Assembly: GCA_036874045.1 (NCBI GenBank) | Contig: CM072339.1 | Location: 11,787,501 to 11,851,500, forward strand | Reading direction: 5' to 3' | Length of the DNA stretch: 64,000 nt | Origin: Cymodocea nodosa | Taxonomy: Eukaryota; Streptophyta; Magnoliopsida; Alismatales; Cymodoceaceae | Part shown: positions 1 to 64,000 of the stretch, piece after piece | How the letters are laid out: each line of letters begins with the position of its first letter | How positions within the stretch are numbered: the first letter of the stretch is position 1 | Notes under the pieces: generated by a model | Database searches by the model: none | Seen by the model: the letters and a program-made list of their open reading frames with translations, nothing else | Told to the model about the DNA's origin: nothing | Position numbers and translations under genes: made by a program

Positions 1-371
1 CTTATAATAATAATTTACTTCAATCTAGACTGAAGAATTTCTGGTCTAATCGACTCTTAATTTTTTCAACATTTTAGAATTTTTGATCAATCCATTATAT
101 TCCTCGGTTGAACCGAAATTAAATTATGTATATATATTTTTTCTTCTAGTAGAATCGATACTATACTTCGATAACATCGACATTTTTACTTAATAATATA
201 CAGTTTTTTTTTATATTTTTATGTTTCAGTCAAATCGATGGATCTTGTCGGTCAAACCGCATTGATTTTTTTCTTTTAATATATGGCTCGGTCAAACCGA
301 TAATTCCTTTCAGTTGAACTATGATTATGTTTAAAGAAGGTTTTTTTTTTATATACTTAGAAAATTTCTTA
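1..371 (-). other. spacer downstream of A0 integrase
   Basis: No gene is visible here. This is the spacer that follows the integrase stop codon in family A, read on the minus strand. It is AT-rich and carries short palindromes of the form CGGTT-N-AACCG (for example near 106-116 and 283-299), as seen after integrase in the other A copies (about 8985-9095, 19850-19950, 44850-45010). The window edge cuts it off. Confidence 0.6.
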
Positions 372-2664
372 CTAAGTAAAGCTTGAGTAGTCCTCTACTC
401 TTACTTCTTCTATAATTCCAAAAGAACTTTTTGGTATCTTCAAAATAGGTTTAAGTCTTTGTCCATTTACCTTAAATATATTCTGATTTTTAAGATTTGT
501 AATTTCAATAGCTCCATAGGAATAAATATTTCAAACTATATAAGGTCCTACCCATCTAGATCTTAATTTCCCTAGATGGTTATGGAGTCTAGTCATGTAA
601 AGATATACTCCTTATCCTATTTTAAAGGTTTTTGGAATAATTTTATTGTCATGCTAGAACTTCATTTTCTCTTTTTCTCTTACAATCTTCGAATAAGCTT
701 CATTCCTAAATTCTTCTAATTCAATCAATTGCATTTTCCTATTTTCAGTAGCTTGATTTAAATTAATGTTCAGAGTTTTTTAATGCCCAATAAGCTTTAT
801 GTTCAATTTCAGCTGGTAAATGACAACTTTTTCCATATACTAGCCTAAAAGGTGACATACCTAAGCTTGTTTTATAAGCAGTTCTATAAGCCCAAAGTGC
901 ATCTATTAATCTATTAGCCCAATCTTTTCGAGTAGGATTTACTACTTTTTCCAAGATTAACTTAATTTGTTTGTTTGCACTTTCTACTTGTCCACTTGTT
1001 TGTAGATGATATGATGTTGCAACTTTGTGATTTACTTCATATTTCTTCATTAAGGCTTCAAAACTTGTATTACAGAAATGAGTTCCTCTATCACTGATAA
1101 TAGCTTTAGGTATTCAAAATCTAGCAATTATATTAGTTCTTATGAAATGTATTACCACTTTGTTGTCATTAGTTTTTGTAGGAATAGCTTCTATCCACTT
1201 AGATACATAATCCACCCCCAACAATATATAATTAAATTGGTTAGACATAGGAAATAGACCCATAAAATATATTCCCCACACATCAAAGATTTCAACCTCA
1301 ACAATAGGATTAAGACGCATCATATTCCTCTTTGATATTCTTCCTATTTGTTGACATCTTAAACAACTTAAGCAATATTTATGAGCATCTTTCAATAGTA
1401 TTGGCCAATAAAATCTACATTGTAAAATTTTGGCATCAGTTTTCCTTGAACCAAAATACCCTACATATGCTTGGTCATGGTAGAAAGACAATATGCTTTG
1501 ATATTCAATATCTAGAATACACCTCCTTAAAACTAAATCAGGACATTTCTTAAATAAGTATGGGTCTTCCCAATAGTAATATTTTACTCTTGAAAAGAAC
1601 AATTTCTTATCTAGTCTATTCCAATCCTTAGGTGTTAAACCAGTAACTAAGTAATTAACTATGTTTGCATACCAAGGCATTGTGTTGATGGTCATTAATT
1701 GTTCATCAGGAAAATTATCCTTAATTTCAATATTTGATTTTTCTATTTGTAACCTTGATAAGTGATCTGCTACTACATTCCCACAACCTTTTTTATCTTT
1801 AATTTCTAGATCAAATTCTTGTAATAATAATATCCATCGGATCAATCTAGGTTTAGTCTCTTTCATTACTATTAGAAGTTTTAAAGCTGAATGATCCATG
1901 TATACTACCACTTTAGCTCCAATCAGATATGATCTAAACTTTTCTAAGGCAAACACAACAACTAACAGTTTTTTTTCAGTAGTTGTATAATTAACTTGAG
2001 CATCATTTAAGGTTTTGCTTGCATAATGAATCACTCTAGGAGATTTTTCTATCTTCTGTCTCAACACTACTCCTACAGCAAAATCATATGCATCATACAT
2101 TAATTCAAATGGATGGCTCCAATCAGGTGCTTGAATTATAGGAGTTGAAATTAAGCTAGTTTTAAGTTTGAAAAATACTTCTTTGCAATTTTTATCAAAG
2201 TTGAATGGGACATCTTTTAATAGATTAGTTAAAGGTCTAGCTATTTTGCTAAAATCTTTAATGAATCTTCTATAAAATCCATCATGTTCTAGAAATGATC
2301 TAATATCTTTTATTGATTTAGGTTCTAGTAGATTAGAAATTACTTCTATTTTAGCTATATCTACTTTCAACCCTTTCTTTGAAACAACATGTCCCAAGAC
2401 TATTCCTTGTTTAACCATGAAATAACATTTTTCCCAATTTAGAACCAGACTTTTTTCCACACAATGTTTTAATACTTGGTCTAAATTGTTTAAACACACT
2501 TCATACAAAGTTCCATAAATAGTAAAATCATCCATAAATATTTCTAAAAAATCTTCAGTCATTCCAGTGAATATGCCTTGCATACACCTTTGAAGGTGGC
2601 TGGTGCATTGCATAGTTCGAATGGCATTCTCTTAAAAGCATAAGTTCCATTAGGACAAGTGAAG
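372..2664 (-). pseudogene. A0: Athila-like pol fragment (RT-RNase H-INT)
   Basis: This is the 3' two thirds of a Ty3/gypsy polyprotein that would copy and integrate element cDNA. Reading leftward from 2664 it shows the reverse transcriptase segment with the FMDDF active-site box (about 2520-2540), an RNase H domain with TEKKLL and MDHS motifs, the integrase HHCC zinc region (about 1340-1500) and the DDE core. It ends with the GPY/F-type tail and a stop at 372-374. Decay is clear: a TGA replaces the Gly codon of the ARFGIP motif near 1112, and an extra T in a T-run near 780 shifts the frame. Homology to the other pol copies stops at about 2664, 55 bp before the A1 LTR. It lies in the opposite orientation to A1. 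Confidence 0.9.
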
Positions 2665-2719
2665 GTTGTTTGATTCTATAACTAACTATAATCCTACACA
2701 TGGGTTATTTAATGTGATG

Positions 2720-4355
2720 TGTTTAGAATGAAAAAGTGCATATTATTAACGGTTAAATGATGTTTAATTGCATAATATTCAGCTTATCATATGAGAATTA
2801 AGCCATTATGTTATAATTGCATTGTTATATGCTTTAATTGAAGAATCTGCTTAATTTTGGGGAATTAATGTCAATTTAGTACATTTCTGAATTGTCGGTA
2901 AGTTGCAGGCTATGAAATTCTTAAGTATCCGAATTTTCTGATATTTTGGACAGTTATGTTTAACATACCGAACATATTTTAGATAGTTATGTTTAACAGA
3001 CCGAACATGTCAGATAGTTATGTTTATATTGCCGAACAGTTATGTTTTGAAAGAATATTTTATTATTTCCAGAAGTACACATGTCAAAACCATAATGCAT
3101 GACTTAAGTGAACTTTCGGTGAGTTATCTATAACTATCCGAAATTGCAGCTGGGCATCAGACAATTATATGTGTAACCCTCCGAAATCTCTTTTTATTTA
3201 TAAAATAGCTGTGGACATGTGTCATGTTCTGGTAAAGTGACTTAAGTGGATTTTCAGTGAGTTAGCTGTAACTATCCGAAATGCATCTGAGCATCGGATA
3301 GTTAGACCTGTAACTCTCCGAAATGGGTATTTTATTATTAAACTGCTGTTGACACGTGTCAAGATTTGGTAGATTTACTTAAGTTATATATCGATGAGTT
3401 AGTTGTAACTAACCGAAATGCATCTAAGCACCAGATAGTTAAGTTTATAAGTATCTGAAATGCACCTGAGCATTGGATAGTTAAATTTTTGCACGTGTTG
3501 AATTTAAGTGCTTTAGTATATCACATGAGATGCACATGTTTAACTCATTAAGTTAGCATAACTGTACGCATTGAGTTACGTGAATACACACTAAGTATTT
3601 ACTGTCGAGTGAGATTACTTTACATTTCACCTTTCGCCCATTTCCATGCTCATATTAAAACAAAAATACCAAAAACAATTTATCTATGTTCGTATGTTGT
3701 ATTTGAGTGTTGTATTGTTTGTGTTGTATTGTGATTAATGTTATCTTTATCAGTGTTGTGATTGTTTTATGTTTGTTTTAGTTTTACAGTTTACTGAAAT
3801 TGGTTCATTCAAAAGACTTAAAGATTTTAATGGTTACTATTTGAATTATCTGAATATTAGTATTGTTTAATGATAAATCCAGTTTTTACTAACATTAAAG
3901 AGCTTAATTGATGTTATTTACAATTTATGGAATCGCCCAATGGTTGGCTGAATTCCTCTGTAAATAGTAGTATTAAAAAGAAAAGACAGGCTCGTGGAGT
4001 TAACTTAAGTCCACAAGGTTAGTCTGTTGAGTTAGCCATAACTCAACGAACTTTATCCATTGAGTTAACTGTAATTCAACGAAGAACTTATTGAATATAT
4101 AAATTTGATTGTTAACAAACGGACAATTCTAAACTTTTCAGCAATTCCCTGTTGGATCGACCTATACTTGCACACTGATACAATATACACTGTGCACTTG
4201 CAGTTAAAGTACAAATTGGAATTAATATCTAAATTGTATTAAAGGTTGTTTGTTTACTTCTAAAAGAAAGAATAGGCATAAAGATAAATTAACTAACTAA
4301 AAATAGAAGTAACAAATCCAAGTTTTTCTGTTGTAGTGCTTGGAAAACACAAACA
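2720..4355 (+). repeat. 5' LTR of element A1
   Basis: This LTR starts TGTTTAGAATG and ends CACAAACA, seven bases before the primer binding site. At 1636 bp it is shorter than the A2 LTR (2235 bp). A segment of roughly 600 bp is missing, including the TATA box and the GC-richer block that follow U3 in every other copy, so this LTR probably lacks its promoter. The U3 part carries stem-loops of the GTTA...TAAC type, for example 3115-3142 and a 9-bp stem with 4-base loop at 4026-4047. The five bases upstream (TGATG) do not match those after the A2 LTR (GCAAG). Confidence 0.88.
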
Positions 4356-4362
4356 AGTTTTA

Positions 4363-4380
4363 TGGCACCGTTGCCGGGGA
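4363..4380 (+). promoter_or_regulatory. primer binding site of A1, tRNA-Asp type
   Basis: TGGCACCGTTGCCGGGGA differs by one base from TGGCGCCGTTGCCGGGGA, the complement of the plant tRNA-Asp 3' end used by Athila elements. It fixes the direction of the element and places the first ORF 86 bases downstream. Confidence 0.9.
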
Positions 4381-4466
4381 ATTGAATTGAATTAATATAA
4401 GCAACTGTTAGAGCTGTTTTGTTTTAATAGCTAGAGAGTTGTGTATTTTCTTTTGTAATTGAGAAT

Positions 4467-7400
4467 ATGGCATATGCTTATGCTCAAAGATTTCTGAAAC
4501 CTGTAATTAGCATATGTGAATTCTGCAATTCTGGAAGACATGACATTTCTGACTGTTTGAAACTGAGACGTTTACAGATGGTTAGATCGCAAGAACAACA
4601 AATGAATTATCCTCAATATAATAGAGCCGAGTATGATAATCCTATAGTTTACCCAACTGATGGTTAGTATAGAATGTGTAATATGTTGAGAGACAGGGAA
4701 GTTTGGGATAGGTATGACAGACTGGAGCGTAGTATAGAGCAAAACCTTGACAAACTGGAATACTTTAGGTGTTAGCAACAAGAAGTTAACCAATTAAATT
4801 ATAAGGAAGCATATTCAGAACATAAAAAGGATATAATTTATGAAACTGAAAAAACCATAATGAAAATTGATCAAAAATTAAGTGCAATGAAATTAGATGA
4901 TCTGGAAAGAAAACTAAAAGCATTGGACAAATATACAATGAAAATACAAGTTATGCAATCGGATAATGAAAATTATAATGCTATAAACCTGCATAATTTG
5001 CAAAATACACAGCCAAAAGAAAATATTAATGCAATAGAATTTAAAGAATGCACTTTAAAACCAAAAACAATTGAAGATCATAAACACGAAAATGATATAC
5101 AAAAACAGCATAAGAGTAATGAAAATCTGGAAGATGTTTGTGTAACATAAAGATCTGGAACCGATATACCACCAAGAACTCAAAATGAAAATGATATGAA
5201 GGTGGATAAGAGTAAAAATCAAAATGATAATGAAAATGTAATAGATGAAAATCTAGAAATCACGGAAGAACAATCTAAATTTGCTAAGGAAGCTAAAAAT
5301 GATCAAACAAATCAAATGAAAGAAAAACAATCTTTGAAATAAAAATGTTTAGCACCCTATCCTGAAAGATTACAACAAACAATACCTGAAAAATAAGAAA
5401 AAATCAGAGAAATTTTCAAAAAAGTACAAGTTAACATTCCTTTATTAGATCTATTGCAGAAAATGCCACCTTGTGCTAAATTTTTGAAGGATTGGTGTAC
5501 TAAGAAAAGAGAGCGAAAAGTTATTAGAAATGTCTTTTTAGCTGAGCAAAGTAGTTACCTATTTCTGCCCAAAATAGAGGATGTCTTAATTAAAATCAAA
5601 AATTTTATATATCCTATTGATATTGTAATTTTGGATTCCCAACAAATTAAGCATAAAAATAGTGATACATCTTTAATTTTGGGAAGGCCATTTTTAGCAA
5701 CATCAGGGGCTGTTATAAATTGTAAAACTGGAGTAATGAAGTTAGCATATGGTAATGAGGATACTCAATTAAATATTTTCAAACTAGAAAGGTTTGAGTA
5801 ATTAGAAATGTCCTTACATACCATAGACTTTTTAGAAGATGAAAGAGATATGTTAGATGATGTAATTCAAGAAGAAGTAAATAGGCAAATCAATTCTGAA
5901 ACTTTAGAGGAAAGTGAAAGCATAAATATAGTAGGAGATCTAGAAGAAATTAATTTAGAAAATGATGATGTTCAATTAGGAGCTCTAGCTTTTGATGGGC
6001 AGCATTTAGAATTAAAACTTTTACCTCCTGAATTAACATAATTCTAGAAGATAAACGAACCTGTCCCATCATTATTGCTTCAGATTTAAAAGAGGATCAA
6101 ATAGCTAAATTAAAAGATGTAGTAAAAAGTTATAAAGAAGCAATAGGATGGACTATGACTTATATAAAAGGGTTAAGTTCAACTTTATGCTGTCACCACA
6201 TATATTTAGAAGATAATGCTAAACCTATTAAAATTCCTAAGAGGAGATTAAATCCAAACCTTAAAGAAGTAGTCAAGAAGGAAATAGTGAAATGGTTAGA
6301 TAATGACATAACTTATCCGATTTCTAATAGCTCGTGGGTTAGCCCAATCTATATAGTTCCCAAGAAATCAGGATTAACAGTTATTAGGAATGAAAGTCAA
6401 GACTTGATACCTACTAGAATTCAATCAGGCTGGAGAGTATGTATAGACTATAGAAAGCTGAATGCTGTGACTAGGAAAGATCATTTTCCCTTACCTTTTA
6501 TAGATCAAATGCTGGAAAGATTAGCAGGGCAAGAATATTTTTGTTTCCTAGACGGGTATTCTGGTTATAATTAAATTCCAGTAGCATTAGAGGATCAAGA
6601 GAAAACAACGTTCACATGTCCTAATGGAACTTATGCTATTAAGAGAATGTCATTCAGATTATGCAATGCACCAGCCACCTTTCAAATGTATATGTAGGGT
6701 ATATTTACTGGAATGACTCAAGATTTCCTAAAAATATTTATGGATGATTTTACTGTATATAGCAACACATATGAAGTTTGTTTAAGCAATTTAGACCAAA
6801 TATTAAAACGTTGTGTGGAAAATAATCAGGTTTTAAATTGGGAAAAATGTCACTTCATGGTTAAACAAGGAAGAGTCTTAGGGTATGTTGTTTCTAAGAA
6901 AGGGTTGGAAGTAGATAAAGTTAAAATAGAAGTAATTTCTAATATACCAGAACCTAAATCAGTAAAAGATATTAGATCATTTTTAGGACATGCTAGTTTT
7001 TACAGAAGATTTATTAAAGACTTTAGCAAAATAGCTAGACTTTTAACTAATCTATTAAAAGATGTCCCATTTAACTTTGATAAAAATTGCAAGGAAGCAT
7101 TTTTCAAACTTAAGACTAGCTTAATTTCAACTCCTATAATCCAAGCACCTGATTGGAACCATCCATTTGAATTAATGTGCGATGCATCTGATTTTGCTGT
7201 AGGAGCAGTGTTAGGACAGAAAATAGAAAAATTTCCTAAAGTGATTCATTATGCAAGCAAAACCTTAAATGATGCTCAAGTTAATTACACAACTACTGAA
7301 AAAGAATTATTAGTTGTTGTGTTTGCCTTAGAAAAGTTTAGATCATATCTGATTGGAGCTAAAGTGATAGTATACACGGATCATTCTGCTTTAAAACATC

Positions 7401-8901
7401 TAATAAAGAAAAAAGAGACTAAACTTAGATTGATCCGATGGATATTATTATTACAAGAATTTGATCTAGAAATTAAAGATAAAAAAGGTTGTGAGAATGT
7501 AGTAGCAAATCATTTATCAATATTACAAATAGAAAAATCAAATATTGAAATTAAGGATAATTTTCCTGATGAATAATTAATGACCATCAACACAATGCCT
7601 TGGTATGCAGACATAGTTAATTACTTAGTAACTGGTTTAACACCTAAGGATTGGAATAGACAGGATAAGAAATTGTTTTTCTCAAGAGTAAAATATTACT
7701 ATTGGGGAGACCCATACTTATTTAAGAAATGTCCTGATCTAGTTTTAAGAAGGTGTGTTCCAGAAACTGAATATCCGAGCATATTGTCTTTCTATCATGA
7801 CCAAGCTTGTGAAGGGCATTTTGGTTCAGGGAAAACTGCTGCAAAAATTCTGCAATGTGGATTTTATTGGCCAACACTATTCAAAGGTGCTCATAAATAT
7901 TGCTTAAGTTATTTAAGATGTCAACAAATAGGAAGAATATCAAAGAGGAATATGATGCCTCTTAATCCTATTGTTGAAGTTGAAATCTTTGATGTGTGGG
8001 GAATAGATTTTATGGGTCCATTTCCTATGTCTAATCAATTTAATTACATATTGTTGGGGGTGGATTATGTATCTAAATGGATAGAAGCTATTCCTACAAA
8101 AATTAATGATAACAAAGTGGTAATACAATTTATAAGAACAAATATATTTGCCAGATTTGGAATACCTAAAGTTATTATCAATGATAGAGGAACTCATTTC
8201 TATAATAGAAGTTTTGAAGCCTTAATGAAGAAATATGGAGTAAACCACAAAATTGCAACATCATATCATCCGCAAACAAGTGGACAAGTAGAAAGTGCAA
8301 ACAAACAAATTAAGTTAATCTTAGAAAAAGTAGTAAATCCTACTAGAACAGATTGGGCTAATAGATTGATAGATGCACTTTGGGCTTATAGAACTGCTTA
8401 TAAAACGAGCTTAGGTATGTCACCTTTTAGGCTATTATATGGAAAAAGTTATCATTTACTTATTGAAATAGAACATAAAGCTTATTGAGCATTAAAAATA
8501 TGAATACTCATTTAAATCAAGCTTCTGAAAATAGAAAAATGCAACTAATTGAATTAGAACAATTTAGAAATGAAGCTTATTCGAAGACTGTAAGAGAAAA
8601 AGAGAAAATTAAATTCTGGCATGATAGAAAAATTATTCCAAAAAGCTTCGAAATAGGACAAGAAGTATATCTTTATATGGCTAGACTCCATAACCATCTA
8701 GGAAAATTAAGATCTAGATGGGGAGGACCTTACATTGTTCGAAATATTTATCCTTATGGAGCTATTGAAATTGAAAATCCTAAAAATCAGAATATATTTA
8801 AACTAAATGGACAAAGACTTAGACCTATTCTGAAAATACCAAAAAGCTCCTTTGGAATTATAGAAGAAGTTAGAGTAGAGGATTACTCGAGCTTTACTTA
8901 G
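4467..8901 (+). pseudogene. A1: zinc knuckle-PR-RT-RNase H-INT polyprotein
   Basis: This is the first ORF after the primer site, and it starts ATG GCA TAT GC. In order: a CX2CX4HX4C zinc knuckle (CEFCNSGRHDISDC) in the first 35 residues, a charged Lys/Glu/Asn-rich linker, the remains of an aspartic protease (LILGRPFLAT near 5675), RT with FMDDF at 6737-6751, RNase H (about 7180-7420), integrase HHCC (about 7795-7935), the DDE core (about 8000-8310), and a GPY/F tail near 8720. No capsid domain precedes pol. Lesions: TAG at 4665, TAA at 5340, TAA at 5394, loss of the protease active-site segment at about 5575, a frameshift near 6040, TAA at 6572, TAG near 6696, TAA at 7574, and TGA plus a frameshift near 8487. 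It was probably one polyprotein of about 1500 residues. Confidence 0.9.
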
Positions 8902-9441
8902 TAAGAAATCAATTTTTATGTTTATATAAATAAATAAATAAAAACACATTAAAATATATATATATATATAATATAAAAATCGTTACAGTTCAACCGACCG
9001 AATCCATCGGTATGACCGGAACATAAAAAAATACGTATATTAATTTTCGGAAAAAAAATTAGGTCTGACCGAAACATAATACCGGTTAAACCGAGAAAAA
9101 AAAAAGTTAATCAGAAAAACTATTATCTGTAGTATTTTTATTATTATATTTGTTTGTACAGGGAGTCCGTTGAGTTACGCTTAACTTAACAAGCTTACTC
9201 CGTTGAGTCTTGAGTTAGTCAACAAGCTTATTCCGTTGAGTTAACTATAACTCAACGAAGTACTGTAGCTAAGACCGTGGATAAAATAGTAATAGTTGGT
9301 TCGGGAAATGACCCAATTACCCGCCTAAACTTAGGGTTTATTTATCTAAAACCTAGGGTTTTAGGGGCATTATCTGGCAAATCATTTAGAATTTAGAACA
9401 ATAGAAATCAGAGCGATTCTGTGCTGTTGTGTAACTTCACG
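8902..9441 (+). promoter_or_regulatory. A1 pol-ORF2 spacer with palindromes and telo-box-like leader
   Basis: This is non-coding spacer. It holds a TA repeat (8956-8972), short CGGTT-N-AACCG palindromes (such as 9083-9093), two or three GTTGAGTTA...TAACTCAAC stem-loops (9165-9260) and a leader before the ORF2 start. The leader contains TTAGGGTTT (9331-9339), an exact reverse complement of the plant telo-box AAACCCTAA, then a second CTAGGGTTTT. The same layout precedes ORF2 in A2 and A3, although only A1 has the exact telo-box. Telo-boxes are known in leaders and promoters of plant translation-related genes; a promoter role here is inference. Confidence 0.5.
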
Positions 9442-10290
9442 ATGAGGAAAATGACGCCTGAATTCTAGGAAGATGTAGTGGACATCGCATATTTTCTGAA
9501 GGAATCTGAAGAATGGCACACGCGGTAGAAGATTAGAAATACAACAAGAGAGAAAGAGCTACAACAGGTAGAATCAGAACTCTTTAATTTAAGGAAAGTT
9601 TTAGTTGAGTTAGAAATACAAATACCATAGATAATGGAGACATGGATTAGAGTGGCAATTAAAATTGTAGTTACCAAAGAAAGAAAAATCTGGCCAAACA
9701 ATGAAGTAGCCCTAGAGCTAATTCAACGTAAAGCCAGATTGTGGTTTAAGAAACGCATTGCTGGTCGAGGAAGCTGGGCAATATGGGAGTAGCAACAAGC
9801 AAGAGAATAGGAAGAATCAACTACTGAAAGACCTGTTCCTGAGGAATAGTAGTCAAGACCTCCAGTTCAGCGAACAAAACCATTGCCACGATTAGCATTT
9901 GTTTGGCCAAGAACTGAAGAAGAAGAGAAAGAATTTACTAGCTTGGTCAAAACAGTAAGAGACCAAGGTGATACTCAAGAAATAGCTACGGCTAAGGCAC
10001 ATATTTTATATGATGCCATTAAGAGAAAAAGGGACGAAGAAAGGATAAGGGCCCAATACAAAATAAAAGTTGAACAGTATCAGGCAGAAACTACTGCCAA
10101 ACCTACTGCAAAAGGAGATGAAGCTCGTCCTTTGAGACCAGTAATTATAGAAAAAGTTAAACAGGAACATCCAATACCTGTAGCTTGAAGGCTTACAGAG
10201 CCTACTTTTGTATATTTAATTCAAAAGATGAAGAGGAAGAACAGGCACAACTAATCAGAAAAAATAAAGGAAAAGAAAAAGTGCCTGAAA
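9442..10290 (+). pseudogene. A1: ORF2, 5' part only
   Basis: This matches the first part of A2 ORF2 (20250 onward). It starts ATG AGG AAA ATG and includes a shared block with RKARLWFKKRIAGRGSWAIW. A Glu-rich segment follows (9883-10188), with PVIIEKVKQE as in A2. In-frame stops break it near 9469, 9526, 9628, 9790 and 9847. It is cut at about 10290, where sequence switches to copia gag, so the C-terminal plant-transposon-protein-like domain is absent. The function is unknown. Confidence 0.75.
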
Positions 10291-12054
10291 ATGAGGAAAA
10301 TTCTTAGATCCCTGTATTCTAAATGGTCTCAGAAAGTAACATCAATTGAGGAATCACGAGATTTAAATGTTTATACTATGAATGAACTTATAGGTAACTT
10401 AACAGCTTATGAAGTTCAATTAAATGAATCACTAAGTCACAACAAACTAAAGATAAAGAAAGAAATAGGCTTCGAAATTAATTCAGATTCTGATATATCT
10501 ACTGATTCTGACGAGGATTTGATTTTGCTGACTAGGAAATTCAAGAAAGCATGGAAAGCTAGGAAACAGCAAAGGAACAAATATGATAAACCCTCAACGT
10601 CAAAATCACTGAATGACAATAATTCTTCATCCAAAAAGTATGTATGTTACAACTGTAAGAAACCTAGACATCTTTCTCTAGATTGTCCTATGAGGAAAAA
10701 TGAAAAGCAAAGTAGGACAAATCAGAAGAAGACGGCTTAGAAAACTCAGAAAAAGTTTTACAAGAAAAATGCTTTGAAGGTCACTTGGGATGACACGTCT
10801 AAAGAGTCTGAATCTGAAGAATCAGCATCAAAATCTTCACATTCAAAAGGAGAACAAGAGTTAGAAGACGTTGCTCATGTGTGCTTCATGGCAGATGAGT
10901 CTGAGGTAATATATGATCTTGAAAGTCATTTAGATTTCAACTTTGATGAATTATTATGTGTTTATCATGCATTATTACAAAAACTTAAAGTATGTTAACT
11001 GGAAAATAAGAATATTAGAAAATCTTCATCCATTATGGAAGAAGAAAATTGTTTCTTGTCTACTACTTTAGAAAAGTTTAAATGTGATAATGAAAATCAT
11101 GCTAAAGATTTGCAAAAATTTAGATTTAATGAATGTATCTTGCATGAACAAATACAGAATATAAATGCTGAAAAATTAAAGATAGAATCTAAAAATGAAA
11201 TGTTGAGAAACAATATAAATGAACTTGAATTAGAGATAGATAAATTAAAACTAAGAGAGCTAGATTTAAATTCTACCATTGAGAAATGGAATTTAAGTCA
11301 AACTAAGTTAGAGAAACTAACTAGTACCCCTGCGGTGTCTTATAAATTTGGCTTAGGATTTTATTATCCTGAATATCTTGAATCTCAAGCCAAAAAAGGA
11401 TTTATTAGTTGCAGTTCAAGTAAATCTAAGACTAAAATTCCTTTTATTATGAAACAAGGTAATAAATATGTAGAAGTAGGTACTTCAAGGGATGAATCAT
11501 GCAGTAATAATATAAATCAAGGTGATTTGTCAAATTGTACTTCTAACATGACAATAAATGTTTCTAAAAATCGTGTTTCTTGTTCTTGAAATTCAGTTTC
11601 TAATGTTTCTAAAATTTCAGACAATTGTAGTAAACTGAAAATTCAGAAACCTGAGCATGTAATTCAATACACTAGTATTAGACCAATTACTCATTCTACA
11701 TGTGATAAAACTAAAAATTCTTGTGCAGAAAAAGATTTTGTATGTACGAAAAATGTTAATACAAGTACAAAATCTTGGTATGAACTTACTGAAATGTATG
11801 AGCATGACCAAAATAAATTAAAATCTGATAAAAATCTGTTTAGTCTTGATTATACTACATCTGAAAACAAAAAGAATGATTGTAAAAGCAATAATGCTAT
11901 ATGTGAGTATGAAGCTAATGATAAATCAATAGTACTTACAACTAATAAGAATATAAATGATAATGTTAAACTATTTTTAAACAAAAAGAAAAAATATGCG
12001 TTTAATGAACTTGGTCCTCAACAACATTGGGTACCAAGAAAAAGTTTTTCTTAA
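10291..12054 (+). pseudogene. copia Gag C-terminal part with zinc knuckle and coiled coil
   Basis: The sequence opens inside the UBN2-type Gag domain (VTSIEESRDLN, MNELIGNLTAYE). A Lys-rich stretch and a CX2CX4HX4C knuckle (CYNCKKPRHLSLDC) follow near 10638-10680. Next comes a long Asn/Lys/Glu-rich region with heptad-like Leu spacing (11035-11310), as expected between Gag and protease in SIRE elements. Stops at 10738 (TAG) and 10996 (TAA), a TGA at 11587 and frame changes split it into several pieces. The N-terminal third is missing. Confidence 0.8.
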
Positions 12055-12078
12055 TCTGTGTTGTAGGAGGAAACAACA

Positions 12079-12315
12079 TCAAAATGGATCTTAGACTGTG
12101 GAGCGTCAAGTCACATGACCGGACAGAAAAGTCTATTACAAAATTTTACAAATACCATGAAAGGAAGTGTAACATTTGGAAACAAAAGCAAAGATAAAAT
12201 TATAGGTATGGGCAATGTTCAAATAACTCCTACTTGTGTTATTTCGAATGTACTATATGTAGAAAACCTAGGATTTAATTTGCTGAGTGTCATAAAACTA
12301 ATTGAAAATGGATAA
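12079..12315 (+). pseudogene. copia protease fragment
   Basis: The frame encodes WILDCGASSHMTG, the copia aspartic-protease active site (usual DSGA/DCGAS), then NVLYVENLGFNLLSV, typical of the protease C-terminus. It ends at TAA 12313-12315, where INT and RT sequence has been deleted. Confidence 0.85.
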
Positions 12316-12338
12316 AGGTATATTTTTTAAATCAAGAA

Positions 12339-13127
12339 AAATATGCAAATGAAATGCTTAAGAAATTTAATTTTAATGATACAAGGATTCGAGGAACTCC
12401 TATGAGTACTACTTTAAAGTTAGATATTAATGACATAGGAAAATCTACAAATCAAAGAAAATACAGAAGTATGATTGGTTCTTTACTTTATTTGACTACT
12501 AGTAGACCTGATATTATGTTTATTGTGTGTGTTTGTGCTAGATTTCAATCTAATCCTAAAGAATCACACCAAATTGCAGTTAAAAGAATATTTAGATATA
12601 TACAAGGAACTAAAAATTTCAGATTGTATTATTCTAAGGATAGTTCAATAGATCTTATAGGATATACTGATGCTGATTATGCAAGATCTAAATCTGATAG
12701 AAAGAGTACTAGTGGCACATGTCAATTATTGGAAAATAATTTGATGTCATGGTTTAGTAAAAAGCAAAACTGTGTAGCACTTTCTACTACAGAAGCTAAA
12801 TATGTTGCTGCTGCACTGTGTTGCACTCAGATTCTGTGGATAAGGCAACCTTTAAAAGATTTTGGATTATCTTATGATACAATTGAGATTTATTGTGACA
12901 GTAGTTCTGCAATAAATCTTTCCAAAAATCCTGTATTACATTCAAAAGCAAAGCATATAGAGGTTAGACATCATTTTCTAAGAGATAACGTAATTAAAAG
13001 AAAAATTAAATTAGAATTTGTGTCTAGTAAAAATCAATTAGATGATATATTTACAAAACCTCTAGACGAAAATACATTCTACAACATTAGATTAAATTTA
13101 GGTATTTGTAGGCTATGTGATGTGTAA
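12339..13127 (+). pseudogene. copia RT end and RNase H
   Basis: An uninterrupted frame of about 260 residues covers the last part of copia RT (NEMLKKFNFNDTRIRGTPM, GSLLYLTTSRPDI) and complete RNase H: GYTDADYARS with catalytic Asp, STTEAKYVA with catalytic Glu, and YCDSSSAINLSKNPV with catalytic Asp. KHIEVRHHFLRD follows. It stops at TAA 13125-13127. The frame is intact although the upstream RT and INT are gone, so the deletion may be fairly recent relative to point decay. Confidence 0.88.
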
Positions 13128-13149
13128 AATGCTTAAACTCCACATAAAA

Positions 13150-13621
13150 AAAAAATTAAATATATTTTAGCAATTCTAGATAACAGAAAATATACTCAAT
13201 TCATAAGATATCTGTATTTCACAAAACACTTGTATCTTTTCAGAACAGAATATTTTTTTTTTCTTTTTCTTTTCTTTTTTTATTTATACTTTAAAAGTTA
13301 ATTTGACAAGCTTTAATCATACAGGAGCTTTCTAATGTACCCATGTAAAGAGCTTTCAGTCAACAATCCTAGATCTGATCAGGATCTTAGGTTGCCAGAT
13401 TTCAAGAGTCCTTTTTTTTTTAGGGTAACAATCCTTACATACCTATCTACTCAAGTACAAAAGGCTCATGATCAAACAAGTCAATAAACTCTCAAATTTT
13501 TCTCTCTTTTTTTTTTTCAATCAAAATACATACAAAACAAAGCATTAATCACATACTGTATATGTACGTATTTCGTTAATACAGGTGCAGTAATCACCAA
13601 TCTAATATAGTCCTACTTCTA
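13150..13621 (-). repeat. inverted fragment of family A 3' untranslated region
   Basis: This stretch is the reverse complement of about 27000-27435 in A2 and also matches 38640-38970 in A3. It is non-coding. It stops at TTCTA (13617-13621), where the copia LTR begins; A2 continues without interruption at the equivalent point (CTTCTATCATTTAC), so the LTR inserted into this A fragment. Confidence 0.8.
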
Positions 13622-14841
13622 TGTAGGATCGTTTGTATCACAAGAGTGGGGGTGAATTGTGTCTTTAGTAATTAAACTAGCAGATAAAACAAGAGCACAA
13701 AACACTCGTAAATGAAATTCTATTCTTTTATTTGAAGACAGAATTTAGAATATCTTTTCAACTCAATTCCCTTCTTGACAGTTTTGATACAGTAATTTTT
13801 GATATACAATTCAAATAGGAAAACAAAGCTCTTTTTCAAAACTAATTTTGAATTGTATAAAACTTGATCTTTATGCACACAACTCTTTTCTTTCTCTTTG
13901 CTTAGCTTCTGTATCTCTTCTTCTCTAGTTGTCGAATTTCCAGACTTCTTGCATTTGCAACTCCTTTTCTAAAATTGCTTGGAATTTTGAACTTCTTCTG
14001 ATGTTAGAGAACTTTTCAAAATATGAATATTCAAACTTAACTTTTTAGTTAGGGATCTAGATTGAATATTCAGACTTACTTTTTGAGATTGGGATCCTCT
14101 ATTGTAATGTAGCTCGTACTCTCTATTTGTAGTCGAACTCTGTTGTCTTTCACGTTCAGCATGTTCATCCACTTGATCCACAATCCATAATCCGTAATCC
14201 ACGTACTAATTTTCTCTTTAATCCAAATTACTTTCTATTTAAATTTCCACTTTCATCACTGACAATCTGAGTTTCCACGATCTCCACTCGTAGATTCACT
14301 GAAATTTTATCTTCCTGGAGTCTTCTAGAATATCTTCTAAGTCTTCGATTTAGTCGAACATTTATCCTTTAACTCCTGTCAAAACTTGAACACTTATCCT
14401 TTAACTCTTCGAGTTCTTGCACCTGCAAAACACGTGACTAAACAAAGAAACTTATCTATTCGTTAGTCCTTTTATAAAACTCAAAAAGTTATCTATCCAT
14501 GTGTATAAAAACTCGAACAATTATCTAACTATTCAATTTTTCATTACTGAACGCACATGGAAAACACGTGACAACTTAAAACATTAAAAACACACATGCG
14601 GATAACTTAATTATACGAGTTTTTAACATAAAGTATTCGACAAAAACGAAACGTTAACTATCCGAAAGTTTAACTATTGCAAATCTAGCTCTTCGGAAAT
14701 CTTTAATTTATCCGACATAAAAATGAAACTTTCCGATAATCTATTAACTATTATACTTAGAGAAATATACTTAAAGAATATTATGTAGACCTATTTAAAT
14801 ACGTTAATAAAGCATACATCATCAAAATTAAATACCTAACA
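13622..14841 (-). repeat. copia LTR (3' LTR of a minus-strand element)
   Basis: On the minus strand the repeat begins TGTTAGGTATTT at 14841 and ends GATCCTACA at 13622, giving TGT...ACA termini and 1220 bp. Immediately upstream on the minus strand is a polypurine tract, AAAAAGGGGGAGAT (14842-14855), preceded by TTTTGACATCATT. That arrangement is the standard 3' junction of SIRE-type copia elements. The left flank TTCTA is the likely target-duplication copy. The matching 5' LTR is not seen in the window. Confidence 0.75.
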
Positions 14842-15167
14842 ATCTCCCCCTTTTTAATGATGTCAAAACCTAATAAGTCACATAATTTATATCTCTCCCT
14901 TTTTGGCATTATAAAAAAGTAAACAAACTATTATCTCCCCCTTTAGGAAGTTAAGTTTTATAAATGTAAGGAAGGATATCTTACTAAGTATATATTAATC
15001 AAAACAATAGTGTCAATCATACATAGGATTTATGGATTAAGAAAAAACTGTTTAATATCATAAACTGTGAAAAATAATCACGTAACTTTAAAACCAGTAA
15101 ATAGTTCACATAATGATTTTGGTTACAAATTACAAAAAATAAATCATGTAATACATAATTTGTATAA
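14842..15167 (-). other. copia 3' non-coding region and polypurine tract
   Basis: AT-rich and non-coding. It contains the polypurine tract next to the LTR and a second purine run, AAAGGGGGAGATA, at about 14933-14945 (minus strand). Nothing else is recognised. Confidence 0.5.
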
Positions 15168-17772
15168 TCACAAGCCTCTTTGTCTTCGAAAAATATCAAT
15201 TAGAGTATCTGAAATTGTCTTTGCAATATCTATACTAACTCTGTTTATCTGATCAAGTAATGCCTGATCTAAATCATTTTGAGAAACTTGTGATGGTTGC
15301 TGTAAAAATTCAGTATGTATGTCTGTATCTATACCTGTATGTATTTCTCTATGTATACCTTGTTGTATATCTATATGTATATCTTGTTGTATATCTGTAT
15401 GTTGCTGTGTTTCTGTAAATTCTGCGGATTGTTGCTGTGTTTGCCGAACCTGTTGTTGTTGTTGTCTAAGGATAGGTGTATTTTCCACTTGGTATTTTTG
15501 GAGTTCCTTTGCAGAGAAAGATCGTGACTTTAATCTTTTCTATGGCTAAGGTGTAATATCTGTTTGACTTGCCACAATTATCAAAATTCTATCACCATAA
15601 AATAATTTACTCTGCAAATATAAGATATGAGAAACAAAAATATCATACCAGTTCACCTATATATGGTTGATTAATGCGTATGTAGCATAAAGACAACATC
15701 TGCCAACTTCTGCCCCATGACCAAACCTCTAAAACAATGTAGCATGCAATATTTTTGCAATAAAACGTGCTTGGCCATTTATAAGTCATTTAGTAATGTC
15801 AATGGTTTGTTGGCAGTTGGATGTTTGGCTAAAATTGTAATTTCCCATCCCAATCGATAAACCTGTTTTCTTTCTGATAATTTAACTCCTTCATTTTTCT
15901 GACCAAGTACCTGATGAAGTAAATCTGGAGTTAAATATATGTCATTTTCTTGTATATTAGAAACAGGAATACCTTCTTCCACTGTTACGTTTGAGTAAAA
16001 ACAACTGAGAAGTTCGGGTATAGCAAGATGGTCTGGCTGTTGTGGAAGTAGAGTCAACAAGCCTTGAAATTCAAATAGTTCACGTATGTGTGCCATCCCT
16101 TCAAACTTAACTAGTCTTGAATATAAAACTGTAAAAGTTTTATATGTCTGAAATTTGTCATAACAGGAATTATTTCTGAACCATAATAGTGTATTTGCAT
16201 CTAAACTCTGCTCAAGATTAGGTATTTTCCTGTCATGATGTTCTGATCTGGGACTTGTTTCAATATTATCAGCAGCATCTATATTGTCAGATCTTTCAAA
16301 ACTGGTGAAATTTCTATCAAAACTAGTATAAATGTCTGAAATATCTGTTATTGTCGTATCAATAATCTACTGAATTTCTTCTGTTTGTTCTTCTGGAAAC
16401 ATTTCAGTAGCAACAATCTCTGTAACAATCTGTATATCAGCAACCTGTATATCTATATGTGATCTATACAATTGTCTCTATATGAAAGAATGTTCTATAT
16501 CTATCAGTGGAATAGAATCATCTTGTATTTCTGAAATTTGTATATGTGAGACATTGGTAGTATCATATTCTATTTGTAACTGTGTATGTTGTTGATTATA
16601 TACATTTATCAACAAGTATACGATATATTGTAACAGACATAACCATACATATAAAGTGTAGTATAAGCAACTGTACCAAAATTCAAAAGTCTCTGTTCGA
16701 GATACAGTAAGAGGAAGAATATCTGTACATTCCTCTTCAAATGAAATATCTTCAAAATTCATAGACTCAATGTCTATGTCATCAATAATATCATCAAATT
16801 TGATATCATCTGTATATATATCATCAAAATTTCCTACATTCTCACTTTCCGTAGGAAAAGAATGTGTGCTTGCAGCATTGTGTGAAAAATTGTCCATGGT
16901 ATTAAAAGATACATTATACACTATTGTGACACAATACCTTAGAGTATATGCTTGTAAGCCAATATTTGTCACATCTGCTGGGATTCCTGACAAAAATGTC
17001 TGTCCAGCTTCTGCAATGGAGCATAGTTTTCCATTTTTCACTGATTCTTCTTTTGCTGCAATATTCCTTGTACACCTGTAGTTAGTCCAAAATATTCAAT
17101 TGTCTTTTTCTTTGTCCAACTATATGTCTGCAGTGTTTCAAGTTGTTCAGGAGGTTCTAAAATTGTCTTAATTTCTCTTGTTAAAGGCACCTGTTATCTT
17201 GATGGTCCTTCACCATGATGCCTAGGTGGTAATAATGGAATATAGAGTTTTAAGCTCTCCACCTCTACCATTTTGAGTTGATAAACTCTTTGTCCTTCAC
17301 TGCGAAGGCCCATTTTGCTAATGGCAGTTTTTTGTTCATTGATATACTATTTAATATCATCTAAAACAGCTGGGGGAAAATAATGTTGGGAATACAAGGA
17401 TTGTAATTCCCTGTTTGCATTTTTGATCATTAGTCCCCACTTCTTTCCATAATAAGTGATAGACTGTACCGATGTCTCTAGTACATGTCCAGAACTTACA
17501 ACAGTAGGGTTAGGTTGTAAATTTCTTTTCCATAAATGCAATGCGGAAAGTTCTGTCTGTTTTAGTCTAAATTGTGTTTCAGCATAATTTCGAATAAATT
17601 TCCAATAGAAATTTTTCTCATCTTGAACAACTTTTCTGATTTCGTGTAGTACTTTGTTTGAAAAGGTGTACCTGGAGTAAATATCGTCGATTTCATTCTG
17701 CATTTTCTGAAGTTCCAGCTCTCTTTTCTACACTTTGGTCATTCTACCACGTCCTCTTCCACGTCCTGACAT
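15168..17772 (-). pseudogene. ORF D: plant-transposon-protein-like ORF with possible membrane segment
   Basis: The minus-strand ATG at 17772 opens MSGRGRGRGRM, followed by a helical region (17347-17703). After a frame change comes an acidic segment (16700-16850). Next is a hydrophobic run of about 28 residues, FWYSCLYYTLYVWLCLLQYI and onward (about 16597-16686), which could span a membrane. Then comes a domain at 15779-16096 with LFEFQGLL, PELLSCFYSN and DIYLTPDLLHQVLG, matching family A ORF2. The C-terminus is Gln-rich with short His/Asp/Ile repeats (15168-15488). At least two frameshifts and several stops are present. It lies just upstream of a SIRE-type polypurine tract and LTR, the place where SIRE elements carry an env-like ORF. 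The function is unknown; the domain resembles Pfam Transposase_32 from memory. Confidence 0.6.
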
Positions 17773-18688
17773 TGTTGATTAATCTTCGCTTTGCACTATA
17801 GAACTTAGTGGAAGGAAAGATTGTGAAGCTAGGGTTTTACCAAGGTAGAAACACAAAAGGTTGTTAGGAAAACATTCATAACTCTTCAAGTTTAGAAACA
17901 GATAAACGGATTCAATCATTGAAATCATAAATATAAGATCCGTTACCGATAAATAACTCGAGTGCTTGCAATAACTGTACATGTTTTACAACCAACAATT
18001 GCAGAATACTTAGCGTAATTGTTCATATAAAGAAAATAACTTCAGGCTAAGTGAAAAAGTGAGAAAACTCGAAGACATATGATAACTATTTGAGTTTCTC
18101 AAAGGAACAGGTGTGAAAACTTGAAGATTTAAACATAACTGTTCGAGTTTCGACTAAGACATTATAAAGCAGTGAAATTCAACATGTGCACAATTTGAAC
18201 TTAAGGTGTTCAGAAAGTTTCGGAGACTTATAAGCATAACTATCCGATGCTCAAGTGCATTTCGGAGAATTACAGATAACCTTTCGAAAGATAACTTAAG
18301 TCAATCGTCCAGATCACGACACGTGTACTTAAGTAGTTTTATAACAAAGAGATGTTTCTAACAGTTACAAATCTAACTTTCCGATGCCCAAACGCATTTC
18401 GGAGAGTTACACATAACTTACCGAAAATCCACTTAAGTCATGCATTATGGTTTCGACACGTGTACTTCAGGAAATAATAAAATAGTCTATTGAACGTTTT
18501 AAAACACAACTGTCCGATACTTGTAATATAACTTGCCGAAAGAATAGAAAATTTGGATACTTAAGAATTAAAATACCTACAAGTCACCGACAGTTTAGAA
18601 ATGTACTTAATTAAGGTGTATTTCCTGAAATTATGTAGATTCTTTCATGAAAACATATAATAGTTCAAAAGTTATGAATTATTATACA
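17773..18688 (-). repeat. LTR-like segment upstream of ORF D
   Basis: On the minus strand this begins TGTATAATAATTC at 18688, preceded by a purine tract GTAGGGGGAGCAATT (18692-18706). The right half is related to U3 of family A LTRs (AAACTGTCGGTGACTT, CATGCATTATGG on the plus strand) and carries inverted repeats such as CCGATGC...GCATTTCGG. The left part leads directly into the ORF D start codon. No primer site was found, so it may be a diverged LTR remnant serving as a leader, or two fused pieces. Confidence 0.45.
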
Positions 18689-18907
18689 AGAAATTGCTCC
18701 CCCTACATAAATGTAGTGTAAAGAATCTATGGCGTACTTAATCTGGGATGCCAAGCCCTAAGTAGAGTTGGCTTAAAAGGGTCAAATAGCTTACTTAAAG
18801 AGGATGCTAAGCCTTAAATAGATTTGAGTCTCTCTTTTCTTTTCTTTTTTAATTTGAATGAAATATAGAAATAAGTAGTAGAGTTTACAATTTAGACTTT
18901 CTAGATT
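18689..18907. other. unassigned spacer
   Basis: This holds a purine tract on the minus strand and two similar 25-30 bp units around GGATGCCAAGCCCTAAGTAG (18747 onward) and GGATGCTAAGCCTTAAATAG. No gene is seen. At 18908 the sequence switches abruptly to mid-integrase of family A. Confidence 0.4.
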
Positions 18908-19757
18908 ATTTGGGGGTGGATTATGTATCTAAATGGATAAAAGTTATTCCTACAAAAACTAATGATAACAAAGTGGTAATACAATTTATAAGAATAAATA
19001 TATTTGCTAGATTTGGAATACCTAAAGCTATTATCAATGATAGAGGAACTCATTTCTGTAATAGATGTTTTGAAGCCTTAATGAAGAAATATGGAGTAAA
19101 CCACAAAATTGCAACATCATATCATCCGCAAAAAATTGGACAAGTAGAAAGTGCTAACAAACAAATTAAGTTAATCTTAGAAAAGTAGTAAATCCTACTA
19201 GAACAGATTAGGCTAATAGGTTAATAGATGCACTTTGGGCTTATAGAACTACTTATAAAACAAGCTTAGGTATGTCACCTTTTAGGCTAGTATATGGAAA
19301 AAGTTGTCATTTACCAGCGGAAATAGAACATAAAGCTTATTAGGCACTAAAAACTCTGAATACTAATTTAAATCAAGCTTCTGAAAATAGAAAAATGCAA
19401 CTAATTGAATTAGAAGAATTTAGAAATGAAGCTTATTCGAAGACTGTAAGAAAAAAAGAGAAAATGAAATTCTAGCATGATAGAAAAATTATTCCAAAAA
19501 GCTTTAAAATAGGACAAGAAGTATATCTTTATATGGCTAGAGTCCATAACCTTCCAGGAAAATTAAGATCTAGATGGGGAGGACCTTACATAGTTCGAAA
19601 TATTTATCCTTATAGAGCTATTGAAATTGAAAATTCTAAAAATCAGAATATATTTAAAGTAAATGGACAAAGACTTAGACCTATTCTGAAAACACCAAAA
19701 AGCTCCTTTGGAATTATAGAAGAAGTTAGAGTAGAGGACTACTCAAGCTTTACTTAA
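18908..19757 (+). pseudogene. A2: integrase C-terminal part
   Basis: This begins at GVDYVSKW within the integrase core and includes INDRGTHF (second catalytic Asp) and [14 protein letters not shown] (catalytic Glu). It ends with the GKLRSRWGGPY tail and a stop at 19755-19757. Lesions include a one-base deletion in an A-run near 19185, TAG codons near 19210 and 19342, and another near 19474. RT and RNase H are absent, replaced by unrelated sequence to the left. Confidence 0.9.
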
Positions 19758-20249
19758 TAAGAAATCAGTTTTTATGTTTATATATAAAATAAAAAAAACA
19801 CACATTAAAATATATATATATATATATATAATATAAAAATCATTACAGTTCAACCGACCGGATCCATCGGTATGACCGGAACATAAAAAAATATGTATAT
19901 TAATTTTAAGAAAAAAATGTTGGTTTTATCGAAACATAGTATCAGTTCAACTGGTAAAAAAAAAAAAAACAGAAAAACTATTATCTGTAGTATTTTTATT
20001 ATTATATCTGTTGAGTCTTGAGTTAGTCAACGTGGTTATTCCATTGAGTTAATTGTAACTCAACGAAGTATTGTAGCTAAGACCGCGGAAGAGATAGTAA
20101 GAGTTGGTTCGGGAAATGACTCGATTACTCGCCTAAACTTAGGGCTTATTTATCTTAAACCTAGGGTTTTGGGGGCATTATCCAGCAAATCATTTAGAAT
20201 CTAGAACAGTAGAAATCAAAGCGATTCCGTGCTGTTGAGTAACTCCACG
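19758..20249 (+). promoter_or_regulatory. A2 pol-ORF2 spacer with leader
   Basis: Organised as in A1: a TA repeat (19813-19833), CGGT...ACCG palindromes, one GTTGAGTTA...TAACTCAAC stem-loop (20044-20066), then an AGGGCTTATTTATC / CTAGGGTTTTGGGG leader about 100 bases before the ORF2 ATG. CTAGGGTTTT read on the other strand gives AAAACCCTAG, one base short of the plant telo-box. Confidence 0.45.
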
Positions 20250-22468
20250 ATGAGGAAGATGACACTTGAATTCTTGGAAGAGGTTGTTGATACATCAGAA
20301 TTTTTGAAGAAATCAGAAGAATGGCACACGTAGCAGAAGATCAGAAATACGATGAGAGAAAAAGAGTTATAGAAGGTAGAATCTGAACTTTTTAGATTAA
20401 GAAGAATATTAGTAGATTGTGGTATACAAATACCCCAGATAATGGAGACACGAATCAGAGTAGCAACAGAAATTGCAGTTAGTAAAGAAAGAAAAATCAG
20501 GTCGAACAATGAAGTAGCCCTAGAGCTAATCCAACACAAGGTTAGATTATGGTTCAAAAGGCGCATTGCTGGTCGTGGAAGTTGGGAAATATGGCGGCAG
20601 GAACAACAAGAGGCAACTGAAGAACAAGACGAGCCGACTGCTGAAAGACCTGTTCCTTAGGAACAGCAGCTAGGACCTTCAATTTTACCATTTAAGTCAT
20701 TGGCACGAGTAGAAATGATGGGGCCTTCAACTAAAGAAGAGTTAAAGGAATTTCAAGCACTGGTTCAAGTTGGGAAAAACCAAGGAGAATCAGAAGATTT
20801 GGCAGTGGCTAAAGCACACCTAGTATTTGATGCACTTTACAAAAAGAGGGCTGCAGAAAAGTTGAAAGCCCAATATAAAATCAAAATGGAACAGCATCAA
20901 GAAGCTACTGCCAAACCTGCTGCAAAAGGAGATGAAGCTGGTCCTTCGAGACCAGTAATTATAGAAAAAGTTAAACAAGAAGAGTCAGTACCTGTGGCTC
21001 GAAGGCCTACAGAGCCTACTTTTGTAGATTTAATCTTAGAAGAAAAAGAGGAAGAACAGGCACAATTAATCAGAAAAAGGAAAGGAAAAGAGATAGTGTC
21101 TGACTATCAAGAAGAGATTAAATCTGAAGCACCAATAGCAACAGGGCTTATGGAGCCAATTTTTATAAACCTGCTATCCAATTCTGAGGAGGAGCAGCAG
21201 CAGGAGGAGCAAAGACAAGAAGAAAATCAGGCTGAAATTAATCTACAGCCTATACAAGAAGAAAGAATAGAAATTAGGGCAGAAGCTAAATTGCCCGTGA
21301 CTCCATCCCAATCTGGTACAGAATCAGAAAGAATAGTAACAGAACAGATTGGTAGTTAGGAGGAAGAAGAAAGAGTAAAAAATGAAGAGGCTGAAAGAAG
21401 CCATTTGGCCAAAATAACTTCACAGATTCCACTAAAGAGCAAGAAACTCTTCAGCAATTTCTGGAAAGAATTCAAGACGAAGTGGAGAGTTCTACCGGCT
21501 CACCACCATAGACAGAAGCAAAAGCAAAAATTCAAGAATCTATAGAGAATGTGCAAATGCAGCCTATAGAAGAGGAAGAGCAAGAACAAACCCCTCTAGA
21601 ACAGTAAAGTCACATTCTTGACCCGATTGAAACAACAATTTTGAATGAAGTACATTTTTCTAGTCAGGAAGCTTATATCAAATACCAAAAAATAAGGGGT
21701 TACAATATCATTTATAGTAGACTAGTAAATTGGGATGGAATGCAAGAAATCAAAGATTTATTTGAGTTCCAAGGTCTACTGAAGTTCATTTCTCAAGAAA
21801 GAGAGCATGCAGTATATGAGAATTTAGTACCCTGTTTCTATGCAAATTTAAGAGAAGGAGAAGGAGGATTAATTTCTAACGTGGAGAAAGCTGATGTACA
21901 GATAACACCAGAGCTTCTCCACAACATTTTTGGATTGAAGAATGAATGACTAAAAATTTTGGAAGACACAACTACCGTTGAGTAGACTGAACAGGAAATC
22001 AAAGATTGTTTAGCTATCAATCCTAGTGTGCCTTTATTAAGCAGATTGAAGCATTTAAGTAGTAAAGCACACATGGTAGCTAACATTTTGATTAAAAATG
22101 TCTATCAACGATAGGGCCATGACATAGAATTAAGTCAATTTGTCAAATGGGCCACATATGTAGTTGTAAACAAGATTCAAATAAATTGGTCTACAGTTTT
22201 TATCTCCAAGCTGAAAGCAGTAAAGAAAAAATTGTTTTATGGAGATTTGATTCCACTACTGATGGTGGATTGTATTGATTTCACGAAATGGACATAAAAA
22301 AGGATCAGATCAAGAACCATTTCAGCAAAAGAATACAGAAATTTTGTAGCTACAGAGATAGTTGTACCTTCTAGAGGAATTACAAGAGCTATAGAAAGAA
22401 TTAATCAATTAGAACTTCAATTAGAAAAACTTCAGAAGGAAGTAGATGAACTTAGGAATAGAGATTAA
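20250..22468 (+). pseudogene. A2: ORF2, plant-transposon-protein-like
   Basis: This separate ORF lies between integrase and gag, about 740 codons if repaired. The N-terminus contains RIAGRGSWEIW. A long Glu/Gln-rich middle (20700-21360) carries two PTEPTFVDLI/MEPIFINLL-type repeats. The C-terminal domain (about 21720-21950 onward) has LFEFQGLL, ENLVPCFYANL and ITPELLHNIFGLKNE, and a Leu/Glu coiled-coil tail precedes TAA 22466. It resembles the putative plant transposon protein family (Pfam Transposase_32, from memory). Lesions: TAG codons near 20331 and 20658, TAG at 21357, a frameshift at about 21400-21450, TGA near 21947, and TAG/TAA codons further on. It occupies the position where Athila elements carry env-like ORFs. 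The role is unknown. Confidence 0.8.
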
Positions 22469-23413
22469 ATTGTATTGTTCGTCTACTTGTATAAAATTGT
22501 ATAAAACTGTATGATGTACTTGTAATGTAATTGATTCATATTAATGAATATAATTTTTCAAATGCAATTTTCATACGTGTTTTGGATGTGAAATGAATGG
22601 AATTTATTGAATATTATATAATTTGTGAAACTTTATGAATGAATATGTAACAGATTTACAATTTGCTGAATGACAGGATAAATGCTTAAAAAATTTCTAC
22701 TTGTTGCAAGGTAAAATGTAAATTCTGCATAACATAAAATGACCTGCAAGTTAAATCTTTATATAATGTTCAGATTTAAACGAATTTTGATTAGAATGAT
22801 GCATTAATGACATAGATTTAACTTTATATCAGTTAGCAGAATGAAAAAGAAAAAAAAATAAAGGTACTTACATGGAGTAAAACTTAGAAGTTGCCAAGTG
22901 TTAACTCAATGAAGTAAGTTCGTTGAGTTAACCGTAACTTCACAAGGTCAGTAATATAATATAAGGTCACTCCGTTGAGTTATCTGTAACTCAACGAAGT
23001 TAGTCCATGGAGTTAGCAACAGTAACTGACTGTGTTCCGTTGAGTTATCTGTAACTCCATGAGGTTAGTTCATGGATTAAGCAGAATGGTTATTCTTTTA
23101 ACCACGAACGAAACTACGTCGGTTTAGCGGTTACTAAAATTTGAAATTAATAGTGGTACACGTACCCATAAAAATAGGAACCACGATGCACATTGCAAGA
23201 CACGTTCTTGCAACGAGATTTATTCACTTTATGGATGTACATTATATATATAAATTAGAATGTTATTTACGAGTTACCAACACTTTTAAAAGAAAGGAGA
23301 ATGCGTTGGAGGAACTAAAAGGAGAAGCAGTTGATTCAACTTAATCCGACAACAAATATTTACTGAATGGAAAGCTTCAGACTGGTATGTAATTAATCTT
23401 CTGCTATTTATTT
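22469..23413 (+). promoter_or_regulatory. A2 ORF2-gag spacer with candidate internal promoter
   Basis: No gene is supported here. The left part is AT-rich. A perfect 10-bp stem with 4-base loop lies at 22973-22996. Further on are an ACGT-core motif (GTACACGTAC, 23157-23166), a palindrome with TTGCAAGA arms (about 23193-23212) and a TATA box TATATATAAA at 23245-23254, about 160 bases before the gag ATG. The TATA and palindrome are conserved in A3 (42744-42753 and about 42785-42810). This looks like an internal promoter for gag; that is inference. Confidence 0.5.
23385..23390 (+). promoter_or_regulatory. candidate 5' splice site before gag (A2)
   Basis: GTATGT preceded by CAGACTG lies 29 bases before the gag start and is unchanged in A3 (about 42606-42611, minus strand). 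It pairs in principle with the acceptor at 24937-24938 ahead of the F-box ATG. Use is not shown. Confidence 0.35.
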
Positions 23414-24757
23414 ATGAGCACATGGACTCGTTCTCTAAGCACTAAACGATTAATAAGAACACCTACCTAGGAACTTTCATCGTAGAGGAGTCCTGAAAAA
23501 TTTTCTGAACTGAACTTTAACGAAATTCTTTGGGGTGTAGCTAACCTTTCTTTAAAAGAGAACGTAGAAATGGCTGTTCCAGTAGAAAAACCATTAGGAG
23601 AAATTCTGTATCCGGAATTACTTGATGAACCTTCATGTATTCGATTGCCAAACTTTGAGGGAGATAGGTTTGAACTGAAATCTAATTATATTAGTCAATT
23701 GCCACATTTTCATGGATTAGAAAGAGAGGATGCCTATTATTTCCTTAAAGAATTTAATGAAGTTTGTCAAATGATGAAAATGCCAAACATGAGTATAGAT
23801 GCTGTTAAACTTAGATATATCTTTTTTTCTTTAAAAGACACAACTAAGAGATGGTTATATACTCTGTCACCTAATTCAATTTCTACATAGACTGAATTTT
23901 GCTATGTTTTTCTGGAAAAATATTATCCAACACATCAAATGATTAAAAAGAAGAAAGAAATCTTAATGTGTAGCCAAAAATAGGGTGAATCATTCTGGAA
24001 ATATTTTGAAAGATTTAAAGATTTACTAACTCAATGTACACATCATGCAATGAGTAAAGCACAATTAATCGGTATAATTTATGAAGGCATAGATGTTTCA
24101 ACGAAATCTTTATTAGAATCTATTTGTCAAAATGAATTTTTAAAGTTATGTAGTGAAGAAGCATGGGCATATTTTAAAAACTTTGCAAAAAGAACTACAC
24201 AATGGGAAAACTCGGTTGAAGCTATTGCAGATAAAAAAATATTGTCAAGAGGAATGCATGAAATAGATTCAAGTACTATGCTTGAGGTGAAATTAAATGA
24301 ATTAAGAAAGAACATAGAAGAGTTATCATTAAATCAAAAGCTAGCAGAAAAGAATGCAAACATAAATGATTTAGATATTATTCATGCTAGAAACTAGAGA
24401 GATAACTTGGGAAATTCTTATAATCCTAATTGGAGAAATGACCCGAATTTATCTTGGAGAAACAACAATTTCCAAAGAGGAGAAAATATAAATGAGAAGA
24501 ATATAAGTTATGAAACATTACTGGAATAAGGATCTAGAATAGAGAAATTAGAAAAGATAATCCAACAATTAAACAATCGTCTAGATTTTTTATTTGGAAG
24601 TGCTGCAATTCAAAATCAGAATAGAAATATACCACTTAGACAGAAGGAACCAATGGAAGTTAGACCTACTAGAGGATTGCCAATACAAGCAATACCTAAT
24701 CCTGTCAATAGAATGGTTAATGAAATTGATACCTCTTCTAGGAGGGTAGCTGAATGA
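23414..24757 (+). pseudogene. A2: Gag (capsid) ORF located downstream of pol
   Basis: This is the retrotransposon structural Gag protein. ATG 23414 opens MSTWTRS...KRLIRTP, the Athila Gag N-terminus. The retrotrans_gag core follows (SNYISQLPHFHGLEREDAYYF near 23680, KRWLYTLSP, GESFWKYFERFKDLLTQC near 23990), then the NPNWRNDPNLSW motif near 24430. The zinc knuckle that normally precedes that motif is missing; a knuckle instead heads the pol ORF. It is a single frame of 447 codons. In-frame stops: TAG 23468, TAG 23483, TAG near 23888, TAG near 23981, TAG near 24395 and TAA near 24527. Three of the TAGs (23468, 23981, 24395) are shared with A3. Confidence 0.88.
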
Positions 24758-24947
24758 AGCAGCATATCTAAAGCAACTATCTATGTATATATATGTTTTT
24801 ATTTATAGTTAATAGTATCGTAGAGTCAGTCCTTAACTCAACGAACTTATTCCGTTGAGTTATGCCTTAACTCTACGAGGGTGTGTAGTAGTTATGTTAA
24901 TTTTTTGTCTTTGCTAAATTTTTGTTTGTGTTATACAGAATCAACAA
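24758..24947 (+). promoter_or_regulatory. A2 gag-F-box spacer with stem-loops and candidate 3' splice site
   Basis: This spacer holds TATGTATATATATG (24783-24796), inverted repeats CGTTGAGTTA...TAACTC (24833-24880), and a T-rich tract ending TTATACAG at 24938, nine bases before the F-box ATG. The tract, ATACAG and spacing are kept in A3 (AG at 41059-41060). It reads as a plausible plant intron acceptor. Confidence 0.4.
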
Positions 24948-26087
24948 ATGGAATTGATGCAATTACCATTGGATGCACTAAGGGAAGTACTGAGTAACTT
25001 GTCAACTAAAGATCTGTGCAGACTGTGTTGTGTATCAAAGGAAATTAAAGACTGTATTGAAGAAAAATATTTTCAAGGACTACAAGCCGCAAAAATGACT
25101 AAGATTAGAGACGGATTCATATGGAGGTCATTTAATCGTAGTTCAAATACCCATGAATATCTAGCTATGGAAGAAACTACTAGAATTCCACCCAATACAT
25201 TAGAAGGAATAAATCATATTATGGGGATAGATGAAGGATTAATCATATACAAGACGAGACCAAGGTATGCAAGTTTATTATTACTTGATATTTTGATAAG
25301 AAATCCTATAACAGGAGAAGAATGGAATATAGGAAGACCTAATAGATTTGAAGTACCAACTGTAAATTGTGGATCAACTTTAATATTTTCTGATAAAAAG
25401 TCTACAATTCTTGAAAAATTATATTATTGGAGACCTACAAGAAATTAGGGTGAAGATTTACGCTTAAGTGTGTATAATTTTCTGAATAGATCTTGGAATG
25501 AAAATATTATGATATATCTAGGATGGAAATCATTAATTAACCAAACACATGTCATACTGGATGGATATATATATCTAGTCACAAATATATCAATAGCATT
25601 TGGATTTGATTTATACATAGTGAGCATAGACAGTTATGATGAATATATAGAAATTTTACCTATACCGAGTGATATAGCTAAACCACCATCTGCAGAATTT
25701 AATAAAATTCAACTAGGAATGTGGTATAATGAAGAAGATGATCCTACTTTATGTCTAATAAGATGGTGGGAAGAACTAATGAAATTTCAAATATGGATTA
25801 TGGAAGACATAAATGAATGGAAGTGGGAAGAGGAATATATTGAAATAGATGTAGAAATAGAAACTTCTACATTACCTTGGAACCAAAAAGGATCCCTTTC
25901 TGCATTTCATATCATTAATGGTAATACACTTGTATTTGGAATTTATAATATATTACACATTTACAAATTAAGAAGGAACAAGAACTACATGAAAACAGAA
26001 TTAATAGCAAGAAGAACTATGCCTAAAAAGTTTGCTTGGACCGATACATTTATTCCATTTGTTCCTACTTTTCAATCATGTTCTTAA
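24948..26087 (+). pseudogene. A2: F-box protein ORF carried by the retrotransposon
   Basis: This is a frame of 379 codons with an F-box at residues 4-42 (LPLDALREVLSNLSTKDLCR, then LCCVSKEIK). F-box proteins join SKP1 and cullin in SCF ubiquitin ligases and choose targets through their C-terminal part. Here that part looks like a plant F-box-associated domain: ILIRNPITGEEWNI at about residues 115-128, then Trp/Tyr-rich repeats and a GNTLVFGIYNILHIYKL segment. One TAG (25446-25448) interrupts it; A3 has TGG there. It lies between gag and the polypurine tract, in sense with the element. A3 has the same gene at the same place with a different stop, and 41 of 379 residues differ by my count. It is therefore a resident element gene rather than a chance host gene. 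Its target is unknown. Confidence 0.88.
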
Positions 26088-27822
26088 GCTGTGATTTTGT
26101 GTGTTTAATGTTGTGTGTATTCTACATTTATTTTTAGAAAAAAATATAGTTTTCATTTTATTTTATAAAAAAAAATAAAAAAATAAAATATCAATCCAAT
26201 TTGTTGGTATCTATTATGGGAAACCAACTAGCTTGCTTGTGAGCCACCAAAGGCATAGGAGCCTGGGTTCCACACAAGACACTGAATTATCAATATCTGT
26301 TAAATGTAATGTTTTATATATTTTTTTTGCTTTTATCTGTGAATGAAAAGTTTTCAGAATCAAAAATTGGAATATGCAAAAGGAGATACAAACAAAACAA
26401 GGTATGTAACTGATTACTTATCCTGAATTTTAATCAATAAAGTTGTATTCATGCTTGCTACAATTACTGTATTTATTATCAAATCTTTTACATTGAGGAC
26501 AATGCAAAATGTAGGTATGGGGGGGAGGTAATTAAAGTAACAGCTATGTAAGTTTGTTAATTAAAAAAATTAAAATGGTACCACAAAGTTTTGTGGAAAT
26601 CGAAAATTTTTATGAACTTGTTGTAACTATCTGATAATTGAGACTGTAAAATTTATAATCTGTAACTACTTGAATGTTATATTTAGAAGGTTATATATGA
26701 TGCTATAGAATTTACTATTTATGTAAATCTAGATATAGTATCTTATGTTTTTTCTAAATTTCATGAGTTTAACAGTTTCATGATTTTAAAATGAAATCAG
26801 AATGCTTAATGAAAAATCAGTAAATTATCTGAAGTCCTAAAGTAGCTGAGATGTGAATTCTAGATTAAATGAAACACATATGATTAAAGATATATTTAAT
26901 TTGACTGATTGAACTTGTAGAATGATTTATGTGTAGATCTTATTAAACTATAGAAAAAGTATGAGGTCACTATTATGGATTCATATTTTTAGTAAATGAT
27001 AGAAGCAGGACTATATGAGATTGGTGTTTTACTTCATCTGTATTAATGAAATACATACATATACAATATGTGATTAATGCTTTGTTTTGTGTGTATTTAA
27101 AAAAAAAAAAAGGAAAAAAGAGAAAAAATTGAGATTTATTGACTTGTTTGATCACAAGCCTTTTGTACTTGAGTAGATAGGTATGTAAGGATTGTTGCCC
27201 TGAAAAAAAAAGACTCTTGAAATCTGGCAACCTAAGATCCTGATCAGATCTGGTATTGTTGACTGAAAGCTCGTTACATGGGTACATTAGAAAGCTCCTA
27301 TATGATTCAAGCTTGTCAAATTAACTTTTAAAGTATAATATATATATATATATACTGTTCTGAAAGGTACAAGTGTTTTGTGAAATATCTTATGAATCAA
27401 GTATATTTTCTGTTATCTAGAATTGCTGAAATATGAATCTGGAATTGACTTTTGAAGTTGTTTTAATGAAGATACAATTCTTTATTCTACTTGTCTTAAT
27501 CATATTGAATTGGATTGTACTTTGATTCGTATGTTATTGAAATTTCTTCTAGAAATCTTATTGTAAAATTCAGGATGACAAATGATGAAAAGAAGAACAA
27601 ACGATAATATAATTAACACTTATGTAATGATGATATACTTCGTATGTAATTTGCATATATTCTAAGTATATTTGCAGATTGATTACTAAAACATACAGAA
27701 TATATATTTTTATGCTGAACAGAAGAAAAAAAAAAAAAAAATTAATTCTAGCACTTTTTAAAAGACCAATTAATTAGATCTTAGTTTGCTAAGGGACTAG
27801 CAAAATTTAGGTATGGGGGAAG
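26088..27822 (+). other. A2 3' untranslated region with two purine tracts
   Basis: A non-coding stretch of 1.7 kb. A conserved GC-richer patch at 26205-26285 contains AGGCATAGGAGCCT and is also in A3 (39700-39790). GAGGACAATGC...GTAGGTATGGGGGGGAGG lies at 26495-26528, the motif commonly found after coding regions of Athila-type elements. The polypurine tract GTATGGGGGAAG (27811-27822) directly abuts the LTR. Nothing else is recognised. Confidence 0.7.
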
Positions 27823-30057
27823 TGTTTAGAATGAAAAAGTGCATATTATTAACGGTTAAATGATGGTTAATTGCATAATATTTAGCTTATCATATAAGAA
27901 TTAAGCCATTATGTTATAATTGCACTATTATATGCTTTAATTAGAATTACCACTTAATTTTGGGGAATTAATGTCAATTTAGTACATTTCTAAACTGTCG
28001 GTAAGTTGCAGGCTGTGAAATTCTTAAGTATCCAAATTTTCTGATATTTTAGACAGTTATGTTTAACATACCGAACATATTTCGGACAGTTATGTTTAAT
28101 AGACCGAACATGTCGGATAGTTATGTTTAAATTGTCGAACAGTTATGTTTTGAAAGAATACTTTATTATTTCCTAAAGTACACATGTCAAAACCATAATG
28201 CATGACTTAAGTGAACTTTCGGTGAGTTATCTATAACAATCCGAAATTGCAACTAGGCATCAGACAGTTATATGTGTAACCCTCCAAAATCTCTTTTTAT
28301 TTATAAAATAGCTGACACGTGTCATGTTCTGGTAAAGTGACTTAAGTGGACTTTCGGTGAGTTAGCTGTAACTATCCGAAATGCATCTAAGCATCGGATA
28401 GTTAGACCTGTAACTCTCCGAAATGTGTATTTTATTATTAAACTATTGCTGACACGTGTCGAGATTTGGTAGATTTACTTAAGTTATATATCGGCGAGTT
28501 ATCTATAACTATCCAAAATGCATCTAAGCATCGGATAGCTAAGTTTGTAAGTATCCAAAATGCACTTGAGCATCGGATAGTTAAATTTATGCACGTGTTC
28601 TATAGTTAAATCAATGAAGAAAGTCCGTTGAGTTATTTGTAACTCCACAAACTATTTATTTTCTAATATGCCACTGTAGTGGTTGCAGAAACAAGATAGT
28701 TGGAAGAAAAACCACGATTGCATGTATTGCACAGGGAGAAGAAATCATCGTCGTTGATATGAATGAAGGAAATCCAACCGACCATTCAAGCAGAAGTAGC
28801 TACTACTGAAGAAATATAAAAGAAAAGAAGAAAAAGAAGTAAAGGGTGCGTGGGTGATTGATGGACGACCAATGTGTACAGAGGAGGAACACCGAGCTTT
28901 CTGCAGGCAGTATCGGCAATTCTCCAAAGTACCACACCAACCATCGTTACCACCACCATATCCACCTTAATCGCCAACCATCGGAGGTTTGTGAGAATAC
29001 TTTCTTGATGTCGGGTCGATTCTGAGCAAAACACGATGCTTAACAACCACTGTAAGGAATGATCACGTCGCGGGAAGGGAAGCCATTTTCACCAAGCGCC
29101 GACTCATATTTCAGGAGATCGTAAAGCTTTTAGCCTTGACTTCGGGTTGATGCCTGTATGTTGAAGAGGAGATTATCTTGCAATTCTAGACTTGCAATTC
29201 TATAGTGAGAGGAGATAGGATTGTAAGTGGTTTAATTTTCAATGGTGTAATCGCATCGTATGTAGTGACGGAAGTATTTGCTATTGATTGAGATTACTTT
29301 ACATTTCACCTTTCGCCCATTTCCATGTTCATATTAAACCAAAAATACCAAAAACAACTTATCTGCTATTGTATGTTGTATTTGAGTGTTGTATTATTTG
29401 TGTGTATCATGATTAATGTTATCTTTGTCAATGTTGTGATTGTTTTATGTTTGTTTTAGTTTTACAATTTACTGAAATTAGTTCGTTCAAAAGACTTAAA
29501 GATTTTAATGGTTACTCTTTGAATTATCTGATGCTTAATGATAAATCCAGTGTTTACTAACATTAAAGAGCTTAATTGATGTTATTTATAATCTATGGAA
29601 TCGCCCAATGGTTGGCCGAATTCCTTTGTAAATAGCAGTATTAAAAAGAAAAGACAGGCTCGTGGAGTTAACTTAAGTCCACGAGATTAGTCTGTTGAGT
29701 TAGCTATAACTCAACGAACTTTATCCGTTGAGTTAACTATAATTCAACGGAGAGCTTATTGAATATATAAATTTGATTGTTAACAAACGGACAGTTCTAA
29801 ACTTTTAAGCAATTCCTTATGGGATCGACTTGTACTTGCACACTAATATAATAGACATTGTGCACTTGTAGTTAAAGTACAAATTGGAATTAATATCTAA
29901 ATTGTATTAAAGGTTGTTTGTTTACTTCTTAAAGAAAAAGAATAGGCATAAAGATAAATTAACTAAGTAAAAATAGAAGTAACAAATCCAAGTTTTTCTG
30001 GTACGTTATTGGAGATCTAATCAGATATTCTAGTGTCATGCTAGAAAAAAGCAAACA
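27823..30057 (+). repeat. 3' LTR of element A2
   Basis: This 2235-bp LTR starts TGTTTAGAATG after the polypurine tract and ends AAGCAAACA. U3 is rich in GTTA...TAAC stem-loops. The TATA box TATAAAAG lies at 28815-28822, followed by a GC-richer conserved block to about 29170 that probably lies in R/U5. Near the 3' end about 28 bases of extra sequence (30000-30027) are inserted relative to the lone LTR at 54754-56767. No target duplication matches the A1 side. Confidence 0.9.
28815..28822 (+). promoter_or_regulatory. LTR TATA box (A2)
   Basis: TATAAAAG within GAAATATAAAAGAAAAG, at the same place in six A-family LTRs of this window. Transcription would be expected to start about 30 bases downstream. 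Confidence 0.6.
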
Positions 30058-31480
30058 GCAAGTCTTTAAACCCCTAGGTCACCTTAGTGGTGTAGTTGTG
30101 TCTCCAGAGGGTTTTTAGCAGATATACACACAAAATCCAAAACATAACATAAAACAATACAATTAAAAGATAAAAACAACAAAAATATGCTCCTTGTTTC
30201 CTAAACATGGATAAAGTTGCTCTTAAGTAATCTTGACCTATTAGCTTCACCTTTATTCAATCACCTCTCACCTTTCTAGATTGGATTCAAATAATCATTT
30301 AATTTCCATCCTAAGAAAGTAAAGTACTATATAAATAGGTGTATGTGAAATTGGCCAAGACCAAGAAATAACCTACTCAACTCCCTCCAAGTTACCTAGG
30401 TAATCCCAAAGGTCTATCTTTGAGTCCATTATCCTTTTATTTTGACTCTCTCTTTTTTTCATTTTTTTTTTCTCTCTTTTTTATTACCTCCTACTCCAGC
30501 ACCTTTTTACACGACCACAATCCCTTACTTAGGGGAAAGTTGACCAGTTACTCAATAGCTTTTGTAAGAACAAGTAATCAATCTCTCTTCTACTTTTTCT
30601 TTTCTTTTTCTTTTTTTTTTCTTTTTTTCTTGTTTTTTTTTTGTTTTTTTTTTCTTTCTCTCCCTAGCCCTCTACCCTTAAGAGTGCCCACATCATTGTG
30701 TAGGAACGGGAAATTTTACCTTAACCATTTTATTCTACCCTTCTCATAGGACAACCCCAAGGTATATTCCTAAGTTTTTACCTAAGTTTCCCTTCAAGAG
30801 GAGTGGTTCCCTCCTAGTCAAGGCCTCATGTAAGTGCAATACTACATATAAGCTCAAAAATATGGATGGTTTTGAATTTTATTCTTCTCCTCCCCTTAAG
30901 GTTCAAGGTTTCTTTCCTAAAGGATTCACTTTTAGATCTCAATTATACCTAAAAGAACTCTATCCATTAGGGCCTAAAAGCATTTATAAAACAAAATAAA
31001 CAAGAAAAAGTACAAAATCGAAAAAAAACTGTCGTCAAATACCTCCCCCCCATACCTAAATTTTGCATTGTCCCCAATGTAAAAGAAATCATTTAGGTAA
31101 TAAGATAAAAAGCATGAAGACAACAAAAACAAAAGAAACAAACCATGACAAGCAAGAAAAGATTACTCCCCCATACCTAGCATGTAATCCATATGCACAT
31201 GTGTAAATTTAAATTGTATTATTCCTAAAACATACAATGGAGATTGAGTAGTATGCTGAAGAAATAATGTTCAATACATGTATCATTCAAATGCATCATA
31301 CAGAAATAAGGTGAAGAGTGCGTACCTTGCTTGATGAAGAAAAATAATAACTACAAAACTAACAAACATATCAAAACAGAAAAGAAATTTATATAAACAA
31401 AACTATAGCATGCGATTAAGAATAAAAATACTAACAAAAAGGAATTTTTGTTTTTTTTTTTGTTTTTTTTTTATATCTAC
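30058..31480 (-). other. element B 3' non-coding region
   Basis: No gene is supported. On the minus strand, two purine tracts lie 110 bp apart: TAGGTATGGGGGAG (about 31165-31179) and GGACAATGC...TAGGTATGGGGGGGAGG (31042-31074), both like those of family A. Farther left is a long T/C-rich plus-strand tract (30440-30665), polypurine on the element strand. The B 3' LTR is not recognised; the A2 LTR ends at 30057 and probably replaced or interrupted it. Confidence 0.55.
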
Positions 31481-32878
31481 TCATGTAGATGGTGAAGGGT
31501 TAGTTCCTGAAGTCTCTCCTTGTGCCAAATGCACACCTGCCAAGCGGGGATTTGGTACAGTGTTACTTGGTAATTCTCTCCGTGCTCTACTTCCAGATGA
31601 AGTAGACAACCTATCAAAATTTGCTTCTAATCCCTTAATGATTTGGTCATGGCTAGCTAAAATGGGATTTACTTGTCTGCTAACTTGAATTAGGGATTGA
31701 ATCGCTTTCTCCATTTCAATAAATCTTTTCTCCAAAGCAGACATTCTATCACTTAAATTTGGCTGAGTGGGTCCATGATGCTCAGTACGGTTTCCAGGTG
31801 CTTCTGGTTGTCACCACAAAAAACTGGGATGGTTTCTCCATCCCGGGGTATAGTGTGATGACGATTGGAATGACCTTTGTCCCATACCAATGGCATTAAC
31901 TTCCTCAAACTGTTGTCCTTACATTGTAGGGCATTCTTCCATGATGTGCCCAGGAATTCCACATGCTATACACTTGACTTCAATCACTTTATCTTTTCCC
32001 TTTTGTTGACTTATAATCAGATCTTCTACTTTTTTAACCATGGACGACATCCTAGCTTCCATGCCTACCATGGGGTCTACTGTGTGCATTCCCCTTGCCA
32101 AAGTTCTATCAAATGTTCTATCTGATGAACTTTCCATTTCCATTATTCTCTCAGCAAGGTCCACAAGTCTATCCCATGCACTGACTTCATCTAATTTCAT
32201 GAATCGTCTAGGACATACAGATTCTAACATCAACTTGGTCTGATAATCCAATCCTTCATAGATTACTTGACACTATCTTGATTTAGGTAAACCATGATTA
32301 GGACATCTTGCCACTAGTCTATTGAAACATTCAAAATATTTTCAAAAAGGTTCATTGGTTTGCTAGCAGATGTTTAGAATAGCATTCTTAGCTTGAATGG
32401 TCTTATGCAAAGGATGAAATTTCTTAACAAAGACAGCACAAAAATCAGTCCAAGTACAAATGGAATTAATAGGAAGGGTGTTCAACCATAGTTTCGCATC
32501 ATCTCAAAGAGCGAAAGGAATAAATCTCAACTTTATTGCATCAACAGGCACTTCAGGTAGATTAATCATGTTGCAAACATCATTAAAGTCATTTAGGAAT
32601 GCATATGCATCTTCCTTATCTAGTCCATGAAATCTAGGCAGCTGATTGACATAATTCATATGCAATTGAAATTTATGTCCATCTACTTGTGGCAATACAA
32701 GACAAGAGGGATGGTCATGCATTTGAGGATAGCAGATGCTCTCAAGAGAAGGTAATTGTTGGTTTCTACCTTAGTCTCCCATCCTTACAGGCTCTTCTAA
32801 CACACTAACTTCTTCTTCGAAAGGGGTTTGTCTAATTAATCTAGATGCGCTATCTCTCACCCACTTAGAAGATTGCAT
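31481..32878 (-). pseudogene. B: Gag ORF, downstream of integrase
   Basis: The minus-strand ATG at 32878 opens a single frame of 466 codons including stop, with no frameshift. The Athila-type N-terminus (SASRLIRQTPF) leads to the capsid core (MNYVNQLPRFHGLDKEDAYAF near 32650) and a YEGLDYQTKLMLES segment near 32235. A CX2CX4HX4C zinc knuckle, CIACGIPGHIMEEC, lies near 31935-31980; the GWRNHPSFLW motif and a C-terminal helix follow. Unlike family A, this Gag keeps its knuckle. In-frame stops occur at about eight places (near 32774, 32503, 32371, 32345, 32273, 31918 and 31810). It starts 203 bp after the integrase stop, on the same strand. Confidence 0.88.
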
Positions 32879-33081
32879 ACACTAACAATATCACAAAAGA
32901 AATATTTTGATAGAAAAAGGTACAAATGACACTTACAATGGAATAGTCTTTGATCCCAACACCTGCATGTTAGATAGATAAGTACATAATTGAAAAACAA
33001 GATTTACATAATGACAAAATCAACAAAAAGAAATAAGAGTAATTACATCTAAAACTAATAAAAAGAAAAAACAAAAGAGCA
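32879..33081 (-). promoter_or_regulatory. B INT-gag spacer with candidate splice signals
   Basis: On the minus strand this short spacer contains TATCTAACATGCAG followed by GTGTTGGG (a good acceptor, AG near 32968). Then come ATTGTAAGTG (a good donor near 32938) and a T-rich run ending TTGTTAG just before the gag ATG. Such signals could place gag on a spliced RNA; this is inference from consensus only. Confidence 0.35.
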
Positions 33082-36000
33082 CTAATTATCAGATTCAGCA
33101 TAAACAGCATCGATTAAAACAATATTCTCTCCATGGCCAAATAATCTTTGCTGCAAGAAAGATTTTAAACGGTGGTCATTGACCTTAGAAACTTCCCCAC
33201 TCTTAGGGTTTTCAATCTCCATTGCTCCATGAGGAAACGTACTTTTTACCACAAAAGGTCCTATCCACCGTGATCTTAACTTACCAGGAAATAGATGTAG
33301 TCTAGAATTATACAACAATACCTGCTGTCCTACTTCAAAATTCTTACAGAAGAGCTTGCTATCATGAAATACTTTACTCTTTTCTTTAGCTATCCGTGAA
33401 TTCTCATATACCTCTCTTCGTATTTCTTCTAAGTCAGTCAATTGAAAATTTCTTTTCTTACCAGCAACCTTTAAATCTAAGTTGTGTCTTTGAATAGCCC
33501 ATCTTGCCTTATGCTCAAGCTCTACTAGTAAATGACATGCCTTTCCAAACACTACTCTATATGGAGACATATTTAAAACAGACTTAAAAGCAGTCCGATA
33601 AGCCCATAATGCCTCATCTAACTTTTCTGCCCAATCTTTTCTTGTCTTTCCAACTATCTTTTCCAAAATTTGCTTATTGGCATTTTCTACTTGTCCATTG
33701 GTTTGTGGGTGATAGGGGGTTGTCATTTTATGGTTTACTCCAAATTTTTTCATTAATACTTCAAAACTTCTATTATTAAAGTGTGTTCCCTTATCACTAA
33801 TGATTGCTCTAGGAATGCCAAATCTAGCAAAAATGTTGCTCTTAATAAAATTTATTACTACCTTAGAATCCACAAGTTCGTGTGGGAATAGCTTCAACCC
33901 ATTTGGACACATAATCAATAGCTAACAGAATATAAAAATAACCTCCAGAATTAGGGAAGGGTCCCATGAAATCAATACCCCACACGTCAAATACTTCAAC
34001 TTCAATAATTGGTGTAAGCGACATCATATTTCTTCTAGTCAATCTTCCTACTTTTTGACAATCTCTACAATTCTTAACATAGAAGTATGCATCTTTATGC
34101 AATGTGGGCTAGAAAAAACCACATTGAAGAACTTTAGTTGCAGTCTTAATAGGGTTAAGATGACCATCAACAGGTTGGTCATGACAAGAAGATAGCACAC
34201 TATGAATTTCCATATCTGGGATGCATCTCCTCAAAATCAAATCAGGGCCTAACTTATAAAGATAGGGATCATCCCAATAAAATTCTTTGACCCAAGCTAA
34301 AAATCTCTTAATATCTTGCCTTGACTAATTGCTAGGTAGTCATTTTGTCACAAGATAATTCATAATATCTGCAAACCAAGCGATTGGAGTTATAGCCATC
34401 AACTACTCATCAGGAAATGATTCATCAATGGGTAACTCCCCCTGAGGCATGACAATACGAGACAAGTGGTCGACAACTACGTTCTCACATCCTTTCTTAT
34501 CTTTTATCTCAATATCAAATTCTTACAAGAGAAGAATCCATCTAACTAATCTAGCCTTAGCATCTTTTTTAGCTAATAAATATTTAATGGCAGAATGATC
34601 AGTGAAAATGATAACATTAGAGCCTAGCAAATAAGATCTAAACTTCTCAAGAGCAAAAACTATAGCTAAAAATTCTTTCTCTGTAACTGTATAGTTCAAT
34701 TGGGCTACTTTAAGAGTTTTAGTAGCATAATAGATTACCCTAGGTAATTTATCAATTCTTTGCCCCAACACAGCACCAATTGTATAATCTGATGCATCGC
34801 ACATCAACTCGAATGGTTGAGACCAATCGAGTGGATACACAATAGGGGCTAAGGTGAGGACTCCCTTAAGCTTATCAAACTCCAGAGAATTCAAACTTAT
34901 GATCCTTTGATAATAAACTAGTTAAAGGACGGGCAATCTTACTAAAATCCTTAATAAATTGTCTATAAAACCCAGCATGACCCAAAAAAGCTCTTATATC
35001 CTTAATAGATTTAGGGGGTGGTAGGTTGGCTATCAAGTCTACTTTAGCTTTATCTACTTCCAACCCATTCTTAGAAACAACATGGCCTAATACAATTCCA
35101 TGTTGCACCATGAAGTGGCATTTCTCCCAATTTAAAATCAAATTTTTCTCTATACATCTTTTTAAAACCAATTCTAAATTCTTAAGACACACATCAAAGG
35201 AAGAACCTGACATAGAGAAATCATCCATAAAAATCTCTAAGAAGTTATCAATCATGTCTGAAAAGATTTCAGTCATACACCTTTGAAAAGTTGCAGGAGC
35301 ATTACACAAACCAAAGGGCATGCACTAGAATGCAAAAGTACCAAAAGGACATGTGAATGTGGTTTTCTCTTGGTCACAAGGTGCTACAGGAATTTGGTTA
35401 TATCCAAAATAACCATCTAAGAAACAATAATATTCTTGCCCAGCTAACTTCTCTAACATTTGGTCCATAAAAGGCAAGGGAAAATGGTCTTTCCTAGTGG
35501 CGGTATTTAGTTTTCTATAATCAATACATACTCGTCATCCTATTTGCACTCTAGTAGGGACTAGTTCATGATTGCTATTTTCTACAATTGTAATACCAGA
35601 TTTCTTTGGGACAACCTGAACAGGGCAAACCCAAGGACTATCAGAAATAAGATAAATGATGTCATGATCTAGCCACTTAATAATTTCTTTTCTAACCACA
35701 TCTTTTATGTTTGGGTTTAATCTTCTCTATGGGTCCCTAGAAGGTGTAATGTCATTATTCAAATGAATTCTATGTTGACATAAACTAGGGTCAATTCCTT
35801 TGATGTCGGCCATGATCCAACCAATGGCCTTCTTATGTTCTTTTAAAATTATCAACAACTTCTCTTCTTGTTCTCTAGAAATATGGGAAGACAAAATAAC
35901 TGGCAAGGTGTTCTCTTTTCCCAAATAGGCATACTTAAGGTCTTGAGGCAAGGGTTTTAGTTCAAGAGAAGGTGGTTCTACAATAGATGGTTTCTTAATC

Positions 36001-36794
36001 TCTCCTAAATCTCTTTCTAAAGGCTCTATGTAATTTAATTCAAAAATATTATCACTCTCACCAATGTCATCATCTAAGTCATGGATATGTGCTAGATCAA
36101 CCTCATATTCTATAGGTGGATAATCTTCATCTTCAGATAAACTATAATTTTCTACCCCCTCACCTCCATCCATAATGCTTAATAAGCTCACATTAAAATT
36201 TTCATTATCTAAAATTTTAACGTCTGGGTGAGATTTAAAAATATTTAAATCAACCTTAGCATCACCATAAGTTATTTGCATAGACCCATCTCTACATCCT
36301 ATATATGCATCTGCTGTGGCTAGGAAGGGTCTTCCTAAAATAAGGGGCACATTCAGCTTTCTACCAAGTGAAGGTTGATTTTCTAAGACAATAAAGTCTA
36401 TGGGATAGACAAAATATTTAATCTTAATCAATATGTTTTCAATAACTCCTAAGGGAGTTCTAAAAGAATGGTCAACTAGTTGAATGAGAACCTTAGTGGG
36501 TTGAATACCATTAAGTCCTAGGTTCACATAAACACCAGATGACATAACATTTACTCCTGCTCCCAAATCTATCAATGCTCTATCAAAATAGGTATCTCCA
36601 ATTGTACAAGAGATGGTTGGAGTACCTGGAACACTAAACTTCTTAGGCAAGTCTTGACAGAAATAGGCACTAACGGATTTAGCTAAGCACACTTTCATAG
36701 GTGTCTTCCTAGCTCGTTTCTTTGTACATAATTCCTTTAAAAACTTGGCATAGGCAGGTATTTGCTCTATTGCATCTAGTAATGGAATGTTAAT
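33082..36794 (-). pseudogene. B: PR-RT-RNase H-INT
   Basis: Reading leftward from the A3 insertion: the pre-protease motif PAYAKFLKELCTKKR, then aspartic protease with LIDLGAGVNVM active site (about 36555-36590) and LILGRPFLAT (about 36320). An acidic linker follows. RT has FMDDFSMSG (about 35220), RNase H has DASDYTIG and TDHSAIKYL (about 34600-34810), integrase has its zinc region (34040-34200), and the core has ISDKGTHF and GQVENANKQ (33690-33800). A GPF tail ends at 33082. The protease frame (35727-36794) is open over 356 codons. Lesions include TAG near 35725, TAG near 35325, a frameshift near 34890, stops near 34525 and 34405, and a frameshift near 33890. Family B differs from A at many residues throughout. 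Confidence 0.9.
36790..36794. repeat. target site duplication of A3, left copy
   Basis: TTAAT immediately left of the A3 LTR; the matching copy is at 51578-51582. It proves insertion of A3 into B. Confidence 0.92.
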
Positions 36795-38600
36795 TGTTTG
36801 GGTTTTCCCAACACTATACTAGAAAAACTTGGATTTGTTACTTCTGTTTTTACTTAGTTAATTTATCTTTATGCCTATTCTTTCTTTTAGAAGTAAACAA
36901 ACAACCTTTAATACAATTTAGATATTAATTCCAATTTGTACTTTAACTGCAAGTGCACAGTGTCTATTATATCAGTGTGCAAGTACAAGTCGATCCCACA
37001 GGGAATTACTGACGAATTTAAGAACCGTTCGATTGTTAACAATTCAAATTTATATTCAATAAGCACTCCATTGAATTATAATTAACTCAACAGACAAAGT
37101 TCGTTGAGTTATAGCTAACTCAACAGACTATCCTCATGGACTTAAGTTAACTCCATGAGCCTGTCTCTTCTTTATAATATTGCTATTTACAAAGGAATTT
37201 GGCCAACCATTAGGCGATTCCATAGATTGTAAATAACATCAATTAAGCTTTTTAATGCTAGTTAACAATGGATTTATCATTAAGCAATACCAACATTCAG
37301 ATGATTCAAATAGTAACCATTAAAATCATTAAGTCTTTTGTACGAACCAATTTTAGTAAATTGTAAAATTAAAACTAACTTAAAACAATCACAAAATTGA
37401 TACAGATAACATTAATCACGATACAACACAAACAATACAACACTCAAATACAACATACAAACAAAGATAAATTATTTTTGATATTTTTGTTTTGATGTGA
37501 ACATGGAAATGGGTGAAAGGTGAAATGTAAAGTAATCTCACTTGACAGTAAATACTTCCGACACTACTTGCAACGCGATTACACCACTGAAAATTAAATC
37601 ACTTACAATCCTGTCTCCTCTCCCTATAGAATCACGAGTTCAAAATTGCAAGATGATCTCCTCTTCAGCATATAGGCATCAACCCAAAGCCAAGGCTAAA
37701 AGCTTTACGATCTCCTGAAATATGAGTCAACGCTTGGTGAAAATGGCTTCCCTTCCTGCGACACGATCACTCATCACAATGGTTGTCAGGCACTGTGTTT
37801 GGCTCGGAATCGACCCGACATCAGGCAAGTATCCTCACAAACCTTCGATGGTTGGTGATTATGATGGTGATAGCAATGGTTGGTGTGATACTTCGAAGAA
37901 TCGCCGGTACTGTCTGTAGAAAGCTCGGTGCTCCTCCTCTGTATACATTGGCCGTCCATCGATCGCACCTTTTTTTCTTCTTTTCTTTTATATTTCTTCA
38001 GTAGTAACTACTTCTGCTTAAATGATCGGTTGGATTTCCTTCCTTCAAATCAATGACGATGCTTCCTTCTCCTACGCGATACGTGCAAACGTGGTTTTTC
38101 CTTCCAACTGTCTGTTCCTGCAACCGCTACAATGGCATATTAAAAAATATAAAGAAATAAGCTGCTAACATAATGCGTTACCTTAGTGTAATATTCATAT
38201 AACTCAACGCGTACAATTATGCTAACTTAACGAGTTAAACATGTGCATCTCACGTGATATTCTAAAGCATTTAAATTCAACACGTGCATAAATCTAACTA
38301 TCCGATGCTCAGGTGCATTTCGAATACTTATAAACTTAACTCACCGATATATAACTTAAGTAAATCTACCAGATCTCAACATGTGTCAGCAGCAATTTAG
38401 TCATAAAATAACATTTCGGAGAGTTACAGGTCTAACTATCTGATGCTTAGATGCATTTTGGATAGTTACAGCTAACTCACTGAAAATCCACTTAAGTCAA
38501 TTTCCTAGAACATGACACGTGTCCTCAGCTATTTATAAATAAAAAGAGATTTCGGAGAGTTACAAGGATAACTCTCCAATACAACATGACACGTGTCCTC
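36795..38600 (-). repeat. A3 3' LTR, truncated
   Basis: The element-strand end (CCCAAACA) is at 36795. The TATA box (37985-37992) and GC-richer block are present. The first several hundred bases of the LTR, including TGTTTAGAATG, and the polypurine tract are deleted; at 38601 the sequence passes into a 31-bp filler. Confidence 0.88.
37985..37992 (-). promoter_or_regulatory. LTR TATA box (A3, 3' LTR)
   Basis: TATAAAAG on the minus strand, same context as in the other A LTRs. Confidence 0.55.
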
Positions 38601-38631
38601 ATAATAGATTACCCTAGGTAATTTATCAATT
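38601..38631. other. 31-bp templated filler copied from element B RNase H
   Basis: These 31 bases are identical, in the same orientation, to 34727-34757 inside the B RNase H coding region. They sit at the junction between the broken A3 3' LTR and a T-run in the A3 3' region. They look like filler DNA left by repair of a double-strand break that deleted the polypurine tract and LTR start. Confidence 0.8.
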
Positions 38632-39909
38632 TTTTTTTTTTCATACTTTAAAAGTTAATTTGACAAGCTTGAATCATACAAGAGTTTTCTAATGTACCCA
38701 TGTAACGAGCTTTCAGTCAACAATCCCAGATCTGATCAAGATCTTAGGTTGTCAGATTTTAAGAGTCATTTTTCAGGTCAACAATCTTTACATACCTATC
38801 TGCTCAAGTACAAAAGGCTCGTGATCAAACAAGTCAATAAACTCTCAAAATTTATTTATTTTTCTTATTTTTTTCAATCAAAACTACAAACACAAAACAA
38901 AACATTAATCACATACTATATATGTATGTATTTCATTAATACAGATGTAGTAAAATGCCAATCTCATATAGTCCTGCTTCTATCAGTTACTGAAAATATG
39001 AATCCATAACAATAAGCTCATACTTTTTCTGTAGTTTAATAAGATCTACACATAAATCATTCTACAAGTTCAATCAGTCAAATTAAATATATCTCTAATC
39101 ATATGTGTTTCATTTAATCTAGAATTCACATCTCAGCTCTTTCAAGACTTTAGATAATTTTCTAATTAAGCATTAAATATTCTGATTTCATTTTAAAATC
39201 GTAAAACTGTTAAACTCATGAAATTCAGAAAAAAACATAAGATACTATATCTAGATTTGCATAACTAGTAAATTCAATAACATCTTATATAGCCTTCTAA
39301 ATATAACATTCAAGCAGTTTATAAAAAATTTTACAATCTCAATTATCGGATAGTTACAGCAAGTTCATAAAATTTTCAATTTCCTCAAAACTTTGCAGTA
39401 CTATTTTAATTTCTTTAATTAACAAACTTACATGGCTGTTACTTTAATTACCTCCCCCCCATACCTACATTTTGCATTGTCCTCAATGTAAAGAGTTTGA
39501 CAATAAGTAAAGTAATTGTAGCAGGCATGAATACAGTTTTGCTTGATTTAAAATTCAGGATAAGTAATTGGTTACATACCTTGTTCCATTTGTATCTCCT
39601 TCTGCATATTCTGATTTTTGATTCTGAAAAAACTTTTCATTCCCAGATAAACACAGAATATAAAACAAAATAACATTTAACAGATATTAATAAATTAGTG
39701 TCTTGTGTGGAACCCAGGCTCCTATGCCTTTGGTGGCTCACAAGCAAGCCAGTTGGTTTCCCAAAACAGATATCAACAAACTAGATTGATATTTTGTTTT
39801 GTTTGTTTTTTTTTTTATAAAATGAACATGAAAACTTCAAAATTCCTTTTTTTTTTCTTTCTAAAAAATAAATGCAGAATACACAACGTTAAACACACAA
39901 AATCACAGC
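38632..39909 (-). other. A3 3' untranslated region
   Basis: Non-coding and homologous to 26088-27340 of A2. It contains the GGACAATGC...GTAGGTATGGGGGGGAGG tract (39451-39488, minus strand) and the conserved GC-richer patch (39700-39790). About 500 bp next to the LTR, including the true polypurine tract, are missing. Confidence 0.75.
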
Positions 39910-41049
39910 TTAAGAACATGATTGAAAAGTAGAAACAAATGGAATAAATGTATCAGTCCAAGCAAACTTTTTAGGCATAGTTCTTCTTGCTATTAATTCT
40001 ATTTTAATGCAGTTCTTGTTCCTTCTTAATTTGTAAACATGTAATATATTATAAATTCCAAATATGAGTGTATTACCATTAATGATATGTAATGCAGAAA
40101 GGGATCCTTTTTGGTTCCAAGGTAATGTAGCAGTTTCTATTTCTACATCTATTTCAATATACTCCTCTTCCCACTTCCATTCATTCATGTCTTCCATAAT
40201 CCATATTTGAAATTTCATCAATTCATCCCACCATCTTATCAGACATAAAGTAGGATCATCTTTTTCATTATACCACATTCCTATTTGAATTTCATTAAAT
40301 TCTGCAGATAGTGGTTTAGCTATTTCACTCGGTACAGGTAAAATTTCTATATAATCATCATAACTGTCTATGCTCACTATGTATAAATCAGATCCATATG
40401 CTAATGATATCTCTGTGACTAAATAGATATATCCATCAAGTATGACATGTGTTTGGTTAATTAATGATTTCTGTCCTAGATGTATTATAACGTTTTCATT
40501 CCAAGATCTGTTCAGAAAATTATATACACTTAAGCGTAAATCTTCACCCCAATTTCCTATAGGTCTCCAATAATATAATTTTTCAGGAATTGCAGAATTT
40601 TTATCAGAAAATATTAAAGTTGACCCACAATTTTCAGTTGGTGCTTCAAATATATTAGGTCTTCCTATATTCCATTCTTCCCCTATTATAGGATTTCGTA
40701 TCAAAATATCAGGTAATATTAAACTTGCATACCTTGGTCTCGTCTTGTATATGATTAATCATTCATCTATCCCCATAATATGATTTATTCCTTCTAATGC
40801 ATTGGGTGGAATTCTAGTAGTTTCTTCCATAGCCAGATATTCATGGGTATTTGAACTACGATTAAATGACCTCCATATGAATCCATCTTTAATCTTAGTC
40901 ATTTTTGCAGCTTGTAGTCCTTGAAAATATTTTTCTTCAATACAGTCTTTAATTTCCTTTGATACACAACACAGCCTGCACAGATCTTTAGCTGACAAGT
41001 TACTTAATACTTCTCTTAATGCATCCAACGGTAATTGCATCAATTCCAT
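39910..41049 (-). pseudogene. A3: F-box protein ORF
   Basis: This has the same 379-codon layout as the A2 copy. It opens with MELMQLPLDALREVLSNLS and contains the KDLCRLCCVSKEIK F-box continuation, LIRNPIIGEEWNI and GNTLIFGIYNILHVYKL. The only break is a TGA at about residue 97 (40756-40758), where A2 has GGA. Since the A2 lesion is a different codon (TAG for Trp), the shared parent had an open F-box frame. It lies 189 bp downstream of gag and 1.3 kb before the remaining 3' region. It could equally be called a captured host gene; its presence in both copies shows it travels with the element. Confidence 0.88.
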
Positions 41050-41237
41050 TTGTCGATTCTGTATAACACAAACAAAAATTTAGTAGAGACAAAAATTAAC
41101 ATAACTACTGCACACCCTCGTGGAGTTAAGGCATAACTCAATGGACTAAGTTCGTTGAGTTAAAAATTAACTCTATGATACTATTAACTAAAAATAAAAC
41201 ATATATACATATAGATAGTTGCTTCAAATATGCTGCT
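41050..41237 (-). promoter_or_regulatory. A3 gag-F-box spacer, candidate 3' splice site
   Basis: The minus strand reads CTACTAAATTTTTGTTTGTG then TTATACAG, with AG at 41059-41060, ten bases upstream of the F-box ATG. Branch-like CTACTAAAT, T-rich tract and ATACAG are near-identical to A2. Confidence 0.4.
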
Positions 41238-42582
41238 TCATTCAGCTACCCTCCTAGAAGAGGTATCAATTTCATTAACCGTTCTATTGACAAGATTAGG
41301 TATAGCTTGTATTGGCAATCCTCCAGTAGGTCTAACTTTCATTGGTTCCTTCTGTCTAAGTGATATATTTCTATTTTGATTTTGAATTGCAGCATTTCCA
41401 AATATAAATTCTAGACGATTGTTTACTTGTTGGATTATCTTTTCTAATTTCTCTATTTTAGCTCCTTGTTCAATTAATACTTCATAACTTATGTTCTTCT
41501 CATTTATATTTTCTCCTCCCTAGAAATTGTTGTTTCTCCAAGATAAATTCGGGTGATTTCTCCAATTAGGATTATAAGAATTTCCCAAGTTATCTCTCTA
41601 GTTACTAGCATAAATAATATCTAAGTCATTTATGTTTGTATTCTTTTCTGCTAGCTTTTGATTTAATGATAACTCTTCTATTTTCTTTGTTAATTCATTT
41701 AATTTCACCTCTAACATAGTATTGGAATCTATTTCATGCATTCCTCTTGGCAATATTCTTTTATCTACAATAGCTTCAACCGAATTTTCCCACTGTGTAG
41801 TTCTTTTTGCAAAGTTTTCTAAATATGCCCATGTTTCTTCACTACATAATTTTAATAATCCATTTCGACAAGTAGATTCTAATAAAGATTTCGTTGAAAT
41901 ATGTATGCCTTCATAAATTATACCTATTAATTGTGCTTTACTCATTGCATGATGTGGACATTGAGTCAGTAAATCTTTAAATCTTTCAAAATATTTCCAG
42001 AATGATTCACCCTATTTTTGGCTACACATTAATATTTCTTTCTTCTTTTTAATCGTTTGATGTGTCGAATAATATTTTTCCAGAGAAACAGAGCAAAATT
42101 CAGTCCATGTAGAAATTGAATCAGGCGACAGAGTATATAACCATCTTTTAGCTGTCTTTTAAAGAAAAAGGGATATATCTAAGTTTAATAGCATCTATAC
42201 TCATGTTTGGCATTTTCATCATTTGACAAACTTCGTTAAATTCTCTAAGGAAATAATAGGCATCCTCTCTTTCTAATCCATGAAAATGTGGCAATTGACT
42301 AATGTAATTAGATTTCAGTTCAAACCTATCTCCCTCTAAGTTTGGTAGCAATCGAATACATGAAGGTTCATCAATTAATTCAAGATACAGAATTTCTCCT
42401 AATGGTTTTTGTACTGGAGCAGCCATCTCTACGTTCTCTTTTAAAGAAAGGTTAACTACACCCCAAAGAATTTCATTAAAGTTCAGTTCAGAAAATTTTT
42501 CAGTACTCCTCTGCAATGAAAATTCCTAGGTAGGTGTTCTTACTAATCGTTTAGTGCTAGGAGAACGAGTCCATGTGCTCAT
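41238..42582 (-). pseudogene. A3: Gag (capsid) ORF
   Basis: ATG 42582 (minus) opens MSTWTRSPSTKRLVRTP. Capsid core LPHFHGLEREDAYYFLREFN lies near 42270-42310, GESFWKYFERFKDLL near 41980, and the WRNHPNLSWRNNNF motif near 41550. No zinc knuckle is present. It ends GTAGCTGAATGA at 41238. Lesions: a 2-base deletion near 42155 (frameshift), TAG codons shared with A2 (after RTPT, before GESFW, before RDNLGN), and a private TAG near 41521. A TATA box lies 162 bases before the ATG. Confidence 0.88.
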
Positions 42583-43518
42583 AAATAAATAGCAGAAGAT
42601 TGATTACATACCAGTCTGAAGCTTTCCATTCTATAAATATTTGTTGTCGGATGAAGTTGAATCAGCTGCTTCTCCTTCCAGTTCCTCCAACGCTTTCTCC
42701 TTTCTTTTAAAAGTGCTGGTAACTCGTAAATAACATTCTGTTTCTTATATATACTGTGCATCCATAAAGTGAATAAATCTCATTGCAAGAACGTGTCTTG
42801 CAACGTGCATCGTGGTTCCTATTTTTATGGGTATGTATACCACTACTAATTTCAAATTTTGGTAACCGCTAAACCGACGAAGTTTCGTTCATGGTTAAAA
42901 GAATAACTGTTCTGCTTAATCCACGAACTAACCTCGTTGAGTTACAAAAAACTCAACAGAACATAGTTGATTACTGTTGCTAACTCCACGGACTAACTTC
43001 GTTGAGTTATAGATAACTCAACGGAGTGACTTATATTATATTACTGACCTCGTGGAGTTACGGTTAACTCAACGGACTTACTTTGTTGAGTTAACACTAG
43101 GCAACAACTAAGTTTTACTCTCGTAAGTTCCTATCTTTTTTTTCTTTTTTTTTTTGTTCTGCTAACTGAAATAAAGTTAAATCTATGTCATTAATGCATC
43201 ATTTTGATTAAAATTCATTTAAATCTAAATCTTATATAAAGATTTAACTTGCAGGTCATTTTATGTTATGCAGAATTTACATTTTACCTTATAATATGTA
43301 GAAATTTTTAAGTAGTTTTCCTGTCATTCAGCAAATTGTAAATCTGTTACATATTCATTCATAAAACTTCACAATAACATAATATTCAATAATTTCCATT
43401 CATTTCTCATCCAAAACACGTATGAAAATTGCATCTGAAAAATTTACATTCATTAATATGAATCAATTACAATACAAGTACACCATACAATTTTACACAA
43501 GTAGACGAACAATACAAT
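42583..43518 (-). promoter_or_regulatory. A3 ORF2-gag spacer with candidate internal promoter
   Basis: On the minus strand: AT-rich part, perfect palindrome CGTTGAGTTA-TAGA-TAACTCAACG at 43000-43023, a TTGCAAGA...TCTTGCAA palindrome near 42785-42810, TATA box TATATATAAG at 42744-42753, then a GTATGT donor-like site at about 42606-42611 before the gag ATG. The order and spacing equal those of A2. No ORF here is supported. Confidence 0.5.
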
Positions 43519-44508
43519 TTAATCTTTATGCCTAAGTTCATCTACTTCCTTCTGGAGTTTTTCTAATTGCTGCTCTAATTGATTTATCCTCTCTTCTGCT
43601 CCTACAATTTCTCCAAAAGGTACAACTAATTCCGCAGCTACAAAATTTCTGTATTCTTTCACTGAAATGGTTCGGGATCTGATACTTTTTGATGTCCATT
43701 TAGTGAAATCAATACAATCCACCATTAGTAGTGGAATCAAATCTCCATAAAATAATTTCTTCTTCACTATTTTCAGCTTGGAGATAAAAACTGCAGACCA
43801 ATTTATTTGGATCTTATTTACAACTATATACGTGGCCCATTTGACAAATTGACTTAATTCTATGTCATGGCCCTGTCGTTGATAGACATTCTTAATCAGA
43901 ATGTTAGCTACCATGTGTGCTTTACCATTTAAATGCTTCAATCTGTTTAATAATAGCACACTAGGATTGATAGCTAAACAATCCTTAATTTGCTGCTCAG
44001 TCCATTCAATTGCAGTTGTATCTTCCAAAATTTTTGTTCCTTCATTCTTTAAACCAAATATGTTGTGGAGAAGCTCTGGTGTTATATATACATCAGCTTC
44101 CTCCACGTTTGAAATTAATCCTCCTCTTTCTCTCAAATTTGAATAGAAACAGGGCACTAAATTTTCATATACTACATGCCCTCTTTCTTGAGATATAAAT
44201 TGCAGTAGACCTTGGAATTCAAATAGATCTTTGATTTCTTGCATTCCATCCCAATTTACTAGTCTACTGTAAATAATATCATAACCCCTTATTTCTTAGT
44301 ATTTGGTATAAGCTTCCTGACTACAAAAATGTACTTCATTCAAAATTGTTGTTTCAGTCGAGTTAGGAAGGTGACTTTGTTGCTCTAGAGGTGTTTGTAC
44401 TTGTTCTTCCTCTAGCATAGGCTGTATTTGGACATTCTCTTCAGATTCCCTCAGAAATTCTAATGTATCAACAGCATCTTCCCAGAATTCAGGCGTCATC
44501 TTCCTCAT
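43519..44508 (-). pseudogene. A3: ORF2 with internal deletion
   Basis: The start MRKMTPEFWEDAV aligns with A2 ORF2, but the acidic middle of roughly 400 residues is missing; ESEEN joins directly to the segment before NEVHFCSQEAY. The C-terminal domain (43519-44244) is open: LFEFQGLL, ENLVPCFYSNL, YITPELLHNIFGLKNEG, then QFVKWATYIVVNKIQINWS and a coiled-coil tail ending RHKD. One TAG near 44295 (KY*EIRGY) is the only stop, so the deletion kept frame. Its better preservation suggests that the C-terminal domain is the essential part, or just chance. Confidence 0.82.
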
Positions 44509-45087
44509 CGTGGAGTTACACAACAGCACGGAATCGCTCTGATTTCTACTATTCTAGATTCTAAATGATTTACCGGATAATACCCCCAAAACCCTAGGTT
44601 TTAGTTTAAATAAGCCCTAAGTTTAGGTGGGTAATCGGGTCATTTCCCGAACCAACTATTACTATTTTATCTACGGTCTTAGCTACAGTACTCCATTGAG
44701 TTACAGTTAACTCAATGAAATAAGCTCATTGACTAACTCAAGACTCAACGAAGTAAGCTCGTTGAGTTAAGTGTAACTCAACGGACTTCCCGTACAAGCA
44801 AATATAATAATAAAAATATTACAGGGAATAGTTTTTCTGTTTTTTTACCGGTTTAATTGATACTATGTTTCGGTCAGACCTAAATATTTTTTATTTTTCT
44901 TTTGGTTGAACCGATACTATGTTTCGATAAAACCATTATTTTTTTTGAAAATTAATATTCATATTTTTTTATGTTCCGGTCATACCGATGGATCCAATCG
45001 GTTGAACCACAACTATTTTTATGTTTTATATATATTTTTAATATTATTTTTATATATATATATATAAACATAAAAACTGATTTCTTA
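44509..45087 (-). promoter_or_regulatory. A3 pol-ORF2 spacer with leader
   Basis: The minus strand holds CGGT...ACCG palindromes (44850-45010), GTTGAGTTA...TAACTCAAC stem-loops (44690-44785), then a leader with AGGGCTTATTTAAAC and CTAGGGTTTTGGGGG (44585-44625) about 80-120 bases ahead of the ORF2 ATG. TATTTAAA could serve as a TATA-like element. Confidence 0.45.
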
Positions 45088-48000
45088 CTAAGTAAAGCTC
45101 GAGTAGTCCTCTACTCTGACTTCTTCTATAATTCCAAAGGAGCTTTTTGGTGTTTTCAGAATAGGTTTAAGTCTTTGTCCATTTACCTAAAATATATTCT
45201 GATTTTTAGGATTTTCAATTTCAATAGCTCTATAAGGATAAACATTTCGAACTATGTAAGGTCCTGCCCATCTAGATCTTAATTTTCCTAGATGGTTATG
45301 GAGTTTAACCATATAAAGATATACTTCTTGTCCTATTTCAAAGCTTTTAAAAATAATTTTTCTATCATGCCAAAATTTAATTTTCTCTTTTTCTCTTACA
45401 GTCTTTGAATAAGCTTCATTTCTAAATTTTTCTAATTCAATTAGTTGCATTTTCCTATTTTCAGCAGCTTGATTTAAATTAGTGTTCAGAGTTTTTAATG
45501 CCCAATAAGCTTTATGTTCTATTTCAGCAGGTAAATGACAACTTTTTCCATATACTAGCCGAAAAGGTGACAAACCTGAGCTTGTTTTATAAGCAGTTCT
45601 ATAAGCCCAAAGTGCATCTATCAATCTATTAGCCCAATCTATTCTAGTAGGATTTACTACTTTTTCCAAGATTAATTTAATTTGTTTGTTTGCACTTTCT
45701 ACTTGTCCACTTGTTTGCGGATGATATGATGTTGCAATTTTGTGGTTTACTCCATACTTCTTCATTAAGGCTTCAAAACTTCTATTACAGAAATGAGTTC
45801 CTCTATCACTGATAATAGCTTTAGGTATTCCAAATCTAGCAAATATATTTGTTCTTATAAATTGTATTACCACTTTGTTGTCATTAGTTTTTGTAGGAAT
45901 AGCTTCTATCTATTTTGATACATAATCCACCCCCAACAATATGTAATTAAATTGATTAGACATAGGAAATGGACCCATAAAATCTATTCCCCACACATCA
46001 AAGATTTCAACCTCAACAATAGGATTAAGAGGCATCATATTCATCTTTGATATTCTTCCTATTTGTTGACATCTTAAACAACTTAAGCAATATTTATGAG
46101 CATCTTTGAATAGTGTTGGCCAATAAAACCCACATTGTAGAATTTTTGTAGCAGTTTTCCCTGAACCAAAATATCCTCCACAAGCTTGGTCATGACAGAA
46201 AGACAATATGCTCGAATATTCAGTTTTTGGAACACACCTCCTTAAAACCAGATCAGGACATTTCTTAAATAAGTAAGGGTCTTCCCAATAATAATATTTT
46301 ACTCTTGAGAAAAACAATTTCTTATCCTGTCTATTCCAATCCTTAGGTGTTAAACCAGTAACTAAGTAATTAACTATGTCTGCATACCAAGGCATTGTGT
46401 TGATGGTCATTAATTGTTCATTAGGAAAATTATCCTTAATTTCAATATTTAATTTTTCTATTTGTAATCTTGATAAATGATCTGCTACTACATTCTCACA
46501 ACCTTTTTATTTTTAATTTCTAGATCAAGTTCTTGTAATAATAATATCCATCAGATCAATCTAGGTTTAGTTTCTTTTTTTTTTATTAGATGTTTTAGAG
46601 CTGAATGATCCATGTATACTATTACTTTAGCTCCAATCAGATATGATCTAAACTTTTCTAAAGCAAACAAACAGCTAATAATTCTTTTTTAGTAGTTGTG
46701 TAATTAACTTGAGCATCATTTAAGATTTTGCTTGCATAATGAATCACTCTAGGAGATTTTTCTATCTTTTGTCCTAACACTACACCTACAGCAAAATCAG
46801 AAGCGTTGCACATTAATTCAAATGGATGGTTCCAATTAGGTGCTTGAATTATAGGAGTTGAAATTAAGCTAGTCTTAAGTCTGAAAAATGCTTCCTTGCA
46901 TTTTTTATCAAAGTTAAATGGAACATCTTTTAATATATTAGTTAAAGGTCTAGCTATCTTGCTAAAGTCTTTAATAAATCTTCTATAAAAACCAACATGA
47001 TCTAATATCTTTTACTGATTTAGGTACTAGTAGATTAGAAATTACTTCTATTTTAGTTTTATCTACTTCCAACCCTTTTTTAGAAACAACATGCCCTAAG
47101 ACTATTCCTTGTTTAACCATGAAGTGACATTTTTCCCAATTTAAAACCAGATTTTTTTCCACACAGCGTTTTAATATTTGGTCTAAATTGCTTAAACACA
47201 CTTTATATGAGTTGCCATATACAGTAAAATCATCCATAAATATTTCTAAAAAATCTTCAATCATTCCAGTAAATATCTGCACATACCTTTGAAAGGTAGC
47301 TGGCACATTGCATAATCCGAATGGCATTCTTTTAAAAGCATAAGTTCCATTAGGATAGGTGAAACTTGTTTTCTCTTGATCCTCTAATACTATTGGAATT
47401 TGATTATACCCTGAATACCTATCTAGGAAACAAAAATATTATTGCCTTGCTAATCTTTCCAACATTTGATCTATAAAAGGTAAAGGAAAATGATCTTTCC
47501 TAGTCATAGCATTCAGCTTTCTATAGTCTATACATGCTCTCTAGTATGATTGAATTCTAGTAGGTATCAAGTCTTGACTTTCATTCCTAATAATTGTTAA
47601 TCCTGATTTCTTGGGAACTACATGGATTGGACTAACCCACGAGCTATCAGAAATCAGATAAATTATATCATTATCTAACCATTTAACTATTTCCTTCCTG
47701 ACTACTTCTTTAAGGTTTGAATTTAATCTCCTCTTAGAAATTCTAACAGGTTTAGCATTCTCTTCTAAATATATATGGTGACAGCATAAAGTTGAACTTA
47801 ACCCTTTTATATCAGTCATAGTCCATCTTATTGCTTCTTTATAACTTTTTACTACATCTTTTAATTTAGCTATTTGATACTCTTTTAAATCTGAAGCAAT
47901 AATGATTGGACAGGTCTGTTTATCTTCCAAAAATATATAGGTTAATTCAGGAGGTAAATGTTTTAATTCTATATGCTGCCCATCAGAAGCTAGAGCCCTT

Positions 48001-49719
48001 AATTGAACATCATCATTTTTTAAATTAATTTCTTTTTGATCTCCTTCTATATTTATGCTTTCACTTTCTTCTAAAGTTTCAGAATTGATTTGCCTATTTA
48101 ATTCTTCTTGAATCACATCATCTAACATATCTCCTTCATCCTCTAAAAAGTCTATGGTATGTAAGGACATTTCTAACTCCTCAAACCTTTCTGGTTTGAA
48201 AATATTTAATTGAATATCCTCATTACCATATGCTAACTTCATTACTCCAGTTTTATAATTGATAACAGCCCCTGATGTTGCTAAAAATGGCCTTCTCAAA
48301 ATTAAAGATGTATCACTATTTTTATGCTTAATTTGTTGGGAATCCAAAATTACAATATCAATAGGATATATAAAATTCTTGATTTAATTTAAGACATCCT
48401 CTATTTTTCCTCTAGGGTATCTTATACTTCTATCAACTAATTGAATAACCGTACTAGTAGGAGTCAAGCCTTCTAATCCTAAGGATGAAAATATATCACT
48501 TGGCATAACATTTATACCTACACCTAAGTCTATTAATGTTCTTTCTAAAATGGTATTTCCTATGGTGCATGATATAACAGGGATTCCAGGATCAGATAAC
48601 TTTTTAGGAATTTGTGGTAGAAATAGGGAACTACTTTTGCTCAGCTAAAAAGACCTTTTTAAGAACTTTTCGCTCTCTTTTCTTAGTACACAAATCCTTC
48701 AGAAATTTAGCACAAGGTGGCATATTCTACAATAGATCTAACAAAGGAATGTTAACTTGTACTTTTTCAAAAATTTCTCTGATTTTCTCTTGTCTTTCAG
48801 GAATTGTTTGTTGTAATCTTTCAGGATAGGGTGCTAAAGATTTCGATTTCAAAGACTCTTTTTCTTTCAGTTGATTTGTTTGATCATTTTTAGCTTCAAT
48901 CATAGATTCAAATTGTTCTTCAATGATTTCTAGATTTTCAGCTAATACATTTTCATTATCATTTTGATTTTTACTCTTGTCCACCTTCATATCATTTTCA
49001 TTGTGAGTTCTTGGTGGTATATCAGTTCTAGATCTTAATGTTACACATACATCTTCCAAATTTTCATTATTTTCATGATGTTTTTGCATATCATTTTCGT
49101 GATTATGATCTTCAATTGTTTTTAGTTTTAAAGTACATTCTTTAAATTCTCTTACATTAGTGTTTTCTGTTTGTTGTATATTTTGCAAATTATGCAGATT
49201 TATAACATTATAATTCTCATTGTCCTGTTGCATAACTTGTATTTTCATTGCATTTTCGTCTAATGCTTTTAATTTTGTTTCCAGATCATCTAATTTCATT
49301 GCATTCAATTTTTGATCAACTTTCTTTATGGCTTTTTCAGTTTCGTAAATTATATCCTGTTTAGGTTCTGAATATGATTCCTTATAGTTTAACTGGTTGA
49401 CTTCTTGTTGTTGACACACAAAGTATTCTAGTTTGTCCAGATTTTGCTCTATACTATACTCCAGTCTGTCATAGCTATCCCAAACTTCAGTGTCTCTCAT
49501 CATGTTACACATTCTATACTGACCATCAATTGGGTAAACTATAGGATTCTCATACTCGGCTCTATTATATTAAGGATAATTCATTTGTTGTTCATGGGAT
49601 CTAACCATTTGTAAACGTCTCAATTTCAAACAATCAAAAATGTCATGTCCTTCAGAATTGCAGAATTCACATATGCTAATTACAGGTTTCAGAAATCTTT
49701 GAGCATAAGCATATGCCAT
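45088..49719 (-). pseudogene. A3: zinc knuckle-PR-RT-RNase H-INT polyprotein
   Basis: ATG 49719 (minus) opens MAYAYAQRF; knuckle CEFCNSEGHDIFDC follows, then a charged linker (48727-49512). Protease carries DLGVGINVM (about 48510-48540) and RRPFLAT (about 48285), RT has FMDDFTVYG (about 47225), and RNase H lies at 46560-46830. Integrase HHCC is at 46060-46200; the core has ISDRGTHF and GQVESANKQ (45680-45815). A GPY tail ends at 45088. Unlike A1 it keeps the protease active site. Lesions: TAA near 49570, TAG near 48729, an extra A near 48650, TAA near 48383, a stop near 47541, a deletion at about 46998 and a frameshift near 46507, plus a stop near 45186. The ATG lies 90 bases after the primer site and no capsid region precedes it. 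Confidence 0.9.
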
Positions 49720-49808
49720 ATTCTCAATTACAGAAGAAAGCACACAACTCTGGCTATTAAAATGAAACAGTTCTAACAGTTGCTTATATCTATTCAATTC
49801 AATTTAAT

Positions 49809-49826
49809 TCCCCGACAGCGGCGCCA
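49809..49826 (-). promoter_or_regulatory. primer binding site of A3
   Basis: The minus strand reads TGGCGCCGCTGTCGGGGA, two changes from the tRNA-Asp-type site. It is separated from the LTR by seven bases, as in A1. Confidence 0.9.
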
Positions 49827-49833
49827 TAAAACT

Positions 49834-51577
49834 TGTTTGGGTTTTCCCAACACTACACTAGAAAAACTTGGATTTGTTACTTCTGTTTTTACTTAGTTAA
49901 TTTATCTTTATGCCTATTCTTTCTTTTAGAAGTAAACAAACAACCTTCAATACAATTTAGATATTAATTCCAATTTGTACTTTAACTGCAAGTGCACAAT
50001 GTCTATTGTATCAGTGTGCAAGTACAGGTTGATCCCACAGGGAATTGTTGACGAATTTAAGAACTATTTGATTGTTAACAATTCAAATTTATATTCAATA
50101 AACACTCCGTTGAATTACAGTTAACTCAATGGACAAAGTTTGTTGAGTTATGGCTAACTCAATGGACTATCCTCGTGGACTTAAGTTAACTCCATGAGCC
50201 TGTCTCTTCTTTATAATATTGCTATTTACAGAGGAATTCGGCCAACCATTGGGCAATTCCACAGATTGTAAATAACATCAATTAAGTTTTTTAATGCTAG
50301 TTAACAATAGATTTATCATTAAGCAATACCAACATTCAGATGATTCAAATAGTAACCATTAAAATCTTTAAGTCTTTTGTACGAACCAATTTCAGTAAAC
50401 TGTAAAATTAAAACTAACTTAAAACAATCACAAAACTGATACAGATAACATTAATCACGATACAACACAAACAATACAACACTCAAATACAACATACAAA
50501 CAAAGATAAATTGCTTTTGGTATTTTTGTTTTGATGTGAACATGGAAATGGGTGAAAGGTGAAATGTAAAGTAATCTCACTTGACAGTAAATACTTCCGA
50601 CACTACTTACAACGCGATTACACCACTGAAAATTAAATCACTTACAATCCTATCTCATCTCCCTATGGAATTGCGAGTCCAGAATTGCAAGATGATCTCC
50701 TCTTCAGCATACAGGCATCAACCTGAAGCCAAGGCTAAAAGCTTTACGATCTCCTGAAATATGAGTCAGCACTTGGTGAAAATGGCTTCCCTTCCCACGA
50801 TGCGATCACTCCTCACAGTGGTTGTCAAGCACTGTGTTTGGCTCGAAATCAATCCGACATCAAGCAAGTATCCTCACAGACCTCCGATGGTTAGTGATTA
50901 TGGTGGTGATAATGATGGTTGGTGTGATACTTCAAAGAATCGCCAGTACTGTCTGTAGAAAGCTCGGTGCTCCTCCTCTGTATACATTGGTCATCCATCG
51001 ATCACACCTTCTTCTTTTTTTCTTCTTTTCTTTTATATTTCTTCAGTAGTAACTACTTCTGCTTGAATGATCGGTTGGATTTCCTTCCTTCACTTAACCA
51101 TTAAGTCATTAAACATAACTGTCCTCTGTATCTATAACTACCTCAGCTGCAATTTCGGATAGTTATAGATAACTCACCGAAAGTTCACTTAAGTCATTCA
51201 TTCTGGTTTCGACATGTGTACTTCAGGAAATAATAAAATATTCTCTCAAAACATAACTATTCGGTAATTTAAACATAACTATCTGATACATATTCGGTCT
51301 GTTAAACATAACTGTCCGAATTTGTTCGGTATGTTAAACATAACTGTCCGAAATATCAGAATATTCGGATGCTTAAGAATTTCACAGCCTGCATCTTACC
51401 GACAGTTCATAAATGTACTAAATTAACATTAATTCCCCAAAATTAAGTAGATTCTTCAATTAAAACATATAACAGTGTAATTATAACATAATGGCTTAAT
51501 TCTTATATGATAAGCTAAATATTATGCAATTAACCATCATTTAACCATTAATAATATGCACTTTTTCATTCTAAACA
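49834..51577 (-). repeat. A3 5' LTR
   Basis: 1744 bp, with ends TGTTTAGAATG (51577) and CCCAAACA (49834) on the minus strand. The TATA box is at 51030-51037 and the GC-richer block at 50640-50990. A deletion just upstream of the TATA region removes U3 sequence present in the 3' LTR. Right flank TTAAT matches the left side of the element. Confidence 0.92.
51030..51037 (-). promoter_or_regulatory. LTR TATA box (A3, 5' LTR)
   Basis: TATAAAAG on the minus strand, same context as in the other A LTRs. Confidence 0.55.
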
Positions 51578-51582
51578 TTAAT
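51578..51582. repeat. target site duplication of A3, right copy
   Basis: TTAAT directly after the LTR terminus, matching 36790-36794. Confidence 0.92.
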
Positions 51583-52335
51583 ACTAACATGTTCAAAGAT
51601 TTCTCTCATCTTAATATTCTGATCAATATCCTTATGTGGAGTTCTTAATCTATGGGGAAAAGGGGTAGGTTGACTTTCTAAAGGGATACTTACCTTGGAT
51701 AACTTACCTTTACCCTTTTTATCACCCAATAAAATTTCATTTTCAGATTCTTTATTTAGTTTATTGGATGAACCTAAATCATCTGTAGGAACACTCATCG
51801 GTACAAGAGAAGGAGTTTCCTTTTCAGGAATGCTCACCTCTCTCCCGGACCTTAAAGCAACATAAGTTTCAACTGATTCATCCTCAACCAAGGATGTTGA
51901 TCTTAAATCTATGTTTTCATAACCATCTATGTCAATGGGGGCACTAGAGGCTTTTGCTAAGTTTAATAAATCCATAGAGGTGTTAAGTTCAGCAATTGCC
52001 TTAGCTAAGTTTACTGAAGATTCAGCATAGGAAATATTTCCTATAGGCTTTTCCATTTTAATTTCACAACTATAGCTACTAGTGTCATAAGCATCAGCAT
52101 TATAATTTAAATTTGGCATAGATAGGCTAACATTAGAACTAAAACATGCACCTACATTGCTATTTAGCATATAAAATGGGCAATCAGCATCAACGTGATT
52201 ATTCAATTTGCATTTAGAACATGTAGGTGTCAAATCAAAACTAAATTCATCCATATTATAATTTAAATATTTATCCAGAATGGCATGCAAATTTTCAACT
52301 AAATGAACAAACTTAATGTATTCAATCAAGCACAA
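51583..52335 (-). pseudogene. B: zinc knuckle and linker ORF upstream of protease
   Basis: This is the front part of the B pol ORF, cut by A3. It contains a second CX2CX4HX4C knuckle, CSKCKLNNHVDADC (about 52180-52225). A Ser/Asn-rich linker follows, then VALRSGREVSIP (typical of the Athila Gag-PR linker) and PFPHRLRTP and REIFEHVSIN just before the insertion. The coding sense continues at 36794 (PAYAKFLKELCTKKR). No convincing ATG opens the frame; an in-frame TGA lies just upstream of 52335. No capsid domain lies between the primer site and this ORF. Confidence 0.8.
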
Positions 52336-54274
52336 TCTTCAAGTGATTTAAGCAAATCTACAACATAATAGAAAAATTGATAAACAATTATTTTTTCTTT
52401 TACTTGAAACTTAATTTTTTGTAGATTCATTCAGTGACTATTCTATTATCATGCCACTAAATTCTAGATACAAACAGCAAAGCATATATCTCACAAACTT
52501 TGTATATAATCTGAGTTTCATCTAAAACAAGTAGTCATGGAATTTCTGAAACTAAACTGTACTACCTTGGCTTAAAAGTTTTCTACAGAAATTCATATAG
52601 CATGTAAATTCACAAATAAATACTCTTCTGAAAGTTAATTACTTCTAGTTTCTAAGAAAAATCAGAGACAAAAATTCCCAAAAATGAAGTGTTGTCAAAA
52701 TCATGTGAAACTTAGATAACTCAGAATTCGTAATCTGCAGAACATGTCATTTTAGAAAAATTCTCCAGAAATGTATACAAATCCAAATACAACGTATAAT
52801 ACATTGTTTGAAAGATAAACTACTGTAGTTTCAAGGAAAAATTACAAAAATAATTTATAACTCAAAATTTAATTGCAGTTTTGATTTTAAGTATGCAGAT
52901 AAAGAGAAATACCAGAAAAACTACACTCATAGAGAGTTCAGAAGGTTAGCCACCTAACCTTCTAAAAATGCAAAAGTTTTGGAAGGTTACTAGTTAACCT
53001 TCCGAAAAACAGCAGAATATGAAGATTTCAGAAGGTTAACTACCTAACCTTCCGAAATGGCAAAAAAATTTCAGAAGGTTAGAGGGAAACCTTTTGATTT
53101 GGCTGAAAGCTAAATATCTCAATTTGAAAAAATCACACATAAATTTATACAGCTCCAAAATTTACAATTAAATACTTTTTTGAAAGGTAATTACTTCTAG
53201 TTTTTATAAAAAATAAGAGATAAAAATTTTCAAAACTGAAGTATTATCAAAATCATGTAAAACCTCAGACAACTCAAATTTGTAATCTGTAGAACATGTC
53301 ATCTTTGAAAAATTCCCTAGAAATGTATATAAGTCCAAATACAAATTATAATACCTTTTTGGAAAGTTAAAATCTTTTATTTTCATGGAAAAATTTCAAA
53401 ACTAAGTTTTATTCAAATATGTATCTGCAGTTTCAAATATAAGAGTTCAGATAAAACTGTCTACACTAGAAAATAACCATCCGATAGATATCGGATAGCT
53501 CACCCTAACTATCCGATTTTTGGGAAAACTCAGATAGTTAGGTGTAACTGTTTGAGTTTTGGTTAGGGAAAACTCGGACAGTTAGGTGTAACTGTTCGAG
53601 TTTTTTATGAAGTGTTCGGACAATTATACCCCTGACTATCCGATTTTCATAATATTGGTTAAATCTAATATGCCAACTTTAAAAATTCACACATAACTCT
53701 ATATAAATCCAAATAAAGCATATAAATACTCGTTGGAAAGATAATTTCATCTACTTTCTAGAAAAAATCACTGAATTAAATTTTACATACTTTCATAATA
53801 TCATATTTTTAAAATTCATTAACAGAAACCTATCCAGAATTCTATAAAACATCCCTGTTTTCTAAGATTTTTATCTTTTAACATACTAATCAGAATTTTA
53901 TGCATAAGTACTCAAAAGAAATATCATAAACCGAGTATTTCAGGAAAAATATCATAAAAATGAGTTCTAATCTCGTGAACATCAAAACATTTAAATTTAC
54001 AGACAGACAGATTCTGTCTTAATAATTTGTACACAAAGATTATCATTACTCCATTGAGCTACTTGTCACCAAATTATATACTTGAATTAAACATGTAACA
54101 AGCAATTCAGATAACAAAGAATTAAACACATAGAACGACCAATCCATGTATCCATTTCTTTGCAAACAAACAAAGAAAAATAATAACTTAACAAGAAAAC
54201 AAACAAAACTAGAACAACATAAAGGATATTAAATCTTGCAAATTATCTAAAAAATCATTTTAAAGCACCAAAAC
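52336..54274 (-). other. B leader between primer site and first ORF, rich in stem-loops
   Basis: 1.9 kb without a supported gene. From 52943 to 53640 it holds about eight inverted repeats with GGTTA/TAACC or GTTA/TAAC cores. One (53572-53602) has 13-base arms with a single G-T pair and a 4-base loop. Three have arms like TCAGAAGGTTA / TAACCTTCTGA. The remainder is AT-rich with repeated AAATTCCTAGAAATGTATA-like phrases (52760 and 53310). Confidence 0.6.
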
Positions 54275-54292
54275 TCCCTGGCAATGGCGCCA
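54275..54292 (-). promoter_or_regulatory. primer binding site of B
   Basis: The minus strand reads TGGCGCCATTGCCAGGGA, two changes from the tRNA-Asp complement. The LTR starts at about 54299 with TGTAAACGC on the plus strand (TTTACA at its end). Confidence 0.82.
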
Positions 54293-54298
54293 AAAACT

Positions 54299-54753
54299 TG
54301 TAAACGCTTTTATGTGTTGTTAAATTAAACGGCAAAAGCGCAAATTTTACATTTATAACCGCAAGCGCACATGCCTATTGTAATAAGCATGTGCAAGTAT
54401 GGATCGAATCCATAAGGAGTTTGTCTTAAATAATTTTATTAAAATGATTATCTGATTAAATATTCACATTAAACTAATTCATAATTAAACTCTAATTACT
54501 TAATATTAATATACAAAATTCATAGCACAATTAAGGTTTATAAGATTACCCCAAAATCCAATTAGTTATGATAAGATATTTAAGAAATCAATGAGTATTA
54601 ATTCGGAAATCACAGAATTTATGCTCGACTTTTAACTCCAATAACTTCCAACTTGAACGTTTAAAAATCCAGAATAAATAACGGTTGGAAAGATCCTCGA
54701 AATATCTTTCAAATGGCAGTGATTTCGTTGATTAACACAAATTAAAATGTTGG
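54299..54753 (-). repeat. B 5' LTR, first part
   Basis: The U5-side portion of the B LTR, with AAGCGCACATGCCTATTG near 54364. It is interrupted by a family A LTR. Confidence 0.65.
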
Positions 54754-56767
54754 TGTTTAGAATGAAAAAGTACATATTATTAACGGTTAAATGATGGTTA
54801 ATTGCATAATATTTAGCTTATCATATGAGAATTAAGCCATTATGTTATAATTGCACTGTTATATGCTTTAATTGAAGAATCTGCTTAATTTTGGGGAATT
54901 AATGTTAATTTAGTACATTTATGAACTGTTGGTAAGTTGCAGGCTGTGAAATTCTTACGTATCCGAATTTTTTGATATTTCAGACAGTTATGTTTAACAT
55001 ACCGAACAAATTTGGACAGTTATGTTTAACAGACCGAATATGTATCAGATAGTTATGTTTAAATTGTCGAACAGTTATATTTAGAGAGAATATTTTATTA
55101 TTTCCAAATGTACACGTGTTGAAACCAGAATGAATGTCTTAAGTGAATTTTCGGTGAGTTAACTGTAACTATCCGAAAATGCATCTGAGCATCAGATAGT
55201 TAGACTTGTAACTCTTCAAAATGTTATTTTATGTTTAAACTGCTGCTGACACGTGTCGAGATCTAATAGATTTACTTAAGTTATAACTCGTTAAGTTAGC
55301 ATAATTGTACGCATTGAGTTACATGAATATACACTAAGGTAACGCGTTAGGTTAGTGGCTTATTTCTTTATTGCATGTATTATATAGTTATTTTCCAAAA
55401 TGCCACTATAGCGGTTGTAGGAACAAACAGTTGGAAGGAAAAACCACGTTTACACGTATCACGCAGGAATTGAATCGCGTAGGGACAAAGAAATCATCGT
55501 CATTGATCTGAAGGAAGGAAATCCAACTGACCATTCAAGTAGAAGTAGTTACTACTGAAGAAATATAAAAGAAAAGAAGAAAAAAAGAAGTGTGTGTGAT
55601 CGATGGACGGCCAATGTATATAGAGGAGGAGCACCGAGCTTTCTGTAGACAGTATCGGCGATTCTCTAAAGTATCACACCAACCATCGTTATCACCACCA
55701 TAATCACCAATCATCGGAGGTCTATGAGGATACTTGCCTGATGTCGGGTCGATTCCGAGCCAAACATAGTGCCTGACAACCACTGTGAGGAGTGATCGCG
55801 TCGCGGGAAGGGAAGACATTTTCACCAAGCGTCGACTCATATTTCAGGAGATCGTAAAGCTTTTAGCCTTGGCTTCGGGTTGATGCCTGTATGCTGAAGA
55901 GGAGATCATCTTGCAATTCTGGACTCGCGATTCTATAGGGAGAGGAGACAGAATTGTAAGTGGTTTAATTTTCAGTGGTGTAATCGCATTGCAAGTAGTG
56001 TCGGAAGTATTTACTGTCAAGTGAGATTACTTTACATTTCACCTTTCGCCCATTTCCATGTTCACATCAAAACAAAAATACCAAAAACAATTTATCTTTG
56101 TTTGTATGTTGTATTTGAGTGTTGTATTGTTTGTGTTGTATCGTGATTAATGTTATCTGTATCAGTTTTGTGATTGTTTTAAGTTAGTTTTAATTTTACA
56201 GTTTACTGAAATTGGTTCGTACAAAAAACTTAAAGATTTTAATGGTTACTGTTTGAATCATCTGAATGTTAGTATTGCTTAATGATAAATCCAATGTTAA
56301 CTAGCATTAAAAAGCTTAATTGATGTTATTTACAATCTATGGAATCGCCCAATGGTTGGCCGAATTCCTTTGTAAATAGCAGTATTATAAAGAAGAGACA
56401 GGCTCGTGGAGTTAACTTAAGTCCACGAGGATAGTCCGTTGAGTTAGCCATAACTCAACGAACTTAGTCCGTTGAGTTAACTGTAACTCAACGGAGTACT
56501 TATTGAATATAAATTTGAATTGTTCACAATCAAACATTTCTTAAATTTGTCAGCAATTCCCTATGGGATCGACCTATACTTGCACACTGATACAATAGAC
56601 ACTGTGCACTTGCAGTTAAAGTACAAATTGGAATTAATATCTAAATTGTATTAAAGGTTGTTTGTTTACTTCTAAAAGAAAGAATAAGCATAAAGATAAA
56701 TTAACTAAGTAAAAATAGAAGTAACAAATCCAAGTTTTTCTAGTGTAGTGCTGGAAAAACCCAAACA
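54754..56767 (+). repeat. lone family A LTR inside the B LTR
   Basis: A complete 2014-bp LTR from TGTTTAGAATG to CCCAAACA without internal sequence on either side, so probably a solo LTR. The TATA box is at 55564-55571. Flanks GTTGG and GCTAG agree at 3 of 5 positions; the two mismatches are transitions, so they may be an eroded target duplication. It is the most complete A LTR for defining ends and length. Confidence 0.85.
55564..55571 (+). promoter_or_regulatory. LTR TATA box (lone LTR)
   Basis: TATAAAAG at 810 bp from the LTR start, giving U3 of about 0.84 kb. Confidence 0.55.
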
Positions 56768-58325
56768 GCTAGCAGTATGTTATTTAAGAAAGGGGCGTAA
56801 ACGGTTATGGAAACTTTCCAAAAATACACCTTTGGTGCAAAAATCAAATCTCCATCAAATCTTCATGAAATGCTACGAAATAAGTGCACCTTGAAAGTAA
56901 ATCTGTTACACTAACAAGGAAAATTTACAGAACTGAATTCCACAAAATATACGACGCAAGCACAGCATAGGCGTCGAGCTCAAAATTAGCACTCGATAGA
57001 GACTCAAAACCGTTGATACCATTCTTGAACAAGTGCATACAATTCGAAGAAAAGCTACTAACAATCTAGCCATCTAAGAAACGGAAAACTGCCTTCACAA
57101 TTTACACCATCACCATCATTCACACGAAACATATGATATGAACTCAATTCTTATATCAATTAACATCAAAACAATATATAATCTTTAATTTAGAACATTT
57201 GAAATAAAGATTTATGCATAGAATTTCGTTCTTCCACATACTCAAACTATACTCATACATATAAAATTGGAAAACATGAAAACTAGTATAAGGATCTCTC
57301 CTTTCCATCATACCTTTTAATCCTCCACGTTTCTTCAAGCAATGACTCCCCAAAGTCCTTGAAATCGATGCTCCATAAGGCTGTCACCACCTGTAGCACG
57401 TCCAAGTGAAGCTTCTAAGGTTGCCTTGAAGAAGAGTGGTGCACGTCCTCAAGATCTTGCCTCCAAGACCCACAACTTTGGCTTCCACATCTAAGAATGG
57501 TGCTTCCGATGACTCAACCCTGAAGATCCTAACTTTTTGCTCCACTCCAAATCAGTCACATGAGCCTCCCAATCCACCAAGATGAACGCCCAAGGAGATC
57601 CTAACGTATGGCCATCTGAATTGAAGAGAAGGTGTCTTCTAGGAGGAGTGGAAGACGCCAAAGCTCACCATTCTTGAAGGGAGCTTATTCAAGATCAAGG
57701 GGAAGATGGGACTTTCTGGATGAAGATGCTGGAATGGTTGGAACCGCCAGCTGCAATGTGTTGGAAGAGGAGGAGATAGCCTAGAATTGAGTGGTCAAAC
57801 ACTTTAAATACTCTAGGCTTTTGTTGCTTGGGCTCCAATAAGTTGCATCCAATGGCCCACATTTTTTCCTCTTTAATCCACCTTGATTTCATGATTTATT
57901 GACCTATAAAACTCAAAACCAAGTTGGATGCACATATACATTGAATATAAATCATATGATGCAAATATAGTATACATGCATGCATGAGTTGCCATATATG
58001 GAAAGTTGCCAAATTAGGAAGGTTTTGGTCTACAACTTTTTCACATGTACATACATGAATTACTTAAAGTTCTTTAGTTTAACATCATATTTAAGTGATT
58101 TGGCAATCATACAATGTATATAAAGTCATACATTGAAGAATTATAAGAATTATGTCTAATACAATGTCTATTGACTAGGTATTTAATTGATAAAGGATAA
58201 ATTTGTACATTATCAACTATTTAATCCCTAATTCATGCATATGTCTAAAAATATGATTTTCATGTAATCCTTTATAAGAACATATATAATGATGACTTAT
58301 AATCCTTAACATGCATGAATTAACA
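56768..58325 (-). repeat. B 5' LTR, second part (likely)
   Basis: Unique in this window and non-coding, placed by continuity on the far side of the lone LTR. It contains a GC-richer stretch (57360-57800) with many CTTC/GAAG words. Short ORFs here lack recognisable domains. The outer end is not defined because a truncated A LTR follows. Confidence 0.45.
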
Positions 58326-60413
58326 TATACTTTAACTGCAAGTGCATAGTGTCTATTGTATCAGTGTGTAAGTATAGGTCGATCCCACAGGGAGTTGCTG
58401 AAGAATTTGAGAACTGTTCATTTGTTAACAATCAAATTTATATATTCAATAAGCTCTCTGTTAAATTACAGTTAACTCAATGAACTTTGTCCGTTGAGTT
58501 ATGGCTAACTCAATGGACTAACCTCGTAGACTTAAGTTAACTCCACAAACCTGACTTTTCTTTTTAATACTACTGTTTACGAAGGAATTCAGCCAACCAT
58601 TGGGTAATTCCACAGATTGTAAATAACATCAATTAAGCTCTTTAATGTTAGTTAACATTGGATTTATCATTAAGCAATACTAACATTCAGATAATTCAAA
58701 TAGTAACCATTAAAATCTTTAAGTCTTTTGATCGAACCAATTTCAGTAAACTGTAAAACTAAAACTAACATAAAACAATCACAACACTAATAAATATAAC
58801 ATTAATCACGATACAACACAAACAATACAACACTCAAATACAACATACAATAGCAGATAAGTTGTTTTTGGTATTTTTGGTTTAATATGAACATGGAAAT
58901 GGGCGAAAGGTGAAATGTAAAGTAATCTCAATCGACAATAAATACTTTCGTCACTACATACGACGCAATTACACCATTGAAAATTAAACCACTTACAATC
59001 CTATCTCCTCTCCCTATGGAATCGCAAGTCCAGAATTGCAAGATAATCTCTTCTTCAGCATACAGGCATTAACCCGAAGTTAAGGCTAGAAGCTTTACGT
59101 TCTCCTGAAATATGAGTCGGTGCTTGGTGAAAATGATTTCCCTTCCCGCGACATGATCACTCCTCATAGTGGTTGTCAGGCACTATGTTTGGCTCAGAAT
59201 CGACCCGACATCAGGAAAGTATTCTCACAGACCTCCGATGGTTGGAGATTATGATAGTGACGGTGGTGATAATGATGGTTGGTATGGTACTTTGGAGAAT
59301 TGCCGATACTACCTGTAGAAAGCTCGGTGCTCCTCCTCTGTACACACTAGCTGTCCATCGATCACACACTTTTCTTCTTTTTCTTCTTTTCTTTTATATT
59401 TCTTCAGTAGTAGCTGCTTCTGCTTCAATGGTTGGTTGGATTTCCTTCATTCATATCAACGGTGATGATTTCTTCTCCCTTCGACGAGTGAATTCCTACG
59501 TGATACGTGCAATCGTGGTTTTTCCTTCCAACTGTCCTGTTTCTGCAACCGCTATAGTGGCATATTAGAAAATAAATAGTCCGTGGAGTTACAGATAACT
59601 CAACGGACTTACCTCGTTGATTTAACTATAAAACACATGCATAAATTTAACTATCCGATGCTCAGGTACATTTCAGATGCTTATAAATTTAACTATCTAA
59701 TGCTTAGATGCATTTCAGATAGTTACAAATAACTCACCGATATATAACTTAAGTAAATCTACCAGATCTTGACACATGTCAACAGCAGTTTAATAATAAA
59801 ATATACATTTCGGAGAGTTACAGGTCTAACGATCCGATGCTCAGATGCATTTCGGATAGTTACAACTAACTCACCGAAAGTCCACTTAAGTCACTTTATC
59901 AGAACATGACACGTGTCCACAGCTATTTTATAAATAAAAAGAGATTTTAGAGAGTTACACATATAATTGTCCGATGCCCAACTGCAATTTCGGATAGTTA
60001 TAAATAACTCACCGAAAGTTCACTTAAGTCATGCATTATGGTTTCGACACGTGTACTTCTAGAAATAATAAAATATTCTTTTAAAGCATAACTGTTCGGC
60101 AATATAAACATAACTATCCGATACATGTTCGGCATGTTAAACATAACTGTTCGAAATATGTTCGGTATGTTAAACATAACTGTCCGAAATATCAAAAAAT
60201 TCGGATACTTAAGAATTTCACAGCCTGCAACTTACCGACAGTTCAGAAATGTACCAAATTGACATTAATTCCCCAAAATTAAGCAGATTCTTTAATTAAA
60301 GCATATAACAGTGTAATTATAACATAATAGCTTAATTCTCATATGATAAGCTAAATATTATGTAATTAATCATCATTTAACCGTTAATAATATGCACTTT
60401 TTCATTCTAAACA
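58326..60413 (-). repeat. truncated family A LTR
   Basis: The minus strand starts TGTTTAGAATG at 60413 and runs through U3 stem-loops and the TATA box (59391-59398), but it lacks the last 130-140 bases, so homology stops near 58326 at CTTTAACTGCAAG. It interrupts the A4 pol ORF at 60414. No polypurine tract precedes its start, so it is an insertion or recombination product, not the 3' LTR of A4. Confidence 0.82.
59391..59398 (-). promoter_or_regulatory. LTR TATA box (truncated LTR)
   Basis: TATAAAAG on the minus strand, same context as in the other A LTRs. Confidence 0.55.
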
Positions 60414-60722
60414 CTAGCACATATATTGTTCCGGTTTGTCCATGTTTTACTCTAAGCTATGCTCTAGTCTATCATACCTATCCCAAACTTCCTTGTCTCT
60501 CAACATATTATACATTCTAAACTGACCATCAGTTGGGTAAACTATAGGATTCTCATACTCAGCTCTATTATATTGAATATAATTCATTTGTTGTTCATGT
60601 GATCTAACCATCTGCAATCGTCTCAGTTTCAAACAATCAAAGATGTCGTGACCTTCCAAATTACAGAATTCACATATGCTAACTACAGGTTTCAAAAATC
60701 TTGAAGCATAAGCATATACCAT
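60414..60722 (-). pseudogene. A4: start of zinc knuckle-pol ORF
   Basis: ATG 60722 (minus) opens MVYAYASRFLKPVVSICEFC with knuckle CEFCNLEGHDIFDC and the same following residues as A1 and A3 (RLQMVRSHEQQMNY). About 100 codons remain, with a TAG near 60443, before the inserted LTR at 60413. It shows a fourth case in which the knuckle, not capsid, is the first coding feature after the primer site. Confidence 0.85.
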
Positions 60723-60803
60723 ATTCTCAATTATAGAATAAAACACACAACACTCCTCCTGCTATTAAAACAAAACAGCACTCATAGTTGCTTAGCTTCT
60801 CAA

Positions 60804-60821
60804 TCCCTAGCAACGGCGCTA
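60804..60821 (-). promoter_or_regulatory. primer binding site of A4
   Basis: The minus strand reads TAGCGCCGTTGCTAGGGA, three changes from the tRNA-Asp complement, 82 bases before the pol ATG. Confidence 0.78.
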
Positions 60822-61904
60822 GAAAACTTATTTGGTGTGAAAAGTTAAATCTTAAACTTGCTTATATCAGTAATTTCTTTTAGAATTAAACAAACAAACT
60901 TTCACACAAATTAGATATTAATTCTATTTTATATTTTTAACTGCAACTGCACAATGTATATTATATTTTTATGCAAGTACAGGTCGATCCCACAGAGATT
61001 GAGTAAGAATTGTGTACTATTCCGATTTTTATATTGAAGTACAAATGTGTTTAGTAAGCACTCTATTGAGTTACAGTTAATACAACAGACCTAGTTCGTA
61101 GAGTTATGGCTAACTCAACGGACTAACCTCATAGACTTAAGTTAACTCCACGAACCTAATTTTTCCAGTTGAATATTGTTAATTATAGAGGAATTCGGCC
61201 AACCATTGGACAATTCCACAGATTGTAAATAACATCAATTAAGCTCTTTAATGTTAGTTAATATTAGATTTATCGTTAAGCACTACTAACATTTAGATAT
61301 TTCCAATAGTAACCATTAAAATCTTTAAGTATCTAGAACGAATCAATTTCAGTAAACTGTAAAACTATTTTCTACTTTCTAAATCAAACAAACATAACAC
61401 ATTCACAATATTGACAATGATAACATTAATCATGATACAAAAAAACAATACAATACTTTAATACTAAACATAAACACAAATAATTTGTTGTTTTGGTATT
61501 TTTGTTTTGATATGTTCTTGAAGATGAATGAAAGGTGAAATGTAAAAATCTCTATCAACAGTAAATGCTTCTGTCACTACATGCGACGTGATTACACTAA
61601 TGAAAACTTAATCACTTACAATCTTGCCTCCTCTTCCTATAGAATCACAAGTCCAAAATTGCAAGATGATTTCCTTTTCAGCATACTCGCATCAACCCGA
61701 AACCAAGGCTAGAAGCTTTACGATCTCTTGAGATATGAGTCGGTGCTTGGTGAAAATGGCTTCCCTTCCCGCGACGTGATCACTCCTCACAATGGTTGTT
61801 AAGTATCATGTTTGGCTTGGAATCGACCCAACATCATGAAAGTATCCTCACAGACCTCTGATGGTTGGTGATTTTGGTGGTGGTGTGGAACTTTAGGGAA
61901 CTTC

Positions 61905-62440
61905 CTATTGAGGAACTTGCTAAAGGACTCGACAGGTGATAGGCTAAGGGACCTGAAGGACCTGGAGGGTGAAGGGAGAAGGCCTTAGGGACCTATGGGA
62001 GAAGGGGGTTAATCCTAATGGTTCCTCCCACGAACTTGGATTTGTGAGGGATTCTAGGCTTACTTAAAAGGATTGGTAACGTCGTTGCTATCAGCTCGAG
62101 CTTTTGGCATAATGGTAGCCCAATCCTAACAAGTGGTATCAAAGCCTACTCATAGACGCAGGTTCGAATCCTCGAGAATGCATTATGGGATGCATTTTTT
62201 TTGGGGGGGGGGGATTATTAATGAACCTGTTGAGGGACTCAACGAGTGATGGGCTAAGGGACCTGAAGGACTTGGAGGGTGTAGGGAGAAGGCCTTAGGG
62301 ACCTATAGGAGAAGGGGGTTAATCCTAATGGTTCCTCCCACGAACTCAAACTTGTGAGGGATTCTGGGCTTACTTAAAAGGATTGGTAACATCGTTGCTA
62401 TCAACTCGAGCTTTTAGCATAATGGTAGCCCAATCCTAAC
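61905..62440 (+). mobile_element. TRIM-like miniature LTR retrotransposon
   Basis: Two direct repeats of about 227 bp (61905-62131 and 62214-62440) flank an 80-bp centre. The centre begins TGGTATCAAAGCC (62134-62146), a primer site complementary to initiator tRNA-Met with one change, and ends in an 11-G run (62203-62213) serving as polypurine tract. ACTTC flanks both sides (61900-61904 and 62441-62445) as target duplication. There is no coding capacity, as usual for TRIMs, so it would move only with enzymes from other elements. The repeats differ at around 20 sites by eye. Confidence 0.85.
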
Positions 62441-62502
62441 ACTTCTGACGCTACCTGCAATTAGCGCGGTTCTCCACTACTGCTCACACAATTTTTCTTC
62501 GT

Positions 62503-62510
62503 CTTTTATA
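62503..62510 (-). promoter_or_regulatory. LTR TATA box (A4)
   Basis: TATAAAAG on the minus strand, in the context AATTATAAAAGAC. Confidence 0.5.
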
Positions 62511-63323
62511 ATTCTTATAGTAGTAACTGCTCCTGCTTAGATGATTGATTGAATTTCCTTCATTCATATCAACGATGGTGATTTCTTCTTCATTCCATAA
62601 ATGAATTCTTTCGTGATACGTGCAATCATGGTTTTCCTTCGAATATCTTGTTTCTGCAATTGCTACAGTGGCATATTAGAAAATATATGGTCCATGGAGT
62701 TATAGCTAACTCAACGGACTTACTTCGTTGATTTAACTATAAAACACGTGCAATAAAGAAATAAGCTGCTAACATAACACATTACCTTAGTGTGTATTCA
62801 TGTAACTCAACGTGTATAGTTATACTAACTTAACGAGTTATACATGTGCAACTCACGTGATATACTAAAGCATTTAAAGTCAACAAATGCATAATTTTAA
62901 CTTAACAAGTTCAGATATTTTGGATACTTATGAGTCTATCTGATGCCTAAATGCATTTTGGACATTTAATAAATAACTTACCAAACATCTACTTAAGTCA
63001 TGCATTGATGTTTCAACATGTGTACTCTAGGAAATAAGAAAATATTCTTTAAACATTTAAAACATAACTGTTTGGTACATTAAACATAACTCTCCGAAAT
63101 AACAGAAAATTTAGATACTTAAGAATTTCACAGCCTACAATTCACCGACAGTTTAGAAATGTACTTAATTAACATTAATTCCCTGAAATTATGCAGATTC
63201 TTTCATTAATGCATATAATAGTGCAATTATAACATAATGACTTAATTCTTATATGATAAGCTACATATTATGCAATTAGCCATCATTTAACCCTTAATAT
63301 CATGCACTTTTTTATTCTAAACA

Positions 63324-64000
63324 TAGAGCATATTGAAAATGTTCCTTACACTATTGAAGTTGAAGAATCAAGCTTACATACAGCTTCAAGAAAATATTTT
63401 CACAAAAGAATAACATGACATTCATTTTGAAGAAGAGGTTCCTGAAGATGAATTAAATTCTGAATCAAGGCTTTAGGTATCAACTTCTTTATGTAAAGTA
63501 TTACAAATTCAAGGTAATTCAATTCATTTTAGATCTGAGGAAGCATTGTAGAAATTCAATAATCTGATTACATGTCAGATTCTACATGCTCGTCTAATAA
63601 AATTCAGAATTTTGATAGAAATAAGAGATCTATTTGAGTTTCAAGGCCTAATTCAATTCTTGCCAGTTAGAATGAAATGGAAATAATATAAAGAGCTTAT
63701 TGCAGCCTTTTATAGCAATCTAGTTAAGAATGACAATATACTGAAAACTCAAATAAATCAACAGGAGTTCACATTGTCTCCTGAATTCATTTTTGAAGTT
63801 CTGGGATTAAAAAATGAAGGTGTTGTTGTTACAAATAGATTTGACAAGATTAGATAGCTGGAATGGGACATTCACTCGTTATCAAAGATTCCAAATGTAT
63901 ATAGTGAAATGAGGTTAATGGAAAATCTGAATGTAGAGGCTAGGTTTATTACAAATATATTGCATGCCAATTTATTTCAAAGAGTCGGACACAATATGAA
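63324..64000 (+). pseudogene. ORF2-like fragment, runs off the window
   Basis: Plus-strand coding remnant with the ORF2 C-terminal domain: IRDLFEFQGLIQFLP (63621 onward), AFYSNLV, FTLSPEFIFEVLGLKNEG (63772 onward) and FITNILHANLFQRVGHN at the window edge. TAG/TAA stops occur near 63474, 63549, 63684 and 63855. It diverges strongly from the A1-A3 ORF2, so it probably belongs to a different element subfamily. The A4 LTR abuts it at 63323. Confidence 0.72.

What the first reader, a model, noticed from the sequence alone, without database searches (positions are those of the whole stretch)
36795..51577. Pol-first, gag-last gene order in a complete gypsy element (A3)
Seen: one element bounded by TTAAT duplications has, on its own strand, primer site, zinc knuckle-PR-RT-RNase H-INT, ORF2, then capsid Gag, then an F-box ORF, then the 3' region. 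Known: gypsy elements and retroviruses place gag ahead of pol, which keeps Gag in excess. Inference: here pol is the first ORF on genomic RNA and Gag must be made from another transcript, so dosage control would work differently. I know of no described plant gypsy lineage with this order.
Basis: partly seen in the sequence, partly recalled or inferred. Interest (0 to 1): 0.88.

Follow-up and report, generated by a model that had tools for sequence, protein, structure and literature searches.

The report
Plant retroelements carrying gag after pol
Two many-copy families of plant mobile elements carry their shell-protein gene (gag) at the back end instead of the front, in one family inside a removable intron, which breaks the expected gene order for this kind of element.

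Summary
A3 (36795-51577, minus strand, 5-bp duplication) reads LTR, primer site, zinc knuckle-PR-RT-INT, ORF2, gag, F-box, LTR; its flanks rejoin into an open frame of its host element A4. A3 is not intact: pol, ORF2, gag and the 3' LTR/PPT are damaged. A4, a second family, also has gag directly after INT. In the 374.6-Mb genome a capsid-free PBS-to-PR block matches at 40 of 40 scored loci, gag running into F-box at 40 of 40 (36 starting inside ORF2), and A4's INT-gag junction at 40 of 40; each list includes the query's own locus and ranks by likeness. Of 10 fetched copies, four (three insertions) are complete with gag last. New: four of 10 lack gag by one identical GT-AG deletion, so gag lies inside a ~1.55-kb intron ending at the F-box exon, and spliced RNA was reverse transcribed, probably at least twice. 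Gag dN/dS resembles INT and F-box. How Gag is translated, and its dosage, are inference. All eight gag copies examined carry stops.

The parts
36795..51577 (-). A3 element
   Evidence: LTR pair plus 5-bp duplication ATTAA (element strand); empty site gives the open A4 frame
49834..51577 (-). A3 5' LTR, 1,744 nt
   Evidence: 93.7% identical to the 3' LTR over the 1,260-nt BLAST piece, 91.7% over 1,328 aligned columns
36795..38576 (-). A3 3' LTR, lacking about its first 440 nt; the PPT is also lost
   Evidence: alignment with copy C and its 3' LTR
49809..49826 (-). primer binding site, 7 nt after the LTR end
   Evidence: sequence; tRNA-Asp type by resemblance to relatives described in PMC1142308 (passages), complementarity not computed
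45151..49719 (-). first coding block: zinc knuckle (49630-49671), PR, RT, INT; broken frame
43519..44553 (-). ORF2 (env position); lacks 1,215 nt present in copy C
   Evidence: PF20167 below cut-off in copy C
42612..42629 (-). exon end upstream of the intron (MESFRL), in frame with the F-box after splicing
   Evidence: junction text in copies d, g, h, i
41059..42611 (-). GT-AG intron (1,553 nt) holding the whole gag ORF; missing exactly in copies d, g, h, i
41238..42582 (-). gag ORF (capsid and C-terminal coil, no zinc knuckle), with stops and one frame break
39910..41058 (-). F-box exon, one internal stop
42916..43109 (-). hairpin array at the ORF2/gag border
   Evidence: fold z -5.44 for 42960-43100
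44690..44785 (-). hairpin array at the INT/ORF2 border
   Evidence: fold z -6.67 for 44690-44800
41134..41162 (-). hairpin between gag and the F-box, inside the intron
   Evidence: surrounding fold not significant in A3 (z -0.18)
18910..30003 (+). copy C of the same family: INT, ORF2, gag 23414-24757, F-box 24918-26087, PPT, 3' LTR from 27823
23385..24938 (+). the same gag-bearing intron in copy C (1,554 nt)
2720..10288 (+). copy B of the same family, 5' half: LTR, PBS, zinc knuckle ORF, PR, RT, INT; no capsid; lacks about 200 nt in PR
60418..63323 (-). copy F, diverged and interrupted: LTR, PBS, zinc knuckle; no capsid in the part present
33082..33921 (-). A4 integrase (second family)
31481..32878 (-). 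A4 gag ORF, starting 203 nt after the INT stop, own zinc knuckle, one frame with stops
   Evidence: junction at 40 of 40 scored loci
51571..52254 (-). A4 pol ORF start: zinc knuckle and linker, no capsid found in front
35727..36818 (-). A4 protease and RT start, continuing from 51571 across the A3 insertion

Best explanation
A3 belongs to a large Athila-related Ty3/gypsy family whose gag was moved, before the family spread, from the front of the polyprotein to the region between ORF2 and the 3' LTR. Pol, headed by a zinc knuckle, is the first ORF on genomic RNA. Gag lies inside a ~1.55-kb GT-AG intron in front of an F-box exon. Shown from DNA: the order, its copying at many loci, gag after INT in a second family, the exact intron, and gag-less copies cut at its borders. 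Inferred: transcripts that keep the intron give Gag, spliced ones give the F-box protein, and genomic RNA gives Pol, so the Gag:Pol ratio is set by RNA processing rather than by frameshift or readthrough. Copies that lost gag by splicing would need Gag in trans.
For: Order in A3 and in copies a, b, e, j; INT-ORF2-gag-F-box-LTR in copy C. TSD and PPT in copies a, e, i, j. Genome blocks at 40 of 40 scored loci each. Identical GT-AG loss of gag in 4 of 10 copies, while the other large gaps found are not GT-AG. Gag-less copy i pairs with gag-bearing j, apart from g and h (0.993 in the F-box tree, 0.833 in the exon tree), suggesting at least two losses. Spliced exon in frame with the F-box. Pooled dN/dS: gag 0.60, F-box 0.56, INT 0.55. 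Fused relative P0001 is divided near residues 432-449. A4 and A3/C gag group together (SH 0.970, UFBoot 92; 0.972-0.976 and 93-94).
Against: No RNA or protein data. All eight gag copies checked (A3, C, a, b, c, e, f, j) have in-frame stops, 2 to 6 each; c has no start codon at the usual place and j lacks about 60 nt there. One stop near the ORF start is present in five of the eight (A3, C, e, f, j), so the start codon I name may not be the one used. Copy f has lost the donor GT and copy e the acceptor AG. Gag is the third ORF on unspliced RNA; nothing that brings ribosomes to it was demonstrated. Support for the gag-less groupings is uneven: the INT tree, weakly supported, does not put g with h. 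Genome lists score only the 40 candidates most like the query. The search for gag-first elements in this genome did not complete.
Confidence: 0.7

Rival explanations
1. The downstream gag is a passenger: an ancestor lost its front gag, picked up a gag piece, and has since been packaged by Gag from ordinary gag-first elements.
For: A3 and C share three in-frame gag stops, with none shared in pol (A3/B), ORF2 or F-box (A3/C); the first of the three is also in e, f and j. Gag-less copies exist and one is complete with its own TSD. Gag-less parasites are known (BARE2; PMC3735527 passages).
Against: At the other two positions all six further copies have sense codons; over the three positions 15 of 18 readings are sense (12 of 15 if duplicate b is dropped). 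P0011, an 82%-identical 91-aa fragment, is open at the third. Gag dN/dS is close to INT and F-box. A4, a distinct family, has gag after INT too.
Confidence: 0.22
2. Local rearrangement or nested fragments that only look like one element.
For: The window is a dense nest of insertions.
Against: A3's interior is matched in order by copies B and C, apart from about 200 nt that B lacks; TSDs on A3 and on genome copies; the same blocks at many places in the genome.
Confidence: 0.02
3. The gag-less copies are the older form and gag entered later as an intron-like insertion at that exact site.
For: The 10 copies alone do not set the direction of change.
Against: Gag-less copies are scattered among gag-bearing ones; A4 also has gag after INT; an insertion that supplies GT and AG exactly is less likely than splicing.
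Confidence: 0.06

Closest known systems
Athila / Calypso / Diaspora lineage (Ty3/gypsy, OTA)
   Same: Athila-type Gag (lineage name from the papers, not from a tree here), PR-RT-INT order, primer site close to the LTR, extra ORF after INT (PMC1142308 passages)
   Different: In Diaspora gag leads one gag-pol ORF; here gag is downstream of INT as its own ORF and pol begins with a zinc knuckle
Ogre (Tat lineage)
   Same: Two ORFs set apart, and splicing between ORFs (PMC6317226 and PMC3735527 passages)
   Different: That survey classed its Ty3/gypsy elements by the order GAG-PROT-RT-RH-INT; here the intron holds gag itself
BARE1/BARE2 (Ty1/copia, barley)
   Same: Splicing used to set Gag output; gag-defective partner carried in trans (PMC3735527 passages)
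   Different: BARE1 splicing makes a Gag-only RNA; here splicing would remove gag
Retand elements with long pol-3'LTR regions
   Same: Long 3' region with extra ORFs; some clusters without GAG (PMC11963269 passages)
   Different: The 3' ORFs described there are antisense to gag and pol

Membership tests
Ty3/gypsy, canonical | Domain order GAG-PROT-RT-RH-INT (PMC6317226 passages) | tested here: not met
   PR-RT-INT order kept, GAG after INT; RH not separately scored
Athila lineage | Athila-type Gag | tested here: inconclusive
   The gag profile finds 14 proteins, of which P0001, P0002 and P0006 carry protease too, but none is labelled Athila; the lineage name rests on recall and papers
Athila lineage | Gag fused ahead of PR in one ORF | tested here: not met
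   P0001 is divided near residues 432-449 and the halves lie in reverse order
Athila lineage | RT/INT phylogeny | not tested
   No named reference RT or INT sequences were fetched
Athila lineage | tRNA-Asp primer site just after the LTR | tested here: inconclusive
   Site present 7 nt after the LTR; complementarity not computed
Athila lineage | env-like ORF after INT | tested here: inconclusive
   ORF2 present; PF20167 at 7.1e-5, below cut-off; no env test
LTR retrotransposon | LTR pair, PBS, PPT, 5-bp TSD | tested here: met
   Copies a, e, i, j; A3 lacks its PPT

The most novel reading that the evidence does not exclude
A founding lineage of Ty3/gypsy elements, now at least two families, runs on reversed logic: pol is read from genomic RNA, gag sits in an intron at the 3' end, and choice of splicing decides between Gag and an F-box protein. 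Splicing also repeatedly produces gag-less copies that live off the others.
Probability: 0.5. Interest if true: 0.93.

Novelty: new variant of a known kind. Interest (0 to 1): 0.86.

Why it matters
Gag ahead of Pol is used to define these elements, and a main plant survey removed elements with unexpected domain order as likely mispredictions (PMC6317226 passage), so such lineages could have been missed. If Gag excess can be kept with pol first, the rule that gene order sets the Gag:Pol ratio is one solution among others. The intron around gag makes this directly testable with long-read RNA.

Tried and rejected
LTR remnants between the ORFs, as traces of a tandem-element origin: similarity to the LTR stops at the hairpin array (the masked scores of that call are an artefact of N matching N and were ignored). 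TAG readthrough in gag: not favoured, since at two of the three shared stops all six other copies have sense codons, though at the first three of six have a stop. Parallel decay of the shared stops in A3 and C remains possible (context rates). Copies a and b share flanks and were taken as one insertion. Consensus scans for splice sites found the F-box acceptor in A3 and C; the donor near gag was one of many weak donor matches and was recognised only through the gag-less copies. Bacterial promoter and terminator scan and Rfam (0 matches) not informative. Protein search with ORF2: no hit; with the pol 5' ORF: one fragment, P0015. Viral and prokaryote contig scans: no relative. A bootstrap tree timed out and was replaced. 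A splice check was off by one base and is not used; the junction rests.

Literature: the listings of ten searches showed no report of gag after pol in a plant element; two of them returned no paper. Passages only were read of PMC7264820, PMC1142308, PMC11963269, PMC6317226 and PMC3735527. Most subscription papers are not held.

Mended on checking against the calls: the first shared gag stop is in five of eight copies; the P0001 division is less clean (two weaker matches reach back); two gag-bearing copies have lost a splice signal; Athila-type Gag set to inconclusive. For the first of these, confidence in the best explanation went from 0.72 to 0.70 and the passenger rival from 0.20 to 0.22.
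Full report
The element. A3 spans 36795-51577 on the minus strand. The 5' LTR begins at 51577, the 3' LTR ends at 36795, and a 5-bp ATTAA lies on both sides. Joining the flanks gives one open frame of the host element A4, from its zinc-knuckle linker into its protease. A3's interior is matched in order by copy B (5' half) and copy C (3' half) at 90-91% identity over the long pieces, apart from about 200 nt that B lacks. A3 is damaged: frame breaks and stops in pol, a 1,215-nt loss in ORF2 against copy C, loss of the PPT and about 440 nt of the 3' LTR, stops and a frame break in gag.

The order. From the primer site the first ORF starts with a CX2CX4HX4C zinc knuckle, then a linker, PR, RT and INT. 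ORF2, gag and F-box follow. At E<0.001 three HMMs, one built only from outside relatives, find three Ty3-type capsid loci in the window: A3, C and A4. All follow an INT on the same strand. None lies ahead of the four visible pol 5' ends (A3, B, F, A4).

The relatives. A profile search with gag found 14 proteins; P0001, P0002 and P0006 have capsid and protease in one protein. P0001 is matched by the downstream gag up to residue 432 (A4) or 380 (C), and by the A3 pol 5' ORF from residue 449. Two weaker matches of pol 5' ORFs reach further back (B to P0001 from 368, A4 to P0006 from 395), so the cut is placed only roughly. The usual ORF seems to have been divided there and the halves exchanged. 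A4 gag and A3/C gag, with P0009, stand on one side of a split from all other sampled Gags (SH 0.970, UFBoot 92; 0.972-0.976 and 93-94 in two reduced sets). This fits one move before the two families parted, but the tree has 15 sequences and is unrooted.

The genome. The window is part of a 374.6-Mb assembly of 28 contigs. A 1,701-nt block from LTR end to protease, without capsid, matches contiguously at 40 of 40 scored loci out of 6,978 candidates, over 1,689-1,715 nt. A 2,901-nt ORF2-gag-F-box block gives 40 main loci scored out of 6,363 candidates; all 40 contain gag running into F-box and 36 begin inside ORF2 (seven further short rows were left out). A 1,498-nt A4 block across INT and gag matches at 40 of 40 scored loci out of 642 candidates, all spanning the junction. 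Each list includes the query's own locus, include both a and b, and all rank by likeness to the query, so they cannot count other arrangements.

Single copies. Ten ORF2 loci were fetched as two pieces each. Four (a, b, e, j) show the whole order from 5' LTR to 3' LTR; c and f show gag after ORF2 in partial copies; d, g, h and i lack gag there. a and b share flanks and are taken as one insertion duplicated. LTR identities are 97.05 and 96.62 (a, b), 95.11 (e), 95.47 (j) and 95.73 percent (i), with LTR ends set by eye. TSDs are seen for a, b, e, j and i; a PPT precedes the 3' LTR in a, e, i and j. Of 10 gag loci in these pieces, 9 have ORF2 or INT upstream on the same strand within 3.5 kb, 1 has nothing recognised upstream, and none has a protease downstream within 3.5 kb, though one (in i_dn) lies near the end of its piece.

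The intron. In d, g, h and i the missing piece has the same borders: it starts with GTATGT 29 nt before the gag start and ends with ACAG at the F-box exon. Other large gaps in the compared copies (c, d, i, j, the A3 ORF2, B) do not have GT-AG ends. The joined exon reads MESFRL followed by the F-box frame. In unspliced RNA the same short frame ends in a stop overlapping the gag start codon. Among gag-bearing copies f has lost the donor GT and e the acceptor AG; the acceptors of b and c were not printed. Copy i falls with gag-bearing j (0.993 in the F-box tree, 0.833 in the exon tree), g with h (0.850 and 0.853), d with c only at 0.559; the INT tree is weakly supported and separates g from h. 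I read this as reverse transcription of spliced RNA, probably at least twice. A4 has a possible acceptor, a 26-nt mini-exon and a GTAAGT donor just upstream of its gag (by eye; the scan lists that donor but another acceptor).

Constraint. Pooled over pairs of copies, dN/dS is 0.60 for gag (21 pairs, range 0.46-1.12), 0.56 for F-box (36, 0.39-1.12) and 0.55 for INT (21, 0.33-0.84). A4 against C gag gives 0.23, with near-saturated synonymous sites. Between A3 and C gag differs at 6.3%, F-box 5.9%, spacers 8.8-10.2%, ORF2 15.8%. Gag thus seems to have been selected at its present place. Against this, A3 and C share three gag stops. At two of them all six other copies have sense codons; at the first, near the ORF start, e, f and j also have the stop and only a, b and c do not. 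A start further downstream is therefore possible. All eight gag copies examined have stops (2 to 6 each), so no intact gag was seen.

Mechanism. Shown: order, copying, intron borders, gag-less copies. Inferred: Pol from genomic RNA, Gag from intron-keeping transcripts, F-box protein from spliced ones. How ribosomes reach gag, the third ORF, is unknown; an upstream splice, an internal start, or reinitiation are open. Hairpin units of about 33 nt stand in the LTR and at the ORF borders: 15 strict hits against 0-2 in 20 shuffles, 9 in LTRs and 6 between ORFs. They fold strongly at INT/ORF2 and ORF2/gag (z -4.1 to -6.7), less at gag/F-box (-0.18 and -2.82). Their role is unknown.

Novelty. The listings of ten searches of an open-access library showed no plant element with gag after pol. 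The large survey PMC6317226 states that elements with unexpected domain order were removed (passage). I rate this a new variant of a known kind.

Noticed in passing
window 37083-37111, 41134-41162, 42981-43093, 44708-44769, 50122-50150 and copies: Hairpin units (~33 nt) shared between the LTR and each ORF border, strongly folding at two of three borders.
   Followed up: partly
window 10255-13127 (+): ORFs that look, by eye, like a Ty1/copia-type element (gag zinc knuckle, RT/RH end), just beyond the end of copy B's match.
   Followed up: no
window 15492-17095 (-): ORF2 of a third, distant family (48% and 35% identical pieces to A3 ORF2); no gag found beside it.
   Followed up: partly
window 44438-44448 against 20320/21536: A3 ORF2 lacks 1,215 nt, a multiple of three, with an 11-nt overlap at the joint.
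   Followed up: partly
L017-L018, L023-L028: Gag-less copies d, g, h, i; copy i has both LTRs (95.73% identical) and its own GGTAC duplication, though its RT region is also deleted.
   Followed up: yes
window 54754-56767: A full-length LTR (L5) without matching 5-bp flanks, so perhaps not a simple solo LTR.
   Followed up: no
window 52585-53455: Imperfect direct repeats in the long stretch between A4's apparent primer site and its pol ORF.
   Followed up: no
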